Shown in pieces: positions 1 to 64,000 of a stretch of 64,000 bases of DNA (its first letter is position 1; each line of letters starts with the position of its first letter). A program made the position numbers and the translations under genes. This DNA comes from Ensifer sp. LC163 (GTDB taxonomy: Bacteria; Pseudomonadota; Alphaproteobacteria; Rhizobiales; Rhizobiaceae). The notes beneath the pieces were generated by a model. It saw nothing but the letters and a program-made list of their open reading frames with translations. It was not told the origin of the DNA and did not search any database. The stretch spans positions 186,001-250,000 of the forward strand of contig NZ_MBSS01000045.1 in NCBI RefSeq assembly GCF_001695855.1, written 5' to 3'.

Positions 1-210
1 CAGGACGCGGCCGCCGTTGGCGACGGTGTCGCTAACGATCTGCAGGGCGCGCGACAGCATCGGAACGGTCTGTGCGAGGTCGATGATGTGAACGTTGTTA
101 CGATCGCCGAAGATGTAGGGCTTCATCTTCGGGTTCCAGCGGTGCGTCTGGTGGCCGAAGTGAACACCAGCTTCAAGCAGCTGGCGCATGCTAAAATCAG
201 GCAATGCCAT
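1..210 (-). CDS. rpsB: 30S ribosomal protein S2 (5' part only)
   Basis: Structural protein of the small ribosomal subunit. The first 70 codons are present; the rest lies beyond the left edge. The N-terminus [20 protein letters not shown] followed by TRRWNPKM-type residues (here [17 protein letters not shown]) is diagnostic for S2. A strong ribosome-binding site (AAAAGGAG) sits a few bases upstream of the ATG at 208-210. In this lineage tsf normally follows, which would be outside the window. No oddities in the visible part. Confidence 0.97.
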
Positions 211-390
211 GCCTTTTCTCCTTTTCCGGTTGAACCTCCGCGAGACGTCGAGCTCATCTTTCGAAAAGCCCACCGGCGGAACGAACCGGATTTCTCCCGG
301 AACATCCCATGCCTCACGTGTGGAATGGGCAGCCCCTTACCGGCAACTGCCCGACAAATCAAGACTTGAAGTCTGTTTTTGTCATATCGA

Positions 391-1218
391 CTACTTGCAT
401 TCTTCCGATTTGAAGACTTCGAGATCCGCGAGCTTGCCGCTCAGCACGAAGTCGCCGTAGTCCATCGTCAGGTCGCGGGTGATGCCGTTTTCGTAGAGTT
501 TGAACGACATGCGATAGATCGGCAGCGCGTCGCCACCCTTGTCGTCGTTGAAGTAGGAGATGGTGACCGGCCAATAATTCTCTGCGCCGAGCTTGCCGGC
601 CTTGCCCGCATCCGGCTCATCGGGCGTCGGCTTGCGCGACTTGCCGACGAAGGTCGAGGTGATCAGCGTCTTGTCACCCGAATCGGAGCCATCGAAGATC
701 CGTGCCTCGAAGAAGCTCTCACCTTTCTTGGCGCGATCGATGACTTCGACCATGTGCTCGGTCGGAAACCGGCTTGCCGCCAGCTCGACCTCACGCTTGT
801 CCGGCGCAGTCAGCTCGACCTTGACGCCGGTCTTGTCGTCATGGGCCGTGCCGCGCACTTCCTTGTCGAGTTTTTCGTCGGTGAAGGAGCGGGTCAGAAA
901 ACGGAAGTTGCCCGTCTTCAGATCCTCGTAGGTGGTTGTCTGCTGGTCGGTCATGCGCGTCTCTTCGCCGGTATTAACCTGCGTCACGAAGCGGAAGCTG
1001 ACCGTATATCCCTCGCAAGCCGATCCGTTGAACTCGTAGACCATGCGGCCGTACATGCCGGAAATGCCCGAGCGGTCGGAAGCATCCTTGAGCTCGAGAT
1101 CGTAGACGGCTCGATGCGGCACGAGGACACTTGCGCTTGCCGCATCGATGCCCGCAACCGTCATAACAGCGAAGCAGGCGCTGCCCAAACTTGCGAGACC
1201 GAAGCCTTTACGAAACAT
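391..1218 (-). CDS. eipB: EipB-like periplasmic envelope-integrity protein (DUF1849)
   Basis: A 275-residue exported protein. Residues 1-30 form a Sec signal peptide (basic MFRKG, hydrophobic core, small residues before SVLVPHRAVYDLEL). The body matches the DUF1849/EipB family, a periplasmic beta-spiral protein that supports cell-envelope integrity in Brucella. Cys68 and Cys274, near the two ends of the mature protein, match the conserved disulfide pair of that family. The start at 1216-1218 was chosen because AGGAGG precedes it and it begins the signal peptide; the frame stays open further upstream, but that stretch is not protein-like. Divergent from the RidA gene. Confidence 0.88.
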   Translation of the reverse strand: MFRKGFGLASLGSACFAVMTVAGIDAASASVLVPHRAVYDLELKDASDRSGISGMYGRMVYEFNGSACEGYTVSFRFVTQVNTGEETRMTDQQTTTYEDLKTGNFRFLTRSFTDEKLDKEVRGTAHDDKTGVKVELTAPDKREVELAASRFPTEHMVEVIDRAKKGESFFEARIFDGSDSGDKTLITSTFVGKSRKPTPDEPDAGKAGKLGAENYWPVTISYFNDDKGGDALPIYRMSFKLYENGITRDLTMDYGDFVLSGKLADLEVFKSEECK

Positions 1219-1363
1219 CCGTTTCCTCCTGTTGGACTCGCCGGCAATGCTATAAACAAGCTTTCGGCAGAAGCGAGGCGTCACCACATTTAAATGCCAG
1301 CGCCCCGCAGCGATCCGGTCTGAATGCCGGATTTTAACACAAAAGACAACAACGGAGCTTTCC

Positions 1364-1831
1364 ATGTCCGCAGAGATCGAAACGCGCCTCAAGGACCTCG
1401 GCGTCACCCTTCCCCAGGCAGCAGCCCCGGCGGCGAACTACGTGCCCTACGTCATCAGCGGCTCGATGCTCTACATCTCCGGACAGCTGCCGATGGAAGG
1501 CGGAAAGATCGCCGTCACCGGGCATGTGGGCAAGGACGTTGACGTCGCGGGCGCCCAGCGCGCCGCCGAACTCTGCGCCATCAATATTCTCGCACAGGCC
1601 AAATCCGCGCTTGGCGGCGACCTCGGCCGTATTCGCCGGCTGGTCAAGATCAACGGCTTCGTCGCCTCCACGCCCGAATTCATTGAACAGCACCTCGTGC
1701 TCAATGGTGCCTCCAACCTTCTGGCCAACGTCCTTGGTGACGCCGGCAAGCACGCGCGCGCTGCCGTCGGCATGGCCGCCCTGCCCTTCAATGCCGCCGT
1801 CGAGATCGACGCGGTCATCGAGATCGCTTGA
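1364..1831 (+). CDS. RidA/YjgF family protein
   Basis: A 155-residue member of the RidA/YjgF/UK114 superfamily, of the longer (about 150 aa) subgroup. The founder enzyme deaminates reactive enamine/imine intermediates from PLP enzymes. The C-terminal HARAAVGMAALPFNAAVEID segment holds the conserved Arg (R132) that binds the substrate carboxylate and the following Pro; E148 is in the usual acidic position. GGAG lies 6 bases before the ATG. The glycerophosphodiesterase gene starts 13 bases after the stop and is probably co-transcribed. The substrate of this subgroup is unknown. Confidence 0.9.
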   Translation: MSAEIETRLKDLGVTLPQAAAPAANYVPYVISGSMLYISGQLPMEGGKIAVTGHVGKDVDVAGAQRAAELCAINILAQAKSALGGDLGRIRRLVKINGFVASTPEFIEQHLVLNGASNLLANVLGDAGKHARAAVGMAALPFNAAVEIDAVIEIA

Positions 1832-1844
1832 TCGGGTGCCGGGC

Positions 1845-2570
1845 ATGACGGATATTTCCTGGCTGAAGGCTCAGCCGATCGCCCATCGCGGCTATCACGA
1901 CATGAACAAGCAGGTGTGGGAAAATACACTTTCGGCGTTTTCCCGCGCGCTCGATGCCGGCTTTGCGATCGAATGCGATCTGCAATACACCGCCGACAGC
2001 GTGCCGGTGGTCTTTCACGACGACGATACAGAACGGTTGTGCGGCATCAAGGGTGACGTGCGATCGAGAACCGCCGGCGAACTCGGCCTGATGTCCATCG
2101 GCGGGACGAAGGACAAGGTTCCGACGCTGTCGCAGATGCTACGGCTCGTCAAAGGGCGGGTGCCGCTCGTCATCGAACTCAAGGGACGCAAGGACGACGA
2201 CGAGGGATTTGCCGCAGCGGTCCTGGAAACGCTCGAAGACTACAAGGGCCATGTCGCCCTGATGAGCTTCGACCATTGGCTGCTCAAGGACCTGAAAGCG
2301 CTCGATGCGCCCTACCCGCTCGGGCTGACCGCCGAGGGTGCAAGGCCGGAAACTTTCTTCGTGCACGAGGAGGCCATGCAACTCGGCCTCGACTTCATCT
2401 CCTACCACTACGGCCATCTGCCGAACTCGTTCATTACCAAGGAACGGACGCTCGGCCGTACGATCATCACCTGGACCGTTCGCGACAGGCAGGCCGAAGA
2501 ATACACCTACACCCATGCCGACCAGATGACCTTCGAGGGTTTCGACCCGCGGGAGGCATTGATTTCCTGA
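1845..2570 (+). CDS. Glycerophosphodiester phosphodiesterase
   Basis: A 241-residue GDPD-family TIM barrel that hydrolyses glycerophosphodiesters to glycerol 3-phosphate and an alcohol. The catalytic set is visible: PIAHRG (H14, R15), ENT at 27-29, the metal ligands E43 and D45 in IECDLQ, and H58 in VFHDD. No signal peptide, so it is predicted cytoplasmic. The ATG at 1845 was chosen because the family-like sequence starts there; the frame is open upstream but runs through the RidA gene. The next gene starts 4 bases after the stop, indicating an operon. Confidence 0.9.
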   Translation: MTDISWLKAQPIAHRGYHDMNKQVWENTLSAFSRALDAGFAIECDLQYTADSVPVVFHDDDTERLCGIKGDVRSRTAGELGLMSIGGTKDKVPTLSQMLRLVKGRVPLVIELKGRKDDDEGFAAAVLETLEDYKGHVALMSFDHWLLKDLKALDAPYPLGLTAEGARPETFFVHEEAMQLGLDFISYHYGHLPNSFITKERTLGRTIITWTVRDRQAEEYTYTHADQMTFEGFDPREALIS

Positions 2571-2574
2571 GCTC

Positions 2575-3762
2575 ATGTCCGACGCCGTCACCATCCGCAT
2601 AGCGCAATCCTTCTCCGAGATACCGGCGGCGCGCTGGAACATGCTTTCCGGCGCGGCGAAGGGGAAACGGGGCTCCGCCTATAACCCGTTCGTCTCGCAT
2701 GCCTATCTCTCGGCGCTGGAGGAATCGGGCTCAGCCACCGCCAAGACCGGCTGGCTCGGCCAACACCTGCTGATGGAAAGCGCCGATGGCCAGCTTCAGG
2801 GCGCGCTCGTCTGCTATCTCAAGAGCCACAGCCAGGGCGAATATGTCTTCGATCATGGCTGGGCGGATGCGTTCGAGCGTGCCGGCGGCCGCTATTATCC
2901 CAAACTTCAAGGCTCCATTCCCTTCACGCCCGTAACCGGGCCGCGGCTCCTGACGGTTACGGGCCAAGACGGCTCGCCCGTGCAGGATGGGCTTGCGGCG
3001 GGCCTGAAGGAGCTAACACGACGGCACGATGCCTCATCTGCGCATGTAACCTTCGTGCGGGAATCGGAAATGCCGGTTTTCGAACGGGCCGGCTTTCTGC
3101 ATCGCACCGACCAGCAGTTCCATTTCCTGAACGAAGGTTACGGATCCCATAGCGATTTCCTTGAGACGCTGGCATCCCGAAAGCGCAAGGCTCTGAAGAA
3201 AGAGCGCCGCACCGCACTCGAAAACGACATCACGATCGACTGGTTGACCGGCAGCGATCTGACGGAAGCGATCTGGGATCAATTCTTCGGGTTCTACATG
3301 GACACCGGCGGCCGCAAGTGGGGACGCCCCTATCTCACTCGCGCCTTCTATTCGCTGATCGGCGAGCGCATGGCGGACGACATCGTGCTGGTGATGGCAC
3401 GGCGCAACGGCCGCTATATCGCCGGCGCGATCAACTTCATCGGCGGCGACGCGCTTTATGGCCGCCACTGGGGCTGCATCGAGGACCACCCTTTCCTGCA
3501 CTTCGAAGTCTGCTATCACCAGGCCATCGATTTCGCCATCGCGAAGGGCCTCAAGCGCGTGGAAGCCGGTGCGCAGGGCGAGCACAAGCTCGCCCGCGGC
3601 TACATGCCGGTAACGACCCATTCGGCCCACTACATCAGCCATCCCGGTCTCGCCCGTGCGGTCTCGGACTATCTCGTTCGCGAGCGCAGGGACGTGGAGG
3701 AAACCGCCGAGTTTCTTGCAGAGCACGGTCCTTTCCGCAAAGGTGAGCGCCAGGACGATTGA
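2575..3762 (+). CDS. FemAB-like/GNAT-fold protein (PF04339, peptidogalycan biosynthesis family)
   Basis: A 395-residue protein of the DUF482/PF04339 family, which has a FemAB-like tandem acetyltransferase fold and is common in Alphaproteobacteria. Recognisable family features are a central HVTFVRESE-type strand, SRKRKALKKERR and the C-terminal EAGAQGEHKLARGYMP block. The chemistry is not established; aminoacyl or acyl transfer is inferred from the fold only. It starts 4 bases after the glycerophosphodiesterase gene and is followed by the HIT gene 44 bases downstream, so the RidA-to-HIT genes probably form one transcription unit. Confidence 0.85.
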   Translation: MSDAVTIRIAQSFSEIPAARWNMLSGAAKGKRGSAYNPFVSHAYLSALEESGSATAKTGWLGQHLLMESADGQLQGALVCYLKSHSQGEYVFDHGWADAFERAGGRYYPKLQGSIPFTPVTGPRLLTVTGQDGSPVQDGLAAGLKELTRRHDASSAHVTFVRESEMPVFERAGFLHRTDQQFHFLNEGYGSHSDFLETLASRKRKALKKERRTALENDITIDWLTGSDLTEAIWDQFFGFYMDTGGRKWGRPYLTRAFYSLIGERMADDIVLVMARRNGRYIAGAINFIGGDALYGRHWGCIEDHPFLHFEVCYHQAIDFAIAKGLKRVEAGAQGEHKLARGYMPVTTHSAHYISHPGLARAVSDYLVRERRDVEETAEFLAEHGPFRKGERQDD

Positions 3763-3806
3763 ACCGCTCTCCAGCGTTGGCCGGATCCAATCTACGAGGA
3801 AAAACA

Positions 3807-4226
3807 ATGAGCGTTTACGACACCAACAATATCTTCGCGAAAATCCTGCGGGGCGAAATCCCGTCGCACCGGGTCTACGAGGACGATGCAACCATCGCCT
3901 TCATGGACGTGATGCCGCAAGCCGAAGGCCACATCCTCGTTGTCCCCAAGACCCCCTCCCGCAACTTGCTGGACGCCGACACAGCAAGCCTGCCGGCACT
4001 GATCACCGCCGTTCAGAAAATTGCCGTTGCCGCCAAAGACGCCTTCGACGCCGACGGGGTGACGATCATGCAGTTCAACGAGGCACCCGCCGGCCAGTCC
4101 GTCTTCCACCTGCACTTCCACGTCATCCCGCGGCGCCACGGCGTTCCGCTGAAACCGCATTCCGGCACGATGGAAGATGGTGCGGTGCTGGCCGCCAACG
4201 CCGAAAAAGTGCGCCAGGCGCTTTAG
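3807..4226 (+). CDS. HIT family protein
   Basis: A 139-residue histidine-triad nucleotide-binding protein, probably a nucleoside phosphoramidate or dinucleoside polyphosphate hydrolase of the HinT/Fhit superfamily. The triad is H101-x-H103-x-H105 in HLHFHVIP; H103 or H105 would carry the nucleotidyl intermediate. The N-terminal IFAKILRGEIPSHRVYEDD block is typical of bacterial HIT proteins. The ATG at 3807 follows CGAGGA. A longer frame from 3759 overlaps the previous stop and lacks family similarity. Confidence 0.93.
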   Translation: MSVYDTNNIFAKILRGEIPSHRVYEDDATIAFMDVMPQAEGHILVVPKTPSRNLLDADTASLPALITAVQKIAVAAKDAFDADGVTIMQFNEAPAGQSVFHLHFHVIPRRHGVPLKPHSGTMEDGAVLAANAEKVRQAL

Positions 4227-4278
4227 ATGCAAATCTGACGGCCGCGTTAACAGCTGTCACCGGCTGCGCATTGCGTCT

Positions 4279-4623
4279 CTAAAAACCCAACCACCATAGC
4301 CCGGCGGCCAACGTTGCGATCGTTGTCGCTATCCCGATTGCCGGTTTGCGACCGAGCAGGAAGAATGCCGCCGCCCCAATCGCGACGGCTCCCAGGCGCA
4401 GCCACAGCGGCGACTGCTCGAGAACGCCTGTTGGGTAGAGAATGAGCTTGGCGATGACGGCTGCGACAAGCGCAGTCGCCACTGCCCTGACCCAGTTCAG
4501 CGCCTCGGAATCATCGCGCAACCGGTTCCCGGCGATCACGCCCAACCAGCGCCAGATGTCGGTCGCAAGCCAGCCGGCGATCGCAATGAACGCATAGGCC
4601 CACCAGCCGTCATGCCAAGTCAT
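4279..4623 (-). CDS. azlD: AzlD-family branched-chain amino-acid exporter subunit
   Basis: A 114-residue membrane protein with about four hydrophobic segments, of the AzlD (PF05437) family. With AzlC it forms a two-component exporter for branched-chain amino acids or analogues. Its start codon overlaps the azlC stop by 4 bases (ATGA), the usual translationally coupled arrangement. A lone gene of this size beside azlC is rarely anything else; the actual substrate is not shown by the sequence. Confidence 0.88.
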   Translation of the reverse strand: MTWHDGWWAYAFIAIAGWLATDIWRWLGVIAGNRLRDDSEALNWVRAVATALVAAVIAKLILYPTGVLEQSPLWLRLGAVAIGAAAFFLLGRKPAIGIATTIATLAAGLWWLGF

Positions 4624-5357
4624 GCGCCGATCTCCCGGCGGCGGCGCCGCAGCCGTTCGACCGCCCAGGCCAGCGTGCCTCCACCGACACCCGCCAGTAG
4701 AATGTCGAATTCAGGGGCGAGCCAATAGAACAATGGGCCGGCCAAGAGACCGAACAGCAGCGCGATATAGACGACCGGATGGCGCGCCGAGTGCCAGATC
4801 GAGGCCAGGAAATAGATCGGCGTCAGGAAGAACAGACAGCCAGCGACGATCGGCGGAAAATTAGCGACGAAATGATAGACGATGGCGACCAGCACCATAT
4901 TGGCCACCACAAGCGTGATGCCGAAGCCGGCGAAGAAGGCAACACGCTTGTCGCGCGGCACCGCCTGCACCTTCTCCATCGCGAAAACCCAGGCCGTGAT
5001 CGCGACGAAATGCGACAGAAACAACAGGAGCCATGTCGGCGTCCTCGACGTGCGCAATTCGGGAATGAGCGCCGCAACCATCGGCATCAGGCGGACGGAC
5101 GAGAGCGACACGGCCAGGAAGGCCGCCGCCAGGCTTGCACCGCTCATCATCGAGCTGACGAGAATGACCTTCGCCGGCAGCGCCCAAACCATGCCGGTCA
5201 TGAAGACGACCTGCTGCGGTGGAATTCCAGCCTGAGCGGTCAGGGAGCAGAAGCCAACGAAGGACAGCATCAGGATAAAGGCCGGGAGGCTGAACAGGCC
5301 ACGCATGCCGGTTAGAAACCAGACAACCGACGACTGGTCGTTTTCATCACTCTTCAT
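4620..5357 (-). CDS. azlC: AzlC family permease
   Basis: About 245 residues with six or seven transmembrane segments and the AzlC N-terminal block (WFLTGMRGLFSLPAFILM, then FVGFCSLTAQAG). It is the larger subunit of an AzlCD amino-acid exporter. I placed the start at 5355-5357 (MKSDEND) because GGAA lies upstream. An in-frame ATG at 5379-5381 would start only 10 bases beyond the clpA terminator hairpin and has no good ribosome-binding site, but it cannot be excluded. Coupled to azlD by an ATGA overlap. Confidence 0.85.
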   Translation of the reverse strand: MKSDENDQSSVVWFLTGMRGLFSLPAFILMLSFVGFCSLTAQAGIPPQQVVFMTGMVWALPAKVILVSSMMSGASLAAAFLAVSLSSVRLMPMVAALIPELRTSRTPTWLLLFLSHFVAITAWVFAMEKVQAVPRDKRVAFFAGFGITLVVANMVLVAIVYHFVANFPPIVAGCLFFLTPIYFLASIWHSARHPVVYIALLFGLLAGPLFYWLAPEFDILLAGVGGGTLAWAVERLRRRRREIGA

Positions 5358-5390
5358 CAGCCGTTCCGGAATTGCTTTCATTCAGAGAAA

Positions 5391-5418
5391 CGCTGCCGGA
5401 TGGGTCCATCCGGCAGCG
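5391..5418 (-). terminator. Rho-independent terminator of clpS-clpA
   Basis: Thirteen-base arms CGCTGCCGGATGG and CCATCCGGCAGCG separated by only two bases. Reading on the minus strand the hairpin is followed by TTTCTCTG. It sits 22 bases beyond the clpA stop and just before azlC. Confidence 0.75.
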
Positions 5419-5440
5419 CCAAACATCGTGTCCGGTCGGA

Positions 5441-7960
5441 CTATTTCTTGCGTGGCACCTTCGGCACCGTCTTGCCTTTTCGCGGGCTCGCCTCGCTGGC
5501 AACCTTGCCTTCGGCGTCCGAAGACGACTTGGCTGCTGTCTTCTTCGGCTTGGCCTTCGGTGCGGGTTCAGCCCCGACGGCTTCCTTTTCCTCGGCCTTC
5601 TTCGGCTTGGCATTCTTCATCGCCGGGCGGGTCACTTCTGCCTTCGGCTTGATCGGCGCCGTTTCCGGCACGGCATCAAGCAGCAGCCCCTTGGTTCCGT
5701 CGGCCTTCGTGCCGATCGTCACGCGCAGTACGCCACCCTTCTTCAACTTGCCGAACAGAATTTCGTCTGCAAGCGGCTTCTTGATGTGCTCCTGGATGAC
5801 GCGGGCGAGTGGCCGCGCACCCATCTTCTCGTCGTAGCCTTTCTCGGCAAGCCAGGCGATAGCGTCAGGCGCCAGGTCGAACGTGACGTTGCGTTCTGCG
5901 AGCTGAGTCTCGAGCTGCATGACGAACTTCTGCACGACCTGATGGATGACCGGCGTCGGCAGCGATGCGAACGGAATGACCGCATCGAGACGGTTGCGGA
6001 ACTCGGGCGTGAACAGGCGGTTCAGCGCTTCCTCGTCCTCGCCGGTGCGCTTGGACGAGCCGAAGCCGATCGCAGCCCTTGCCATTTCCGAAGCGCCCGC
6101 ATTGGTCGTCATGATCAGGATGACGTTGCGGAAGTCGATCTTCTTGCCGTTGTGGTCCGTGAGCGACCCATGGTCCATGACCTGCAGCAGAATGTTGAAC
6201 AGGTCCGGATGCGCCTTCTCGATTTCGTCGAGCAACAGCACGCAATGCGGATGCTGGTCGACGCCATCGGTCAGAAGACCGCCCTGGTCGAAGCCGACAT
6301 AGCCGGGAGGTGCACCAAGCAGCCGCGATACGGTGTGCCGCTCCATGTATTCCGACATGTCGAAACGCAGAAGCTCAACGCCGAGCGACGTTGCAAGCTG
6401 CTTGGCAACTTCGGTCTTACCGACGCCCGTCGGGCCCGAGAAGACGTAGCAACCGATCGGCTTGTTCGGTTCGCGCAACCCCGCACGGGCAAGCTTGATC
6501 GACGAGGCAAGCGCCTCAATCGCCAGATCCTGGCCGTAGACGACGGAACGCAGTTCCTTCTCGAGGTTCGCGAGCACCGCCTCGTCATCCTTGGAGACGG
6601 TCTTCGGCGGAATGCGGGCCATTGTCGCGATGGTCGCTTCGATCTCCCGCTCGGTGATCAGTTTGCGGCGCTTGCCGACCGGCAGCAGCATCTGGGCCGC
6701 ACCGGATTCGTCGATCACGTCGATCGCCTTGTCCGGCAGCTTGCGGTCGTTGATGTAGCGGGCCGAAAGCTCGACCGCTGCCTTGATCGCCTCGTTCGAG
6801 TATTTCAGATGATGATAGTCCTCGAAGTACGGCTTCAGACCCTTCATGATCTCGATCGTATCGGCGATCGTCGGCTCGTTGACGTCGATCTTCTGGAAGC
6901 GACGCACCAGCGCGCGGTCCTTCTCGAAGAACTGCCGGTATTCCTTGTAGGTGGTCGACCCGATGCAGCGGATCGCGCCGGACGAAAGCGCCGGCTTCAA
7001 CAGGTTCGACGCGTCCATCGCGCCGCCAGAGGTGGCACCAGCACCGATGACCGTATGGATTTCATCGATGAACAGCACCGCACCCGGGTAATCCTCAAGT
7101 TCCTTGACGACCTGCTTCAGGCGCTCTTCGAAATCGCCGCGATAACGCGTTCCGGCCAGCAGCGTCCCCATGTCGAGCGAGAAGATCGTCGCGTCCTGGA
7201 GCGCCTCCGGCACCTTCTTTTCGATGATACGCTTGGCAAGGCCCTCGGCGATCGCCGTCTTGCCAACGCCGGGGTCGCCAACATAGAGCGGATTGTTCTT
7301 CGAGCGACGGCAGAGAATCTGGATCGTGCGATTGACCTCGGCGTGGCGGCCGATCAGCGGGTCGATCTTGCCGGATTTCGCCTTTTCGTTCAGGTTGATG
7401 CAATAGGCCGTCAGGGCATCCTGCTGCTTCTTCGCGCTCGCCTCTTCGTTTTCACGCGCAGGTTTCTGCTCGGATTCGTGTTCCTCGGCCCCGCGCACCG
7501 GACGCGCCTCGGAGCTTCCCGGACGTTTGCCGATACCATGCGAGATGAAGTTGACCGCGTCGTAGCGCGTCATCTCCTGCTCTTGCAGGAAATAGGCGGC
7601 ATGGCTCTCGCGCTCAGCGAAGATCGCAACGAGCACGTTTGCCCCCGTCACTTCCTCGCGTCCAGACGATTGAACGTGAATGACGGCCCGCTGGATGACA
7701 CGCTGGAAACCGGCGGTCGGCTTGGAATCCTCGTCATAGCCGGTGATCAGGTTCGACAGTTCGTTGTCGACATAGTCTGTCACGGTCTTGCGCAGCGTCT
7801 CGAGATTGACGTTGCACGCGCCCATCACGGCCGCTGCATCGGCATCGTCGATCAATGCCAAAAGCAGATGTTCAAGCGTCGCATATTCGTGGTGGCGCTC
7901 GTTGGCAAAAGTCAGTGCCTGGTGCAGCGCCTTTTCGAGGCTGGGCGAAAATGTTGGCAC
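5441..7960 (-). CDS. clpA: ATP-dependent Clp protease ATP-binding subunit ClpA
   Basis: An 839-residue AAA+ unfoldase that feeds substrates to ClpP. Visible features: N-terminal Clp repeat domain (about 1-140), a charged linker, first Walker A at about 228-235 (GDPGVGKT), second Walker A GPTGVGKT near 510, and the ClpP-docking IGFGSS loop. E. coli ClpA has 758 residues; the extra length is mainly a basic Lys/Ala/Pro-rich tail of about 75 residues after the D2 domain. The start is GTG at 7958-7960, preceded by GAGGAAC. It lies 9 bases after clpS, so the adaptor and unfoldase are co-expressed. Confidence 0.97.
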   Translation of the reverse strand: MPTFSPSLEKALHQALTFANERHHEYATLEHLLLALIDDADAAAVMGACNVNLETLRKTVTDYVDNELSNLITGYDEDSKPTAGFQRVIQRAVIHVQSSGREEVTGANVLVAIFAERESHAAYFLQEQEMTRYDAVNFISHGIGKRPGSSEARPVRGAEEHESEQKPARENEEASAKKQQDALTAYCINLNEKAKSGKIDPLIGRHAEVNRTIQILCRRSKNNPLYVGDPGVGKTAIAEGLAKRIIEKKVPEALQDATIFSLDMGTLLAGTRYRGDFEERLKQVVKELEDYPGAVLFIDEIHTVIGAGATSGGAMDASNLLKPALSSGAIRCIGSTTYKEYRQFFEKDRALVRRFQKIDVNEPTIADTIEIMKGLKPYFEDYHHLKYSNEAIKAAVELSARYINDRKLPDKAIDVIDESGAAQMLLPVGKRRKLITEREIEATIATMARIPPKTVSKDDEAVLANLEKELRSVVYGQDLAIEALASSIKLARAGLREPNKPIGCYVFSGPTGVGKTEVAKQLATSLGVELLRFDMSEYMERHTVSRLLGAPPGYVGFDQGGLLTDGVDQHPHCVLLLDEIEKAHPDLFNILLQVMDHGSLTDHNGKKIDFRNVILIMTTNAGASEMARAAIGFGSSKRTGEDEEALNRLFTPEFRNRLDAVIPFASLPTPVIHQVVQKFVMQLETQLAERNVTFDLAPDAIAWLAEKGYDEKMGARPLARVIQEHIKKPLADEILFGKLKKGGVLRVTIGTKADGTKGLLLDAVPETAPIKPKAEVTRPAMKNAKPKKAEEKEAVGAEPAPKAKPKKTAAKSSSDAEGKVASEASPRKGKTVPKVPRKK

Positions 7961-7969
7961 GTTAGTTCC

Positions 7970-8323
7970 TCATTTCTTTTCCATGACGCATTGCAACGGA
8001 TGCTGATGCTGGCGGGCGAAATCCATCACCTGCGTCACCTTCGTTTCGGCGACTTCGTACGTAAAGACGCCGCACTCCCCCACACCGTGATTGTGAACGT
8101 GGAGCATGATGCGAGTCGCCTCTTCCGGATTCTTCTGAAAAAAACGTTCCAGAATGTGGATGACAAACTCCATTGGTGTGTAATCGTCATTCAAAAGCAG
8201 AACGCGATACAAACTCGGCTTCTTGGTCTTCGGCTTGGTGCGCGTGATGACGGAGGTGCTGCGATTGCTGCCGCCTCCTTCGTCGTCGCTTCCTTGCTGC
8301 ATCCGGACCGGCGTGGCGATCAT
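7970..8323 (-). CDS. clpS: ATP-dependent Clp protease adaptor ClpS
   Basis: A 117-residue adaptor that delivers N-degron substrates to ClpA. The core [10 protein letters not shown] motif and the HxHNHG-type segment ([13 protein letters not shown]) are present, after a disordered basic N-terminal extension of about 35 residues. Immediately upstream of clpA (9-base gap). Rhizobia usually carry a second clpS elsewhere; this copy is the clpA-linked one. Confidence 0.96.
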
Positions 8324-8506
8324 TCGTGTCTTTTCCTTAGTACAAGCCGCGGATCCATCTGATGTGGCCGCAGCGTGCTTGCCCTTTATCTAATGGTTCG
8401 TTTCTAGATTTTAAGACCGAACCAACGCACTGCAATCATAATCGCACGGAGAAGCATAAGATTGATCAACTTTCTTCGATCCACCGCGAAGTGTCCAAAA
8501 CAGCAA

Positions 8507-8539
8507 AAAGGCCGGTCGCAGTATCGGCGACCGGCCTTT
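8507..8539 (-). terminator. Rho-independent terminator of the phasin gene
   Basis: Thirteen-base arms AAAGGCCGGTCGC and GCGACCGGCCTTT around a 7-base loop; on the minus strand the stem runs into TTTTTGC. It is 24 bases beyond the phasin stop. Confidence 0.85.
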
Positions 8540-8563
8540 CAATGACGGCAGTGATCCGTGGCT

Positions 8564-8917
8564 TTAGGCGGCAGCGGCGGCCTTGACCGCTGCGGTTGCC
8601 TTGGCAACCGGCGCCTCGTACGGCTTGTAGGCATCCTTGGCGAGGTCGGCATACATCTCGCCGATCTTCGTCGCCTCGGCGAAGAAGCCCTCGTAGCTCG
8701 ACTTCAGGAAGTTGGTCTGCAGTTCGAAAGCCGTCTCGATGCTCTTGGCGCTGGAGAGCTTCTCCACGTGCGCAACGCTGTCTTCGAAGGACTTCTTGGA
8801 AAAATCGGCAGCCTCGGTCGCAATGGCCTGAAGGCCCTTGGTCCAAGCGGAATAGCTTTTCACAGCCACGTCAATGGCTTCTTTGCTTTTCTTGTTTGCA
8901 TCATCGAAGTTGAACAT
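8564..8917 (-). CDS. Phasin family protein
   Basis: A 117-residue protein of the Phasin_2 family (PF09361), small amphipathic helical proteins that coat polyhydroxybutyrate granules. It begins MFNFDDANKKSKEAIDVAVK, is almost wholly helical, and ends in a short Ala-rich tail (AAVKAAAAA) typical of the family. AAGGAG precedes the ATG. It stands alone, with its own promoter and terminator; the promoter carries a motif like the binding site of the PHB regulator PhaR. Which of the several rhizobial phasins it corresponds to is not determined. Confidence 0.92.
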   Translation of the reverse strand: MFNFDDANKKSKEAIDVAVKSYSAWTKGLQAIATEAADFSKKSFEDSVAHVEKLSSAKSIETAFELQTNFLKSSYEGFFAEATKIGEMYADLAKDAYKPYEAPVAKATAAVKAAAAA

Positions 8918-8955
8918 CGGGTGTCTCCTTAGTGACGGCCTGATCTGGAGGCTTC

Positions 8956-8984
8956 AGTTTATGTGCACTGCACAAAAAGTCAAG
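8956..8984 (-). promoter_or_regulatory. Phasin promoter with a PhaR-like box in the spacer
   Basis: On the minus strand CTTGAC (8979-8984) and TAAACT (8956-8961) are separated by 17 bases, fitting a housekeeping -35/-10. The spacer holds the near-palindrome TGTGCAGTGCACA. On the plus strand 8964-8975 reads TGCACTGCACAA, which fits TGCRNYGCASMA, the PhaR consensus I recall for Bradyrhizobium. A second TGC-rich partial match (TGCAGCGCAATA) lies at 8992-9003. The promoter call is by eye. Confidence 0.6.
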
Positions 8985-9148
8985 TCGAGCGTGCAGCGCA
9001 ATAAAACACAGTACTTGCAACAGCTTGATGAAAAAACGCCGCTGACGCTCAAATTTCTTCGGCTTTGCGCTCTGAAAAACGTGAAAGCATAGAAAAACCC
9101 GGCGCGATTGCTCGCCACCGGGTCATCCGAAATCGGTCGATCAGCGAC

Positions 9149-9352
9149 TTAGAGGTCGATGTCGAGGATCGCCATGGAGAAGTTGTAGGACAGTTCGCCA
9201 TCTTCTTCGTCGCGGAAGACGACGCCGAGGAATTCGTCACCGAGATAGACTTCAGCCGACTCGTCCTTCTTCGGGCGAGCCTTGACGACCATCGACTGGT
9301 TGAACGTGCGCTTGAGGTAGGCTTCAAGCTTGCGGATTTCTTCGGGCTTCAA
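9149..9352 (-). CDS. DUF3126 family protein, TTG start
   Basis: A 67-residue protein of the alphaproteobacterial DUF3126 family, recognisable by LKPEEIRKLEAYLKRTFN, an AEVYLGDEFLGV strand and the C-terminal SYNFSMAILDIDL. Function unknown. The family normally begins MKPxEI; here that position is TTG (9350-9352), preceded by ACGGAGAAGACAT, so TTG is taken as the start. The frame is open upstream but only into basic low-complexity codons. It lies downstream of cysE on the same strand. Confidence 0.85.
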   Translation of the reverse strand: MKPEEIRKLEAYLKRTFNQSMVVKARPKKDESAEVYLGDEFLGVVFRDEEDGELSYNFSMAILDIDL

Positions 9353-9452
9353 ATGTCTTCTCCGTAGCCGTTTTTGATGTGCGGCGCTTCTCGCACGCTG
9401 CATTGGCGGGTGTAAACCCCTCGAAAGCGGCTACGCACCGGTTCCCGATGGT

Positions 9453-10280
9453 TCAGATTTCGAAGCTGGTCAGGATCTGGTCCATCTGGCGCGACGGTTC
9501 GGAACACCCGGCTTCGCCGACGACCTTGGCCGGAACGCCGGCAACCGTCGTTTTCGGCGGCACCGGCTTCAGGACGACCGAGCCGGCGGCAATGCGCGAG
9601 CAGTGGCCGATGTGAATATTGCCGAGAATCTTGGCGCCCGCGCCGATCAGCACGCCGTCAGCGATCTTCGGATGACGGTCGCTGCCTTCCTTGCCGGTGC
9701 CGCCAAGCGTCACACCATGCAGGATCGAAACGTTGTCTCCGATGACAGCGGTCTCGCCGACGACCAGGCCGGTGGCGTGATCGAGGAAGATGCCGCGGCC
9801 GATCCGAGCCGCCGGATTGATATCGGTCTGGTAGACGCTGGATGCCCTGCTCTGCAGATAAAACGCGAAATCCCGGCGGCCGCGCTTCAAAAGCCAATGG
9901 GCGAGACGATGCGTCTGGATCGCGTGGAAGCCCTTGAAGTAAAGCACGGGCTCGAGGAATCGGGTGCAGGCCGGGTCACGATCGTAGACCGCCTGGATAT
10001 CGACACGCAGGATCGTGCCCCATTCCGGCCAATCCTCCAGCATTTCGGCAAATGTCTGCCGCAGCAGGTTCGCCTGCAGATCGGGATGATCGAGGCGCTC
10101 GCAGATGCGGTAGATGACACTTTCTTCCAGCGAGTGCTGGTTGACGACCGTAGAGTAGAGGAAGGCGGCAAGCATCGGATCCTGCTCGGCGGCAAGGCGG
10201 GCCTCCTCGCGCAGGCTGCTCCAGATCGGATCCATCAACTTGAGGGATTCCGTCTGACGAAGTTCGGTGGTCGCGACCAT
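9453..10280 (-). CDS. cysE: Serine O-acetyltransferase
   Basis: A 275-residue enzyme making O-acetylserine from serine and acetyl-CoA, the first step of cysteine synthesis. An N-terminal helical domain (about 20-160) is followed by left-handed beta-helix hexapeptide repeats (about 165-245) with the active-site block SILHGVTLGGTGKEG and a C-terminal tail. AAGGAG lies 8 bases before the ATG at 10278-10280. It complements the sulfite-reduction genes later in the window. Longer upstream frames lack family similarity. Confidence 0.95.
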   Translation of the reverse strand: MVATTELRQTESLKLMDPIWSSLREEARLAAEQDPMLAAFLYSTVVNQHSLEESVIYRICERLDHPDLQANLLRQTFAEMLEDWPEWGTILRVDIQAVYDRDPACTRFLEPVLYFKGFHAIQTHRLAHWLLKRGRRDFAFYLQSRASSVYQTDINPAARIGRGIFLDHATGLVVGETAVIGDNVSILHGVTLGGTGKEGSDRHPKIADGVLIGAGAKILGNIHIGHCSRIAAGSVVLKPVPPKTTVAGVPAKVVGEAGCSEPSRQMDQILTSFEI

Positions 10281-10380
10281 CGTCGCACTCCTTCTCAATC
10301 GGTCTATGCCGTCAATATAGGGGAAATCCGGCGAGACATAAATGGCCTGGCCCCAGTTCGACCAAAGGTCGCAGACACAC

Positions 10381-11169
10381 CTACGCTCGCCCCACCTCTT
10401 CGAGGAACTCGAGTACGGCCTTCTTGAACACCCGGTCACCGACCGCAAGCATATGGTCCCTGCCCGGAATATCAAGCGCGCGGGCGTCCGGCATCAGGTG
10501 CGCAAGTTCTTGCGGCGAGCCGGCGATATCGTCCTTGGTACCGACACCGATCAATGCCGGAATGTCGATGCGACCCATGTCCTCGGCGGTCAGAAGGTCG
10601 CGGGACGTCGATATACAGGCGGCCAGTGCCTGGCGATCGCTCTTGGTCTGGTCGGCGAAGGCGCGGAACATACGGCCGCGCGCATGTGTCACCACGTCGA
10701 GCGACGGTGCCGCGAGCGCGTCGGCGATCGGGTCCCAATCCCCGACCCCGGTTACCATGCCGATACCGAGGCCACCGAACACCAGCGAGCGCACGCGGTC
10801 GGGATGGGCCAACGCCAGGAATGCGGAGATGCGTGCGCCCATCGAGTAGCCCATCACATGCGCCTCGGCGATGCCGAGATGCCCCAGCAACGCAACCGCG
10901 TCGCCGGCCATCTGCTGGGGATGATAGAGCGCAGGGTCATAGGGCTTGCTGCTTTTCCCATGGCCGCGGTTGTCGAATGCGATCACCCGGTATCCGGCAT
11001 CGCCAAGCGTCTTCAGCCAACCGGGAAAAACCCAATTGACATTGGCGCTCGAAGCAAAGCCGTGAATAAGCAGGATCGGCGCACCGGAAGGATCGCCCTC
11101 ATCGAAGAAGGCGATATCCAGCCCTTCATGCGTGAAGTGCGAAAACGGCGGCGGATTGAGATCCATCAT
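10381..11169 (-). CDS. Alpha/beta-fold hydrolase
   Basis: A 262-residue alpha/beta hydrolase. The oxyanion segment LLIHGFASS, the nucleophile elbow GYSMGA (Ser), an acidic residue in GTKDDIAGS and the late GRDHMLAV (His) form the catalytic set. No signal peptide. Two adjacent ATGs occur (11164-11166 and 11167-11169); AAGGA precedes the first. The substrate cannot be read from sequence: esterases, lactonases and C-C hydrolases share these motifs. Confidence 0.85.
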   Translation of the reverse strand: MMDLNPPPFSHFTHEGLDIAFFDEGDPSGAPILLIHGFASSANVNWVFPGWLKTLGDAGYRVIAFDNRGHGKSSKPYDPALYHPQQMAGDAVALLGHLGIAEAHVMGYSMGARISAFLALAHPDRVRSLVFGGLGIGMVTGVGDWDPIADALAAPSLDVVTHARGRMFRAFADQTKSDRQALAACISTSRDLLTAEDMGRIDIPALIGVGTKDDIAGSPQELAHLMPDARALDIPGRDHMLAVGDRVFKKAVLEFLEEVGRA

Positions 11170-11345
11170 TCTAGTCCTTGAGGCGGTATCGGTTTGCCGC
11201 AACCTAATTTGTCACCCCGATCAGGGAAACCCCGAGCCGGCAAAAACCACAGGTGCGACGTGTTTGCCGCTACACTTTTGCAACAAAGCTCACTATGGTG
11301 CCGGCAAATTCGACCCTCAAAGACTTGCATACATCGGAGCATGAC

Positions 11346-11591
11346 ATGGCCGGCCACAGCATCCCCCATTTCCAGAATGACGGCGGACATCAGGCAATCG
11401 AGATCGGCGTCAAGGAATTCATGTGCACCGGCGCGTCCGTTCCCTACGACCATCCGCACATCTTCATCGACATGGGCGACGACAACGAAAAAGTCTGCTC
11501 CTACTGCTCGACGCTCTATCGCTACAATCCGAAGCTGAAGGCGACCGAAACCAACCCGCCGGGCTGTCTCTTCACCTTTCAGGCAGCCTGA
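11346..11591 (+). CDS. CHCC zinc-finger domain protein
   Basis: An 81-residue protein with a zf-CHCC domain (PF10276), related to the NDUFS6 accessory subunit of mitochondrial complex I. Candidate zinc ligands are C27 (FMCTG), H36 or H38 (DHPHIF), C51 and C54 (VCSYC). GGAG lies 6 bases before the ATG at 11346. The FAD monooxygenase gene starts 11 bases downstream. A role in complex I is a family inference only. Confidence 0.9.
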   Translation: MAGHSIPHFQNDGGHQAIEIGVKEFMCTGASVPYDHPHIFIDMGDDNEKVCSYCSTLYRYNPKLKATETNPPGCLFTFQAA

Positions 11592-11602
11592 TCCCCACGC
11601 GG

Positions 11603-12769
11603 ATGTCGAATGCGGTCGCGATCGTCGGTGCCGGCGTCGGCGGGCTCACGGCGGCGCTGTGCCTCGCGCATCGCGGCTTCAACGTCGACATTATCGAACA
11701 GGCGGCCGTTCTGACCGAGGTCGGGGCCGGGCTTCAGCTGTCTCCGAATGCATCGCGCATCCTCGGCGAACTCGGTCTTCTCGACGCGCTTGAAGCCGTG
11801 TGGACCGAGCCTGATGCCATCACGCTTGTCGATGGAAAATCCCTTCGTTCACTTGCACGCGTTCCCTCAGGACGTTTTGCCCGTGACCGCTGGCGCGCGC
11901 CCTATGGCGTGCTGCATCGGGCAAGCCTTCAAAGAATCCTTTCTGTCGCCGTGATGGCCGAGCCGCGCTGCCGCCTTCATCTCGGACACCGCATCGATGG
12001 AGAGGCCCAGCAGACGATCGCCTCCATCACCAAACGAGAGCCGGCGCTGATCATCGGCGCCGATGGCATCTGGTCGCGCCTGCGCGCCGTCATTGCGGGT
12101 GCCGGCACCGTCCAGTTTTCTGGCAACGTCGCCTGGCGCATGACGGTCACGCGCGATGCCGCCGCCAGCCTTCTTCAACCGGATTGCGTGACCGCCTTTC
12201 TTGGCGCGCGGGCGCATCTGGTCGCCTACCCCTTACGGGAGATCGACGGCTTCAACCTGGTTGCTATCATCGAGGGCAAGGAAACCGACGGCGTCTGGGT
12301 CGGCAAGGATTCCGAAGGCCGGCGTCGCGACTATCTCGAAGCCTTTTCCGGCTGGAACGGCGACGTGCAGGCGCTGCTGAAAAAAGCCGATGCCCCGACC
12401 TATTGGCCGCTTTGCACGGTGACCGACGGCGCCTGGCAGGATGGGCGAAAGACTGTTCTGATCGGCGACGCCGCCCATGCGATGACGCCGTTTGCGGCGC
12501 AAGGTGCTGCCATGGCGATCGAGGATGCATACGAGCTTGCTGCCTGCCTCGGCGGCACAAACGATATCGGCGAAGCCCTGAAAGCCTTCGAGACCATACG
12601 CCGGCCGCGCATCGCCCAAGTGCGCCGCCGCGCCGCCTTCAACCGCTTCGCCTATCATGCCCGTGGCCCATTCCGGCTCGGGCGAAATATCGTCCTGTCG
12701 ATGAAGGGTCCGGAAGCGCTCGCAGCCGATTTCGATTGGCTCTACGGCTACGGCGCTCCCGAACGCTGA
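11603..12769 (+). CDS. FAD-dependent monooxygenase
   Basis: A 388-residue flavoprotein hydroxylase of the salicylate/3-hydroxybenzoate hydroxylase type (PF01494). The Rossmann GxGxxG is at the N-terminus (VAIVGAGVGGLTAALCLA), and the second FAD motif LIGDAAHAMTPFAAQGAAMA is near residues 285-305, followed by an acidic helix. It probably hydroxylates an aromatic or related compound with NAD(P)H and O2; the substrate is unknown. It follows the zinc-finger gene by 11 bases and is convergent with metC. Confidence 0.87.
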   Translation: MSNAVAIVGAGVGGLTAALCLAHRGFNVDIIEQAAVLTEVGAGLQLSPNASRILGELGLLDALEAVWTEPDAITLVDGKSLRSLARVPSGRFARDRWRAPYGVLHRASLQRILSVAVMAEPRCRLHLGHRIDGEAQQTIASITKREPALIIGADGIWSRLRAVIAGAGTVQFSGNVAWRMTVTRDAAASLLQPDCVTAFLGARAHLVAYPLREIDGFNLVAIIEGKETDGVWVGKDSEGRRRDYLEAFSGWNGDVQALLKKADAPTYWPLCTVTDGAWQDGRKTVLIGDAAHAMTPFAAQGAAMAIEDAYELAACLGGTNDIGEALKAFETIRRPRIAQVRRRAAFNRFAYHARGPFRLGRNIVLSMKGPEALAADFDWLYGYGAPER

Positions 12770-12774
12770 AACGG

Positions 12775-13965
12775 TCAGACGGCCCTTGCCGCGGCAAGCC
12801 CCTTCTCGATATCCCGGCGAATATCGGCAACATCCTCAAGACCGATCTGCAGGCGAAGGACCGGGCCCTCGGTCGGCGCCAATGCCACCTTGCGATCCGA
12901 CAGGCCGACGTGAATCGCCAGGCTTTCGAAGCCGCCCCAGGAATAGCCAAGGCCGAACAGCGACAGCGCGTCAAGGAAAGCGTGTGCCTTGGCTTTGAAG
13001 CGGTCGGGGCCTTCCGCCTTGAGCACGAAGGAGAAAATGCCGCTCGCACCGGTAAAATCGCGCTTCCAGAGGTCGTGTCCGGGGAAGCTCGGCAGCGCCG
13101 GATGCAGGACGCGCGCAACCTCGTCGCGGCCTTCCAGCCATGTCGCGAGCGACAACGCGCTTTCCTGGTGCCGCTCAAGGCGGACACCCATGGTGCGCAG
13201 CCCGCGCAGGATCTGGTAGCTGTCATCGGGAGAAACGCAGACACCGAGCGTAACCATCGCTTCCGTCAGCGCCGGCCAGTGGGCGGCGTTGGCCGACACC
13301 GTGCCGAGCAGCACGTCGGAATGACCCGAGGGATATTTCGTGGCAGCATGGATCGACACGTCGACGCCGTGGTCGAGCGGCTTGAAATAGACCGGCGTCG
13401 CCCAGGTGTTGTCCATGGTCACGATGCAGCCGTGGCGATGCGCAACATCGGAAATCGCTCGGATGTCCTGCATCTCGAATGTATTGGAGCCGGGAGCTTC
13501 CGTGTGCACCAGGCGCGTGTTCGGGCGAATCAGGCTTTCGATCGCAGCGCCGATCATCGGGTCGTAATATTCCACGGTAACACCGAGGCGCTTCAGCATC
13601 GTGTCGCAGAAATGCCGGGTCGGGAAATAGACCGAATCGACGATGAGCGCGTGATCGCCAGAGGACAGATAGGTAAGGAACGGCACGGTGACGGCGGCAA
13701 GCCCCGTGGGAACGAGGATCGTGCCGGCGGAGCCTTCAAGCTCGTTGATCGCGTCGCAGAGCGCATCCGTCGTCGGCGTACCACGGGTGCCGTAGGTGTA
13801 TTTCTGCGCGCGGGTCTCCATCGTCCTGGCGTTCGGGAACAGCACCGTGGACGCGTGCACGACCGGTGGATTGACGAAACCGAAATAGTCGGAGGGTTTG
13901 TTTCCGGTATGGGCCAGTCGGGTGTTGATGCCCATCTTGCCGTTCACATTGCCGCTGTCTGCCAT
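12775..13965 (-). CDS. metC: Cystathionine beta-lyase
   Basis: A 396-residue PLP enzyme of the Cys/Met metabolism family that cleaves cystathionine to homocysteine. The PLP lysine is K210 in HAATKYPSGHSD; KYTYGTRGTPT near residue 55 and the C-terminal SWGGFESLA are typical of the MetC branch rather than gamma-synthase. The start at 13963-13965 (MADSGN) has GGAA upstream; the frame runs on for 23 codons of unlikely protein. Divergent from aapJ, a pairing I recall from other Sinorhizobium chromosomes. Confidence 0.93.
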   Translation of the reverse strand: MADSGNVNGKMGINTRLAHTGNKPSDYFGFVNPPVVHASTVLFPNARTMETRAQKYTYGTRGTPTTDALCDAINELEGSAGTILVPTGLAAVTVPFLTYLSSGDHALIVDSVYFPTRHFCDTMLKRLGVTVEYYDPMIGAAIESLIRPNTRLVHTEAPGSNTFEMQDIRAISDVAHRHGCIVTMDNTWATPVYFKPLDHGVDVSIHAATKYPSGHSDVLLGTVSANAAHWPALTEAMVTLGVCVSPDDSYQILRGLRTMGVRLERHQESALSLATWLEGRDEVARVLHPALPSFPGHDLWKRDFTGASGIFSFVLKAEGPDRFKAKAHAFLDALSLFGLGYSWGGFESLAIHVGLSDRKVALAPTEGPVLRLQIGLEDVADIRRDIEKGLAAARAV

Positions 13966-14306
13966 TGAATATTCCGATGTTGAAAAACCGATCCGGAACT
14001 CTTCGAACGCCCTACAACCGGGGTCAAGTGGCAAAATCCGACAAAGGCGCTTTGCGACCGAAAGCAGCCGCCATTGACGAATTTTCGCTCAGCAATTGCT
14101 CGTTTTCTGCAAAGCCTGCCTAAACTTCTGGCTTGTTTCAGGTTTTTCACACGCAAGATCAGAAAATCGGCAACATCACTTGACCCTCATGGATTTTGAG
14201 CATGAGATAGGTTGCACTCGCTCCAGGAGGGTGGCGGAGGCTGCACGCGCTGGGAGACGCGCCAGTGCAGACGGGAACTAACGACAACAGAAAAAAGGTT
14301 CTAAAA
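13966..14306. other. Divergent metC-aapJ intergenic region
   Basis: 341 bases without a gene. Toward aapJ there is a CTTGAC hexamer at 14179-14184, a good rhizobial -35, but no convincing -10 at the right distance. Toward metC a CTTGAC-like hexamer also occurs (near 14030). An imperfect hairpin lies at 14241-14270 in the presumed aapJ leader. No riboswitch was recognised. Confidence 0.5.
14241..14270 (+). promoter_or_regulatory. Stem-loop in the aapJ mRNA leader
   Basis: CTGCAC plus GCGC pairs with GCGC plus GTGCAG, leaving a 2-base bulge and an 8-base loop. It lies 36 bases upstream of the aapJ ATG. A leader structure is inferred; no T-run follows, so it is not a terminator. Confidence 0.4.
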
Positions 14307-15332
14307 ATGGCAAGAAGAATTCTGACAGCTCTTGTTGGCGCTGCTGTCATGGGGATTGGCGCACATGCGGCTTCGGCTGCGACACTCGATGACGTGAAGG
14401 CCAAGGGCTTTGTCCAATGCGGCGTGAACACCGGCCTTGCCGGCTTCGCCGCACCGGATGCTTCGGGCAACTGGAGCGGCTTCGACGTCGATTATTGCAA
14501 GGCGATCGCCGCCGCGATCTTCGCGGATGGCACCAAGGTAAAATACACACCCACTTCGGCCAAGGAACGTTTCCCGGCCCTGCAATCCGGTGAAGTCGAC
14601 GTCCTCGCCCGTAACACCACCTGGACGATCAACCGCGACACCGCTCTCGGCTTCAACTTCCGCCCGGTCAACTATTACGACGGCCAGGGCTTTATGGTCC
14701 GCAAGGGCCTGAACGTGAAGTCGGCCCTCGAACTCTCCGGCGCTGCCGTCTGCGTACAGACCGGCACCACCACCGAGCTCAACCTCGCCGACTACTTCAA
14801 GTCCAACAACCTGCAGTACAACCCGGTCGTCTTCGAAAAGCTCGAAGAAGTGAACGCGGCCTATGACGCCGGTCGTTGCGACGTCTACACGACCGACCAG
14901 TCCGGCCTTTATTCGCTGCGTCTTACGCTCTCCAAGCCGGACGATCACATGATCCTGCCGGAAATCATCTCGAAGGAGCCGCTTGGTCCGGCCGTCCGTC
15001 AGGGTGACGACCAGTGGTACGATATCATCAGCTGGGTTCACTACGCGCTGATCCAGGCCGAAGAGTTCGGCGTCACGCAGGCAAACGTCGAAGAGATGAA
15101 GAAGTCCACCAACCCGGACGTTCAGCGCTTCCTCGGCGTAGAAGCTGACAGCAAGATCGGCACCGACCTCGGCCTCACCAACGAATGGGCCGTCAACGTC
15201 ATCAAGGCAGTCGGCAACTACGGCGAAGTCTTCGACCGTAACATTGGCGCCGGCAGCCCGCTGAAGATCGAACGCGGCCTCAACGCGCTGTGGAGCAAAG
15301 GCGGCATTCAGTACGCTCCTCCGGTCCGCTAA
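14307..15332 (+). CDS. aapJ: General L-amino-acid ABC transporter, periplasmic binding protein
   Basis: A 341-residue solute-binding protein of the Aap general amino-acid uptake system. A Sec signal peptide (MARRILTALVGAAVMGIG up to ASA-ATLDDVKAKG) is followed by the SBP_bac_3 fold; FVQCGVNTGLAGFA and DYCKAIAAAIF are typical of AapJ. Its length equals the rhizobial AapJ as I recall it. First gene of aapJQMP. A strong hairpin after its stop probably protects its mRNA so that the binding protein exceeds the permease. Confidence 0.96.
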   Translation: MARRILTALVGAAVMGIGAHAASAATLDDVKAKGFVQCGVNTGLAGFAAPDASGNWSGFDVDYCKAIAAAIFADGTKVKYTPTSAKERFPALQSGEVDVLARNTTWTINRDTALGFNFRPVNYYDGQGFMVRKGLNVKSALELSGAAVCVQTGTTTELNLADYFKSNNLQYNPVVFEKLEEVNAAYDAGRCDVYTTDQSGLYSLRLTLSKPDDHMILPEIISKEPLGPAVRQGDDQWYDIISWVHYALIQAEEFGVTQANVEEMKKSTNPDVQRFLGVEADSKIGTDLGLTNEWAVNVIKAVGNYGEVFDRNIGAGSPLKIERGLNALWSKGGIQYAPPVR

Positions 15333-15349
15333 TACGCTCCGACACGACA

Positions 15350-15373
15350 GGGGAAGCGGTCCGCCGCTTCCCC
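15350..15373 (+). promoter_or_regulatory. Intercistronic hairpin between aapJ and aapQ
   Basis: Perfect 10-base arms GGGGAAGCGG and CCGCTTCCCC around a 4-base loop, 17 bases after the aapJ stop. No T-run follows, so it is more likely an mRNA-stabilising or attenuating hairpin than a full terminator. Confidence 0.7.
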
Positions 15374-15424
15374 ATCCCAACGATAAAAACACCCTGAAGG
15401 GTGACAAGGGGAAAGAGGCATTGC

Positions 15425-16618
15425 ATGGCGATTGGCGTCACAACTACGCCTGAGAAGAGCAAACCTTCCGGCTCGATCATCAACGACCCGCAAGTGCGCG
15501 GGATATTTTACCAGGTCGTAACCGTCGTTATTCTCGTGACCGTCATCTATTGGATAGCGGACAACACGATCGAAAACCTCAAGCGCGCAAACATCGCGTC
15601 CGGCTACGGCTTCCTCAACGGGCGTGCCGGTTTCGACGTCGGACAGTCCTTGATCGCCTATACCAGCGATTCTACCTACGGACGGGCCCTCGTCGTCGGT
15701 TTCGTCAATACGCTGCTTGTGGCGGTGACCGGCATCATCACCGCAACGATCATCGGCTTCATCGTCGGCATCGGACGGCTCTCGCACAATTGGCTGATCG
15801 CGAAACTGTCGCTCGCTTATGTCGAAGTGTTCCGCAACATTCCGCCGCTTTTGGTCATTTTCTTCTGGTACAGCGGCGTATTGGCGGTGCTTCCGCAGCC
15901 GCGGGAATCGGCCGCGCTGCCGCTCAACATCTTCCTCAACAACCGCGGCATCGCCTTTCCGAAGCCGGTCTTCGGCGACGGCTCGCAGTATGTCTTCTAT
16001 GCGTTCGTGATCGCTGTCATCGCCAGCTTCTTCGTGGCCCGCTATGCGCGCATCAAACAGGAAGCAACAGGACAACGCTTCCCGTTGCTGTGGTCGGTGC
16101 TCGGTCTCGTCATTGGCTTGCCGCTCCTCACCTTCCTGGCGACCGGTTCGCCGATCACCTTCGACGTGCCGGTCGCCGGCAAGTTCAACCTCACCGGCGG
16201 CTCGGTCATCGGGCCGGAGTTCCTGTCACTGTTCCTGGCGCTTTCCTTCTATACCGCAGCCTTTATCGCCGAGATCGTTCGTGCCGGTATCCGCGGCGTC
16301 TCCAAGGGACAGACCGAAGCAGCCCATGCGCTCGGCGTCCGGCCCGGTCTGACAACCCGCCTCGTCGTCGTGCCGCAGGCAATGCGGATCATCATTCCGC
16401 CGCTCACCAGCCAGTATCTCAACCTGACCAAGAACTCGTCGCTGGCGATCGCCATCGGCTACGCCGACCTGGTTGCCGTCGGCGGAACGATTCTCAACCA
16501 GACCGGTCAAGCGATCGAGGTCGTTTCGATCTGGATCATCGTCTACCTGACGCTGAGCCTGACGACGTCCTTGCTGATGAACTGGTTCAATGCCCGCATG
16601 GCCCTGGTGGAGAGGTAA
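15425..16618 (+). CDS. aapQ: General L-amino-acid ABC transporter permease AapQ
   Basis: A 397-residue inner-membrane permease with about eight hydrophobic segments and the binding-protein-dependent permease EAA-type loop ([22 protein letters not shown]). The unusually long N-terminal half and the large periplasmic insert are typical of AapQ/BztB. It pairs with AapM to form the channel. It follows aapJ by 92 bases and precedes aapM by 4. Confidence 0.96.
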
Positions 16619-16622
16619 GATC

Positions 16623-17777
16623 ATGAACACACACCAGGCGACTTTCGTCCGTGCCTCGATGATCGAGGCCTCACCGGCGCCCGTCCAGACGGGTGGTCTT
16701 GCTTACTGGCTGCGCAAGAACCTCTTTGCGACGCCGAAAGATACGGTCCTTACGATCGTAAGCTTGCTTGTACTCGCCTGGCTCGTGCCGCCGGCGATAC
16801 AATGGCTCTTCATCGACGCCGCCTGGACGGGCGGCGGGCGTGGGGTCTGTGCGACCGTCGCACAGGGCGGCACGCAGCCGGAGGGCTGGAGCGGCGCCTG
16901 CTGGGCCTTCGTCAATGCCAAGTTCGACCAGTTCCTCTTCGGGCGCTACCCGATCGAGGAGCGCTGGCGGCCGGCGCTTATCGGCATCCTGTTCATCCTG
17001 TTGCTGACGCCGATGCTGATCCCGAAGGTTCCCTACAAGAACATCAACGCAATCCTGCTTCTCGGCGCCTTGCCGATCCTGGCGCTCGTTCTGCTGCCTG
17101 GCGGCTGGTTCGGACTGCCGTTCGTTGAAACGCCACTGTGGGGCGGCCTCATGGTGACGCTGGTGCTGTCCTTCGTCGGCATCGCGGTATCCCTGCCCTT
17201 CGGCATCCTGCTTGCGCTTGGCCGGCGATCGACCATGCCGGTGATCAAGATGCTCTGCACGTTCTTCATCGAAGTTGTGCGTGGCATCCCGCTCATCACC
17301 GTTCTGTTCATGGCAAGCGTGATGCTGCCGTTGTTCCTGCCGCAGGGGGTGACCTTCGACAAGTTCCTGCGGGCACTGATCGGCGTGTCGTTCTTCGCCT
17401 CCGCCTATATGGCAGAGGTGGTGCGCGGCGGTCTGCAGGCGATCGGCAAGGGGCAGTATGAAGGCGCCGATTCGCTCGGCCTCAGCTATTGGCAGAAGAT
17501 GAACCTCATCGTGCTGCCGCAGGCGCTGAAGCTGGTGATCCCCGGCATCGTCAACACCTTCATCGGACTGTTCAAGGATACGTCGCTGGTCTCGATCATC
17601 GGCATGTTCGACCTGCTCGGCATCGTCCGACTGAACTTCTCGGATGCCAACTGGGCCTCGGCGGTCACACCGATTTCCGGGCTAATTTTCGCAGGCTTCA
17701 TATTCTGGCTTTTCTGCTTTGGTATGTCGCGCTATTCAGGCTTCATGGAACGCGTGCTGGACACGAGCCATAAATGA
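16623..17777 (+). CDS. aapM: General L-amino-acid ABC transporter permease AapM
   Basis: A 384-residue second permease subunit of the Aap transporter (AapM/BztC type). The EAA loop reads [24 protein letters not shown]-type sequence near residues 280-300, and hydrophobic segments flank a large insert (about 60-130). The ATG at 16623 lies 4 bases after the aapQ stop. The next gene, aapP, starts 17 bases after its stop. Confidence 0.96.
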
Positions 17778-17794
17778 TAAGAGGGGGAGATCGC

Positions 17795-18571
17795 ATGGCC
17801 AATGCTGCCACTGCTTCCAAGATGACCGTATCGGCAACTGACGTTGCGGTCGAAATCAGCGGAATGAACAAATGGTACGGAGACTTCCACGTTCTCCGTG
17901 ACATCAACCTGAAGGTCATGAAAGGCGAGCGCATCGTCATCGCCGGGCCGTCGGGCTCCGGCAAATCGACGATGATCCGCTGCATCAACCGGCTGGAAGA
18001 GCATCAGAAGGGCAAGATCGTCGTCGACGGCATCGAGCTCACGAACGACCTGAAGAAGATCGATGAAGTGCGCCGCGAAGTCGGCATGGTGTTCCAGCAC
18101 TTCAACCTGTTCCCGCACCTGACGATCCTGGAAAACTGCACGCTTGCACCGATCTGGGTCCGCAAGATGCCGAAGAAGCAGGCCGAAGAAATCGCGATGC
18201 ACTTCCTGAAGCGCGTCAAGATCCCCGAGCAGGCCAACAAGTATCCGGGTCAGCTTTCGGGCGGCCAGCAGCAGCGCGTGGCGATTGCCCGCTCACTGTG
18301 CATGAAGCCGAAGATTCTGCTGTTCGATGAGCCGACCTCGGCGCTCGATCCGGAAATGGTGAAAGAAGTGCTCGACACGATGGTCGGCCTTGCCGAAGAA
18401 GGCATGACCATGCTGTGCGTGACCCACGAAATGGGCTTTGCCCGCCAGGTCGCCAACCGCGTGATCTTCATGGACCAGGGCCAGATCGTCGAACAGAATT
18501 CGCCGGCCGAGTTCTTCGACAATCCGCAGCATGAGCGCACCAAGCTCTTCCTCAGCCAGATCCTGCACTAG
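17795..18571 (+). CDS. aapP: General L-amino-acid ABC transporter ATP-binding protein
   Basis: A 258-residue ABC ATPase that powers the AapQM permease. Walker [10 protein letters not shown] is at 51-59, the signature [12 protein letters not shown] near 154-165, and Walker [14 protein letters not shown] near 174-186. GAGGGGGAG precedes the ATG at 17795; a longer reading from 17774 would overlap aapM and place this ribosome-binding site inside the gene. Last gene of the operon, followed by a strong terminator. Confidence 0.96.
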
Positions 18572-18594
18572 GCATCGCCTCGGACCTAAAAAAG

Positions 18595-18622
18595 AAAGCC
18601 CGCTTTTCCAGGCGGGCTTTTT
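18595..18622 (+). terminator. Rho-independent terminator of aapJQMP
   Basis: Arms AAAGCCCGC and GCGGGCTTT around an 8-base loop, followed by further T residues, 24 bases after the aapP stop. It may mark the left edge of the accessory block that follows. Confidence 0.9.
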
Positions 18623-18647
18623 GATGTCCGATCCACCACGAAAACGA

Positions 18648-20168
18648 TCATTCGACGTGGTAGCGCAGGGTGCCGACCGACCACCGGATGCCGCGTTTGT
18701 CCAGGTCATCAGTCCAGATCTTCTGCAGCCGCGAGACTATTTCGCTCAAAGTCTCACGCGCGTTGAGTTCAACCTTGAGGCCCCGCGTCTTCGGCGCGAC
18801 GTCAGCCAGATCGACGGCGTCGCTGACCACCAAGGCAACGAACGCACTCTCGCCTTTGCCTGAGGCTTCAAAGTCGAAGCCGTAATACTCATCCGGCAAT
18901 GTCAACGGCACATTGGCGCTGAGCGGCGTAATCTTCTGTGCGAACTCGTTGGGGAAGATCTGGGTCGCTGCGCCCGCCGTGTTGACGTCCAGCAGGATGA
19001 GGCTACCGGCAACCTTGCTCGCGACCGTCAGCTTGAACACGTCACCGGTCTTCATCGACGTTGGCCGGTCGATGCTAATGGTCACGTCACCAGCGTCCAT
19101 TTTGCCGACGATATCGCCGATCGCATCGACTGCGTTCGCATCCTGATAGCTTGCCTGGCCGGTGTTATCGCCTATGGCGGGCTCGTACCGCGCCTTCGCC
19201 TCGGCACCTGCCTGTGCTGGAATGACCGCACTGGCGCCGAGGTTCTGCGCCTTCGTCTCCAGTTGCGGGTCAAGCGTGTCGCATTTCTCCTGCGAGGCGC
19301 AATAGGTCGCCGATTGCGCCGTGACGTATTCGAAAAGCTCGGCGTTGCTGGTCAGGCCGTTGGCGTTGGCGTCCGCCGCCGCCCCCGTCTGCCCGGCGAC
19401 ATAGGCCGCGGTAAAGACGCCGTGACGGCTCTCGACCGGCAGTCGCACGTCGTCCCAGGCAACCTGATAGGGCGCACTGGCGCGCCAGGCAACGATGCCG
19501 CTCTCGTTGGCGCGGCTGGGCTTATCGATGACACCGAGATCGATCCGCAGGCCGCGCGTCAGCGCCTGCTCCACCGGTTTGGCTTCCGGGCGCGGCAGGA
19601 AGCGCGCGCCGTCAATGCCGGCGGACACCTCGTCCGACAGCGACCGCGAGATCGTACCGGAGTGACAGGCGTCGATCACCAGGGTTACCGCCCTGCCCTT
19701 CAAGCGCTCGAGGATGGCATCGAGTTCGTCATCGGTGACGGCACCCACCCAATCCTTGGCCTTGGCGGCAAGGTCGAACGGCGCCAACGCCTCATCCATG
19801 CCGTCGTCCTCGTCGCCATCCTGATCCGTCACCTGAAGGCCTTGACCCGAATAGTAGAGATAGGCGCGGTCGCCAGGTTGCGTGCCCGCCACCAGCCATT
19901 CCTCGATCGACGACAGGATGGCTGTGCGCGTCGCCTGCTCGTCCTTCAGCACCCGTATCGCGGAGCGATCGAAACCGAGCCTCCCGGTCAGCAGACCTTC
20001 CATGGCAACAAGGTCGTTCTTCGGTCCGTGCAGAAACAGCTTTGGCGGAAGGCTCTGATAATTCCCTACCCCGATGAGCAAGGCTCGATCCGCGGCCAAG
20101 ACAGGAGAGCAGAGACCCAGCCCCATAAGCGGCAGCAGGAAACGCCAGGCCAGGACGTCCCCACTCAT
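18648..20168 (-). CDS. Secreted caspase-family (C14) protein with Gln replacing the catalytic His, plus DUF4384-like domain
   Basis: A 506-residue exported protein. Signal peptide 1-26 (cleavage near VLAA-DRA), then a caspase-like p20 domain (27-200). The Cys motif VIDACHSG is intact (C168), but the His motif reads YYSGQG, with Gln109 (codon CAA) where active members have His. DDGMDEALAP (121-130) matches the conserved DxxDE block. A degenerate EF-hand-like loop DANANGLTSNAE lies near 266-277, and a DUF4384-like region at about 375-455. This is probably an inactive pseudo-caspase, perhaps a partner or regulator of the neighbouring caspase. Last gene of the five-gene operon; its start overlaps the previous stop by 4 bases. 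Confidence 0.85.
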   Translation of the reverse strand: MSGDVLAWRFLLPLMGLGLCSPVLAADRALLIGVGNYQSLPPKLFLHGPKNDLVAMEGLLTGRLGFDRSAIRVLKDEQATRTAILSSIEEWLVAGTQPGDRAYLYYSGQGLQVTDQDGDEDDGMDEALAPFDLAAKAKDWVGAVTDDELDAILERLKGRAVTLVIDACHSGTISRSLSDEVSAGIDGARFLPRPEAKPVEQALTRGLRIDLGVIDKPSRANESGIVAWRASAPYQVAWDDVRLPVESRHGVFTAAYVAGQTGAAADANANGLTSNAELFEYVTAQSATYCASQEKCDTLDPQLETKAQNLGASAVIPAQAGAEAKARYEPAIGDNTGQASYQDANAVDAIGDIVGKMDAGDVTISIDRPTSMKTGDVFKLTVASKVAGSLILLDVNTAGAATQIFPNEFAQKITPLSANVPLTLPDEYYGFDFEASGKGESAFVALVVSDAVDLADVAPKTRGLKVELNARETLSEIVSRLQKIWTDDLDKRGIRWSVGTLRYHVE

Positions 20169-21721
20169 TGCCCGCGCTCCCGCGTATAGAGCGGCTGGAT
20201 GGCGATGGCACTGTCGGTACCGTCAAGCCGCTCTTCGAGGAGGCGCAGAAACTTGGATGCATCGACACCCGGGTTGGATAGGGCGGCAGCCACCGCATCG
20301 ATCGGGGCGTTCGTCGAGACGACGACAAGGTGATCGGCGCCGAAAGGTTTGACCACCTCCAGGTCCCTGAGTTTGAACACATGGCTGCCCGAGCCCTCGA
20401 TCTGGGCATCGAGAAGCTGGATTTCGCCGGTATTGGCGAGATTGAACACCAGCATGTTCGCGTATCCGGACTGGGGCGCGTCGAAGTTCAGGCGGTCGCC
20501 TGATGAATAGATGTCCTTGACCGGCGTCAGCGAGACTTTGCCAGGGTTCTGTGCGGCAAGCACTTTCAGGAAATCGAGAAGGACGAATTTGTCGACCACA
20601 CCCTGCACCATGTCGGCGGCGACATGTTCACCCGCGACGTCGCCATTCGGCGTGTAGAATGTGCCGCTCGTGGCATCCCATCGATAGGGAACGCCAGTGC
20701 CGCCAACATTGTCGAGCTTTGGCGCGGCGCCTTCGACGCTCAGGGCCAGCTTGCCCGCCCAGCCCATTTCTCGGGCCGGTTTCAGCTTTGACGGTCGACC
20801 GGACGCTGCTGTGCCATTGTCTGCCGAAAGCGTCGCGCTTCTGGGCAACGACAGGACAATTTCCTTGTCCGACCGCGGCACCTGCGGCGTAAAGTTCGGC
20901 ACCTGCAGCGCCTCGGACTGGAGCTTGACGTTGGAAAAGACATAGTCCTCGAGCTCGACGCGCGAAATCAGGCCGTCGCCATCACGATCGGCAGCCCCCT
21001 CGAGCGCGCGGGAAAAACTCCAGCTGAGTGCCCCCCGCGGCACACCCTCAATCACAACCTCCGGCGTCGGTTGGCTCTCAAGCGATGCAGCAAGGATGGT
21101 CACTTGTGACAGATCCGCATCCTTGAGCGCCGCACCAGAAACCGCCTCTTGCGACGGCGGCGGCAATTGCGCCCGCACGGTCGGCGCGAGCCGCGTCTTG
21201 CCCGAGATCGATCGGTTCATGCCACCGGAATAGCAGCTGTCGGAAACCAACAGCACCTGGACGCCCTTGGCCTCAGCTTCCGCGAACCAGGCATTCAGCT
21301 CGTTATCGACGATGATCTCCTTTGCCGTTTCTTCCGCGCGACTACGGTCGAATCCCGGCAGCTCAAGAAACTCGTCAAGCCCATCCGGTTCGCTGCCGGC
21401 GACGAGTTCCGGCATCTGCGCGCCGTGACCGGCATAGGTGAAGATAATCGTGTCGCCCCTCGTTGCGGCGCCGACAAGGTCCAGCCAGGCGGCTCTGATC
21501 GCGCCCTTCGCCGCCTGCTCGTTGATGAATTTGCGGATGGTACCGACACCAGCCTTCTTCAACGCCTGAGCAACATCGCGTGCATCCTTGACCGCCCCAT
21601 CAAGGCTCACTTCATGCGGGTAGATATCGACGCCGACCACGAGCGCGGATGTCGCCGCCATCGCGGGCAGAACCGGCAATCCAAAGAAAACGCACGAAAT
21701 CAGGATCTTGCGCAGCAGCAC
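20165..21721 (-). CDS. Secreted caspase-family (C14) peptidase with intact dyad and DUF4384-like C-terminus
   Basis: A 518-residue exported protein. Signal peptide 1-23 (AMA-A), caspase p20-like domain from about residue 25, His99 in TYAGHGAQ and Cys163 in VSDSCYSGG, so the catalytic dyad is complete. EPDGLDEFLEL (111-121) is the conserved acidic block. A canonical EF-hand-type loop DRDGDGLISRVE lies at 245-256, suggesting calcium binding. Residues 396-470 resemble a DUF4384 module. Probably a periplasmic cysteine endopeptidase of the orthocaspase type; substrate unknown. Its start directly follows the OmpA-family stop, and its stop overlaps the pseudo-caspase start. Confidence 0.88.
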   Translation of the reverse strand: MLLRKILISCVFFGLPVLPAMAATSALVVGVDIYPHEVSLDGAVKDARDVAQALKKAGVGTIRKFINEQAAKGAIRAAWLDLVGAATRGDTIIFTYAGHGAQMPELVAGSEPDGLDEFLELPGFDRSRAEETAKEIIVDNELNAWFAEAEAKGVQVLLVSDSCYSGGMNRSISGKTRLAPTVRAQLPPPSQEAVSGAALKDADLSQVTILAASLESQPTPEVVIEGVPRGALSWSFSRALEGAADRDGDGLISRVELEDYVFSNVKLQSEALQVPNFTPQVPRSDKEIVLSLPRSATLSADNGTAASGRPSKLKPAREMGWAGKLALSVEGAAPKLDNVGGTGVPYRWDATSGTFYTPNGDVAGEHVAADMVQGVVDKFVLLDFLKVLAAQNPGKVSLTPVKDIYSSGDRLNFDAPQSGYANMLVFNLANTGEIQLLDAQIEGSGSHVFKLRDLEVVKPFGADHLVVVSTNAPIDAVAAALSNPGVDASKFLRLLEERLDGTDSAIAIQPLYTRERGQ

Positions 21722-22624
21722 CTATTTCTCCACATCAACTTCGACACGGCGATCCAATTGATGCAGCATCGCTTCGTCATAGGCGCTCGGATCATCCGGC
21801 TTGAACGGCTCCTCCTCGCCTTTGCCAACAGTCGACCATGTGCCGCTGTAGCCGGCATCGACGAGATAGTTCGCGAGTGCTTCGGCGCGTGCCAACGAGA
21901 GTTTCTTGTTCGCCTCAGTGCTGCCCACCGGATCGGTGTGTCCGATCAAGGTGATCGCTTCCGGCTTTGCCGATTTCAGGCACTCGAAAAGATCCTTGGC
22001 AGACTGCAGTCCTTCGGGCGTGAACTCAGCCGTTCCGAAGACATAGCGGACGGGTGTCGCCTTCTTCCTGATCGAGACGCCGCGATAGGAGAATTTGCAG
22101 GCACCGCGCATCGCAAGCTTTACAGGCTTCGCTGCGGCAAGCCGCATCTCGGAGGCCAGCCGGTCGAGGCGCAGAATGTAGGCCTTGTCCGGCGCCATCC
22201 ACTGAGGCGTCAGTTCCTCGTTGGCGGCATCTTCCAGCGCCTGCTGGTAAAATGTCGCCGCACTTTCGTAGTCCTTTCGCTGCCGGTCGATGTCACCGAG
22301 CGCGTCGAGGATTTGCCATGGCCCGCCGACCTCATCCCGCACCGCTTTCAGCTCGCTGTCAAAGGTATCGAGCCTGGCGCCGCCACCGACCGCGTTGGCG
22401 ATACGGTTGAAGGTCGCAAGCGCCGCGACACGCCGCGTAAGCGCTGCCTCTGTACTCGAGCACGCCTTGGTTCGCTCCGCAGAGGCGGCCGCCCGCGCAC
22501 CGGCCTCATCGCCGCTGTTGAGAGCCTGCGAGGCTTTCGCCAGCGCATCGCAGGCGCTAGCGGGATACGCCAACGGCAATAGCATCGTGGAAGCAAAGAT
22601 CAGTCGTTTCACCCGATTCCTCAT
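21722..22624 (-). CDS. OmpA-family domain protein with helical N-terminal region
   Basis: A 300-residue exported protein. A signal peptide ends near ASA-C25; the context PASAC is only a poor lipobox. A helical region with a TPR-like stretch (about 105-135) follows, then a C-terminal OmpA-like peptidoglycan-binding domain (about 190-299) with GHTDPVGSTEANKKLSLARA and the closing LDRRVEVDV. It probably tethers the system to the cell wall. Third gene of the operon, 9 bases after the cytochrome gene and abutting the caspase gene. Confidence 0.88.
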   Translation of the reverse strand: MRNRVKRLIFASTMLLPLAYPASACDALAKASQALNSGDEAGARAAASAERTKACSSTEAALTRRVAALATFNRIANAVGGGARLDTFDSELKAVRDEVGGPWQILDALGDIDRQRKDYESAATFYQQALEDAANEELTPQWMAPDKAYILRLDRLASEMRLAAAKPVKLAMRGACKFSYRGVSIRKKATPVRYVFGTAEFTPEGLQSAKDLFECLKSAKPEAITLIGHTDPVGSTEANKKLSLARAEALANYLVDAGYSGTWSTVGKGEEEPFKPDDPSAYDEAMLHQLDRRVEVDVEK

Positions 22625-22633
22625 CTGTGGCGG

Positions 22634-25600
22634 CTAGTCCTTGATCTCGAAAGTTACCATCTGCACGCTGCTGGCGCCGTTGTCGGCCTGCGCCTTCTTG
22701 GCGAGATTGACTGCCAGCCCGCGCGTCGGCGGCAGCTTCGACGCAGCCACATATTCCCGCGCCTTTTCGACTGTCAGCCTCTGATCGGCAAGCCCGCCGA
22801 CGCGGCAGAAGGCCAACATCGTTTCGGCGGGCGCTGCCGTATCGAAGGTCAGCGTGCCGGTCCCAGGCTGCGGGATCACCCTGCTTTCTCCGGGTTGCAA
22901 GGTCGTATTGCCGATCATCTCGTCCGGGATAACTTCGACATTACCGTTCTCCTCGACATAGAGGATCTGCAGTTCGCAAGCCTGATTGACGCTCAACTCG
23001 AACGAAAGCTCATCACCGACCTTGGCCGTTGTCGTCGGCACCTTCAATGCGAGTGCAAGCTTGTTGCCGCCAGCGACTTCCTGCTTGCGGTAGTCGGGCA
23101 CCGCGGCGGCCACGGATTGAGGCTTTGCTTCGGGCTGCTGCTCGCTTCCGGCAACAACGATCGTGCCGGTATCGAGCGGGCGACGCTGGACGAGCGGCTC
23201 CAGCAGCAAGGCATATTGCTGCTCAACCTCGTTGCGCGGCACGGTGTTGCCGGCCTCCAGCGTCGTCACCCAATCGAGCCCGAGACGAAGGACATTCGTA
23301 TCCGTCACCCGCTTGATCGCATCGGAAAACTCTTGCGGCGTCATGTCGAACTCCGCCGCAAGAGCATCGAAGTCGAGCTCGTCTTCGTATTTATCGGCGA
23401 AATAGGTGACGATCTCGGCGTCGCCGGGTGCGTGCTTGCTCTGGAGTCCGCCGTCCGGTGTCGGCTCTGTCACGCCGAGTTGTTGCAGGGCCTCGACGAA
23501 GCGTTGGCGATCCCTAAGGTAGGCCTCATCCAGTTCCTCCTGTTTCACATACATGGCCAACAGAACATCCTGCTGGTCCTTGCTGAACAGTGTCGAGGTG
23601 GCGATATGGTCGCGCAACTGGTCGCGTTTCGAAAGAATACCGTCTGCGTGACAGTCGAAACAGGAGCGGGCGTTGACGATTTCCACCCCCTTGCCGATCG
23701 GCCGTTCGCGGAACGAAACGATGGTCGTCGGCCCGATATCGAGCTGCTTGCCTGCCGCCGTCGACAGGTAGTAACCCTGCAGGCCGTTGGGCAGCGAGAA
23801 GATCATCTCGCCGCCATCGTGCTCGAACGGCACCAGGCCAGCATCGAGCGCGCCCAATTCCTTGGGTCCGTGCGGGAAACGCTTCAGCACCTGTTTGCCG
23901 ACGTCGCCGCCGAAGTCGTAGGACTTCCAGTAGTAACCGCCAAACGGCATATCGTGCCGCTCGAGCATGCGATTGTGATCCGAGACACCCGACGAGCCAT
24001 CCGCAAAGCCGGCGCGCAGAACCTTGCGCCGCCTGATGTTGTCGTCCACATCGATCTTGAAGCGCGCTTCCAGCTCGCGGATATGCGCCGGCAACCTCAT
24101 CAACCTGTTGTAGATCTCCGGACGGGCGCCATTGCTCATGAACCAGTCAATCCGCATGATCGGCAACTGCGTCTGCGTTTCGTCGGAAAGCGCCTGAAGC
24201 GACGCGTCGCTCTTCGGATCGACGCCGTAGAAATAGCGCTTGATCAGGAAGTCGTAATCGGCGCTCTCCCATTGCAACTCACGCAGATCGACCCGCACGA
24301 GCAGACCGTTGGTGCCATCCACCTCCGCCGGCAAGACCAGCTTCGGTCCAGAGGAGAGCGAGTTCAGCAGCTTCTTGAAGCCGCCCGCCAGAACGTCCAT
24401 GCGTTTCATGAACGTGGCCTCATCTTCGCAACCCATCATTCCGTTGTACTGGTCGCGATAGGAAAAATAACGCATGTGCGGGCGATCGAGCGCGCTCACC
24501 TTGGAGATGTCCTTGAGCGCGAACGCGACGAACTGATCATAGGACAACATCGGGCGGGATCGATCGGGTTTGGCGGCCGCCGTCTGCGGCAGGTTCTTTT
24601 CGCTCAGCGAATTGATCCAGCCTTCGAGCACCTTGACCTCTTCGTCCGTCGGGCGCTTGCCGAGCGGCATGCGGCCGCTGGTAACCGAGGTGAAAAGGCG
24701 CGATTTGGCAGCATTGCCCGGCGTGACAAAATTGGCATCGGCGGCGATCGAAGCAAGTTCACCGGCGGGATAGCTACCTTGATTGCTTTCGCCCGCGCCG
24801 TGGCAATTGCGGCAATACTTGCCAATGAAGGCATCCGCCTGTTGGGCGAGCGCCGCATTGTCGCCGGACAATACGGCAGAGGCGGTGTTCTCTTTGCACA
24901 CGGCCGTCACAGACTGCGCAACCGGCGCCGGCGCCTTGACCTCGCGATCGGACAGGAAAGCATAGATCGCGCGGCGATCATCATCGCTGAGCGCCGAAAG
25001 TCCCTTGGCGATCCGCCGCATGACGGGGTCGCTGATCGGTGCGCCGGACAGCTTCTTGCCTTCGCCGATAAGACCCGTCGTAAACACGTCCGGTGCCGCG
25101 AGCCCGGCCATCTTCGCCTTGCCGATATCGGGTGCGACCGCACCAGTCAGCCCCTTCTCGCCCTGATAGGCTCTTTCCAGGTCAAGCCCGTAGGTCGTCG
25201 TACGCGGCGTGTGACAGTCGCCGCAGCCGCCGACATTTTCGACCAGATAGCGGCCGCGCTCCATCTGGGTCTCTTCGCGCGACTGATATGCCGGCACGGT
25301 GAAATGAGTGCGTTTCCATAGCGTTATCGTCGTCTGACGACTAAAGGGAAAAGCGATCTCATGTTCCTTCGAGGCGGCGTCGGACTGCGGCAAGGTCTCG
25401 ACATAGGCTTTGATATCAAGCACGTCCTCCGGCTTCATGCCGCCATAGGAGGTATAGGGCATGACCGGATAGAGGTTGTTGCCATCGCGATCGAGACCGA
25501 CCATCACCGCGTTGAGAAATTGGGCGTTGCTCCAGCCACCGATGCCGTTGGCGTGGGGCGAGATGTTCGGCGCGTAAAAAGTTCCGATGGCGGTGTTCAT

Positions 25601-25861
25601 CTCCATGCCGCCGGACAGCAACTCGGTATTGTCACCGGATCCATGGCAGGCGCCACAGCCGGCGGCGTTGAACATGTACTTGCCGTGCTCGGCATTCGCC
25701 TTGTAGGTCGAGAAAGCATCGTCGGCGAAAGCATCGCGCGCCGAGGCCGTCCCGGGACAGAGCATCGCGGCGGCAAGAGCCGCGGCCACGGCTACGATAG
25801 ATTTCCTCTGGATACCGGCACACCGCGAGACATTCTCTCGCATATCACGCTGGCTGCGCAT
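22634..25861 (-). CDS. Secreted four-haem cytochrome c fusion protein with DUF4384-like C-terminus
   Basis: A 1075-residue exported protein with four CXXCH haem sites: C69-H73 (CGACH), C213-H217 (CGDCH), C350-H354 (CRNCH) and C734-H738 (CFDCH). Residues 50-310 resemble the di-haem cytochrome subunits of membrane alcohol/aldehyde dehydrogenases (NISPHANGIGGW, LYPVMPYTSYGGM). Residues 340-425 form a third cytochrome c domain. A long region (440-740) ends in the fourth haem and contains IFSLPNGLQGYYL. Residues 935-1030 resemble DUF4384. I chose the ATG at 25859-25861 because GAGGGGGTAGGG precedes it and a basic leader plus signal peptide follow; an ATG 11 codons upstream lacks a ribosome-binding site. 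Likely electron acceptor of the upstream flavocytochrome. Confidence 0.85.
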   Translation of the reverse strand: MRSQRDMRENVSRCAGIQRKSIVAVAAALAAAMLCPGTASARDAFADDAFSTYKANAEHGKYMFNAAGCGACHGSGDNTELLSGGMEMNTAIGTFYAPNISPHANGIGGWSNAQFLNAVMVGLDRDGNNLYPVMPYTSYGGMKPEDVLDIKAYVETLPQSDAASKEHEIAFPFSRQTTITLWKRTHFTVPAYQSREETQMERGRYLVENVGGCGDCHTPRTTTYGLDLERAYQGEKGLTGAVAPDIGKAKMAGLAAPDVFTTGLIGEGKKLSGAPISDPVMRRIAKGLSALSDDDRRAIYAFLSDREVKAPAPVAQSVTAVCKENTASAVLSGDNAALAQQADAFIGKYCRNCHGAGESNQGSYPAGELASIAADANFVTPGNAAKSRLFTSVTSGRMPLGKRPTDEEVKVLEGWINSLSEKNLPQTAAAKPDRSRPMLSYDQFVAFALKDISKVSALDRPHMRYFSYRDQYNGMMGCEDEATFMKRMDVLAGGFKKLLNSLSSGPKLVLPAEVDGTNGLLVRVDLRELQWESADYDFLIKRYFYGVDPKSDASLQALSDETQTQLPIMRIDWFMSNGARPEIYNRLMRLPAHIRELEARFKIDVDDNIRRRKVLRAGFADGSSGVSDHNRMLERHDMPFGGYYWKSYDFGGDVGKQVLKRFPHGPKELGALDAGLVPFEHDGGEMIFSLPNGLQGYYLSTAAGKQLDIGPTTIVSFRERPIGKGVEIVNARSCFDCHADGILSKRDQLRDHIATSTLFSKDQQDVLLAMYVKQEELDEAYLRDRQRFVEALQQLGVTEPTPDGGLQSKHAPGDAEIVTYFADKYEDELDFDALAAEFDMTPQEFSDAIKRVTDTNVLRLGLDWVTTLEAGNTVPRNEVEQQYALLLEPLVQRRPLDTGTIVVAGSEQQPEAKPQSVAAAVPDYRKQEVAGGNKLALALKVPTTTAKVGDELSFELSVNQACELQILYVEENGNVEVIPDEMIGNTTLQPGESRVIPQPGTGTLTFDTAAPAETMLAFCRVGGLADQRLTVEKAREYVAASKLPPTRGLAVNLAKKAQADNGASSVQMVTFEIKD

Positions 25862-25906
25862 GAGCCCTACCCCCTCAATCAAAAAGATCGTCATTAAAAC
25901 GTCTGT

Positions 25907-27193
25907 TTACCGAAACTGAAACTGTTCGAATTCTACCCGGCGCGGCTTCTTTCCCAGTTCTTTCAAGCCTTTGACGATCGCCTCGCGCAAGGGCGGCGGA
26001 CCGCAAAACCAAAGATCCGCGTCGCCTGGATCAATCGCGCTGCCGGCCGCAAGCTTCGCCGCGTCCAACCGCCCGTCCGTAGCCGAATCGTGCAACACAA
26101 AACTGAAATTGCCGAGTTTCGCTGCCTGCGCCTCGAAGGTTTCCAGGCCAATCGCCTCGTTTCGGTCACGCACGCAGTAGACCATATGGATGTCCTGCCC
26201 CTCGTCGCCCCGCAAATGACGGGCCATCGCCAGGAAAGGCGTGACCCCGATACCACCGGCAAGCCAAATCTGTTTCTTGGCGCCACGGCGATGATTGAAC
26301 CGGCCATATCCGCCCTCGAGCTTCAATCGGTCTCCTATGGCGATTTTCTCCCGCAGGGCCCGCGTGTAGTCGCCGAGCGGCTTGATGGCGAAGCGCACAA
26401 CGCCATCGGCCTCGATGCCGGCGATGGTGAAGGGGTGCGGCTCGCGCAATCCGTTTTTCAGGACACGCAGGAAGCCGAATTGACCGGGCTTTGCCTTCAG
26501 CGCTCGTCCGATCGGTCGGGCCGAGATAATGGTCGCGCCATCGTGCCGGGTGACTTCGAAAACCTCATAGCTGCGCGTCCTCAGCCACGGCAGAAGCTGG
26601 GTATAGGCGTAGCTTAGAATGCCGAGTGCGGCGAAGGCGTTGAGGTAGACTGCAAGCAGTGCCGTCCCGTCATAAGGGCGCTTGATGAACATCTGGTGGA
26701 ACGCGACGAGTACGAACAGCAATCCGATGAAGCGATGGGTATAGCGCCACAGGTGATAGGGAATCTCGATCTTCGTCTTCGGTATGATCTTGACGATGCT
26801 GAGAACAAGCAGCGCGCTCAGCCCATAGAAGGCATACTTTCCGGCGGAAGCGGCAAGCTGGTTCAGCCCACTCGTCAACGACAGCCCCTTGAAATCAGGC
26901 GTCAGAAAGTAATGCACGAGGATCAGACCCAGCACCGAGATGCCGATCTTACGATGAAAGTGATAGACCCGATCGAGCCCGCCAAACAGGGGCTCGATAA
27001 AGGGCGGTCGCGCCGCCATGAACTGTGCGATCGCCATGCAGACAAAAGCCATGGACGAGGCCATCAGTGAGAACGTCGTCGTCGCATTCGTGTGGCTGAC
27101 GGCCGGTACGACAAGCAACCCCGCGAACACGACCAGCGACCAGACCAGAAACGCTCCCACCTTACGTCCGCGCCCCTCAACGCCGATTGCCAA
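25907..27193 (-). CDS. NOX/ferric-reductase-like membrane flavocytochrome
   Basis: A 428-residue protein with about six transmembrane helices (15-205) and a C-terminal FAD/NAD(P)H-binding reductase module. The haem-ligand pattern of the NADPH-oxidase/ferric-reductase family is complete: H80-x13-H94 and H153-x12-H166. The FAD motif HPFTIAG (253-259), nucleotide motif AGGIGVTPF (312-320) and CGPPPLREA (398-406) follow. It should move electrons from cytoplasmic NAD(P)H across the membrane. The start is uncertain: TTG at 27191-27193 keeps a basic N-terminus but lacks a ribosome-binding site; GTG at 27158-27160 is the alternative. First gene of the operon, 45 bases from the cytochrome start. Confidence 0.85.
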   Translation of the reverse strand: MAIGVEGRGRKVGAFLVWSLVVFAGLLVVPAVSHTNATTTFSLMASSMAFVCMAIAQFMAARPPFIEPLFGGLDRVYHFHRKIGISVLGLILVHYFLTPDFKGLSLTSGLNQLAASAGKYAFYGLSALLVLSIVKIIPKTKIEIPYHLWRYTHRFIGLLFVLVAFHQMFIKRPYDGTALLAVYLNAFAALGILSYAYTQLLPWLRTRSYEVFEVTRHDGATIISARPIGRALKAKPGQFGFLRVLKNGLREPHPFTIAGIEADGVVRFAIKPLGDYTRALREKIAIGDRLKLEGGYGRFNHRRGAKKQIWLAGGIGVTPFLAMARHLRGDEGQDIHMVYCVRDRNEAIGLETFEAQAAKLGNFSFVLHDSATDGRLDAAKLAAGSAIDPGDADLWFCGPPPLREAIVKGLKELGKKPRRVEFEQFQFR

Positions 27194-27253
27194 CGGCTTA
27201 TTTTAGAGAAGACTGGCAAGCAGTTGGCTCGTCGTCAATATCATTTGAAAGTG

Positions 27254-27273
27254 AAACGGACGAGCGTCCGTTT
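27254..27273. promoter_or_regulatory. 20-bp palindrome, candidate operator upstream of the caspase/cytochrome operon
   Basis: Perfect 9-base arms AAACGGACG and CGTCCGTTT around AG, 60 bases upstream of the first gene of the operon. The arm sequence and two-base centre look like TetR-family operators. No tetR gene is in the window, and a half-site-like AAACGGACG recurs at 27394-27402. Confidence 0.55.
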
Positions 27274-27456
27274 TTATTCTAGCCGTTGACGTTCGCTATT
27301 TTTGCCTAAGCATTGATGCCTACCACCCGGCCAATGCAAAGTAGTAACCGCAGCTCACTTCAACCACGTGCACGGAGACCCGAAGGCGCCACAAAACGGA
27401 CGGCGGCATCGTAGCTGATTGACAGTGCCCGCAATACACTCTCACGTTTGCGTCAT

Positions 27457-27466
27457 TGATATATCA
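27457..27466. promoter_or_regulatory. Candidate GntR/FCD operator, site 1
   Basis: TGATATATCA, a perfect 10-base palindrome, 46 bases (start to start) upstream of an identical core. This length and AT-centred form suit GntR/FCD regulators. Confidence 0.5.
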
Positions 27467-27500
27467 GGTTGCTTGCCGCCCGCACCAAACCATGGCAATT

Positions 27501-27514
27501 TCTGATATATCAGA
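27501..27514. promoter_or_regulatory. Candidate GntR/FCD operator, site 2
   Basis: TCTGATATATCAGA, a perfect 14-base palindrome ending 15 bases before the GntR start codon, placed to allow autoregulation. Confidence 0.55.
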
Positions 27515-27529
27515 AGCGACAGGATGCGC

Positions 27530-28147
27530 ATGCCAGTTCACTCCCAGGCCCACCTCGCCTATCTCGTACTCGAGCGCCTCATCGTGACGCTCAAGCTTGA
27601 GCCCGGCATGCTGCTGACCGAAAAGCAGCTGATCGAGCTCGCCGGCCACGGACGAACGCCTGTGCGCGAGGCGATACAGAAACTCGCGTGGCAGGAACTG
27701 GTGGAGGTGCGTCCGCGCGTCGGGCTGCAGATCGCGACCCTCAGGCCCGACGACCGAGCCCATGTGATGCAAACCCGCAAGAACCTTGAGCCTCTCGCGG
27801 CCGCCTTGGTCGCAGAGCATGCCAGCCGACAGGCGCGCCGCGCAATGAAGGATTGCGCGGCCGAGATGAGCAAATGCGCGGATGCCGGCGACATGGAAGG
27901 CTTCCTGGTGGCCGACAAGGCCTTCGACGAACTGATGGAGGAGGCCTGCCCGAACAGGTTCCTGACAGCGGCCCTGGCGCCGCTGCAGACGCACGCTCGA
28001 CGAATCTGGTTTGCCGCTGCATCCATCGAGCGGATGCGCGGATCGGTCGACCGTCACGTTGAGGTGATCGACGCCATCGTCCGCGCCGACGCCGAGCAAG
28101 CGTCAGTGGCAATGTCGGGCCTGATGGACTACCTGGTACAGGACTGA
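27530..28147 (+). CDS. GntR-family transcriptional regulator (FCD subfamily)
   Basis: A 205-residue regulator. The winged helix-turn-helix (about 8-70) contains the family signature GRTPVREAIQKL and VRPRVGLQI, followed by an all-helical FCD ligand-binding domain (about 80-200). The ATG at 27530 was preferred to one at 27524 because AGGA lies 5 bases before it. Two TGATATATCA palindromes upstream are likely autoregulatory sites. The effector is probably a small carboxylate, by family only. Its stop faces the CoA-transferase remnant 4 bases away. Any control of the divergent caspase operon is unproven. Confidence 0.88.
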   Translation: MPVHSQAHLAYLVLERLIVTLKLEPGMLLTEKQLIELAGHGRTPVREAIQKLAWQELVEVRPRVGLQIATLRPDDRAHVMQTRKNLEPLAAALVAEHASRQARRAMKDCAAEMSKCADAGDMEGFLVADKAFDELMEEACPNRFLTAALAPLQTHARRIWFAAASIERMRGSVDRHVEVIDAIVRADAEQASVAMSGLMDYLVQD

Positions 28148-28151
28148 CACC

Positions 28152-28430
28152 TCATGCGATGGGCAACATGCTGCCGGTCTTCAGACGCCGCACGTGCCAG
28201 TCGAAAGCTTCTTCGAGAATATGCGGCGTCTGCCCCGCCCGCGTTGCCACGGCGCGCTTGAAATAATCCGCAAGCAGTTCGCGGTATTCCGGGTGACAAC
28301 AGTTGCCGACAATGATCGGCGCGCGCTCGCGCGGCGCAAGGCCGCGCAGGTCGGCCAGTCCATGCTCGGTGACCAGAATATCGACGTCAGCATGGCTCGT
28401 CCATGGGCCGCGACTGTCGCACAGATGCGA
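28152..28430 (-). pseudogene. C-terminal remnant of an acetyl-CoA hydrolase/CoA-transferase
   Basis: About 90 codons in one open frame with no usable start, ending in TGA at 28152-28154. The translation includes DILVTEHGLADLRGL, PRERAPIIVGNCCHPEYREL and a closing GSMLPIA, the signature C-terminal block of acetyl-CoA hydrolase/succinyl-CoA:acetate CoA-transferase enzymes (about 500 residues when complete). The 5' four fifths are missing; the homology stops where the fpr terminator begins. It is a decayed fragment, probably left by a deletion or by insertion of the neighbouring genes. Confidence 0.8.
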
Positions 28431-28431
28431 A

Positions 28432-28457
28432 AAAGGCGCATCCGATGATGCGCCTTT
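28432..28457 (-). terminator. Rho-independent terminator of fpr
   Basis: Perfect 11-base arms AAAGGCGCATC and GATGCGCCTTT around CGAT. On the minus strand the stem runs into TTTTTCGC, 38 bases beyond the fpr stop. Confidence 0.85.
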
Positions 28458-28494
28458 CCAAATACTGCGACGATGTTTCGTATCTTGTCGTCAG

Positions 28495-29307
28495 TTAGCC
28501 GACAAAAGCGCGCTCGATGACAAACTCGGCCGGCTTGTTGTTGGAGCCCTCAGTCAGGCCCGCAGCCTCGAGAATTTCCTTGGTGTCCTTAAGCATCGCC
28601 GTCGAACCGCAGATCATGCCGCGGTCGATGGCCGGGTCGAGCGGGGGAAGGCCGAGGTCTGCGAAGAACTTGCCGTTGACCATCAGATCGGTCACACGGC
28701 CCTTGAACGGATAGTCTTCGCGGGTCACCGTCGCATAGTGGCGAAGCTTGTCGCCGACGATCTCGTTCAGGAACTCGTGAGCGCGGATCTCCTCGACGAG
28801 GTCGAAGCCGTATTTCAGCTCGGCCACATCGCGGCAGGTGTGCGTGAGGATGACCTCCTCGAATTTCTCATAGGTCTCGGGGTCGCGGATCAGGCTGGCG
28901 AAAGGCGCAATGCCGGTGCCGGTCGAGAACATGTACAACCGGCGCCCGGGAACCAGTGCATCAAGCACCAGCGTGCCGGTCGGCTTCTTGCGCATCAGCA
29001 CCTTGTCGCCGGGCTTGATCGCCTGCAGGTGGGACGTCAGCGGACCATCGGGAACCTTGATCGAGAAGAACTCGAGTTCCTCGTCCCAGGCCGGGCTTGC
29101 GATCGAATAGGCGCGGTAGACCGGCTTGTCGCCGACCATCAAACCAATCATCGCAAATTCGCCGGAGCGGAAGCGGAACTCCGCAGGACGGGTCATGCGG
29201 AAGCGGAAGAGCCGATCCGTATAGTGGGTGACGCTCGTCACCGTCTCAACGAAGACACCTGCCGGTGCCTGGATCGCGAAATCTTCCGTTTTTGCCGGAG
29301 CATTCAT
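28495..29307 (-). CDS. fpr: Ferredoxin/flavodoxin--NADP+ reductase
   Basis: A 270-residue flavoenzyme of the bacterial FNR subclass that exchanges electrons between NADP(H) and ferredoxin or flavodoxin. The FAD motif RAYSIAS and nucleotide motif STGTGIAPFASL are present, as is the long C-terminal extension of this subclass ending FVIERAFVG. The start at 29305-29307 (MNAPAKT) was chosen by family length. It lies 145 bases after the DUF934 gene and may supply reducing power to the neighbouring sulfite reductase. Confidence 0.94.
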   Translation of the reverse strand: MNAPAKTEDFAIQAPAGVFVETVTSVTHYTDRLFRFRMTRPAEFRFRSGEFAMIGLMVGDKPVYRAYSIASPAWDEELEFFSIKVPDGPLTSHLQAIKPGDKVLMRKKPTGTLVLDALVPGRRLYMFSTGTGIAPFASLIRDPETYEKFEEVILTHTCRDVAELKYGFDLVEEIRAHEFLNEIVGDKLRHYATVTREDYPFKGRVTDLMVNGKFFADLGLPPLDPAIDRGMICGSTAMLKDTKEILEAAGLTEGSNNKPAEFVIERAFVG

Positions 29308-29452
29308 CGTGGCTACAGTCCTGTAAATGATGACCCTGTCTATCAACAATACGCGGATATTCCAAGCCGCGCTCAACGGGAAGGAATTCCCTTCTAAATA
29401 TAGTCGCTTTCGCGCATTTCGCCGTGCTTCACACTGTCGCGGTCAACACTGC

Positions 29453-29953
29453 TTAGGAAACACGCCGCCAGCTATAGGATCTGGCGTCGGTCGAGGGCTT
29501 TGCCGTCGGCTGGTAGTGATTGGCGATGCCAGGCAGCCGGCCCTCACTCAGACGCTTCAAGGCCGTGGCATTGGTTACCGCGAAACTGTCGATGCCGCAA
29601 CGCAGCATCAACGGGATCTGATCGATCAGCACATCACCGACCGCTCTCACCTCGCCGGCAAAACCAAGCCTGGCACGCAGCAGCGACGCATGGCTGAAAG
29701 CCCGCCCGTCATTAAAGGCCGGGAATGCGACCGCGACCAGCGCAATGCGATCGAGATGGGGCTGCAGCTTGGTAACGTCATCCGCCGGAGCGACGACCAC
29801 GCCCAGGCCGACCTCGTCCGTCTCGGTCACCTTGGCGAGAAACGTATCGAAGCCGAGTATCGCCTTCTCATTCGAACCCGCCTTGGTTTCCTCGTTTTCG
29901 ATGATCCATGGATCATCGCTCACAAAGCCGGTTTCTTTCCAGATTTTTGTCAT
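29453..29953 (-). CDS. DUF934 family protein of the sulfite-reduction operon
   Basis: A 166-residue cytoplasmic protein of the DUF934 family, which is regularly found next to cysI in Proteobacteria. Its role is not established; help with sulfite-reductase function or electron supply has been suggested from context. Visible blocks are DDPWIIENEE near the N-terminus and LLRARLGFAGEVRAVGDVLIDQ in the middle. It starts 16 bases after the cysI stop. Confidence 0.88.
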   Translation of the reverse strand: MTKIWKETGFVSDDPWIIENEETKAGSNEKAILGFDTFLAKVTETDEVGLGVVVAPADDVTKLQPHLDRIALVAVAFPAFNDGRAFSHASLLRARLGFAGEVRAVGDVLIDQIPLMLRCGIDSFAVTNATALKRLSEGRLPGIANHYQPTAKPSTDARSYSWRRVS

Positions 29954-29969
29954 GTTCGTTCCTCGCGCC

Positions 29970-31643
29970 TCAAGCGGCTTCCTGTGCGCTGCCGCCATAG
30001 AGCGCGTCCTTGAAGGGTTGCGGGCCGACACGACGGTACGCCTCAAGGAACGTTTCCGACTTGTCGTTGCGCAGCCCAAGATAGGTATCGACGATCGTTT
30101 CGATCGCGTCGGTCACCTTCTCGGGTTCGAAACCGCGACCGATGATCTCGCCGATCGACGTGTTCTCGTCGCCGGAGCCGCCGAGCGTGATCTGATAGAG
30201 CTCCGCACCCTTCTTCTCGACGCCGAGCAGACCGATGTGGCCAACATGGTGGTGGCCGCAGGCATTGATGCAGCCGGAGATCTTGATCTTCAACTCGCCA
30301 ATCTCGGCCTGGCGCTCGGGTGCTCCGAAACGGGTCGAGATCTCCTGTGCCACCGGAATGGAGCGCGCGTTTGCAAGCGCGCAGTAGTCGAGCCCGGGAC
30401 AGGCAATGATGTCGGTGATCAGGCCGGCATTGGCGGTCGCCAGGCCGGCAACCACGAGCGCCCGGTAAATCGGCTCCAGATCGGCCAGAGCCACATGCGG
30501 CAGGATCAGGTTCTGCTCATGGCTGACGCGGATCTCGTCGAAGGCATATTCCTCGGCGATATCGGCAACGGCTTCCATCTGCATATCCGTCGCGTCACCT
30601 GGAATGCCGCCGATCGGCTTCAGCGAGATGGTGACCATGCCGTAGTCCGGATGCTTGTGTGGCTGGACGTTCTGGTGAACCCAACGCGAAAATTCCGGAT
30701 CGGTCTTCTTCCAGCGCGCCAGGCTTTCCCAGCCTTCGGCGCGCGGCTCCAGCGCCGGCGGCGCGAAATAGGTGGAGATGGCCTGGATATCCGCTTCCGG
30801 AAGCTTCAGCTCCGTATCCTTCAGCGCCGCGAACTCGACCTCGACCTGACGGGAAAGCTCCTCGGCACCAGTTTCGTGAACGAGGATCTTGATGCGCGCC
30901 TTGTACTTGTTATCGCGGCGGCCATGCAGGTTGTACACGCGCATGATCGCCGTCGTGTAGGACAGAAGATCTTCTTCCGGCAGGAAGTCGCGGATCTTCT
31001 TGGCGATCATCGGCGTGCGGCCCTGTCCGCCGCCGACATAGACGGCAAAGCCGATCCGGCCGTTCTCATCCTTCTTCAGGTGCAGACCGATATCGTGCAC
31101 CTGGATCGCGGCGCGGTCGCGCTCGGCACCGGTCACGGCAATCTTGAACTTGCGCGGCAGGAACGAGAATTCCGGATGAACGCTCGACCACTGTCTCAGG
31201 ATTTCCGCATAAGGTCTTGGATCTGCGACTTCATCGGCTGCAGCACCAGCAAAGTGATCGGCCGTCACGTTGCGAATGCAATTGCCCGAGGTCTGCAGCG
31301 CATGCATTTCCACGCTTGCCAGTTCCTCCAGGATATCCGGCGTGTCGGAAAGACGCGGCCAGTTGTACTGGATATTCTGACGCGTGGTGAAATGGCCGTA
31401 GCCGCGATCGTACTTGCGCGCAATGTGCGCAAGCATGCGCATCTGGCGGCTCGACAGCGTGCCATAGGGGATCGCAACGCGAAGCATGTAGGCATGAAGC
31501 TGCAGATAGACGCCGTTCATCAGGCGCAGCGGCTTGAATGCGTCCTCGGCCAGCTCGCCGCTCAGACGGCGCTCGACCTGGTCGCGGAACTGCTCGACAC
31601 GCGAGGAAACGAAGGCATGATCGAATTCATCGTAACGGTACAT
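29970..31643 (-). CDS. cysI: Sulfite (nitrite/sulfite) reductase, haemoprotein subunit
   Basis: A 557-residue ferredoxin-type sirohaem/[4Fe-4S] reductase that makes sulfide for cysteine synthesis. Two ferredoxin-like half domains surround the cofactor ligands: C-x5-C in CPGLDYC and C-x3-C in CINAC, followed by GHHHVGHIG. RHFTTRQ-like substrate residues appear as GHFTTRQNIQ. It belongs to the cysG-DUF2849-cysI-DUF934 operon, with sirohaem supplied by CysG. Assimilatory nitrite reductases share the fold; the cys context favours sulfite. Confidence 0.92.
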   Translation of the reverse strand: MYRYDEFDHAFVSSRVEQFRDQVERRLSGELAEDAFKPLRLMNGVYLQLHAYMLRVAIPYGTLSSRQMRMLAHIARKYDRGYGHFTTRQNIQYNWPRLSDTPDILEELASVEMHALQTSGNCIRNVTADHFAGAAADEVADPRPYAEILRQWSSVHPEFSFLPRKFKIAVTGAERDRAAIQVHDIGLHLKKDENGRIGFAVYVGGGQGRTPMIAKKIRDFLPEEDLLSYTTAIMRVYNLHGRRDNKYKARIKILVHETGAEELSRQVEVEFAALKDTELKLPEADIQAISTYFAPPALEPRAEGWESLARWKKTDPEFSRWVHQNVQPHKHPDYGMVTISLKPIGGIPGDATDMQMEAVADIAEEYAFDEIRVSHEQNLILPHVALADLEPIYRALVVAGLATANAGLITDIIACPGLDYCALANARSIPVAQEISTRFGAPERQAEIGELKIKISGCINACGHHHVGHIGLLGVEKKGAELYQITLGGSGDENTSIGEIIGRGFEPEKVTDAIETIVDTYLGLRNDKSETFLEAYRRVGPQPFKDALYGGSAQEAA

Positions 31644-31657
31644 GTTGTATCGGTTCC

Positions 31658-31972
31658 TCAGGCAGCAAAGTTCGGGCCGGCGAGCCCATTGTATCCGGCG
31701 GCATAGGGGATCGAAGGGCCTTCGGCGCGGATGCGCTCGCGCATGCGCAGCGGCCGCAACGTGCCGTTGACTTCCTCGACGTCGACGACATTGACGTCCA
31801 CGACCTTGTTGTCGTCGAAGGCAAGCTTGCCTGTCGCTTCCAGCGCGGTGACTGCCTCGGCATGGCGGGCAATGAAGGCCTGCTGGAGCGATTCGACCCA
31901 GTTGCCCGAGGCATCCAGCCACACGGATATGCCATCCGAGAGCCGATTTGCCGTCAAAACCTTGTTCACCAT
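31658..31972 (-). CDS. DUF2849 family protein
   Basis: A 104-residue protein of the DUF2849 family, found between cysG and cysI in many Alphaproteobacteria; function unknown. It begins MVNKVLTANRLSDGISVWLD and ends in a Gly/Pro-rich tail. An adjacent GTG at 31973-31975 is an alternative start; AGGGA precedes both. Gaps of 10 and 14 bases to its neighbours indicate one operon. Confidence 0.87.
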   Translation of the reverse strand: MVNKVLTANRLSDGISVWLDASGNWVESLQQAFIARHAEAVTALEATGKLAFDDNKVVDVNVVDVEEVNGTLRPLRMRERIRAEGPSIPYAAGYNGLAGPNFAA

Positions 31973-31982
31973 CACGTTTCCC

Positions 31983-33443
31983 TTAGTTCAGAATCTGTTC
32001 GTTGCGCTGTTGAGCAGCTTCGATCTTCGTTTGCTTGACGGCGCGCTTGCCTGCCACCAGCGGTTCGGAACGCTCGAAATTCGCGCCTGCAACGGCATCG
32101 CCGATGATGACCATGACCGGTCCGGAAAGCTCGGTGCGGCCCTCCAGGTCCGGCAGGTCCTTAAGCGTGCCATGCAACAGGCGACGGTCGGCGCGGCTGG
32201 CGTTTTCGATCACAGCCACTGTGGTTTCCGCTGGCAGCCCCGCCTGCATCAGGCGACCGGCAACCGAAGCAGCGACGGTGCGGCCCATATAGACGGCGAT
32301 CGTGGCACCGGAAACGGCAAGCCGCGCCCAATCCGGCAGCACTTCGCCGGTCAGATCGTGGCCGGTGGTGAAGACCAGCGACGATGCGACACCGCGCAAG
32401 GTCAGCGGCAACTCGAAATCGGCGGCGGCGGCAAAGGCGGAGGTGATGCCAGGCACGATCTCATAGGTGATATCAGCTTCGCGCAGCGCCGCCATCTCTT
32501 CGCCGGCACGGCCGTAGACAAGCGGATCGCCGGACTTCAGGCGAACGACGCGCTTGCCCTCACCCGCGAGCCTTACCAGAAGCTGGTTGATCTCGTCTTG
32601 CGACTTCGTGTGGCAACCCTTGCGCTTACCGACGGAAAGCCGCTCGGCATCGCGGCGGCCCATGTCGACGATCGCCTGCGGTACAAGGGCATCATAGACG
32701 ATTGCATCGGCTTCCATCATCACGCGCTGGGCGCGCAGCGTCAGCAGATCCTCGGCGCCAGGACCGGCACCAACGAGCCAGACGTGGCCCGAGGCTGCGT
32801 GCGCGGCATCGAGCAGACGGGAGGCCTCGCGGCGCGCGGCGGCGACATCGCCAAGCGCAACCTTGTCGGCCACCGGCCCCTGGAAGAACCGGCGCCAGAA
32901 CAGGCGGCGCGCGACACCGCGCGGCACAAGACGATCGACGGCATCGCGATAACCGGCGGCGAGCGACGCAACGACACCGAGCGACGGCGACAGCAGTTGA
33001 TCGATCTGCGCCCGGATCATCTGGGCAAGCACCGGACCAGCGCCTTCGGTCCCGATCGCAACGGCGACCGGTGCGCGATTGACCAGCGCCGGTGTGAAGA
33101 AATCGCAGTAATCGGGCTGATCGACGGCGTTTGCCGGGATTTTCTGCTCGCGCGCGGCAATGACGATCTGCCGGTCCTCGGCGGCATCGCCGGTCGCGGC
33201 AAACACCAGAACGGCGCCCTCGAGCTGTTGCGGGTCGAAGGCCTCACGCACGGTTTCGATCGCCCGCTCGCGCAGGAACGTCTCGAAGTCAGCCTGAGGA
33301 GCATCCGCATAGACAACGATCGAGGCTTCGGTGTTCAGCAACAGCCGCAGCTTTGCAAAGGCCTCGTCGCCATTGCCGAATATCGGCACGCGCTTTTGCG
33401 CGACGCGAAAGAATGCGGGAAAGACGGAGAGCTGCTGCGACAT
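31983..33443 (-). CDS. cysG: Sirohaem synthase
   Basis: A 486-residue multifunctional enzyme that converts uroporphyrinogen III to sirohaem: N-terminal precorrin-2 dehydrogenase/ferrochelatase domain (about 1-210) and C-terminal uroporphyrinogen methyltransferase (about 220-465; VWLVGAGPGAEDLLTLRA, KSGDPLVYGRAGEE, PGITSAFAAAA). The nucleotide loop reads FGNGDEAFAKLRL, slightly off the usual GGG. The ATG at 33441-33443 starts the family-like sequence; the open frame upstream is not similar. Leads the sulfite-reduction operon. Confidence 0.94.
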   Translation of the reverse strand: MSQQLSVFPAFFRVAQKRVPIFGNGDEAFAKLRLLLNTEASIVVYADAPQADFETFLRERAIETVREAFDPQQLEGAVLVFAATGDAAEDRQIVIAAREQKIPANAVDQPDYCDFFTPALVNRAPVAVAIGTEGAGPVLAQMIRAQIDQLLSPSLGVVASLAAGYRDAVDRLVPRGVARRLFWRRFFQGPVADKVALGDVAAARREASRLLDAAHAASGHVWLVGAGPGAEDLLTLRAQRVMMEADAIVYDALVPQAIVDMGRRDAERLSVGKRKGCHTKSQDEINQLLVRLAGEGKRVVRLKSGDPLVYGRAGEEMAALREADITYEIVPGITSAFAAAADFELPLTLRGVASSLVFTTGHDLTGEVLPDWARLAVSGATIAVYMGRTVAASVAGRLMQAGLPAETTVAVIENASRADRRLLHGTLKDLPDLEGRTELSGPVMVIIGDAVAGANFERSEPLVAGKRAVKQTKIEAAQQRNEQILN

Positions 33444-33674
33444 ATTCTTGCAATCTGTTCCTTCTACAGGCTGCGCTGAATATCCCGCATCGCCCAGAGC
33501 AATTGAAGAAACAGAAATTTCAATGGCTTTCAGGCCACGTATTGTTTTGCTCGACCGTGCAGCATTTTGAGCAAATATCTCCGGAACGGCTTGCTGATGG
33601 CACTGTCCGCAGCCATTGCGCCCCAGGGGCAACCTCCGTTAAATGTCGCAAGACATCTGCCGGAGACTGAAGAC

Positions 33675-34262
33675 ATGACACAATCCGAACTGGCCGAACG
33701 GCTGCTGAACGTGATCGAGCAGGATATCCTGCCCTTGACCGAAAAGGGTGTCGCCGCGGGCAACAAGGTGTTCGGCGCCGCGATCCTGCGCAAATCGGAC
33801 CTTTCGCTCGTTCTCGCCGAGACGAACAACGAGACTGAAAACCCGCTCTGGCATGGCGAAGTGCACACGCTCAAGCGCTTCTACGAGATGGCGGAAAAGC
33901 CAGACACGCGCAATCTGATCTTCCTTTCGACGCACGAGCCCTGCTCGATGTGCCTGTCGGCGATCACCTGGGCGGGCTTCGACAATTTCTACTATTTCTT
34001 CAGCCACGAAGATTCGCGCGACAGCTTTTCCATTCCGCACGACCTGAAGATCCTGAAGGAAGTGTTTTTGCTTGAACCCGGCGGTTACGCGCAGAACAAC
34101 GCGTTCTGGAAGTCGTCCTCGATCGCGGCGCTCGCCAAGGATGCCGACCAGCCAACGCAGGCGAAGCTTGCAGCCCAGGATGCGCGCATCCGCGACCGCT
34201 ATCAGCACCTGTCCGACAGCTACCAGTCGGGCAAGAGCGACAACGCCATTCCGTTGAACTGA
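33675..34262 (+). CDS. Nucleoside/cytidine deaminase-family protein
   Basis: A 195-residue zinc deaminase. The active site shows HGE (H60-G-E62) and PCSMC (C90, C93). The C-terminal 80 residues are longer than in TadA or guanine deaminases. The substrate is unknown; TadA-type tRNA deamination is unlikely given the divergent sequence. The mazG gene begins 4 bases after the stop, so the two may share a role in cleaning up abnormal nucleotides, which is inference. Confidence 0.87.
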   Translation: MTQSELAERLLNVIEQDILPLTEKGVAAGNKVFGAAILRKSDLSLVLAETNNETENPLWHGEVHTLKRFYEMAEKPDTRNLIFLSTHEPCSMCLSAITWAGFDNFYYFFSHEDSRDSFSIPHDLKILKEVFLLEPGGYAQNNAFWKSSSIAALAKDADQPTQAKLAAQDARIRDRYQHLSDSYQSGKSDNAIPLN

Positions 34263-34266
34263 TCCC

Positions 34267-35100
34267 ATGGAACCATCACGCGATATCAAGGGCCTGCTCG
34301 ACATCATGGAGGCACTGCGGCACCCGGAAACCGGCTGCCCGTGGGACGTCGTCCAGACGTTCGAAACGATCAAGCCCTATACGATCGAAGAAGCCTACGA
34401 AGTGGCCGACGCAATCGAGCGCGGCGACATGCATGACCTTTGCGACGAGCTGGGCGACCTGCTGCTGCAGGTCGTGTTTCACGCCCGCATGGCCGAAGAG
34501 GCCGGCGAGTTCGCCTTTGGCGATGTCGTCGAGGCCGTCACGCGCAAGATGATCCGCCGCCACCCGCATGTCTTCGCCCGTTCGGACGCCGACACCCCGG
34601 AAGCGGTCAAAAGTCAGTGGGACCAGATCAAGCAGGCCGAAAAGGCCGAGCGCCAGGCACGACGTGCCAAGCGGGGCTTGCCGTCTGACGGCGCAGCCAG
34701 TCATCTGGGCTCGATACAGCGCAGCTTCCCGGCGCTCATCGAAGCACTGAAGCTGCAGGAGCGAGCGGCCAAGGTCGGCTTCGATTGGTCTGAACCGGAA
34801 CCTATTCTCGACAAGATCGAGGAAGAAATCGGCGAACTGCGCCAGGCATTGCGCGAAAAGGACCGTGCGAAGGTGGCCGATGAACTCGGCGACCTGATCT
34901 TTGCAGTGGTGAATATCGGCCGGCACGTCGGCACGGATCCGGAAATGGCGCTGCGCGGCACCAATACGAAGTTCCGCCGCCGCTTTGGCCACATAGAGCG
35001 CGAGCTCGAAGCCAGCGGCGAGACACTGGATGCGGCAACGTTGGAACGCATGGAAGAGCTCTGGCAGGCAGCCAAGGCGATCGAGCGGCAATTGGCCTGA
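34267..35100 (+). CDS. mazG: Nucleoside triphosphate pyrophosphohydrolase
   Basis: A 277-residue house-cleaning enzyme that converts NTPs to NMPs. Two MazG domains are visible (about 20-110 and 160-255), with metal-binding EExxE-type helices such as IEEAYEVADAIE and the DELGDLLLQVVFHA and DELGDLIFAVVNIG blocks. Full length for the E. coli-type enzyme. It follows the deaminase by 4 bases and is convergent with hflX. Confidence 0.95.
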   Translation: MEPSRDIKGLLDIMEALRHPETGCPWDVVQTFETIKPYTIEEAYEVADAIERGDMHDLCDELGDLLLQVVFHARMAEEAGEFAFGDVVEAVTRKMIRRHPHVFARSDADTPEAVKSQWDQIKQAEKAERQARRAKRGLPSDGAASHLGSIQRSFPALIEALKLQERAAKVGFDWSEPEPILDKIEEEIGELRQALREKDRAKVADELGDLIFAVVNIGRHVGTDPEMALRGTNTKFRRRFGHIERELEASGETLDAATLERMEELWQAAKAIERQLA

Positions 35101-35120
35101 GGCGCCAACCGCGCCTCAGG
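35096..35120. other. Hairpin over the mazG stop codon
   Basis: Perfect 10-base arms CCTGAGGCGC and GCGCCTCAGG with a 5-base loop; the left arm includes the mazG TGA. There is no T-run on the exit side in either direction, so the role is unclear. Confidence 0.5.
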
Positions 35121-35136
35121 TAAAAACTAAAAACGC

Positions 35137-36462
35137 TTACCAGTCTTCCGCAATGGGCTTCGGCCCGTTGCCTAGACGCCGCTCCAGTTGCACGGCCTCG
35201 TTTTCAGTCAGGCGAAGATCGAGACTGACCGTGCCGTCCTCGAGATCTTCGCGACCATCGACGATCGCGTGCTCGTAGACCCAGGGCAGAAGCTGCAACT
35301 GGTCGACGCCAAGAACGACGGTGCATTCGGTCAATACGCCCGACAGGCGACGACCGATCTCAGCCAACAGCACATCGACGCCCTCGCCTGATATCGCCGA
35401 GACCGCCACAGTGTTGGCCGTGCCCGCAGCCTTGTTCGTCAGGGCTTCGCGCGCTTCCGGCTCGAGCCGGTCGATCTTGTTCCAGACTTCGACTAGCCGC
35501 GCCGCCGCTTCCTTCTCGTCGATGCCGAGATCGGCCAGGATGCGCAGAACGTCGCTTGCCTGCGCCTGGTTGTCCGGATCGGAGAGATCGCGCACGTGCA
35601 GGATCAGGTCGGCTTCGAGTACCTCTTCCAGCGTCGCACGGAAGGCGGCAACAAGATGCGTCGGCAGGTCTGAGATGAAGCCGACCGTGTCGGACAGGAT
35701 CACCATGCGGCCATGCGGCAGTTTCAGTCGCCGCAACGTCGGATCGAGCGTCGCAAACAACATGTCCTCCGCCAGCACACCGGCTCCGGTCATTCTGTTG
35801 AACAGCGTCGATTTGCCGGCATTGGTGTAGCCGACAAGTGCCACGATCGGATGCGGAACCTTCTTGCGCTTGGAGCGGTGCAATTGCCGCGTGCGGCGGA
35901 CCTGCTCCAGCTCGCGCTCGAGCTTGACGATGCGATCCTGCAGCAAGCGCCGGTCCGCTTCGATCTGGGTTTCGCCGGGGCCGCCCATGAAGCCGCCACC
36001 GCCGCGCTGACGCTCGAGGTGGGTCCAGCTGCGGACAAGCCGGCCCTTCTGATAGTTGAGATGCGCGAGATCGACCTGCAGCGTGCCTTCCTTGGTGGAA
36101 GCGCGGCGCCCGAAGATTTCAAGGATCAGGCCCGTCCGGTCGATGACCTTGGCGTTCCATTCCTTTTCCAGGTTGCGCTGCTGCACAGGCGTCAGCGGAT
36201 GATCGACGATGACCAGGCCGGCATCCTGTTCGACGAGGATGTGACCGATCTCTTCGATCTTACCTGTGCCCAGAAGCGTTCCCGGCTTTGGCTGCGCCAC
36301 CGAAACGATGGCGCCATGAACGACGTTCAGGTCGATCGCTCGTGCCAGGCCCGTCGCTTCTTCCAGCCGACTTTCGTCGGTGCGGGTGCTCGTTGCAGAG
36401 AGCGTTTCAGCCGCCTGCCTGCCGGTCTTTTTCAGAACCGGCACAATCACGACCGCGCGCAT
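35137..36462 (-). CDS. hflX: GTPase HflX
   Basis: A ribosome-associated GTPase (441 residues from this ATG) involved in rescue or splitting of stalled ribosomes. It has the HflX N-terminal domain, a glycine-rich linker (ERQRGGGGFMGGPGETQIE) and a G domain with G1 GYTNAGKSTLFN, DTVGFI and NKID. The annotated start may be too short: 21 in-frame codons upstream, from an ATT at 36523-36525, read ITKRDSKSSSIIPELETLRD and look coding, while the ATG at 36460-36462 has no ribosome-binding site. Directly downstream of hfq, the common arrangement. Confidence 0.94.
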   Translation of the reverse strand: MRAVVIVPVLKKTGRQAAETLSATSTRTDESRLEEATGLARAIDLNVVHGAIVSVAQPKPGTLLGTGKIEEIGHILVEQDAGLVIVDHPLTPVQQRNLEKEWNAKVIDRTGLILEIFGRRASTKEGTLQVDLAHLNYQKGRLVRSWTHLERQRGGGGFMGGPGETQIEADRRLLQDRIVKLERELEQVRRTRQLHRSKRKKVPHPIVALVGYTNAGKSTLFNRMTGAGVLAEDMLFATLDPTLRRLKLPHGRMVILSDTVGFISDLPTHLVAAFRATLEEVLEADLILHVRDLSDPDNQAQASDVLRILADLGIDEKEAAARLVEVWNKIDRLEPEAREALTNKAAGTANTVAVSAISGEGVDVLLAEIGRRLSGVLTECTVVLGVDQLQLLPWVYEHAIVDGREDLEDGTVSLDLRLTENEAVQLERRLGNGPKPIAEDW

Positions 36463-36540
36463 GTCGTCGCGGAGCGTTTCAAGCTCCGGAATGATCGACG
36501 ACGACTTTGAATCCCGTTTGGTAATGTGCCTAACGTCCCG

Positions 36541-36783
36541 TCAGGATGCGGCTTCTTCGTTCTCGAACATCTGCAGCGGCTGGCCCGGCATGATGGTCGA
36601 GATCGCGTGCTTGTAGACGAGCTGCGAATGACCATCGCGGCGCAACAAGACACAGAAATTGTCAAAAGACGTGACGACGCCCGTCAATTTGACGCCATTG
36701 ATAAGAAAAATTGTCAGAGAAATCTTCTGTTTGCGGACCGTATTGAGAAAAAGATCCTGCAAGTTCTGAGAACGTTCCGCCAT
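36541..36783 (-). CDS. hfq: RNA chaperone Hfq
   Basis: An 80-residue Sm-like hexameric RNA chaperone that matches small RNAs to mRNAs. The Sm1 block ([22 protein letters not shown] region) and Sm2 [10 protein letters not shown] are intact, with the short C-terminal tail typical of rhizobial Hfq. It precedes hflX; the hfq TGA is in the same frame as the hflX upstream extension. A small GC-rich hairpin (36805-36823) lies in the presumed leader. Confidence 0.97.
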
Positions 36784-36893
36784 CGCGCCGATTCTTTCTT
36801 ATTTGCCGGCGTCTCGCGCCGGTGCATTTTGTCTATTTTTTCAATCAGAGGCGTCACAAGTACCCTTCCCCCGACACCTCTTTCAGTTTGGTA

Positions 36894-37757
36894 TCAAATC
36901 AATGTCTTTTCCGCAACGCCGAAAAAGGCTTCGCGAATATTCTGCGCTATGCTTCCCGGATGACCGTTGCCGATCGGTTTGCCGTCGATGGAAACCACCG
37001 GAAAACAGATGCTCGTCGCGGCGGTGATGAAGACCTCGCGCGCCGCGAGCATGTCGTCGACGGAGAATGCTCGTTCTTCGATCCTGATTCCAAGAGGAGC
37101 TGCAACGTCCATCAGGGTCGTGCGGGTGATGCCTCTGAGAATACCGTGATCGGCCGGCCGGGTGCGCAGCACGCCCTCCCGATCGACGATCCAGACATTG
37201 GTCGCCGCTCCCTCCTTCACCGTGCCATCCGGGTCGACGAAGATCGCCTCATGGGCACCCTCTTCCTTGGCCTTCTGGCGCGCAAGCACGTTCGGCAGCA
37301 GGCCGACGGATTTGATGTCAACGCGGTCCCAGCGGTTCTCCGGAACGGTGATCGCCGAGATGCCTTCGGCATTCTTCCTGGCGATCACGACCGCGTCGGT
37401 GCGCTTCGCCGTCACCACGATCGTCGGCACGGTACCTTTTGCCGGAAACACGTGATCGCGCCGCGCGGCACCGCGCGTCACCTGCATATAGAACAGGCCG
37501 TTTCGCACCCGGTTGCGGCGCAGCACCTCGCGAATGACGTGGACCAACGCGGCACGGCTCATCGGCCAATCGATGCGAAGTTCACTTAAGGATCGGCCGA
37601 GGCGGTCGAGATGCCGGGTCAGATCGACGATGAAGCCATGACGGATCTCGCAGACCTCATAGACCCCGTCGGCGAACTGGTAGCCGCGATCTTCGATATG
37701 GATGGCGGCATCGGCATGCGGCACATAGGCGCCGTTGACATAGGCAATTCTCGGCAT
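36894..37757 (-). CDS. dat: D-amino-acid transaminase-like PLP enzyme
   Basis: A 287-residue fold-type IV aminotransferase. The PLP lysine is K149 in DIKSVGLLPNVLA; GYQFADGVYEV and KEGAATNVWIV are the typical phosphate-binding and substrate blocks. D-alanine transaminase is the usual annotation at this locus next to trkA and hfq; branched-chain transaminases and aminodeoxychorismate lyase share the fold, so the substrate is provisional. It lies 14 bases after trkA on the same strand. Confidence 0.87.
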   Translation of the reverse strand: MPRIAYVNGAYVPHADAAIHIEDRGYQFADGVYEVCEIRHGFIVDLTRHLDRLGRSLSELRIDWPMSRAALVHVIREVLRRNRVRNGLFYMQVTRGAARRDHVFPAKGTVPTIVVTAKRTDAVVIARKNAEGISAITVPENRWDRVDIKSVGLLPNVLARQKAKEEGAHEAIFVDPDGTVKEGAATNVWIVDREGVLRTRPADHGILRGITRTTLMDVAAPLGIRIEERAFSVDDMLAAREVFITAATSICFPVVSIDGKPIGNGHPGSIAQNIREAFFGVAEKTLI

Positions 37758-37771
37758 GTGTTTATTTGACC

Positions 37772-39148
37772 TCAGAAGAACTGAATGCTGACGCGGAAAA
37801 GCTGCTCGACATGGCGCACCGCATCGGCGGCAGCAAACAGCACCACGCGGTCCCTGGCCTTGATCTTGGTGTCGCCATGCGGGCGAATGAATGTCTGGTC
37901 ACGGTAGAGTGCGCCGATGCGGATGCCGTCGGGCAGATCCAGCTCGCGCAGCGCCTTGCCGACCAGCGGCGACGTTTCCAACGCCTCTGCTTCGATCACT
38001 TCAGCCATCCCCTTCTGGACGGCATAGACCGAGCGGATGCGCCCCTTGCGCACGTGTTGGAGCACGCGTGAGATCGTTACTGCGCGCGGGTTGATATAGG
38101 CATCCACGCCGGCGGTCCCCGCAAAATCCTGGTAGGACGGCTCGTTGATCAGGACGAGCGTCGATTTAGCGCCGAGGCGTTTTGCCATCATGCTGCCGAG
38201 GATATTGATCTGGTCGTTGTTGGTCAGCGCCACAACCAGGTCGGCATCCTGCACGTCGGCCTGCATCAGGATACGCTGATCCATTGCCGAACCGTTGAGG
38301 ACGACCGTGTTGCTGAGCTTATCGGCCATCATCACGGCACGATCGCGGTCGCTCTCGATCAACTTGACCCGGGTTCTAGGCTGATTTTCCTCGATTGCCT
38401 TGGCGACGAAGTAACCGATATTGCCGCCGCCGAGAATGACGATGCGGCGCGCCTCCTGTTCTTCGTGGCCGAACAGAGCCAGGGTGCGGCGCGCATGGTC
38501 GCGATCGCAGACGACATAGGCGAGATCGCCGGTCTGCAATTGATCCGACGAATGCGGCACGATCAGCTTGCCGTTGCGGAAGATGCCGGTCACGGTTGCC
38601 TGCAGATCGGGAAACAGTTCGCTCAACTGCTGCAGCGGCGTGTCGACCACCGGGCAATCTTCCATACACTCGATCGCCACCATGGCGATACGGTCGTCGG
38701 CAAAGCGCACGACATCCGTCGCGCCGGGGAACGAAATGCGCCGCAGTACCAATCGTCCGACTTCGATCTCGGGCGAAATGGTCACGTCGATCGGGACGTT
38801 CTCGCGGGAGAACAGGTTGGCGTATTCCGGCGCCAGATAGTTCTGCGCGCGAATACGGGCGACCTTGGTCGGCACGCTGAAGATCGCATGCGCCACCTCG
38901 CAGGCGACGATGTTGACTTCGTCGAACAGCGTGACCGCGATCAGCATGTCGGCCTGATCTGCACCGGCCTTCGCCAGCACATCGGGATGTGCGCCATGGC
39001 CGACATAACCGCGCACGTCTAGGCTTTCGGTGATGTTGGCAATCAGCGCTGCCGACGTATCGATGACCGAGACGTCATTGTCTTCCTGAGCCAGCCGTTC
39101 GGCGATGCCATAGCCGACCTGCCCCGCACCGCAAATGATCACCTTCAT
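37772..39148 (-). CDS. trkA: Trk potassium uptake protein TrkA
   Basis: A 458-residue cytoplasmic gating subunit of the Trk potassium transporter. It has two RCK modules, each with an NAD-binding Rossmann motif: CGAGQVGYGIAERL at the N-terminus and LGGGNIGYFVAKAI near residue 235, each followed by a TrkA-C region. Placed between ntrX and dat; the ntr-trkA linkage is classic for rhizobia. No membrane segments. Confidence 0.96.
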   Translation of the reverse strand: MKVIICGAGQVGYGIAERLAQEDNDVSVIDTSAALIANITESLDVRGYVGHGAHPDVLAKAGADQADMLIAVTLFDEVNIVACEVAHAIFSVPTKVARIRAQNYLAPEYANLFSRENVPIDVTISPEIEVGRLVLRRISFPGATDVVRFADDRIAMVAIECMEDCPVVDTPLQQLSELFPDLQATVTGIFRNGKLIVPHSSDQLQTGDLAYVVCDRDHARRTLALFGHEEQEARRIVILGGGNIGYFVAKAIEENQPRTRVKLIESDRDRAVMMADKLSNTVVLNGSAMDQRILMQADVQDADLVVALTNNDQINILGSMMAKRLGAKSTLVLINEPSYQDFAGTAGVDAYINPRAVTISRVLQHVRKGRIRSVYAVQKGMAEVIEAEALETSPLVGKALRELDLPDGIRIGALYRDQTFIRPHGDTKIKARDRVVLFAAADAVRHVEQLFRVSIQFF

Positions 39149-39200
39149 GTCGTTCTTTCACCCAGGAACAGGCGGCCGCTAGCCGGAAGAGGTTTAACGC

Positions 39201-40565
39201 TCAAACGCCCAGCGACTTCAGCTTGCGGTGAAGCGCCGAACGCTCCATGCCAACAAATTCGGCCGTGCGGGAAATGTTGCCGCCGAATCGGTTGATCTGA
39301 GCGATCAGATAGTCGCGCTCGAACATTTCGCGAGCCTCGCGCAGCGGCAGCGTCATGATGTGCTGGTCACCCTGCGCGGAGATCTTCGGCAAGGTGTCGC
39401 CAACTTCGGTCGGCAGCATGTCGGCGGAGATCGGGGTATCCGGACCGTCACTGCGGGCAAGGATCATCAGGCGCTCGATATTGTTGCGGAGCTGGCGAAT
39501 GTTGCCCGGCCAGTCATGGGCCTGTAGCACGGCGAGCGCATCGTCGCCGATCTTGCGCGGCCGGATGCCCGCCTGTTCGCTGACCTGACGCATGAACATG
39601 TCGACAAGAAACGGGATATCCTCGCGGCGCTCGGCCAGCGCCGGCACCCGCACGGGGATGACCGCGAGCCGGTGGAAGAGATCTTCGCGAAAGAGCCCTT
39701 CTGAGATCATGTTTTCGAGGTTGTAGGCCGTCGAGGAGATGATGCGAACATCGACCTTGACGCGCTTGGTACCACCGACCCGCTCGAACTGCTGATCGAC
39801 AAGAACACGTAGGATCTTGTTCTGCGTTTCGCGCGGCATTTCACCGACTTCATCGAGATAGAGGATGCCGCCATGCGCCTCTTCGAGTGCGCCCGTACGA
39901 CGCGGTTGCCCCGGCGTGCCCTCGGTTCCGAAGAGCGCAATCTCCATGCGATCGGGTGTGATCGCTGCGGCATTCAGCGCCACGAACGGGCCGGTCGAGC
40001 GGGTCGACTTGCGGTGGATCATCCGGGCCACCAGCTCCTTGCCGGAACCGGACGGTCCCTGGATCATGATGCGGCTGTTGGTCGGCGCCACCTTTTCGAC
40101 GGTTTGCCGGAGCTGCGAAACGGCAACCGAGGTCCCGATCAGTTCGACCGGATCACCCGATTTCTTCTTCAACTCCGAGACTTCTCGCTTCAGCTTGGAG
40201 TTCTCGAGTGCACGCTCGGCGATCAGGATCAGGCGGTCGGCCTTGAACGGCTTCTCGATGAAATCATAGGCGCCGCGCTTGATGGCGTTGACGGCCGTTT
40301 CGATGTTGCCGTGTCCGGAAATCATCACGACAGGCAGATCGGGATGGCGTCCCTTGATCTCGTCAAGCAGGGCGAGGCCGTCGAGGCGGCTGCCCTGCAT
40401 CCAGATATCGAGAAAAACGAGTCGCGGCACGCGGTCGCTGATCGCCGCAAGCGCACTGTCGCTGTCGAATGCGGTGCGGGTCTCGTGCCCTTCGTCGGAC
40501 AGGATGCCGGAAACGATCTCGCGGATGTCTTCCTCATCGTCCACAACCAGAATGTCAGCGGCCAT
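39201..40565 (-). CDS. ntrX: Response regulator NtrX
   Basis: A 454-residue NtrC-family regulator paired with NtrY. Receiver domain with phosphoacceptor D53 (LVFLDIW), AAA+ domain with Walker A GPSGSGKE, and a C-terminal Fis-type HTH (NISRTAEFVGMERSALHRKL). The sigma-54-contacting GAFTGA loop is absent: the sequence runs ALFGTEGTPGQPRRTGALEEA. This is known for alphaproteobacterial NtrX, which probably acts without sigma-54. Its start overlaps the ntrY stop by 11 bases. Confidence 0.96.
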   Translation of the reverse strand: MAADILVVDDEEDIREIVSGILSDEGHETRTAFDSDSALAAISDRVPRLVFLDIWMQGSRLDGLALLDEIKGRHPDLPVVMISGHGNIETAVNAIKRGAYDFIEKPFKADRLILIAERALENSKLKREVSELKKKSGDPVELIGTSVAVSQLRQTVEKVAPTNSRIMIQGPSGSGKELVARMIHRKSTRSTGPFVALNAAAITPDRMEIALFGTEGTPGQPRRTGALEEAHGGILYLDEVGEMPRETQNKILRVLVDQQFERVGGTKRVKVDVRIISSTAYNLENMISEGLFREDLFHRLAVIPVRVPALAERREDIPFLVDMFMRQVSEQAGIRPRKIGDDALAVLQAHDWPGNIRQLRNNIERLMILARSDGPDTPISADMLPTEVGDTLPKISAQGDQHIMTLPLREAREMFERDYLIAQINRFGGNISRTAEFVGMERSALHRKLKSLGV

Positions 40566-42825
40566 CGCTCGTACCCTTACCCTTCAAAGTGTCTTCGCCC
40601 CCGGCTTCTCCGGCAGGCGGCAGGATCACGCGGATCATTGCTCCGACGCCGCCATCGAAATCGGCCGGTGCGTCGTGCAATTCCAGTTGTCCGCCATGGT
40701 CCTCAATGATCTTCTTGACGATCGCGAGGCCAAGGCCCGTGCCCTTTTCGCGCATCGTCATATACGGTTCTAAAATTCTGTGCCGGTTCTCGGTCGGAAG
40801 GCCCTTGCCGTTGTCGATGACATCGACGACAAACCGGCCGGCAGCTCCATCCCGCTGGGCGCGCACGAGTACTTTCGGCTCGCCCCGGACAGCCTCCGTC
40901 GGCACCGCTTCGATCGACTCGACCGCATTCTTCACTATGTTGCCGAACGCCTGGCCGAGCATGCGGCCATCGAACATGCCTTCGAGCGCCTCGTCGCCGA
41001 AATCGCGAATGAAGCTGATGTGGTTGTTGCCCATTTCGCGCAGGAACACGGCGTCCTTCAGAATGGCGCGCAGATCCGCCTTCTCCTTCGTCGGCTTCGG
41101 CATGCGGGCAAAGGCGGAGAACTCGTCGACCATCCGACCGATATCCTCGACCTGCCTTACGATCGTGTCGGTGCATTGATCGAAGACGATCCTGTCCTCC
41201 TGATCGATCTGCTTGCCGTAGCGACGCTTCAGACGTTCGGCAGAGAGCTGGATCGGCGTCAGTGGGTTCTTGATTTCGTGTGCGATACGGCGCGCGACAT
41301 CGGCCCAGGCGGTCGACCGCTGCGCAATCACGAGGTCGGTGATGTCGTCGATGGTGATGACGTAGGACTCGTTTGCCTCGCCGCCCTCCTCGCGTGTCAC
41401 CTGGACGTTAAGCGTGCGCTCGGTTCCGCCGCGCATGATATTGATCTGCTTGCGGAAGTTGTTGCGGTAGCGGCTTTCCGCCTCGACCAGCACCTCCTCG
41501 ATCTCAGGTGCGACCGCGCGCAGATCGGCGCCGAGCAGGTCCGGCGCGGTCTTTTTCAGAAACTCCTCCGAGGAAGAGTTGGCAATGGTGATCTGCCGGT
41601 CGTGGCCGACGCCGATGACGGCTGCCGTGACACCCGAAAGCACCGCCTCGATGAACCGCCGCCGGTGGTCGACCTCGTCCTTGGCCTCCAGAATCTGCTC
41701 CTGCTGGGTACGGATCTCGGAGACCATCTTGTTGAACGTGCGTGACAGATTGCCGACGTCACCATCGACGGCACGCACCGGCACAACCACGTCGAGATTG
41801 CCGGAGGCAACGCTGTCGGCCGCACCGATCAGCTGCCGGATCGGCCGAACGATACGGTCGGCGACCGCGATCGCCGTCCAGATCGCCGCCAGCAGCACGA
41901 TCAGCGCAAAGCCGATATAGAGAACCCCGAAGGCAATCTGCGTGAAGGCACGCCCAGCCTCCAGCGTCTTGTACTCGGCGGTGTTTTCTTCCATCAGCCG
42001 CAGCGAACGCATCACTTCAGGATCGACGTTGCGGACGGTGTACAGATAGGTGCCGGGAATATCGTCAAGTGGGATCACGGCCCCCACAAGGTTGGTAATA
42101 CCCGGCGGGATCAATGTCGGTTGACCGGAAACCGAGCTTTTCAGCGCGTCCGGCGGGATGGCCGGCAAGGGCTTTTCCGTCGAGATGTTGGCCTGGAGAA
42201 TGGCACTGCCATCCGCCCGGACGAGGAAAGCGCCAAGCATGCCGCGCCCTCTCGCCTGTCGAGTCATCAGTTCGGTAAAGCCGGTCCGGTCGAGGCTGTA
42301 GAGCTGCCGATTGCGCTCGAGGTCATTGGCCATCGACACGGTCTGGCCCTGCAGATAGCTGGCATTTTCCAGCACATAGGCCTGGGCGACACTGATAGAC
42401 GATCGAACGATCGCCTGGGTACGCAGTGAGAACCAGCGGTCAAGGCCGACATCCAACGTTATGCTGGCGAAGATCGCGACCAGAATGGCGGGCGTGATGG
42501 CGACGATCGAAAACAGAGCCACGATGCGCACATGAAGCCGCGCGGCGGCGCGGCCCTTGCGGCGTGCGCGCAGCAATCTGAGAATCTCGCGAACGATGAG
42601 ATAGATCAACCCGACCACGAACAGGCCGTTGATCGCGGCGCAGGCGATGAAGACGTTGCGCTCCAGACGGATCGGCGTCAGTCCAAGCAGAACGAGCAGA
42701 GACAGGGTTGCGCAGACCAGCGCGCCGATCGCCAGCATGAGCCCCGGCAGGGCAAAGGACGCGCGGCGGTCCTGCGCCGCGACTCCGTCATCTGTGCCCA
42801 GCGGCAAGGCCATCGCATCCACCAT
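40555..42825 (-). CDS. ntrY: Sensor histidine kinase NtrY
   Basis: A 756-residue membrane kinase: transmembrane segments near the N-terminus, a periplasmic sensor region, a HAMP domain (DRIVRPIRQLIGAADSV), a PAS domain, a HisKA domain with the phosphoacceptor in [13 protein letters not shown], and a HATPase domain (NIVKNAVES, DNGKGLP, GTGLGLAIVKKI). It acts with NtrX in nitrogen, redox and envelope control. The ATG at 42823-42825 was preferred over a GTG at 42871-42873. Overlaps ntrX by 11 bases. Confidence 0.95.
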   Translation of the reverse strand: MVDAMALPLGTDDGVAAQDRRASFALPGLMLAIGALVCATLSLLVLLGLTPIRLERNVFIACAAINGLFVVGLIYLIVREILRLLRARRKGRAAARLHVRIVALFSIVAITPAILVAIFASITLDVGLDRWFSLRTQAIVRSSISVAQAYVLENASYLQGQTVSMANDLERNRQLYSLDRTGFTELMTRQARGRGMLGAFLVRADGSAILQANISTEKPLPAIPPDALKSSVSGQPTLIPPGITNLVGAVIPLDDIPGTYLYTVRNVDPEVMRSLRLMEENTAEYKTLEAGRAFTQIAFGVLYIGFALIVLLAAIWTAIAVADRIVRPIRQLIGAADSVASGNLDVVVPVRAVDGDVGNLSRTFNKMVSEIRTQQEQILEAKDEVDHRRRFIEAVLSGVTAAVIGVGHDRQITIANSSSEEFLKKTAPDLLGADLRAVAPEIEEVLVEAESRYRNNFRKQINIMRGGTERTLNVQVTREEGGEANESYVITIDDITDLVIAQRSTAWADVARRIAHEIKNPLTPIQLSAERLKRRYGKQIDQEDRIVFDQCTDTIVRQVEDIGRMVDEFSAFARMPKPTKEKADLRAILKDAVFLREMGNNHISFIRDFGDEALEGMFDGRMLGQAFGNIVKNAVESIEAVPTEAVRGEPKVLVRAQRDGAAGRFVVDVIDNGKGLPTENRHRILEPYMTMREKGTGLGLAIVKKIIEDHGGQLELHDAPADFDGGVGAMIRVILPPAGEAGGEDTLKGKGTSDGR

Positions 42826-43037
42826 GTAAAAACATTCCCCCAACCGGCGCCTGTCGACACCGGCAATTCTCACTCACATTCCGGGTCAAGGTGTTGACCG
42901 GACCGTCCGTCGGAGCTGTTGCGCATGGGCCACAGGCCTTAGGGCCGGGCAAGGCAGCGCAACACCGCTCGATTCGGCGGTCATAACACGTTCAAGCAAC
43001 GCATTGTGGCGAAAATGCAACGGTGGGTATGGCCAAG

Positions 43038-44492
43038 TCAAGCCGTGCGCGAGCTGCGATAGACCGACACGCCCAGTTCGCGGATCTTCTTGCGCAGTGT
43101 GTTGCGGTTGAGGCCGAGCAGATCGGCGGCCTTGATCTGGTTTCCGCGCGTCGCCGTCAACGCGGCAAGGATGAGCGGATATTCCATCTCGGCGAGCACA
43201 CGCTCGTAAAGACCGGTCGGAGGAAGCGCATCGCCGAAGCTGGCAAAATATTGCCGCATATTCTCCTCGACCGCCTGCGAGATCGACAGCGAACCGCTGC
43301 GCGCTTGCGTCTTTTCAATGGGGCTGTCGGGGATCTCCGAGCGCAGCTCGTTCTCGATGATTTCCCGCGTGATGACGTCCTGCGGGTAAAGCGCGGTCAG
43401 TCGACGCACGAGGTTTTCAAGCTCGCGCACGTTGCCCGGCCACGGATGCGCCTTCATCAGCTCGAGCGCCTCCTGATCGAAACGCTTGACGTCCAGCCCC
43501 TCTTTTTCCGCCTGCTGAACGAAGTGGCGCACGAGATCGGGAATGTCTTCCGCACGATCGCGCAGCGGCGGCAGGCGCAGCGGCACCACATTCAGCCGGT
43601 AATACAGATCCTCGCGGAACAAACCCTGGTTGATCGACTGTTTCAGGTCCTTGTTGGTTGCCGCGACGATGCGCACGTCGGAGCGGATCGGCGTGCGGCC
43701 GCCGACCGTCGTATACTCGCCCTGCTGCAGCACACGCAGCAGCCGCGTCTGTGCATCCATCGGCATGTCGCCGATTTCGTCGAGGAAGAGCGTGCCGCCT
43801 TCGGCCTGCTCGAAACGGCCGGTCGAGCGGGTCTGAGCGCCGGTGAAGGCCCCCTTTTCGTGGCCGAACAGTTCCGATTCGATCAGATCACGCGGAATGG
43901 CCGCCATGTTGATCGCAACGAAGGGGCCGTTGCGGCGCTTGCCGTAGTCGTGCAGCGCGCGCGCGACCAGCTCCTTGCCCGTACCGGATTCGCCAGTGAT
44001 CATCAGCGTGAGATCGGTCTGCATCAGGCGGGCGAGAACCCGGTAGATTTCCTGCATCGCTGCCGAGCGGCCGACGAGCGGCATGCCATCCTGCGAATCG
44101 TCGTCGATCTTGGACGGGCGGCGCTTCGGTTCGGCCAGCGCCCGGCCGATAATGCCGATCAGCTCCGTCAGATCGAAGGGCTTTGGCAGATAGTCATAGG
44201 CGCCTTTTTCGGAAGCCTTGATTGCCGTCATGAAAGTGTTCTGCGCGCTCATGACAAGCACCGGCAGATCGGGGCGCGCCTTCTTGATGCGCGGCAGCAG
44301 GTCGAAGGCATTCTCGTCGGGCATGACCACGTCGGTGACAACCAGGTCACCATCGCCGGCGGAGATCCAGCGCCAGAGCGTCGCGGCGTTCGACGTGATG
44401 CGAACGTCGTAGCCGGCGCGGCTCAGCGCCTGATTGAGCACGGTGCGAATGGCTGCGTCGTCATCCGCGACGAGGATCGTGGCACCCGTCAT
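43038..44492 (-). CDS. ntrC: Nitrogen regulation response regulator NtrC
   Basis: A 484-residue sigma-54-dependent activator of nitrogen-assimilation genes. Receiver D54 ([10 protein letters not shown]), AAA+ domain with Walker A GESGTGKE and a complete GAFTGA motif ([10 protein letters not shown]), and a C-terminal Fis-type HTH ([20 protein letters not shown]). It overlaps the ntrB stop by 4 bases. The ATG at 44490-44492 starts the receiver domain directly. NtrC activates aap genes in Rhizobium leguminosarum as I recall, so the aap operon here may be a target. Confidence 0.97.
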
Positions 44493-45646
44493 GCAATGTT
44501 TCCTTTTGTCATAGGCATGTCGTCTTCGTCCGCCGCCTGCCCCTTGGAGGCCGGCATCAGGACGCGGAAAGTCGTGCGATTCTGCTGGCTGTCGCATTCG
44601 ACGATGCCACCATGCCCGCCGATGATCTTGGCGACGAGTGCCAGCCCGAGACCCGAACCGTTGGTCTTGGTCGTGATGAACGGATCGAACAGGTGCGGCA
44701 GCAGGTCAGAGGGAACGCCCGGGCCGTTGTCGTGCACGCAGAATTCGAGCGGCAGCGAGATCTTCTCGCGGGTGCCTGCGACCGAAAGGCGGATGCCGGG
44801 CCTGTAGGCGGTCGTCAGCATGATCTCGCCTTCCGACCGGTCGCCGATCGCCTCGGCGGCGTTCTTGATGAGATTGAGAAACACCTGCACGAGCTGGTCG
44901 CGGTTGGCAAAGACCGAGGGAAGCGACGGGTCGTAGTTCTCCGTCACCTTGATCCGGCGCGCAAAGCCCGCCTTGGCGATTGCCTTCACATGGTCGAGCA
45001 CCGAGTGAATATTGAGCGGCACACGGTCGACGGGTCTCTCGTCGGAGAATACTTCCATCCGATCGACCAGCGAGACGATCCGGTCGGTCTCGTCGCAGAT
45101 CAGCCGGGTCAGCGCCCGATCTTCGTCATTGACGGAGGTCTCCAGCAATTGCGCGGCACCTCGAATGCCGGAAAGCGGGTTCTTGATCTCATGCGCCAGC
45201 ATCGAAGCGAGACCAGTGACCGAACGCGCAGCCGCCCGATGCGTCAGCTGGCGGTCGATCTTGTCGGCCATCGACCGCTCCTGAAAGACGACCACGACGG
45301 AGCCGGGCTCCGAAAGCACCGGCGCCACATAGAGATCGACCAGCTTGTCGGCCCCCAGCCGCGGCGAGCTGAGATCGACGCGATACTCGTTGACCGGGGC
45401 TTTGCGCTCACGCACCTGCTCGATCAGTGTCAAAAGCGGACTGCCGAACGGAATGAAGGCGCTGATGTCGTGGCGGGCCAGGTGGTTGGCGCTGGCGCCG
45501 AAAAAGGACTCGGCTTCCCAGTTGGCAAAGGCGACGAGACCATTTTGATCGACAAGGATCACCGGATTCTGGATCGCGTTGAGCACCGCCATCGACAGGC
45601 CGTTGGCAGCAGCCAAGGCTTCCGGACTATTGGGCTTCTCGGTCAT
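44489..45646 (-). CDS. ntrB: Nitrogen regulation sensor kinase NtrB
   Basis: A 385-residue cytoplasmic kinase/phosphatase for NtrC that reads nitrogen status through PII. PAS domain (about 15-120), HisKA with the phosphoacceptor His in [19 protein letters not shown], and HATPase ([30 protein letters not shown]). No membrane segment. Its ends overlap dusB and ntrC by 4 bases each, so the three genes are translationally coupled. Confidence 0.97.
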
Positions 45647-46671
45647 GCGGCGATCCCTTCGCTCGAGAAGGTCACATGCGAACTGCGAATGGCGTCGGAC
45701 GCGCGCGCGGCGACGGATTTGGAATCAGTCGACGTCAGGATCGCCCCCTTCTCTGCGCCAGCAAGATCGGGGGCGAAACGGTCGAGATACCAGCCGACAT
45801 GCTTGCGCGCATGCCTCAGGCCCGTGTCGGCACCGTAGAATTCGAGCATCATCTGATAGTGCTCCACGAAAATGTCGGCGATCTCCGCCTGGTCGGGATG
45901 TGCCGCCGCGCCGGCGAGAACACCGACATGCCAGGGGCGGCCTTGAGACGACCGGCCGGCCATGACGGCGTCGGCCCCGGAGCGCCTTAGTATCTCTTCC
46001 GCATCCGCTACCGTAGCGACGTCGCCATTGGCAACCAGCGGCACGGAAACAACCTCACGCACGGCGCGGATCGCGTCCCAATCGGCTCTACCGGTGTAGA
46101 ACTGCATACGGGTGCGGCCGTGCACGGTGATCGCCTGGACGCCGGCCTCCTGTGCCCGCCTTGCGATCAGCGGGGCGTTGATCGAGTTTTCGTCCCAGCC
46201 AAGCCGCGTCTTCAGAGTGACCGGCACATCCACGGCCTTCACCGTCGCCTCGACCAGCGACAAGGCATGATCGGGATCGCGCATCAGCGCCGAGCCGGAA
46301 TAGCCGCCCGTCACCTTCTTTGCCGGGCAGCCCATATTGATATCGATGATGTCGGCACCATTTGCAGCAGCGATTTTTGCCGCCTCGCCCATCCAATGCG
46401 CTTCGCGGCCGGCAAGCTGCACGATGTGCGGCTTGATGCCGGAGTTCTTCAGCCTCGCCCACGATTCCGAGGCGTTGCCGACAAGCTCGCGGCTCGCCAC
46501 CATCTCCGTCACGACGAACCCTGCACCGAAGCGCCAGGCCAAGGTGCGGAACGGCAGGTCCGTGACGCCAGACATCGGGGCGAGCGCCACCCGGTTGCGG
46601 ATTTCGACATTCCCGATCCGAAGCGGCGATGACAGGGCCGGAGCTGGCAAATGCATATCTTTCAGGCACAT
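45643..46671 (-). CDS. dusB: tRNA-dihydrouridine synthase (NifR3/DusB family)
   Basis: A 342-residue FMN enzyme that reduces uridines in tRNA; historically nifR3 because it heads the ntrBC operon. The TIM barrel starts [17 protein letters not shown]; the catalytic Cys is C115 in [10 protein letters not shown]. An in-frame ATG five codons downstream is an alternative start; neither has a strong ribosome-binding site. Divergent from ispDF. Confidence 0.94.
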
Positions 46672-46820
46672 GTTGTTCTTGCACTATTTTTAGACATTGT
46701 TCTTTGGCTTGCCAAGCGATTTCGAAGCGTCGGGCAAATTTCCCTGTTCAGCTGGCAAAGCACGGACCTTCGCGGTACATCACGGCGAAGATTGGCGAAA
46801 TCCGGGACCACATACAGAAG

Positions 46821-48044
46821 ATGCAGTCTGAAGAACAGCTTTCCTGCGGCGTCGTAATCGTTGCAGCGGGGCGCGGCGAACGCGCCGGACATTCGGCCGA
46901 AGGTCCGAAGCAGTACCGCACCATCGGCGACAGGCCCGTTATCGCCCATACGCTTGACACTTTCGCGACATGGCCGGGGGCCGGCCCGATCGTGGTCGTC
47001 ATCCACCCCGATGACGAGGATCTGCTGGCGGCCGCACGCAGGCGATCGCCGGCACGCGAGTTGATCGTGGTTCACGGCGGCGCGACGCGGCAGCAATCGG
47101 TTCTCGCAGGCCTGGAAGCCGTAGCGGCAGCGGGCTCACGCTACGTCATGATCCATGACGCCGTGCGCCCCTTTGCCGATCATGCCCTGTTGTCGCGCTG
47201 CGCTGACGCTCTGGCAAAGGGGGCACGCGCCGTGCTGCCGGCGATTGCCGTATCCGATACGCTCAAGCGCGCCGACGCCGCCGGCATGGTGACCGAAACC
47301 GTCTCGCGCAATCATCTCCATGCGGCGCAGACACCACAGACCTTCGATCTCAAGGCCATCCTCGACGCCCACAGAGCCGCCGCGACAAGCGGACGAACGG
47401 ATTTTACCGACGACGCCTCGATCGCCGAATGGGCAGGTATCCCGGTGATGCTCGTCGAAGGCACGGTCGACAACGTCAAGCTCACACTGAAAAGGGACAT
47501 CACCATGGCCGACGAGAAACTCAAGCGACATCTGATTCCGGACGTTCGCACCGGTAATGGCTATGACGTGCACCAGCTGGTCGAGGGTGATGGCGTGACG
47601 CTTTGCGGTGTGTTGATCCCGCATACCAAGAAGCTCTCCGGCCATTCCGATGCCGACGTCGCCCTGCACGCGCTCACCGATGCGCTGCTTGCCACCTGCG
47701 GCGCCGGCGACATCGGCGACCACTTCCCACCGTCCGACCCGCAGTGGAAGGGTGCACCCTCGCGCATCTTCCTCGAACACGCCGCAAGCATCGTGCGCCA
47801 GCGCGGCGGCACGATCACCAATGCCGATATCTCGCTGATTGCCGAAGCCCCAAAGGTCGGGCCGCATCGCCAGGCGATGCGGGAGAACCTTGCCGACATG
47901 CTCGGCATCGATCTCGACCGCTGTTCGGTCAAGGCGACGACGAACGAGCGGCTCGGTTTCGTCGGCCGCGACGAGGGTATCGCCGCGATCGCGACAGCGA
48001 CCGTTGTCTACACATCAGGGGGCGCACACGATGTGGCCGAATGA
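46821..48044 (+). CDS. ispDF: Bifunctional IspD/IspF enzyme of the MEP isoprenoid pathway
   Basis: A 407-residue fusion. Residues 10-230 are the IspD cytidylyltransferase ([20 protein letters not shown]), and residues 247-403 are the IspF cyclodiphosphate synthase ([26 protein letters not shown]). It catalyses two non-consecutive steps of the methylerythritol phosphate pathway. The IspD-IspF fusion is standard in Alphaproteobacteria. Its last 14 bases overlap the cinA-like gene. Start ATG at 46821; the open frame upstream is not similar. Confidence 0.96.
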
Positions 48045-48528
48045 CATTCAAGCGACGGCCAGCAAGATCATTGCCGATTTCACCGCGCGCGGCCTCAAGG
48101 TGGCAACTGCCGAATCCTGCACGGGCGGACTGATTGCCGGTGCACTGACGGAAATTTCCGGATCATCCGCCGTCGTCGATCGCGGTTTCGTCACCTACTC
48201 CAACGACGCCAAGATCCAGATGCTCGGCGTCGATCCGGCAACGCTCGCCGCCCACGGCGCTGTTTCAAGGCAGACGGCCGTCGAAATGGCGCGTGGGGCG
48301 GTTGCACGCTCCGAGGCTGACTTCGCCGTCGCGGTGACCGGCATTGCCGGCCCGGGCGGCGGGTCGCCGGAAAAACCTGTCGGCCTGGTGCATCTGTCGG
48401 CAACGGGGCGTAACGGCACTGCCCTCCACCGCGAGATGCGCTATGGCGATATCGGTCGCGATGCCGTGCGGCTGGCAACCATCCGAACGGCGCTGGAGAT
48501 GCTGACAGAGGTCGCTCAGACCGCGTAA
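48031..48528 (+). CDS. CinA-family nicotinamide-nucleotide amidase (C-terminal-domain type)
   Basis: A 165-residue stand-alone CinA C-terminal (PncC-type) domain, which deamidates nicotinamide mononucleotide in NAD recycling. The signature [23 protein letters not shown] and [17 protein letters not shown] are intact. It lacks the N-terminal CinA domain, as in E. coli PncC. It starts within the end of ispDF (14-base overlap), and its 3' end overlaps the convergent RatA-like gene by 13 bases. Confidence 0.93.
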
Positions 48529-48965
48529 ATCTTGTCTGCGCGCTTCTCGAACGCGTCGGAGAACATGCGGAAAGCGCGGTCGAACATCGAGCCCATCAGT
48601 GCCCCGAGAATGCGGCTCTTGAACTCATAGTCGATGTAGAAATGCACGATCGACTGCCCCTCGCCGGAGGGTTCGAAGCGCCAGCGATTGTCGAGATATT
48701 TGAACGGACCGTCGATGTACTTCACCTCGATCATGCGTTCGGCCTTGTTCAGCAGGACCTGCGTCGTGAAGGTCTCGCGGATCGCCTTGTAGCCGACGGT
48801 CATGTCGGCCAACAGCAAGATCTTGCCATCCCTCTCCTTGCGTGAGCGCACGGTCAGCGCCTCGCAGAGCGGCAGGAACTCCGGATAGTGTTCGACGTCG
48901 GCGACAAGATCGAACATCTGGTCGGCCGTGTGCTTGACGACATGGTTCGTTTCAAAGTGCGGCAT
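48516..48965 (-). CDS. RatA/COQ10-like START-fold protein
   Basis: A 149-residue protein of the polyketide cyclase/START family. It resembles mitochondrial Coq10, a coenzyme Q-binding protein, and E. coli RatA. Typical blocks are DQMFDLVADVEHYPEFLPLC at the N-terminus and IDYEFKSRILGALMGSMFDRAF at the C-terminus. The RatA toxin name is historical; ubiquinone handling is at least as likely in this lineage. It follows the broken NTPase gene by 9 bases. Confidence 0.9.
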   Translation of the reverse strand: MPHFETNHVVKHTADQMFDLVADVEHYPEFLPLCEALTVRSRKERDGKILLLADMTVGYKAIRETFTTQVLLNKAERMIEVKYIDGPFKYLDNRWRFEPSGEGQSIVHFYIDYEFKSRILGALMGSMFDRAFRMFSDAFEKRADKIYAV

Positions 48966-48974
48966 AGAGGGGAG

Positions 48975-49565
48975 TTAAGCGGGCACGCCGAGAAGATCAA
49001 GGAGCCTCTGCATCTGGCGCCGCGATTTCAACTGCAGAACCGGCACATTCGGCCCGTGTTGGGCAAGGCCGGCGACGATACGCGGCGAGAACCTGTCCTC
49101 GAAGGTCCAGATGAATTCGAGGAACTACCAGTCGACCTTCTCGATGCAGCCCGGCGCCATCTCAGGGCGGGTGCGCCCGGGGAATTTCAGCCAGCGGGTG
49201 ACGACACCCCAGATGCAGAGAAGCCGCGGCATGCGCACCCAGATGACGATATCACTTCGCGGCACGCGGACATCGAAGGTTGAAGGGTTGGTTCCATCCA
49301 TGATCCAACGATCGCCGGCGATCCTCTCGACGATGCGCTGCCGTTGCTCCGCCCGGTCGCGCTGTACCCAACCGGGCAACCACAAAATATCGCGATCGAT
49401 CGAAATATAAGCGAGATCGAGATGCCTGGAGAGTTTTTGCGAAAGCGTCGATTTTCCGCCACCGGAGCATCCGACCACGAGCATGCGCCTGGCACTGCGG
49501 ATATGATCAGCAGCGATGGCATCGTCGATGTAGTTCACCGTTCCTGACGCTATTGGCCGGTCCAT
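48975..49565 (-). pseudogene. P-loop NTPase (adenylate-kinase-like) interrupted by an in-frame amber codon
   Basis: The frame starts at 49563-49565 (GGAGAG seven bases upstream) with a Walker A GCSGGGKST near residue 34. It runs about 146 codons to TAG at 49125-49127 (GAC TGG TAG TTC). The same frame continues without further stops for 49 codons beyond it, reading FLEFIWTFEDRFSPR and a sensible C-terminus LLDLLGVPA, to TAA at 48975-48977. A GAG-to-TAG change would explain it. It is either a recent pseudogene, a sequencing error, or read through. Function of the intact family is unknown. Confidence 0.8.
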
Positions 49566-49789
49566 CGAGAAACTCTCCACAAACGATCCATGCGCTTGGT
49601 TCGCCTCGTCGAAAGGCGTCAAAAAAGCTGGCTCTCACCACCAATCAAACAGCCGTTACGCGATCGACCAAAAATTTGCAAGTTTTGCGCGTACGCGAGA
49701 GGCAATGCGCTTCGCGCGCGATGAGTGACATTCAAACGAAAACTCCGGCGCTGGGGCCGGAGTTCTTGTTGTTTCGAAATGCCTTGACA

Positions 49790-50761
49790 CTACTGAGCAG
49801 CAGCCAGCAGCTTCTTTTCGCGCGCCGCACGCAGGCGGGCGAAATCGTCGCCGGCGTGATGCGACGAGCGGGTGAGCGGGCTCGAGGCGACCATGAGGAA
49901 GCCCTTGGTATAGGCGACCGTTTCGTAGGACTTGAATTCCTCGGGTGTGACGAACTTCTCGACCTTATGGTGCTTGCGCGTCGGTTGCAGGTATTGGCCG
50001 ATGGTCATGAAATCGACGTCGGCGGTGCGCAGGTCGTCCATCAGCTGCAGCACTTCGTTACGCTCTTCGCCGAGACCGACCATAATGCCGGATTTGGTGA
50101 ACATCGTCGGATCGAGTTCCTTGACGCGCTGAAGCAAGCGGATGGAGTGGAAGTATCGGGCGCCTGGACGGACGGTGAGATAGTTGCCCGGCACGGTTTC
50201 CATGTTGTGGTTGAACACATCAGGCTTGGCGGCGACGACGCGCTCCAGGGCGCCGGGCTTCTTCAGGAAGTCAGGCGTCAGGATTTCGATGGTGGTCAGC
50301 GGCGACGCGGCGCGGATCGCCCAGATCACCTTCTCGAAATGTTCGGCGCCACCGTCGGCCAAGTCGTCACGGTCGACGGAGGTAATGACGACGTGGGAGA
50401 GGCCCATCTGCTTGACGGCCTTGGCGACGTTCTCGGGTTCCGCCATGTCGAGCGCATTCGGCTTGCCGGTTGCGACATTGCAGAAGGCGCAGGCGCGGGT
50501 ACAGATTTCGCCCATGATCATGAAGGTGGCGTGTTTCTTGTCCCAGCATTCGCCGATGTTCGGGCAACCGGCTTCTTCACAGACCGTCACGAGCTTGTGC
50601 GAACGCACCAGTTCGCGCGTCTCCTGATAACCCTTCGACATCGGCGCCTTGACGCGGATCCATTCCGGCTTGCGCAGCATTTCGGTGTCGGGCTTGTGGG
50701 CCTTTTCCGGATGGCGGACGCGTTGCGCCCGGTCAGAAGCGGCATCGAACACCGTTACCAT
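49790..50761 (-). CDS. lipA: Lipoyl synthase
   Basis: A 323-residue radical-SAM enzyme that inserts sulfur into octanoyl groups on E2 and H proteins. The radical-SAM cluster is CTRACAFC; the auxiliary cluster is [12 protein letters not shown]; the C-terminal ASSPLTRSS serine motif is present. GAGGAAG precedes the ATG at 50759-50761. It serves the lipoyl domains of PdhB and PdhC in the same cluster, though a 237-base gap with a palindromic repeat separates it from the upstream genes. Confidence 0.97.
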
Positions 50762-50869
50762 ACTGTCTTCCTCGTCGCGGCGGCTGCGGCATCGTGCCGA
50801 CAGACCCATTTTCGATCTATATAGATGGCTCGACAGGAAATGTCAGGCCACCTTTTGTCGGACAGCCCG

Positions 50870-50990
50870 ACCGCTACAGCGCCGCGCGTCTATTTAGACG
50901 CGCAAAGGTCGCTGTAACACTTTGAGTCGCTGCATAATTTTGTCCTTAAATCGATTCCGATTTAAGGAATTATGCAGTAGCGTTCGAAGT
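50870..50990. repeat. RIME-like intergenic palindromic element
   Basis: Two consecutive palindromes. The first (50874-50916) has outer arms TACAGCG/CGCTGTA and inner arms GCGCGTCTA/TAGACGCGC. The second (50919-50990) has nested arms CTGCATAATT/AATTATGCAG and TCCTTAAATCG/CGATTTAAGGA, with ACTTTGA/TTCGAAGT outermost. The layout and sequence resemble the rhizobial intergenic mosaic elements I recall being dispersed in Sinorhizobium and relatives; only one copy is in this window. Confidence 0.7.
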
Positions 50991-50998
50991 GTCGCAGG

Positions 50999-51250
50999 CT
51001 ATCGTTTGACAGCGCGGCCAATGGCTATCAGCAGGCAGGCGCCGATGAAGCCGATGACCAGATAGGCGAGCCAGCCGGCAAAAGCCATGCCGAAGGCTGC
51101 CAGAATGAAGTTCAACACCACCGCTCCGATGATGCCGAGCGCTATGTTCATGAACAGACCCATGTCGCTGTTCATGAACCTCTCCGCGAGCCATCCGGCC
51201 AGTCCGCCGATGATGATCGCAGCCAGGATGCCGACGCCGTTCAAACTCAT
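50999..51250 (-). CDS. GlsB/YeaQ/YmgE-family stress membrane protein
   Basis: An 83-residue, very hydrophobic, Gly-rich protein with three transmembrane segments of the transglycosylase-associated family (PF04226): ILAAIIIGGLAGWLAERF, then two more. Family members are stress-induced in enteric bacteria; molecular role unknown. The ATG at 51248-51250 has CGGAG upstream, immediately after an 11-base-pair hairpin in the leader. It lies between lpdA and lipA. Confidence 0.9.
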   Translation of the reverse strand: MSLNGVGILAAIIIGGLAGWLAERFMNSDMGLFMNIALGIIGAVVLNFILAAFGMAFAGWLAYLVIGFIGACLLIAIGRAVKR

Positions 51251-51262
51251 GGTGATCTCCGT

Positions 51263-51292
51263 GCATTGAGGACAAGGTCGCGTCCTCAATGC
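51263..51292 (-). promoter_or_regulatory. Leader hairpin before the GlsB-like gene
   Basis: Perfect 11-base arms GCATTGAGGAC and GTCCTCAATGC with an 8-base loop, ending just before the ribosome-binding site. No T-run, so not a simple lpdA terminator. Confidence 0.55.
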
Positions 51293-51329
51293 CGGATCGA
51301 GCCAAAAGTTCCGGCGGAAGCCAGTCCCA

Positions 51330-52775
51330 TCAGGCGTTCAGCGCACGCCCATAAGCATCAAGAACACTCTCCTTCATCGTCTCCGAGATCGTCGGATGCG
51401 GGAAGATCGTGTGCATCAGGTCTTCTTCGGTCGTCTCCAGGTTCATCGCGACGACGAAGCCCTGGATGAGCTCGGTCACCTCAGCGCCGACCATGTGTGC
51501 GCCCAGCAGTTCGCCGGTCTTCCTGTCGAAGATCGTCTTGACCAAGCCCTGGTCTTCACCAAGCGCGATCGCCTTGCCGTTGGCGACGAAGGGGAAGCGG
51601 CCGACGCGAATTTCACGGCCCTCGGCCTTTGCCTTGGCTTCGGTGAGGCCGACCGAGGCGACCTGCGGGTGGCAGTAGGTGCAGCCCGGGATCTTCAAGT
51701 TGTCCATCGGGTGGACATTCGGCAGGCCGGCGATCTTCTCGACGCAGATAACGGCCTCGTGCTCGGCCTTGTGGGCAAGCATCGGCGGACCGGCAACGTC
51801 GCCGATCGCATAGACGCCGGGAACGTTGGTCCTGCCGTAGCCGTCGATGACAATGCAGCCGCGGTCGGTCTTGATACCCAGCGTTTCGAGGCCGAGGTTC
51901 TCGATGTTGCCCTGAACGCCGACGGCGGAGATCATCCGGTCAGCGGTGATTTTTTCGACCTTGGCGTCCTTCATCTCGACATGGGCGGTGATCGAGTTGG
52001 CAGCCTTGTCGACCTTCGTCACCTTGGCATCGAGGTGGATCTTCATGCCCTGTTTCTCGAACTGCTTCTTGGCAATGCCGGAGATCTCGGCGTCTTCGAC
52101 CGGCATCACGGTCGGCATGACCTCGACCACCGTCACGTCAACACCCATGGTGCGGTAGAACGAGGCAAACTCGATGCCGATGGCGCCCGAGCCCATGACC
52201 AGCAGCGACTTCGGCATTTCCTCAGGCTTCATCGCCTCGAAATAGGTCCAGATCAGCTTGCCGTCCGGCTCGATGCCAGGCAGTGCCCGCGGACGGGCTC
52301 CGGTGGCAATGATGATGTGCTTGGCAGTGTAGGTGCCCTCGCCCTTGGTGTTCTTCGGCAGCGGCGCCTGGGGCTGCACGATCGCCTTCGTCATCTTGCC
52401 GACGACGATTTCGCCGGGCTTGGTCAGCTTGGCTTCGCCCCAGATGACGTCGACCTTGTTCTTCTTCATGAGAAAGCCGACGCCGCCGTTCATGCGCTCG
52501 GCAATGCCGCGCGAGCGGGCAACGATCGCCTTCAGGTCCGGCGTCACCGCGCCTTCGATCTTGATGCCGTAGCTGCCCGGATGCTGGGCGTAGTGCAGCA
52601 CCTCGGCCGAGCGCAGCAGCGCCTTGGTCGGAATGCAGCCCCAGTTGGAGCAGATGCCAGCCAGATGCTCACGCTCGACGACCGCGGTCTTGAGGCCCAA
52701 CTGTGCCGCACGAATGGCGGCGATATAGCCCCCCGGACCCGAACCGATGACGATGACGTCGTAATTCTCAGCCAT
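51330..52775 (-). CDS. lpdA: Dihydrolipoyl dehydrogenase (pyruvate dehydrogenase E3)
   Basis: A 481-residue flavoprotein that reoxidises dihydrolipoyl groups with NAD+. The FAD motif VIGSGPGGYIAAIRAAQLG is at the N-terminus, the redox disulfide is C42-C47 in GICSNWGCIPTK, a second Rossmann motif lies near residue 190 (VMGSGAIGIEFASF), and the C-terminal active-site HPHPTISE is present. Downstream of pdhABC, so it is the E3 assigned to pyruvate dehydrogenase. Confidence 0.97.
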   Translation of the reverse strand: MAENYDVIVIGSGPGGYIAAIRAAQLGLKTAVVEREHLAGICSNWGCIPTKALLRSAEVLHYAQHPGSYGIKIEGAVTPDLKAIVARSRGIAERMNGGVGFLMKKNKVDVIWGEAKLTKPGEIVVGKMTKAIVQPQAPLPKNTKGEGTYTAKHIIIATGARPRALPGIEPDGKLIWTYFEAMKPEEMPKSLLVMGSGAIGIEFASFYRTMGVDVTVVEVMPTVMPVEDAEISGIAKKQFEKQGMKIHLDAKVTKVDKAANSITAHVEMKDAKVEKITADRMISAVGVQGNIENLGLETLGIKTDRGCIVIDGYGRTNVPGVYAIGDVAGPPMLAHKAEHEAVICVEKIAGLPNVHPMDNLKIPGCTYCHPQVASVGLTEAKAKAEGREIRVGRFPFVANGKAIALGEDQGLVKTIFDRKTGELLGAHMVGAEVTELIQGFVVAMNLETTEEDLMHTIFPHPTISETMKESVLDAYGRALNA

Positions 52776-52793
52776 GTGTTTCCTGCCTTTGTC

Positions 52794-53375
52794 TCAAGCG
52801 ACCTTGCGGGTGAAGAGCACCCAGTCGTGTTTTCTGCTGCCTTCGAAGAGCGGCACGGCCTCGGCCCGAGCCGCCTCCTCGAAGCCGTTTTCCCTGTAGA
52901 GTGCCTGCGCCCTGTCATTGTGGCTTTCGGTGATCAGGCTCACCGGCGCCGTGCCGGCACGTGCAATTTCATGTGCAAGCAGTCTGCGTCCGATGCCGCG
53001 GCCCCGCCGATGGCGATAGACGCCGAGGCTATCGATGAACCAGTGGCCAACCACCTGCCGCTGCAGTGCCAGCAAGGGTTCGAGCACGGCATGTTTCGCT
53101 TCGATTTCCGTCACCGAAGCGTCGATGCCGTAACCAATCGACAGGCCTGCGATTTCATCCTCGAGGTCGGCCACGACCGCATCTCGCCAGTTGCCTGGCC
53201 CAACACCCTCGCGCAGCTTGTTGCGCCCGCGCTCGAAAGCCGTATCGGTCGCGCCACCGAGAACCGCGCCATACCAGAGCCAGGCGGCAAAGCCGTGCGA
53301 GGCGATGTCGACGAGAACAGCGAGTTCCGCCGCCTCATTTCGTTCCGCCGGTCTGATGGTGACGTCGTCGGCCAT
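52794..53375 (-). CDS. GNAT-family N-acetyltransferase
   Basis: A 193-residue acetyltransferase. The acetyl-CoA-binding segment GVYRHRRGRGIGRRLLAHEIARA has the R/QxxGxG/A motif, followed by LITESHNDRAQALYRENGFEE, the typical C-terminal GNAT strand-helix. Substrate unknown. It sits within the pdh-lpd cluster, with gaps of 1 base to the SGNH gene and 18 bases to lpdA, and is therefore probably co-transcribed with pyruvate dehydrogenase genes. Confidence 0.88.
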   Translation of the reverse strand: MADDVTIRPAERNEAAELAVLVDIASHGFAAWLWYGAVLGGATDTAFERGRNKLREGVGPGNWRDAVVADLEDEIAGLSIGYGIDASVTEIEAKHAVLEPLLALQRQVVGHWFIDSLGVYRHRRGRGIGRRLLAHEIARAGTAPVSLITESHNDRAQALYRENGFEEAARAEAVPLFEGSRKHDWVLFTRKVA

Positions 53376-53376
53376 C

Positions 53377-54018
53377 TCAGATACCGAGCATCATCCGGAC
53401 GACCGGCTCGAGGCCCCGGCCGATCGCACGGGTGTTTTCCGCGTCCAGATGCACGCCATCGAGCGGCGTTGTCCTCGCAACCGATCCGGCATCGAAGAAC
53501 CCGCAATCCAGTTCGTCAGCCAGATCGCGATAGAGCGGCGCGAGCATCGCGGATTGCTCGATGCCGTCAGCGAACATCGCCGCGAATGCGCTGTTTGCGG
53601 TCTCGCAAAGCTGCGGTGGCGAAACGATGAGGATTTCGGGACCTTCCGCCGTTTCAACCGGCCAATCGTGACGGCGCACCAGATTGACCAGGCGCTCGAT
53701 GCCCTTGACCGCACCGAAAGCCGTGCCGTGAATGATCGGCTTCATGTCGTTGGAGCCGAGCAGAATGACCATCAGATCGAGAGGCGCATGACTGTGCAGG
53801 ACGCTCGGCAGCATCCGTCCACCATTGCGGTCGCAATCGGCGAGATGATCGTCATAGGCGGTCGTGCGTCCGTTCAACCCTTCGGCGACAACGTGAACAT
53901 CGGGCCCGAGCGCCTTTTGCAGTACGCTCGGCCAGCGGTCTTCGAGCGCATGACGGCCCGGGCCGGACGCGTCATAGCCCCATGTCAGACTGTCACCGTA
54001 GCAGAGAACTGTTTTCAT
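53377..54018 (-). CDS. SGNH/GDSL-family hydrolase (arylesterase-like)
   Basis: A 213-residue SGNH hydrolase. Block I is CYGDSLTWGYD with nucleophile Ser10; the block III Asn is in LLGSNDMK; the Asp/His pair is in LDGVHLDAENTRAIG. It resembles cytoplasmic aryl/acyl esterases of rhizobia; no signal peptide. It is preceded by pdhC at a distance of 67 bases, with a GC-rich hairpin between them. Confidence 0.9.
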   Translation of the reverse strand: MKTVLCYGDSLTWGYDASGPGRHALEDRWPSVLQKALGPDVHVVAEGLNGRTTAYDDHLADCDRNGGRMLPSVLHSHAPLDLMVILLGSNDMKPIIHGTAFGAVKGIERLVNLVRRHDWPVETAEGPEILIVSPPQLCETANSAFAAMFADGIEQSAMLAPLYRDLADELDCGFFDAGSVARTTPLDGVHLDAENTRAIGRGLEPVVRMMLGI

Positions 54019-54054
54019 CGTCCGGGCCCGCCTTCGGCATTGCGATCAAGGAGA

Positions 54055-54076
54055 GGACCGGCCCAGAGGCCGGTCC
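54055..54076 (-). terminator. Hairpin after pdhC, possible weak terminator
   Basis: Perfect 9-base arms GGACCGGCC and GGCCGGTCC around 4 bases, 10 bases after the pdhC stop. The exit side reads TCTCCTT, a poor T-run, so termination is probably partial. Confidence 0.45.
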
Positions 54077-54085
54077 CGGTCCACA

Positions 54086-55432
54086 TCAGACCAGCATGCC
54101 CATCGGGTTTTCGATGTAGCGCTTGAAGGCTCCGAGCAGCTCGGCGCCGAGCGCGCCATCGACGCAACGGTGGTCGGTCGAGAGCGTGACCGTCATCACA
54201 TTGGCGATGACCATCTGCTTGTTCTTGACGACGACGCGTTCCTCGCCCGCACCGACCGCAAGAATCGTGGCATGCGGCGGGTTGACGACGGCGGCGAAGT
54301 CCTTGACGCCCATCATGCCCATGTTGGAGACCGCCGTGGTGCCGCCCTGATATTCCTCGGGCTTCAGCTTGCGGTCCTTGGCGCGCTTGCCGAGGTCCTT
54401 CATCTCGTTGGAGATGGCTGACAGGCTCTTCAGCTCCGCCTGACGAACGATCGGGGTGATCAGGCCGCCCGGAATGGACACGGCCACACCGACGTCGGCA
54501 TGCTTGTGCTTGACCATGTTGCTGTCGGTCCAGGACACGTTTGCATCCGGAACGTCGCGCAGCGCCAGCGCCAGCGCCTTGATCACCATGTCGTTGACCG
54601 AGAGCTTATAGACCGGCTTGCCGTCTTTTTCGGGAGATGCAGCGTTGAGCTGTGCCCTGAGCGCCAGGAGCGCGTCGAGTTCGCAATCGACCGAGACGTA
54701 GAAGTGCGGGATCGTCTGCTTGGATTCGACGAGCCGCTTGGCGATCGTCTTGCGCATGCCGTCATGCGGCACGAGCTCGTAGGAGCCGGGCTCGAACAGC
54801 TTGAGAACGGCGTCTTCCGACATGCCCTTGGCAAGCGGCGCGGCAGCCGGAGCCGCGACACCTGCGGCGGGTGCAGCGGCCGGCTTGGCGCCGCCACCGG
54901 CAACAGCGGACTCGACGTCCTTCTTGATCACGCGGCCATGCGGGCCGGAGCCGGCGATTGCCGAAAGATCGATGCCGGCATCCTTGGCCAGACGACGTGC
55001 GAGCGGCGACGAGAAGACGCGGGCACCGGATTCCGTCTTGGCCGCCTGCGAAGCTGCCGCCACCGGCTGAGCTGCGACAGGAACCGGAGCGCTGACTGGT
55101 GCCGATGCGGGGGCCGGCTCTGCCTTTTTCTCGGCCGGAGCCGGCGCCGCTGCGCCATTGCCGCCCTTGGCGGCCGCGGCAACATCTTCGCCGTCGGCTG
55201 CGAGAACTGCGATCAGCGCATTGACCTTGACGCCTTCGGTGCCGGCAGGAACGACGATCTTGGCGACGGTGCCTTCATCGACGGCCTCGACCTCCATCGT
55301 CGCCTTGTCGGTTTCGATCTCGGCGATCACATCGCCGGACTTGACCTTATCGCCTTCCTTGACCAGCCACTTGGCCAGATTGCCTTCTTCCATCGTCGGA
55401 GAGAGGGCAGGCATTGTGATGTTGATAGGCAT
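54086..55432 (-). CDS. pdhC: Pyruvate dehydrogenase E2, dihydrolipoamide acetyltransferase
   Basis: A 448-residue E2 core enzyme. Lipoyl domain 1-80 with lipoyl Lys43 ([11 protein letters not shown]), an Ala/Pro-rich linker, a peripheral subunit-binding domain (about 140-175; [21 protein letters not shown]), and a C-terminal catalytic domain ending in the [14 protein letters not shown] active site. It transfers acetyl groups to CoA. It is preceded by pdhB with a 15-base gap. Confidence 0.97.
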
Positions 55433-55447
55433 CGAAGGGCCCTCCCC

Positions 55448-56827
55448 TTATTTGTAGCAAACGGCTTTCACCGCATCGACGACCTCTGCGACGTTCGGAA
55501 GCGCGAGCTTCTCGAGGTTCGCGGCGTAAGGCATCGGCACATCCTTGCCGGCGATCGTCAGGATCGGGGCGTCGAGATAGTCGAAGGCCTGCTGCATGAC
55601 GCGGGTCGCGATCTCGGTGCCGACGGAAGACTGCGGATAGCCTTCTTCGACGGTGACCAGACGGCCGGTCTTCTTGACGGATTCGATCACCGTCGGCAGG
55701 TCCATCGGACGGATGGTGCGAAGGTCGATCAGCTCGACGTCGATGCCCTGCGCTTCCAGTTCCGCCACCGCCTTGACCGCGTAGGTCATGCCGATGCCGA
55801 AGGAAACGATGGTCGCGTCCTTGCCGACCTTGTGGATACGCGCCTTGCCGATCGGCAGCACGAAATCATCAAGCTTCGGCACTTCGAAGGAGTGACCGTA
55901 GAGGATTTCGTTTTCGAGGAAGATGACCGGGTTCGGGTCACGGATCGCGGCCTTCAGCAGGCCCTTGGCGTCGGCAGCCGTGTACGGCATGACGACCTTG
56001 AGACCCGGAATGTGGCTGTACCAGGCGGCATAGCACTGCGAGTGCTGGGCCGCGACGCGGGCCGCAGCACCGCTCGGGCCACGGAACACGATCGGCGCGC
56101 CCATCTGGCCGCCGGACATGTAGAGCGTCTTGGCGGCGGAGTTGATGATCTGGTCAATCGCCTGCATGGCGAAGTTGAAGGTCATGAACTCGACGATCGG
56201 GCGCAGGCCGGTCATGGCAGCGCCAACGCCGACGCCGGCAAAGCCATGTTCGGTGATCGGCGTGTCGATGACGCGACGGGCGCCGAATTCCTGCAGCAGC
56301 CCCTGCGTGATCTTGTAGGCGCCCTGGTATTCGGCGACTTCCTCGCCCATGACGAAAACGTCGTCGCTGGCGCGCATTTCTTCAGCCATGGCGTCGCGCA
56401 GAGCTTCGCGCACGGTCATCGTCACCATTTCGGTACCGGCCGGGATCGCCGGATCGGCGGCAACTTCGACCTTCGGCTGGGCGGCAACCGGTGCCGGTGC
56501 GGACGCCGCGGCGGCCGGTGCTTCGCTTGCGGCGGCAGCCTTCGGTGCTTCAGTCTTCGGTGCGGCGATATCGCCAGCGCCTTCGCCGTCCTGCAGCAGG
56601 ACCGCGATCGGCGTGTTGACCTTGACGCCTTCGGTGCCGGCGGCGATCAGCAGCTTGCCGATCGTGCCCTCGTCGACGGCTTCCACTTCCATGGTGGCCT
56701 TGTCAGTCTCAATCTCGGCGATGACGTCGCCGGAGGAGACCTTGTCGCCTTCGTTCTTTAGCCATTTCGAGAGCGTGCCTTCCTCCATCGTCGGGGAAAG
56801 GGCGGGCATGAGAATTTCTACTGGCAT
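55448..56827 (-). CDS. pdhB: Pyruvate dehydrogenase E1 beta subunit with N-terminal lipoyl domain
   Basis: A 459-residue protein. Residues 1-80 are a lipoyl domain (Lys43 in [11 protein letters not shown]) almost identical to that of E2, followed by an Ala-rich linker and the transketolase-like E1 beta domain (about 140-459; [18 protein letters not shown]). A lipoyl domain on E1 beta is a known feature of Alphaproteobacteria. The ATG at 56825-56827 gives the lipoyl domain directly. Between pdhA (17 bases) and pdhC (15 bases). Confidence 0.97.
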
Positions 56828-56844
56828 GTTTGAACCTCCCCGGA

Positions 56845-57891
56845 TCAAAGCAGGATATCGGTGTAGAGCTCGGATGCATCCGGCTCCGGATCAGCCTGGG
56901 CAAAGTCGGCGCTGTCGGCGACGATGTCGCGGACGTCCTTGTCGATCTGCTTCAGCTCGTCCTCGCTCGCCCAACCCTTTTCGGCCAGACGCGCCTTCAC
57001 CTGCTCGATCGGGTCGTGTTCCGACCGCATCTTCTGCACTTCGTCCTTCGAGCGGTATTTCGCCGGGTCGGACATGGAATGGCCGCGATAGCGGTAGGTC
57101 TGCATTTCCAAGATGATCGGGCCCTTGCCCGAACGGCAATACTCGACAGCCTCGTCGCCAGCCGCCTTGACGGCGCGAACGTCCATGGCATCAACCTGGA
57201 AGCCGGGGATACCGAAGGAAACACCGCGCTTGGAAAAATCGGTCTGCGCCGAGGCGCGGGTGACCGAGGTGCCCATGGCATAGCGGTTGTTCTCGATCAC
57301 GTAGATCACCGGAAGCTTCCACAGCTGCGCCATGTTGAAGCTTTCGTAGACCTGACCCTGATTGGCCGCGCCGTCACCGAAATAGGCGACGCTGACGTTG
57401 TCATTGCCGCGATAGCGGTTGGCGAAGGCAAGGCCGGTGCCGAGCGACACCTGTGCGCCGACGATGCCGTGACCGCCGTAGAAGTGCTTTTCCTTGGAGA
57501 ACATATGCATCGAGCCGCCCTTCCCCTTGGAAAGACCGCTGCGACGACCGGTGAGTTCGGCCATGACGCCACGGGCGCTCATGCCGCAGGCCAGCATGTG
57601 GCCATGGTCACGGTAGGCAGTGATGACCTGATCGCCCTCTTTCAGGGCCATCTGCATGCCGACGACGACAGCTTCCTGGCCGATGTAGAGGTGACAGAAG
57701 CCGCCGATGAAGCCCATGCCGTAGAGCTGGCCGGCCTTTTCCTCGAAACGCCGGATGAGCAGCATTTCGCGGTAGGCTTTCAGTTCGTCTTCCTTGGTGA
57801 ATTCGGCGATGGTGCCGCCGCTCAAGTCCTTCTTGGCCGGCTTTGCTGCGGTCTTACGGCTGGAGACGGACGCGTTTTTTCGCGGAGCCAT
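56845..57891 (-). CDS. pdhA: Pyruvate dehydrogenase E1 alpha subunit
   Basis: A 348-residue thiamine-diphosphate enzyme subunit that decarboxylates pyruvate. The TPP/Mg motif runs from [14 protein letters not shown] to VIENN, and the phosphorylation-loop-like [11 protein letters not shown] is present as in mitochondrial E1 alpha. First gene of pdhA-pdhB-pdhC-SGNH-GNAT-lpdA. The 136-base upstream region should hold the promoter, which I could not define. Confidence 0.97.
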
Positions 57892-58027
57892 TCATTCCTC
57901 CCAATGGTTAGCCTTTGACGGTTACCATAGGGAAAGAAAAGCGCCACAGCAATGCCATATTTGCATGGCTCGCATTCCGCACAAGCTATTGAATTTAAAA
58001 GCTAAATGTCAATTAACCGAATTTCGG

Positions 58028-58348
58028 TTAATTCGTCATGCGGTGGAAAATAACGATTTCGTCGCTGCGCGACATGTTGAGCGCGAGGCGTGCTTTCTCA
58101 TCCAGCATGTCACGCTCCAGCGAACCGTCGCTCATCAGCTGGACCTCTCTTTCGAGGGTCGTACGCTGCCTGGTGAGCTCGTCCAGCCGTGCCTGCCGCT
58201 CAACGATCTGGCGATCGAATTGTTCCGTCGCCTTCAAGCCGTAGCCGCCGTGAATGGAATGATAGCCGAAATAGGAGAGAAAGGCGACCGCGATCAGCGG
58301 CACCACCAACCGACCTAGTTTCCGTTTCTTATGATGCCGTGTCCACAT
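58028..58348 (-). CDS. Septum formation initiator (FtsB/DivIC) family protein
   Basis: A 106-residue single-pass membrane protein: a basic N-terminus (RHHKKRKLGR), one transmembrane helix (about 15-32), then a periplasmic coiled coil (about 42-75) of the PF04977 family. By family it belongs to the cell-division FtsB/FtsL/FtsQ subcomplex. It lies between eno and pdhA on the same strand, a position common in Alphaproteobacteria. Confidence 0.9.
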   Translation of the reverse strand: MWTRHHKKRKLGRLVVPLIAVAFLSYFGYHSIHGGYGLKATEQFDRQIVERQARLDELTRQRTTLEREVQLMSDGSLERDMLDEKARLALNMSRSDEIVIFHRMTN

Positions 58349-58435
58349 CCCGTCCGTACCCTGATACGCAATACAGAGATGAGACTAGCGGGCATTGATT
58401 AACCGACCGTTGACCATGAATGGCCGGATAAAGCA

Positions 58436-58466
58436 AAACCCGCTCACGGCGGCCGTGAGCGGGTTT
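58436..58466 (-). terminator. Rho-independent terminator of eno
   Basis: Fourteen-base arms AAACCCGCTCACGG and CCGTGAGCGGGTTT around CGG; on the minus strand the stem ends in TTTTGC. It is 26 bases beyond the eno stop. Confidence 0.87.
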
Positions 58467-58491
58467 AATTTTCAGCAATCGATCGAGGCTA

Positions 58492-59829
<1,338 letters not shown>

Positions 59830-59894
59830 TCAATGGCGCGCAAGATGCAAAAACAACCGCGCCACCGGGTTCATGAAAATTTCACGAGGCTGTC

Positions 59895-60737
59895 TCAGCC
59901 CTTGGCGACGGCATCAAAGGCCAGCAGCTTTTCGAGCAGCCGCGGCATGTCCTTCAGATGCACCATGTTGGGGCCATCGGAGGGCGCGTTGTCCGGATCC
60001 TCGTGGGTTTCGACGAACAGGCCGGCGATGCCGACGGCAACGGCTGCACGCGACAGCGTTTCAACGAATTCGCGCTGACCGCCGGTGGAACCGCCCTGCC
60101 CGCCCGGCTGCTGTACCGAGTGGGTGGCGTCGAAGACGACAGGCGCGCCGAGCGAGGCCATGATCGGCAACGAGCGCATGTCTGAAACCAGCGTGTTGTA
60201 GCCGAAGGACGCGCCGCGCTCGCACAGAAGCACGTTCGGGTTGCCGCTCTCGGTGAATTTGGCAAGCACGTTCTTCATGTCCCAAGGCGCCAGGAACTGG
60301 CCCTTCTTGACGTTGATGGTGCGGCCGGTCTTGGCAGCGGCCACCAGAAGGTCGGTCTGGCGCGACAGGAAGGCCGGGATCTGCAGGATGTCGACGGTCT
60401 CGGCGACGACTGCGCATTGCTCCTCGGTGTGGACATCGGTCAGGACCGGGAAGCCGAACTCCTTCTTGAGATCGGCAAAGATCTCCATGGCGGTCTCGAG
60501 GCCAATGCCGCGCTTGCCCGAAAGCGACGTGCGGTTGGCCTTGTCGAAGGACGACTTGTAGACGAGGCCGATATCAAGCGACTTGCACAGTTCGGCAAGC
60601 TTTCCCGCCATCATGAAGGCGTGCTCGCGGCTTTCCATCTGACAGGGGCCGGCGATCAGCGACAGGCGCTCCTTCTGCGAGAAGGCGACTTGGCTGGCAC
60701 CTTCACCGACGACTACTCTGGCATTCGTTTCCATCAT
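59895..60737 (-). CDS. kdsA: 3-deoxy-8-phosphooctulonate synthase (KDO-8-P synthase)
   Basis: A 280-residue aldolase that condenses phosphoenolpyruvate with arabinose 5-phosphate for lipopolysaccharide inner core. [14 protein letters not shown], the [11 protein letters not shown] block, DVHTEEQ and [12 protein letters not shown] are diagnostic. The ATG at 60735-60737 was chosen with GGAG upstream; the adjoining TTG is a less likely start. Its start overlaps the stop of the glyoxalase-like gene. Confidence 0.97.
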
Positions 60738-61627
60738 CAAGCTCCAAACGCGAAGATCACCCCTTGCCCCGCCATTTCGGGGACAATGAGGCGTCCGCCC
60801 ATTTCTGAAAATTCGATATCGTTGCGCGCAAAGAGCGCGCGCGTCACTTCGAGGTCGGCGACACGGAAGATTACGGCCCGGCCGCGCAAGCCGCGCTCGG
60901 CGTCGCGAACCGAGCGGCCGAAGAAGGCTTCAATACCGGCAGCACTCAGAACCGAGATCTTGGCGTTCGTCGTCTCGATGTCCATGCCGAAGGAGTGAGC
61001 CGCGACTTCGCGCTCATCGACCGCCTCCTGCAGCAGGTATTGGAAATCGGTCGGGTTCGTCTCCGAAAGCACCACCTCGGAAATGCCGAGCACGCCGTTT
61101 TCGTGCCGTTCGAGCGCATCCCGGTCGGTCGGAAGTGCACGCACGCGCTGACAGCTAAACAGGAAGAAATCCGGCGAGCGCAGGTCGGCGGCAAAGGCCA
61201 GCCGGAAGGATCCGAGACCCTCCCGACCATCGGGTAGCCGCATCGGCCGGGAGAACTCCAGCATGTCGCCGCCGGAAATGCCACGGGCGCGAAACCGCAT
61301 GTGATCGGCAGCAGCGTCCTCGGTACCGAGCACGATCGCCGAGAGGCCCTCCGGCCCCTGGCGGAAACGGAATGCCTGGTCGCGGGCAACGAAGGCGTTG
61401 CCGGCCAAGGCTGCCGCCTCGCATTCCTCGCGCGAAGCGACGGCAAGCGGCTCGAGATAGGTGTTGTCGGAGAAGAAAACGCAGGCGTTTTCGGTACCGA
61501 AGGGGTGGCGGGCATCCTCGGCCACGGTGAAGCCGAGATCATTGAGGCGACGCCGTGCCTGTTCGAGCGTATCCACCGGCAGCACGAGGTGATCGAGCGG
61601 GCGGGTGGTGCGCTTGGAGAGGCTCAT
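60737..61627 (-). CDS. Glyoxalase-like/VOC family protein
   Basis: A 296-residue protein of the Glyoxalase_3 (PF13468) group. The N-terminal [25 protein letters not shown] is the typical first strand-helix of a VOC domain with a metal-ligand His; a second, degenerate VOC half follows (about 155-290). Substrate unknown. The ATG at 61625-61627 starts the domain. Its stop overlaps the kdsA start region, so the two are translationally coupled. Confidence 0.85.
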
Positions 61628-61809
61628 GGCGTGTTCCCTGATGGTTCGCCGCTGTTTGCAACTTTTGGCCGGCGAATGCAAGCCGGCTGGCGGCTATGGC
61701 GCCGATTGGCCGCCCGGCCACAAACACCCGCCGCAAACAGGAGCCGTCCGTGGCGGGCACCGCCCGCTGCAGATTTATGCTTGCCAGCAGGTACCGAACT
61801 GCCTGAGCG

Positions 61810-61980
61810 TCAGTAGAATCCCGGAGCCGCCGTGGCGTTGGCCGTATTCGAGGCCCCGAGACCGGGGGCGGACGTTTGGGGCTGTGCGTAGGTCGTATTG
61901 CTCGAGGGAGTAGTGGCACAGCCCGAAAGCCCCAATACGGCGATCGTCAAAGGCACAAACAACAAAGCGATGAAGCGCAT
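61810..61980 (-). CDS. Small lipoprotein
   Basis: A 56-residue predicted lipoprotein: MRFIALLFVPLTIAVLGLSGC is a signal with a good lipobox (LSGC, Cys21), followed by a 35-residue Thr/Ala/Asn-rich segment ending in PGFY. AAGGG lies upstream of the ATG at 61978-61980. Similar tiny lipoproteins are common and uncharacterised in rhizobia; nothing more can be said of its role. Confidence 0.7.
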   Translation of the reverse strand: MRFIALLFVPLTIAVLGLSGCATTPSSNTTYAQPQTSAPGLGASNTANATAAPGFY

Positions 61981-62176
61981 ACGTATCGACCCTTTCTTTA
62001 GTTGGAGAACAGAAAGGGATGAAATCGGTGGTTTGGGAAGTACGTAACAGTAACACGACGTAACACGGCGCCACGAGGAGGGCTGGGGACCGCAACCGCA
62101 GCGTCGCGTCGGCCGCTGCGGTTGTTCTCTTTCCGCCTGCGTTTGCGGCCCGAACAGCGAGATCGGGCCATCCGCG

Positions 62177-62986
62177 TCAAAGACCAAGATCGCTTTTGAT
62201 GGCGCAGGTCGCGATAAAGGTCGGCACAAACCTGTCGATCACGAAGCGTGGCACAGGCTGCCAGTCTTCGTGGAAGCCAGCCAGCACGAAGCCGGCCCGC
62301 AGTTGACCATCGATCTGTTCAGCCAGGCTGTGCCCGAACACCAGGGCTTCGCCCCTGTCGATCTTGGACCGCACCGAGTCGGCAGCGAGATGTTCGGCCT
62401 CGACAAAGGGAAGCTGATAAACGGGGCGGATGAGGCCCTGTTCGGCATAGCTCGGGTCGCGGTCACCGACGAACACCACTGGATTGTAGAAGCTTGCAAG
62501 CAGCCGACCGCCCGTCTTCAGAACCCGGTGGCATTCGCGCCAGACCGGCTGAATATCGGGGACGTAGAGGTTCGATATCGGATGGAAGACGATGTCGAAG
62601 GTGCCATCGGCAAAGAGCGAGAGATCGCGCATGTCGCCCTGGACGACTTTCAGCAGCAGGCCTTCGCGCACCGCCACCAGCCGGTCCTGATCGAGTTGCC
62701 GTTCGGAGATATCGAAGACGGTGACCTCGGCACCGGCCGCTGCCAGAATGGGAGCCTGCTGGCCGCCGGCCGAAGCCAGGCACAGGATCTTCTTGCCGCG
62801 GATGTCAGGCAACCATCCCTGAGGCAGGTCACCGGGCGTCAGCCGCGCCTGCCATTGTCCGTTACGGGCGGCGGCGATCAATTCCGGCGTGACCGGCTGA
62901 GACCATTCGCATTGCTGGCTCGCCTGCCTGTCCCAGGCCTGTCGGTTGTGATCGATGGGATCGAGATTGGAGGATATATTCTGCAT
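62177..62986 (-). CDS. Class I SAM-dependent methyltransferase
   Basis: A 269-residue methyltransferase of the Methyltransf_11 type. The SAM-binding motif I is ILCLASAGGQQAPILAAAG (acidic loop VFDIS follows), and the post-motif segment FDIVFHPISNLYVPD is present. Ser-Ala-Gly-Gly replaces the usual GxGxG, as in a known subgroup. The ATG at 62984-62986 has AGGGA upstream; the long open frame before it is not similar. The substrate is not evident. Confidence 0.86.
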   Translation of the reverse strand: MQNISSNLDPIDHNRQAWDRQASQQCEWSQPVTPELIAAARNGQWQARLTPGDLPQGWLPDIRGKKILCLASAGGQQAPILAAAGAEVTVFDISERQLDQDRLVAVREGLLLKVVQGDMRDLSLFADGTFDIVFHPISNLYVPDIQPVWRECHRVLKTGGRLLASFYNPVVFVGDRDPSYAEQGLIRPVYQLPFVEAEHLAADSVRSKIDRGEALVFGHSLAEQIDGQLRAGFVLAGFHEDWQPVPRFVIDRFVPTFIATCAIKSDLGL

Positions 62987-63525
62987 AATCGGTCCCTGGA
63001 AACACGTCCAAATATGACCGCTCACGATGGAGAATAGAGATCGGAGGCAAAAATGCCTCGGCGTCTGTCCGTCTGTTGCGGATCGAGCAATGCCATTGTC
63101 CATCCCCTTCGCGAGCGAAGTTGAGGCGAATTCGGTTTTCACCGGGCATTACTGGCGCATTGGACGACGCTCCTCTTGTTGAGCTCGAAAACTAGCGGCG
63201 GAGTTGCAGGAGGTCAACGTCGAATGGAACCACTCTGCGGTCGAAGGCTGCGGTGCGACGTCGCATCGTTTTCCAGAGCACTCAAAAAACTACGGAGATC
63301 GAAGAAATTGAGCCGCTCGCACGTCATCATCCCAGGAGCGACTTCGGCCGCTTGTGAAGCGGAGGCAATCGCGTAAAGTCGGTCGATGCAGCCTGAGGTT
63401 ACGACCGGTTGCAGGTTTGAGGGGCGACATTTGATCATTTCATTGCAGGGCGTGGGACGCATGCGGGCACGAGGGGCAACGCATCCCTCGACACCGGGAT
63501 ACCTTCAAGATGGGATCGAGGCGGA
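62987..63525. other. Gene-poor intergenic stretch
   Basis: 539 bases in which I recognise no gene. An 82-codon frame on the minus strand (63214-63462) has an ATG but no ribosome-binding site, no family similarity and many Ser/Arg codons; I do not call it. No repeat or RNA gene was recognised. Confidence 0.5.
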
Positions 63526-64000
63526 ATGATTCGCGATTTGCTTGCCAAGCTCGCTTCGGTCGCCATCATGATGTTTGCGCGTGCGCTGACAGCTGCCCGC
63601 GCAATCTGGCACGAAACCGGCCTGCCGCCGAAACAGAGCATCTATTTCGCCAATCACTCCAGCCATGGCGATTTCATCCTGATCTGGGCTGTGCTGCCGC
63701 CCTGGCTGCGCGAACGTGCCCGTCCCGTCGCCAGCGCCGAGTATTGGCTGAAGTCGAAGCTGACATCCTTCATCGGCCGCGACGTCTTCGATGCCGTTCT
63801 GATAGAACGCGACCCCGCCGCCCGCACCAGCGACCCCGTCGAACAGATGGCAACGGCACTTGACGAAGGCGCGTCACTGATCGTCTTTCCCGAAGGTACA
63901 CGCAACCAGACCGAGGCCAAGCTGCTGCCGTTCAAGAGCGGCCTCTATCACCTTGCGCGCAAGCGGCCGGACGTCGCCCTCGTCCCGGTCTGGATCAACA
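63526..64000 (+). CDS. PlsC-type 1-acyl-sn-glycerol-3-phosphate acyltransferase (3' end outside the window)
   Basis: The first 158 codons of an acyltransferase; the gene is open to the right edge. The catalytic H-x4-D is NHSSHGDF near residues 45-52 and the phosphate-binding FPEGTRN is near 125-131, both diagnostic of the LPLAT/PlsC family. An N-terminal hydrophobic stretch suggests membrane association. GAGGCGGA lies just upstream of the ATG at 63526. It acylates a lysophospholipid or related acceptor; the exact substrate is not clear. Confidence 0.9.
   Translation, partial: MIRDLLAKLASVAIMMFARALTAARAIWHETGLPPKQSIYFANHSSHGDFILIWAVLPPWLRERARPVASAEYWLKSKLTSFIGRDVFDAVLIERDPAARTSDPVEQMATALDEGASLIVFPEGTRNQTEAKLLPFKSGLYHLARKRPDVALVPVWIN

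Follow-up and report, generated by a model that had tools for sequence, protein, structure and literature searches.

A conserved envelope gene set in Ensifer sp. LC163 and its relatives joins a NOX-like flavocytochrome and a four-haem cytochrome to caspase-fold proteins

Five adjacent genes of Ensifer sp. LC163 encode a NOX-like flavocytochrome (NOX), a four-haem cytochrome (CYT), an OmpA-domain protein (OMPA) and two caspase-fold proteins (CASA and CASB), and comparative analysis lends good support to the view that they form one conserved envelope system, which is apparently undescribed so far. The cytochrome is the hub of the gene set, and what varies least is not the full five but the cytochrome core, mostly accompanied by an OmpA protein and by a protease gene whose catalytic class can differ. 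We favour a reading in which an NAD(P)H-fed periplasmic cytochrome would control or accompany peptidoglycan-anchored proteases. The sequence itself holds the parts, their predicted export signals, the conservation of the set and the exchange of protease class in a related form, and from these we infer the mechanism. Two questions, the role of bacterial caspases outside phage defence and the acceptor of bacterial NOX, are tied here to one conserved cluster, and a redox-controlled protease outside the cytoplasm becomes a testable idea. The four-haem cytochrome is named as candidate NOX acceptor, together with a haem domain that has no Pfam family, and CASA and CASB as a candidate natural pair of active and pseudo-caspase.

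The window, that is, the whole stretch analysed, comprises 64,000 nt (GCF_001695855.1, NZ_MBSS01000045.1, positions 186,001-250,000, forward strand). All five predicted open reading frames were found on its minus strand, where every feature below also lies, and Pfam matches above the curated cut-offs confirmed the domain families proposed for their products. NOX (25907..27193, 428 aa) is an SpNOX-like membrane flavocytochrome with Ferric_reduct, FAD_binding_8 and NAD_binding_1 domains. CYT (22634..25894, 1086 aa), recognized by its ORF, Pfam matches and CXXCH motifs, is a predicted exported four-haem cytochrome with Cytochrom_C, Cytochrome_CBB3 and DUF4384 matches around a central domain. OMPA (21722..22624, 300 aa) is a predicted exported protein with an OmpA domain (PF00691, 2.2e-14) and a weak TPR-like stretch whose matches fall below the Pfam cut-off. 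CASA (20165..21721, 518 aa; PF00656, Peptidase_C14) is a predicted exported caspase, and CASB (18648..20168, 506 aa; PF00656 and PF14326) is a predicted exported caspase-fold protein with DUF4384.

The spacings of 45, 9, 0 and -4 bases given in the original prediction were correct; the first assumes that CYT starts at its second ATG (25861) and becomes 12 with the upstream ATG. A promoter-like site, TTGACG-17-CAGTCT (27210..27238), was located 45 bases before the NOX start in a pattern search of upstream regions. This pattern occurred in 36 of 48 upstream regions versus 0.48 in mononucleotide shuffles, a count taken over regions related by descent with a pattern drawn up after some of them had been viewed. 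Directly past CASB, a hairpin scan revealed a terminator-like site (18595..18620) with a 9-pair stem and a T run; because such sites are no more frequent than in shuffles (7 in 10 kb versus 8.4), the argument lies in its position and stem length. Together, the spacing, the promoter-like site and the terminator-like hairpin indicate that the genes are apparently operon-like. Among the 48 upstream regions, searches with ten patterns found no redox-responsive regulator site of known type: FixK/FNR, EcfG, RpoE, RpoH, Fur, RirA, Irr and OxyR patterns each scored 0/48, a sigma-54 pattern 1/48, and a loose ChvI-like pattern 6/48 versus 1.4 expected. No known RNA family was found in the region.

All four products downstream of NOX had been predicted to carry export signals. 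By a simple hydropathy/A-x-A rule, signal peptides were called in 47/49 cytochromes, 46/46 OmpA proteins, 36/48 CASA and 36/47 CASB proteins; the window's own CASB failed the strict rule but shows V-L-A after a hydrophobic stretch.

The best PDB match of NOX was SpNOX (8qt6; residues 35-427, E 3.3e-39). The four NOX histidines H80, H94, H153 and H166, spaced 14 and 13, were kept in 47/47 rows, and the SpNOX haem ligands are reported at 69/83 and 129/142 (PMC5676040). According to its authors, SpNOX reduces cytochrome c under argon, and they add that cytochrome c might also draw electrons from FAD in detergent (PMC5676040). For this and the following residue counts, rows of abnormal length had been dropped: 1/48 for NOX (L053), 2/48 for OMPA (L053, L078), 3/48 for CASA (L066, L068, L078) and 2/48 for CASB (L068, L073).

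The four CXXCH motifs of CYT were kept in 49/49 rows. An N-terminal dihaem module (24905..25702, residues ~65-330, CXXCH at 80-84 and 224-228) resembled the fructose dehydrogenase cytochrome subunit (7w2j_C, E 1.7e-36), to which 8gy2_B is the alcohol dehydrogenase counterpart; Pfam indicated no dehydrogenase partner gene among the five. The central domain (23090..24601, residues ~432-935, fourth CXXCH at 745-749) matched no Pfam family above cut-off with either of two profiles, A1 and A2, and the PDB offered no convincing relative for it (best E 0.29 and 0.088, respectively, the latter a 21-position stretch around CXXCH). A DUF4384 domain followed (22814..23023, residues 958-1027). Conserved Met candidates were identified for haems 1-3 (145, 292 and 409). 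For the fourth haem, none of the Met columns reached 75% in 34 rows, while H692 was present in 31/34; several central-domain Met were conserved within close relatives, in which haem 4 may have a distal Met. Among 398 Pseudomonadota genomes, the sole CYT-profile matches, with either profile, were three alphaproteobacteria. On plasmids, matches to the central domain or to the greater part of the cytochrome occurred solely in Neorhizobium petrolearium, and a search of phages with 171 residues of the central domain gave no match.

Two secreted caspases had been proposed. Both proteins are Peptidase_C14 members by Pfam, but the second lacks the catalytic His in the window. The H99/C163 dyad of CASA was kept in 45/45 close and 11/11 distant rows (56/56). 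The dyad of CASB was damaged in 6/52 rows; its His was present in 44/46 rows and is replaced by Q109 in the window. Thus, the two caspases are probably one protease and one pseudo-enzyme, which suggests an active/pseudo-caspase pair. In OMPA, C25, C55, C176 and C215 were kept in 46/46 rows. DUF4384 exceeded the Pfam cut-off in both CYT and CASB, and also in L168, and lay below it in the CASA-type proteins of L086, L158, L160 and L166. We considered DUF4384 as a shared docking domain on the strength of these Pfam matches and retain the idea as a weak hint, as HHalign gave probabilities of 1-4% overall (2% for the CASA C-terminus and 4% for CASB, each against the CYT domain).

The original prediction was to fail if the five genes were not conserved together beyond this strain. 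Order and strand were kept in 47/48 Rhizobiales relatives, and the single-system reading survives with co-conservation extending far beyond Ensifer sp. LC163. These 48 closest loci all share one order, belong by name mostly to one family and have a common ancestry, which would suit independent envelope genes that are neighbours by chance and have stayed so through common descent. That explanation, already disfavoured, is highly improbable given rearranged orders, differing flanks and OmpA types and a non-homologous protease replacement in many genera. The aapJQMP flank was absent in 15/47 order-keeping relatives, though the stretch continues past CASB, and Shinella loci kept the order amid other flanks. 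Rearranged sets of NOX, four-haem cytochrome, caspase and usually OmpA occurred in other families and outside Rhizobiales. In 14/16 genera, versus 0.54 expected, caspase genes lay no more than 10 kb from the long cytochrome; in 27 genomes, 41 of 180 caspases lay within 10 kb of CYT versus 0.92 expected, and none of seven control cytochromes, one each from 7 of these genomes, had a caspase at that distance. Of 16 long-form loci with NOX beyond the 48-locus set, 15 had a caspase and 15 an OmpA gene, which was remote in one case. The nearest caspase was kilobases off and on the opposite strand in L140 and L141. All seven caspases found in one genome (G214) lie inside 24 kb, and another (G016) combines NOX and CYT with a short OmpA gene, its 6 caspases all lying off the two cluster contigs, one of which runs at least 18 kb past CYT. 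One genus (7 genomes) has four-haem CYT without NOX or caspase nearby. Within the strain's own genus, the cytochrome was kept in 16/16 genomes.

We also analyzed 21 short-form loci, which have a shorter CYT relative without NOX: 20, mostly one per genus and picked from longer lists, plus L087. Eight contained caspases and eight a trypsin-like protease, while the stretch fetched for the remaining five, one on a 3.6 kb contig, contained neither. The trypsin-like protease replaces the caspase in one clade (8 loci), with SH3 domains in 6/8 and the gene on the opposite strand in L169. That one protease class can take the place of another suggests a functional role for proteolysis in the system, and the constancy of the cytochrome core alongside it points to the cytochrome as controller. 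In 8/21 loci, the dihaem module had its own gene within the cluster, which is evidence of fusion.

That the set acts as a redox-coupled protease or sensor in the periplasm, as originally read, is plausible. Our best explanation, which we hold tentatively and at slightly less than even confidence, is one envelope system running from NOX through CYT to a redox-controlled CASA. NOX would carry electrons from cytoplasmic NAD(P)H across the membrane via FAD and two b-haems and, in the direction we propose, pass them on the periplasmic side to the CYT dihaem module, from which they would move to the third haem and then to the fourth in the central domain. That domain, with no family-wide distal Met, may have a catalytic or sensory role towards an oxidant such as peroxide or oxygen. 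The periplasmic protease CASA would be controlled by the redox state of CYT, perhaps via contacts made by DUF4384; CASB, a caspase-fold partner whose catalysis would be dispensable, probably regulates CASA, and OMPA would tether the assembly to peptidoglycan. The output would be limited periplasmic proteolysis when the envelope redox balance shifts. The alphaproteobacterial periplasm corresponds to the intermembrane space of mitochondria. In a bolder, unlikely version, the active/pseudo-caspase pair is licensed there directly by a c-type cytochrome that draws its electrons from NAD(P)H and carries a new haem domain; if true, this switch would be analogous but not homologous to the activation of caspases by cytochrome c.

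Alternatively, the genes may be grouped as responders to the same damage, in a form of periplasmic quality control that involves no gating: NOX and CYT would detoxify peroxide or reduce damaged components, and the proteases would degrade the irreparable rest. A NOX-like membrane donor for periplasmic repair is known in the MsrQ to MsrP path of E. coli (PMC5676040), the trypsin-like proteases with their frequent SH3 domains suit general proteolysis, and cluster caspases elsewhere carry varied partner domains (PG_binding_1, SH3, PAN, Sel1 or LprI). However, none of the five has a molybdopterin or methionine sulfoxide reductase domain, and a caspase partner that has been inactivated more than once is easier to reconcile with regulation than with bulk degradation; we regard this explanation as rather unlikely.

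A death or conflict switch, in which the cytochrome, altered by an oxidant or by a breach of the envelope, would release caspase activity that kills the cell or attacks a periplasmic invader, would account for the match of the caspase domain to PADLOC model PDLC02987, the repeated, varied caspases of clusters such as that of G214 and the patchy distribution. Yet PADLOC recognized no accompanying sensor or accessory protein among the five, OMPA giving only weak matches to MotB-like and TPR models, and the presence of the cytochrome in all 16 genomes of the genus is unlike a fast-exchanged defence island, making such a switch distinctly unlikely. The ferric reductase fold and multi-haem cytochrome would also be expected of an iron or extracellular-electron reductase operon whose proteases merely process its own components. 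This is very unlikely, considering the several caspases of differing make-up per locus, the trypsin-like replacement, the lack of Fur-, RirA- and Irr-like patterns in the 48 upstream regions and the absence of a porin-conduit gene from the five.

Among the closest known systems, MsrPQ likewise has a haem-b membrane donor, which feeds a periplasmic partner (PMC5676040), but a c-type cytochrome and proteases stand here in place of an MsrP-like molybdopterin partner, which is absent from the five. CYT shares its dihaem module with the cytochrome c subunits of fructose and alcohol dehydrogenases and differs in its third haem domain, followed by the ~500-residue central domain with the fourth haem and DUF4384. 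Prokaryotic metacaspases and orthocaspases likewise occur as C14 proteins in multi-gene operons, with OmpA in 14/217 metacaspase operons of one survey, whose main text does not contain the word cytochrome (PMC3501461). The alphaproteobacterial QC pseudo-orthocaspases described in PMC6426788 resemble CASB in their Q-C dyad, DUF4384 and the combination of trypsin and caspase; in nearly all cases described there, the trypsin-like domain and the pseudo-caspase form one fusion protein, whereas CASB has no trypsin domain by Pfam and its family usually retains His. Finally, NOX resembles the S. pneumoniae NADPH oxidase SpNOX over nearly its whole length, in its FAD and NAD domains and in two His pairs of identical spacing, but its neighbours in an operon-like arrangement encode a c-type cytochrome and proteases, and its acceptor may be that cytochrome rather than O2.

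The five genes run on the minus strand from 27193 to 18648, in the order NOX (a flavocytochrome), CYT (a four-haem cytochrome), OMPA (an OmpA-domain protein), CASA and CASB (caspase-type proteins). The predicted spacings of 45, 9, 0 and -4 bases were borne out, with 12 as an alternative for the first. Pattern matching revealed a promoter-like TTGACG-17-CAGTCT that precedes NOX by 45 bases. Of 48 related upstream regions, 36 contain such a pattern, versus 0.48 in shuffles, the regions sharing descent and the pattern having been designed after some of them had been viewed. A terminator-like nine-pair hairpin (18620-18595) lies immediately 3' of CASB, and no Rfam family matched the cluster region. 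Upstream of the five genes, window positions 28495-33632 hold genes that by eye resemble those for ferredoxin-NADP reductase, sulfite reductase and sirohaem synthase.

A near-full-length CYT was present in all 16 sampled genomes of the genus. Comparison of 48 loci from Ensifer, Sinorhizobium, Rhizobium, Pararhizobium, Metarhizobium, Shinella and further Rhizobiales showed that adjacency and order of the five families hold beyond this strain, in 47 loci. These include L054, whose NOX is a fragment at a contig end, and L053, L066, L068, L073 and L078, in which short, over-long or interrupted frames in one or more of the genes represent assembly errors or decay. Only L079 departs from the pattern: its NOX and CYT are accompanied by a different OmpA gene, which is shorter, and by two caspases of another type. 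The aapJQMP genes that flank the cluster beyond CASB are reached in L056, where the contig stretch stops within them, and are missing in 15 of the 47 loci though sequence extends past CASB (e.g. Shinella L061, L063, L067 and L069). Therefore, the five genes stay together without those neighbours.

CYT, which is 98% identical to that of Ensifer adhaerens SD006, the nearest named relative in our searches, comprises a dihaem module, a third cytochrome domain, a central domain of ~500 residues and DUF4384, in that order. The dihaem module closely resembles the cytochrome subunit of fructose dehydrogenase (E 1.7e-36). The fourth CXXCH (residues 745-749) lies inside the central domain, for which neither a Pfam family above cut-off nor a convincing match among solved structures was found. 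Candidate sixth-ligand methionines are conserved for haems 1-3 (M145, 49/49 rows; M292, 48/49; M409, 49/49). For haem 4, no Met column at or above 75% was found in the 34-row family alignment, where the central domain retains H692 (31/34), H647 (29/34) and several Tyr and Trp (34/34); several central-domain Met are also conserved among the 49 close CYT rows. Haem 4 is a putative catalytic or sensory site.

Four Cys of OMPA are invariant in 46/46 rows. The CASA dyad H99/C163 is retained in all 45 close and all 11 distant rows. Among the 46 close CASB rows, 44 have the His and 45 the Cys, the losses being Q109 in the window, R for His in L042 and the missing Cys of L038; three of the six distant rows (L158, L160 and L166) lack both residues. 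The codon for residue 109 (window 19842-19844, minus strand) encodes Gln, which points either to a naturally occurring pseudo-caspase or to an error in sequencing. CASB may regulate CASA, because it has repeatedly lost catalytic residues while CASA has stayed invariant. In the window, each of the two caspases carries a stretch that we take to be EF-hand-like (DRDGDGLISRVE in CASA and DANANGLTSNAE in CASB), which suggests that calcium may also matter.

The association of CYT and caspases was compared with chance expectation. Of 180 caspase genes in 27 genomes with a long-form CYT (four haems, dihaem module fused), 41 begin no more than 10 kb from that CYT, versus 0.92 expected, and 14 of 16 genera have at least one caspase within this distance versus 0.54 expected; the computed tail of 4e-20 is no true probability, given the relatedness of the genera and the possible transfer of the cluster among them. 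As a control, a single related dihaem cytochrome was taken from each of 7 of the 27 genomes, and none of the seven has a caspase within 10 kb. In genome G214, all seven caspases found sit in 24 kb around CYT (L086; C1:975686-999700); PG_binding_1, SH3, lectin or LprI domains are present in some of them. Genome G1207 has 20 matches in total, and four caspase genes stand in a row there within 9 kb, away from CYT (C31:91525-100100). Proximity fails in G016 and in the seven genomes of genus g503 (L144-L150), where the four-haem CYT adjoins an OmpA gene in six of seven, the contig of L147 starting at CYT. Neither NOX, caspase nor trypsin-like gene was found in the fetched g503 stretches, one of which spans only 9 kb. 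A glutamate-synthase-like gene also lies beside the CYT of L144.

A profile of the CYT central domain matched 2/385 genomes of the class, 3/398 of the phylum and 42/397 of the order, totals that each include the window's own genome, and 15/248 of the family of G214; a broader profile gave no extra match in the same 398 phylum genomes. Besides the 47 loci, 16 NOX-bearing long-form loci were obtained (L138-L143, L151-L155, L086, L088, L079, L091 and G016 as L089/L090). Fifteen combine the four-haem CYT with at least one caspase. In the sixteenth, G016, two contigs each hold part of CYT and no caspase, and one of them extends at least 18 kb past CYT. An OmpA gene occurs in 15 of the 16, being remote in L154 and not seen in L155. 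The genes come in several orders: precisely the series NOX-CYT-OMPA-CASA-CASB is found in G951, a genome of another family; G214, G1207 and G1224 have NOX-CYT-OMPA-CASA and then further caspases; G1361 has NOX-CYT-OmpA-caspase-caspase; and a Neorhizobium petrolearium plasmid (L091) has caspase-OmpA-NOX-CYT. Linkage is weak in L140 and L141, where the caspase lies kilobases off on the opposite strand, and in L155 NOX is 6 kb off on the other strand and CYT forms a very long branch in the tree. Three loci hold unusual neighbours: on the plasmid, the NOX-CYT set is flanked by four exported proteins, alike by eye (L091 7253-8407, 15463-16773, 16825-18051 and 18194-19036), two of which were scanned and gave no Pfam family above cut-off; L154 has a probably exported 500-aa YARHG-domain protein between CYT and the caspases, at the usual OmpA place (7001-8503); and L143 encodes a caspase-FGE-sulfatase fusion divergent from the NOX-CYT genes (4023-6005).

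A further 21 loci carry a short form with a two-haem CYT core, and NOX was found in none of their fetched stretches. According to Pfam, eight have caspases and eight, all of the family of G214, a trypsin-like protease; neither was found in five, among them L167 on a 3.6 kb contig. Six trypsin-like proteases have SH3 domains, that of L169 has Sel1 repeats and lies on the opposite strand, and that of L174 has a SPOR domain; by eye, most have a signal-like start, with a long N-terminal extension in L172 and an ambiguous start in L174. OmpA genes occur in 14 of the 21. In a tree of 34 cores, the NOX-linked and trypsin-linked forms each occupy one side of a branch (100/100). Eight short-form clusters contain a separate dihaem cytochrome gene (two CXXCH each), which adjoins the core in four of them, whereas in the remaining four caspase genes lie in between; L158, L160 and L166 read dihaem cytochrome-CASA-CASB-core-OMPA. 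In the long form, the dihaem module and the core are one protein, a fusion of the classical kind that points to electron passage from one to the other or back.

Taken together, the five genes very probably form a real system, and the gene set of the original prediction is confirmed, more strongly than claimed. NOX would move NAD(P)H electrons outward, and domain order and fusion suggest a relay from NOX via the dihaem module and haem 3 to haem 4. The protease would be the output of the cytochrome, because the core stays while a trypsin-like protease replaces the caspase. That the cytochrome gates the protease is a tentative proposal, to which we give slightly less than an even chance; the predicted redox-coupled protease or sensor is, judged from sequence, a good guess.

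Compared with known systems, NOX residues 35-427 match SpNOX (E 3.3e-39), and H80/H94 and H153/H166, invariant in 47/47 rows, are spaced like the haem ligands of SpNOX, 69/83 and 129/142 (PMC5676040). That paper reports cytochrome c reduction by SpNOX also under argon, less efficiently, which makes CYT a credible candidate acceptor of NOX electrons, and states that FAD might be the electron donor in detergent; "operon", "caspase" and "rhizobi-" are absent from the main text. A prokaryotic metacaspase survey describes several conserved operon types and OmpA in 14 of 217 metacaspase operons (PMC3501461), and its main text lacks "cytochrome", "ferric", "heme" and "electron transport". Another paper describes alphaproteobacterial Q-C pseudo-orthocaspases with a trypsin-like domain and DUF4384 (PMC6426788), which indicates independently that trypsin, caspase and DUF4384 associate. 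No description of NOX, cytochrome, OmpA and caspase together was found in titles and abstract openings of the open-licence literature, among the matches listed; within this scope, the gene system has no described counterpart of the same composition. Apart from the CYT central domain, all of its parts fall into known families.
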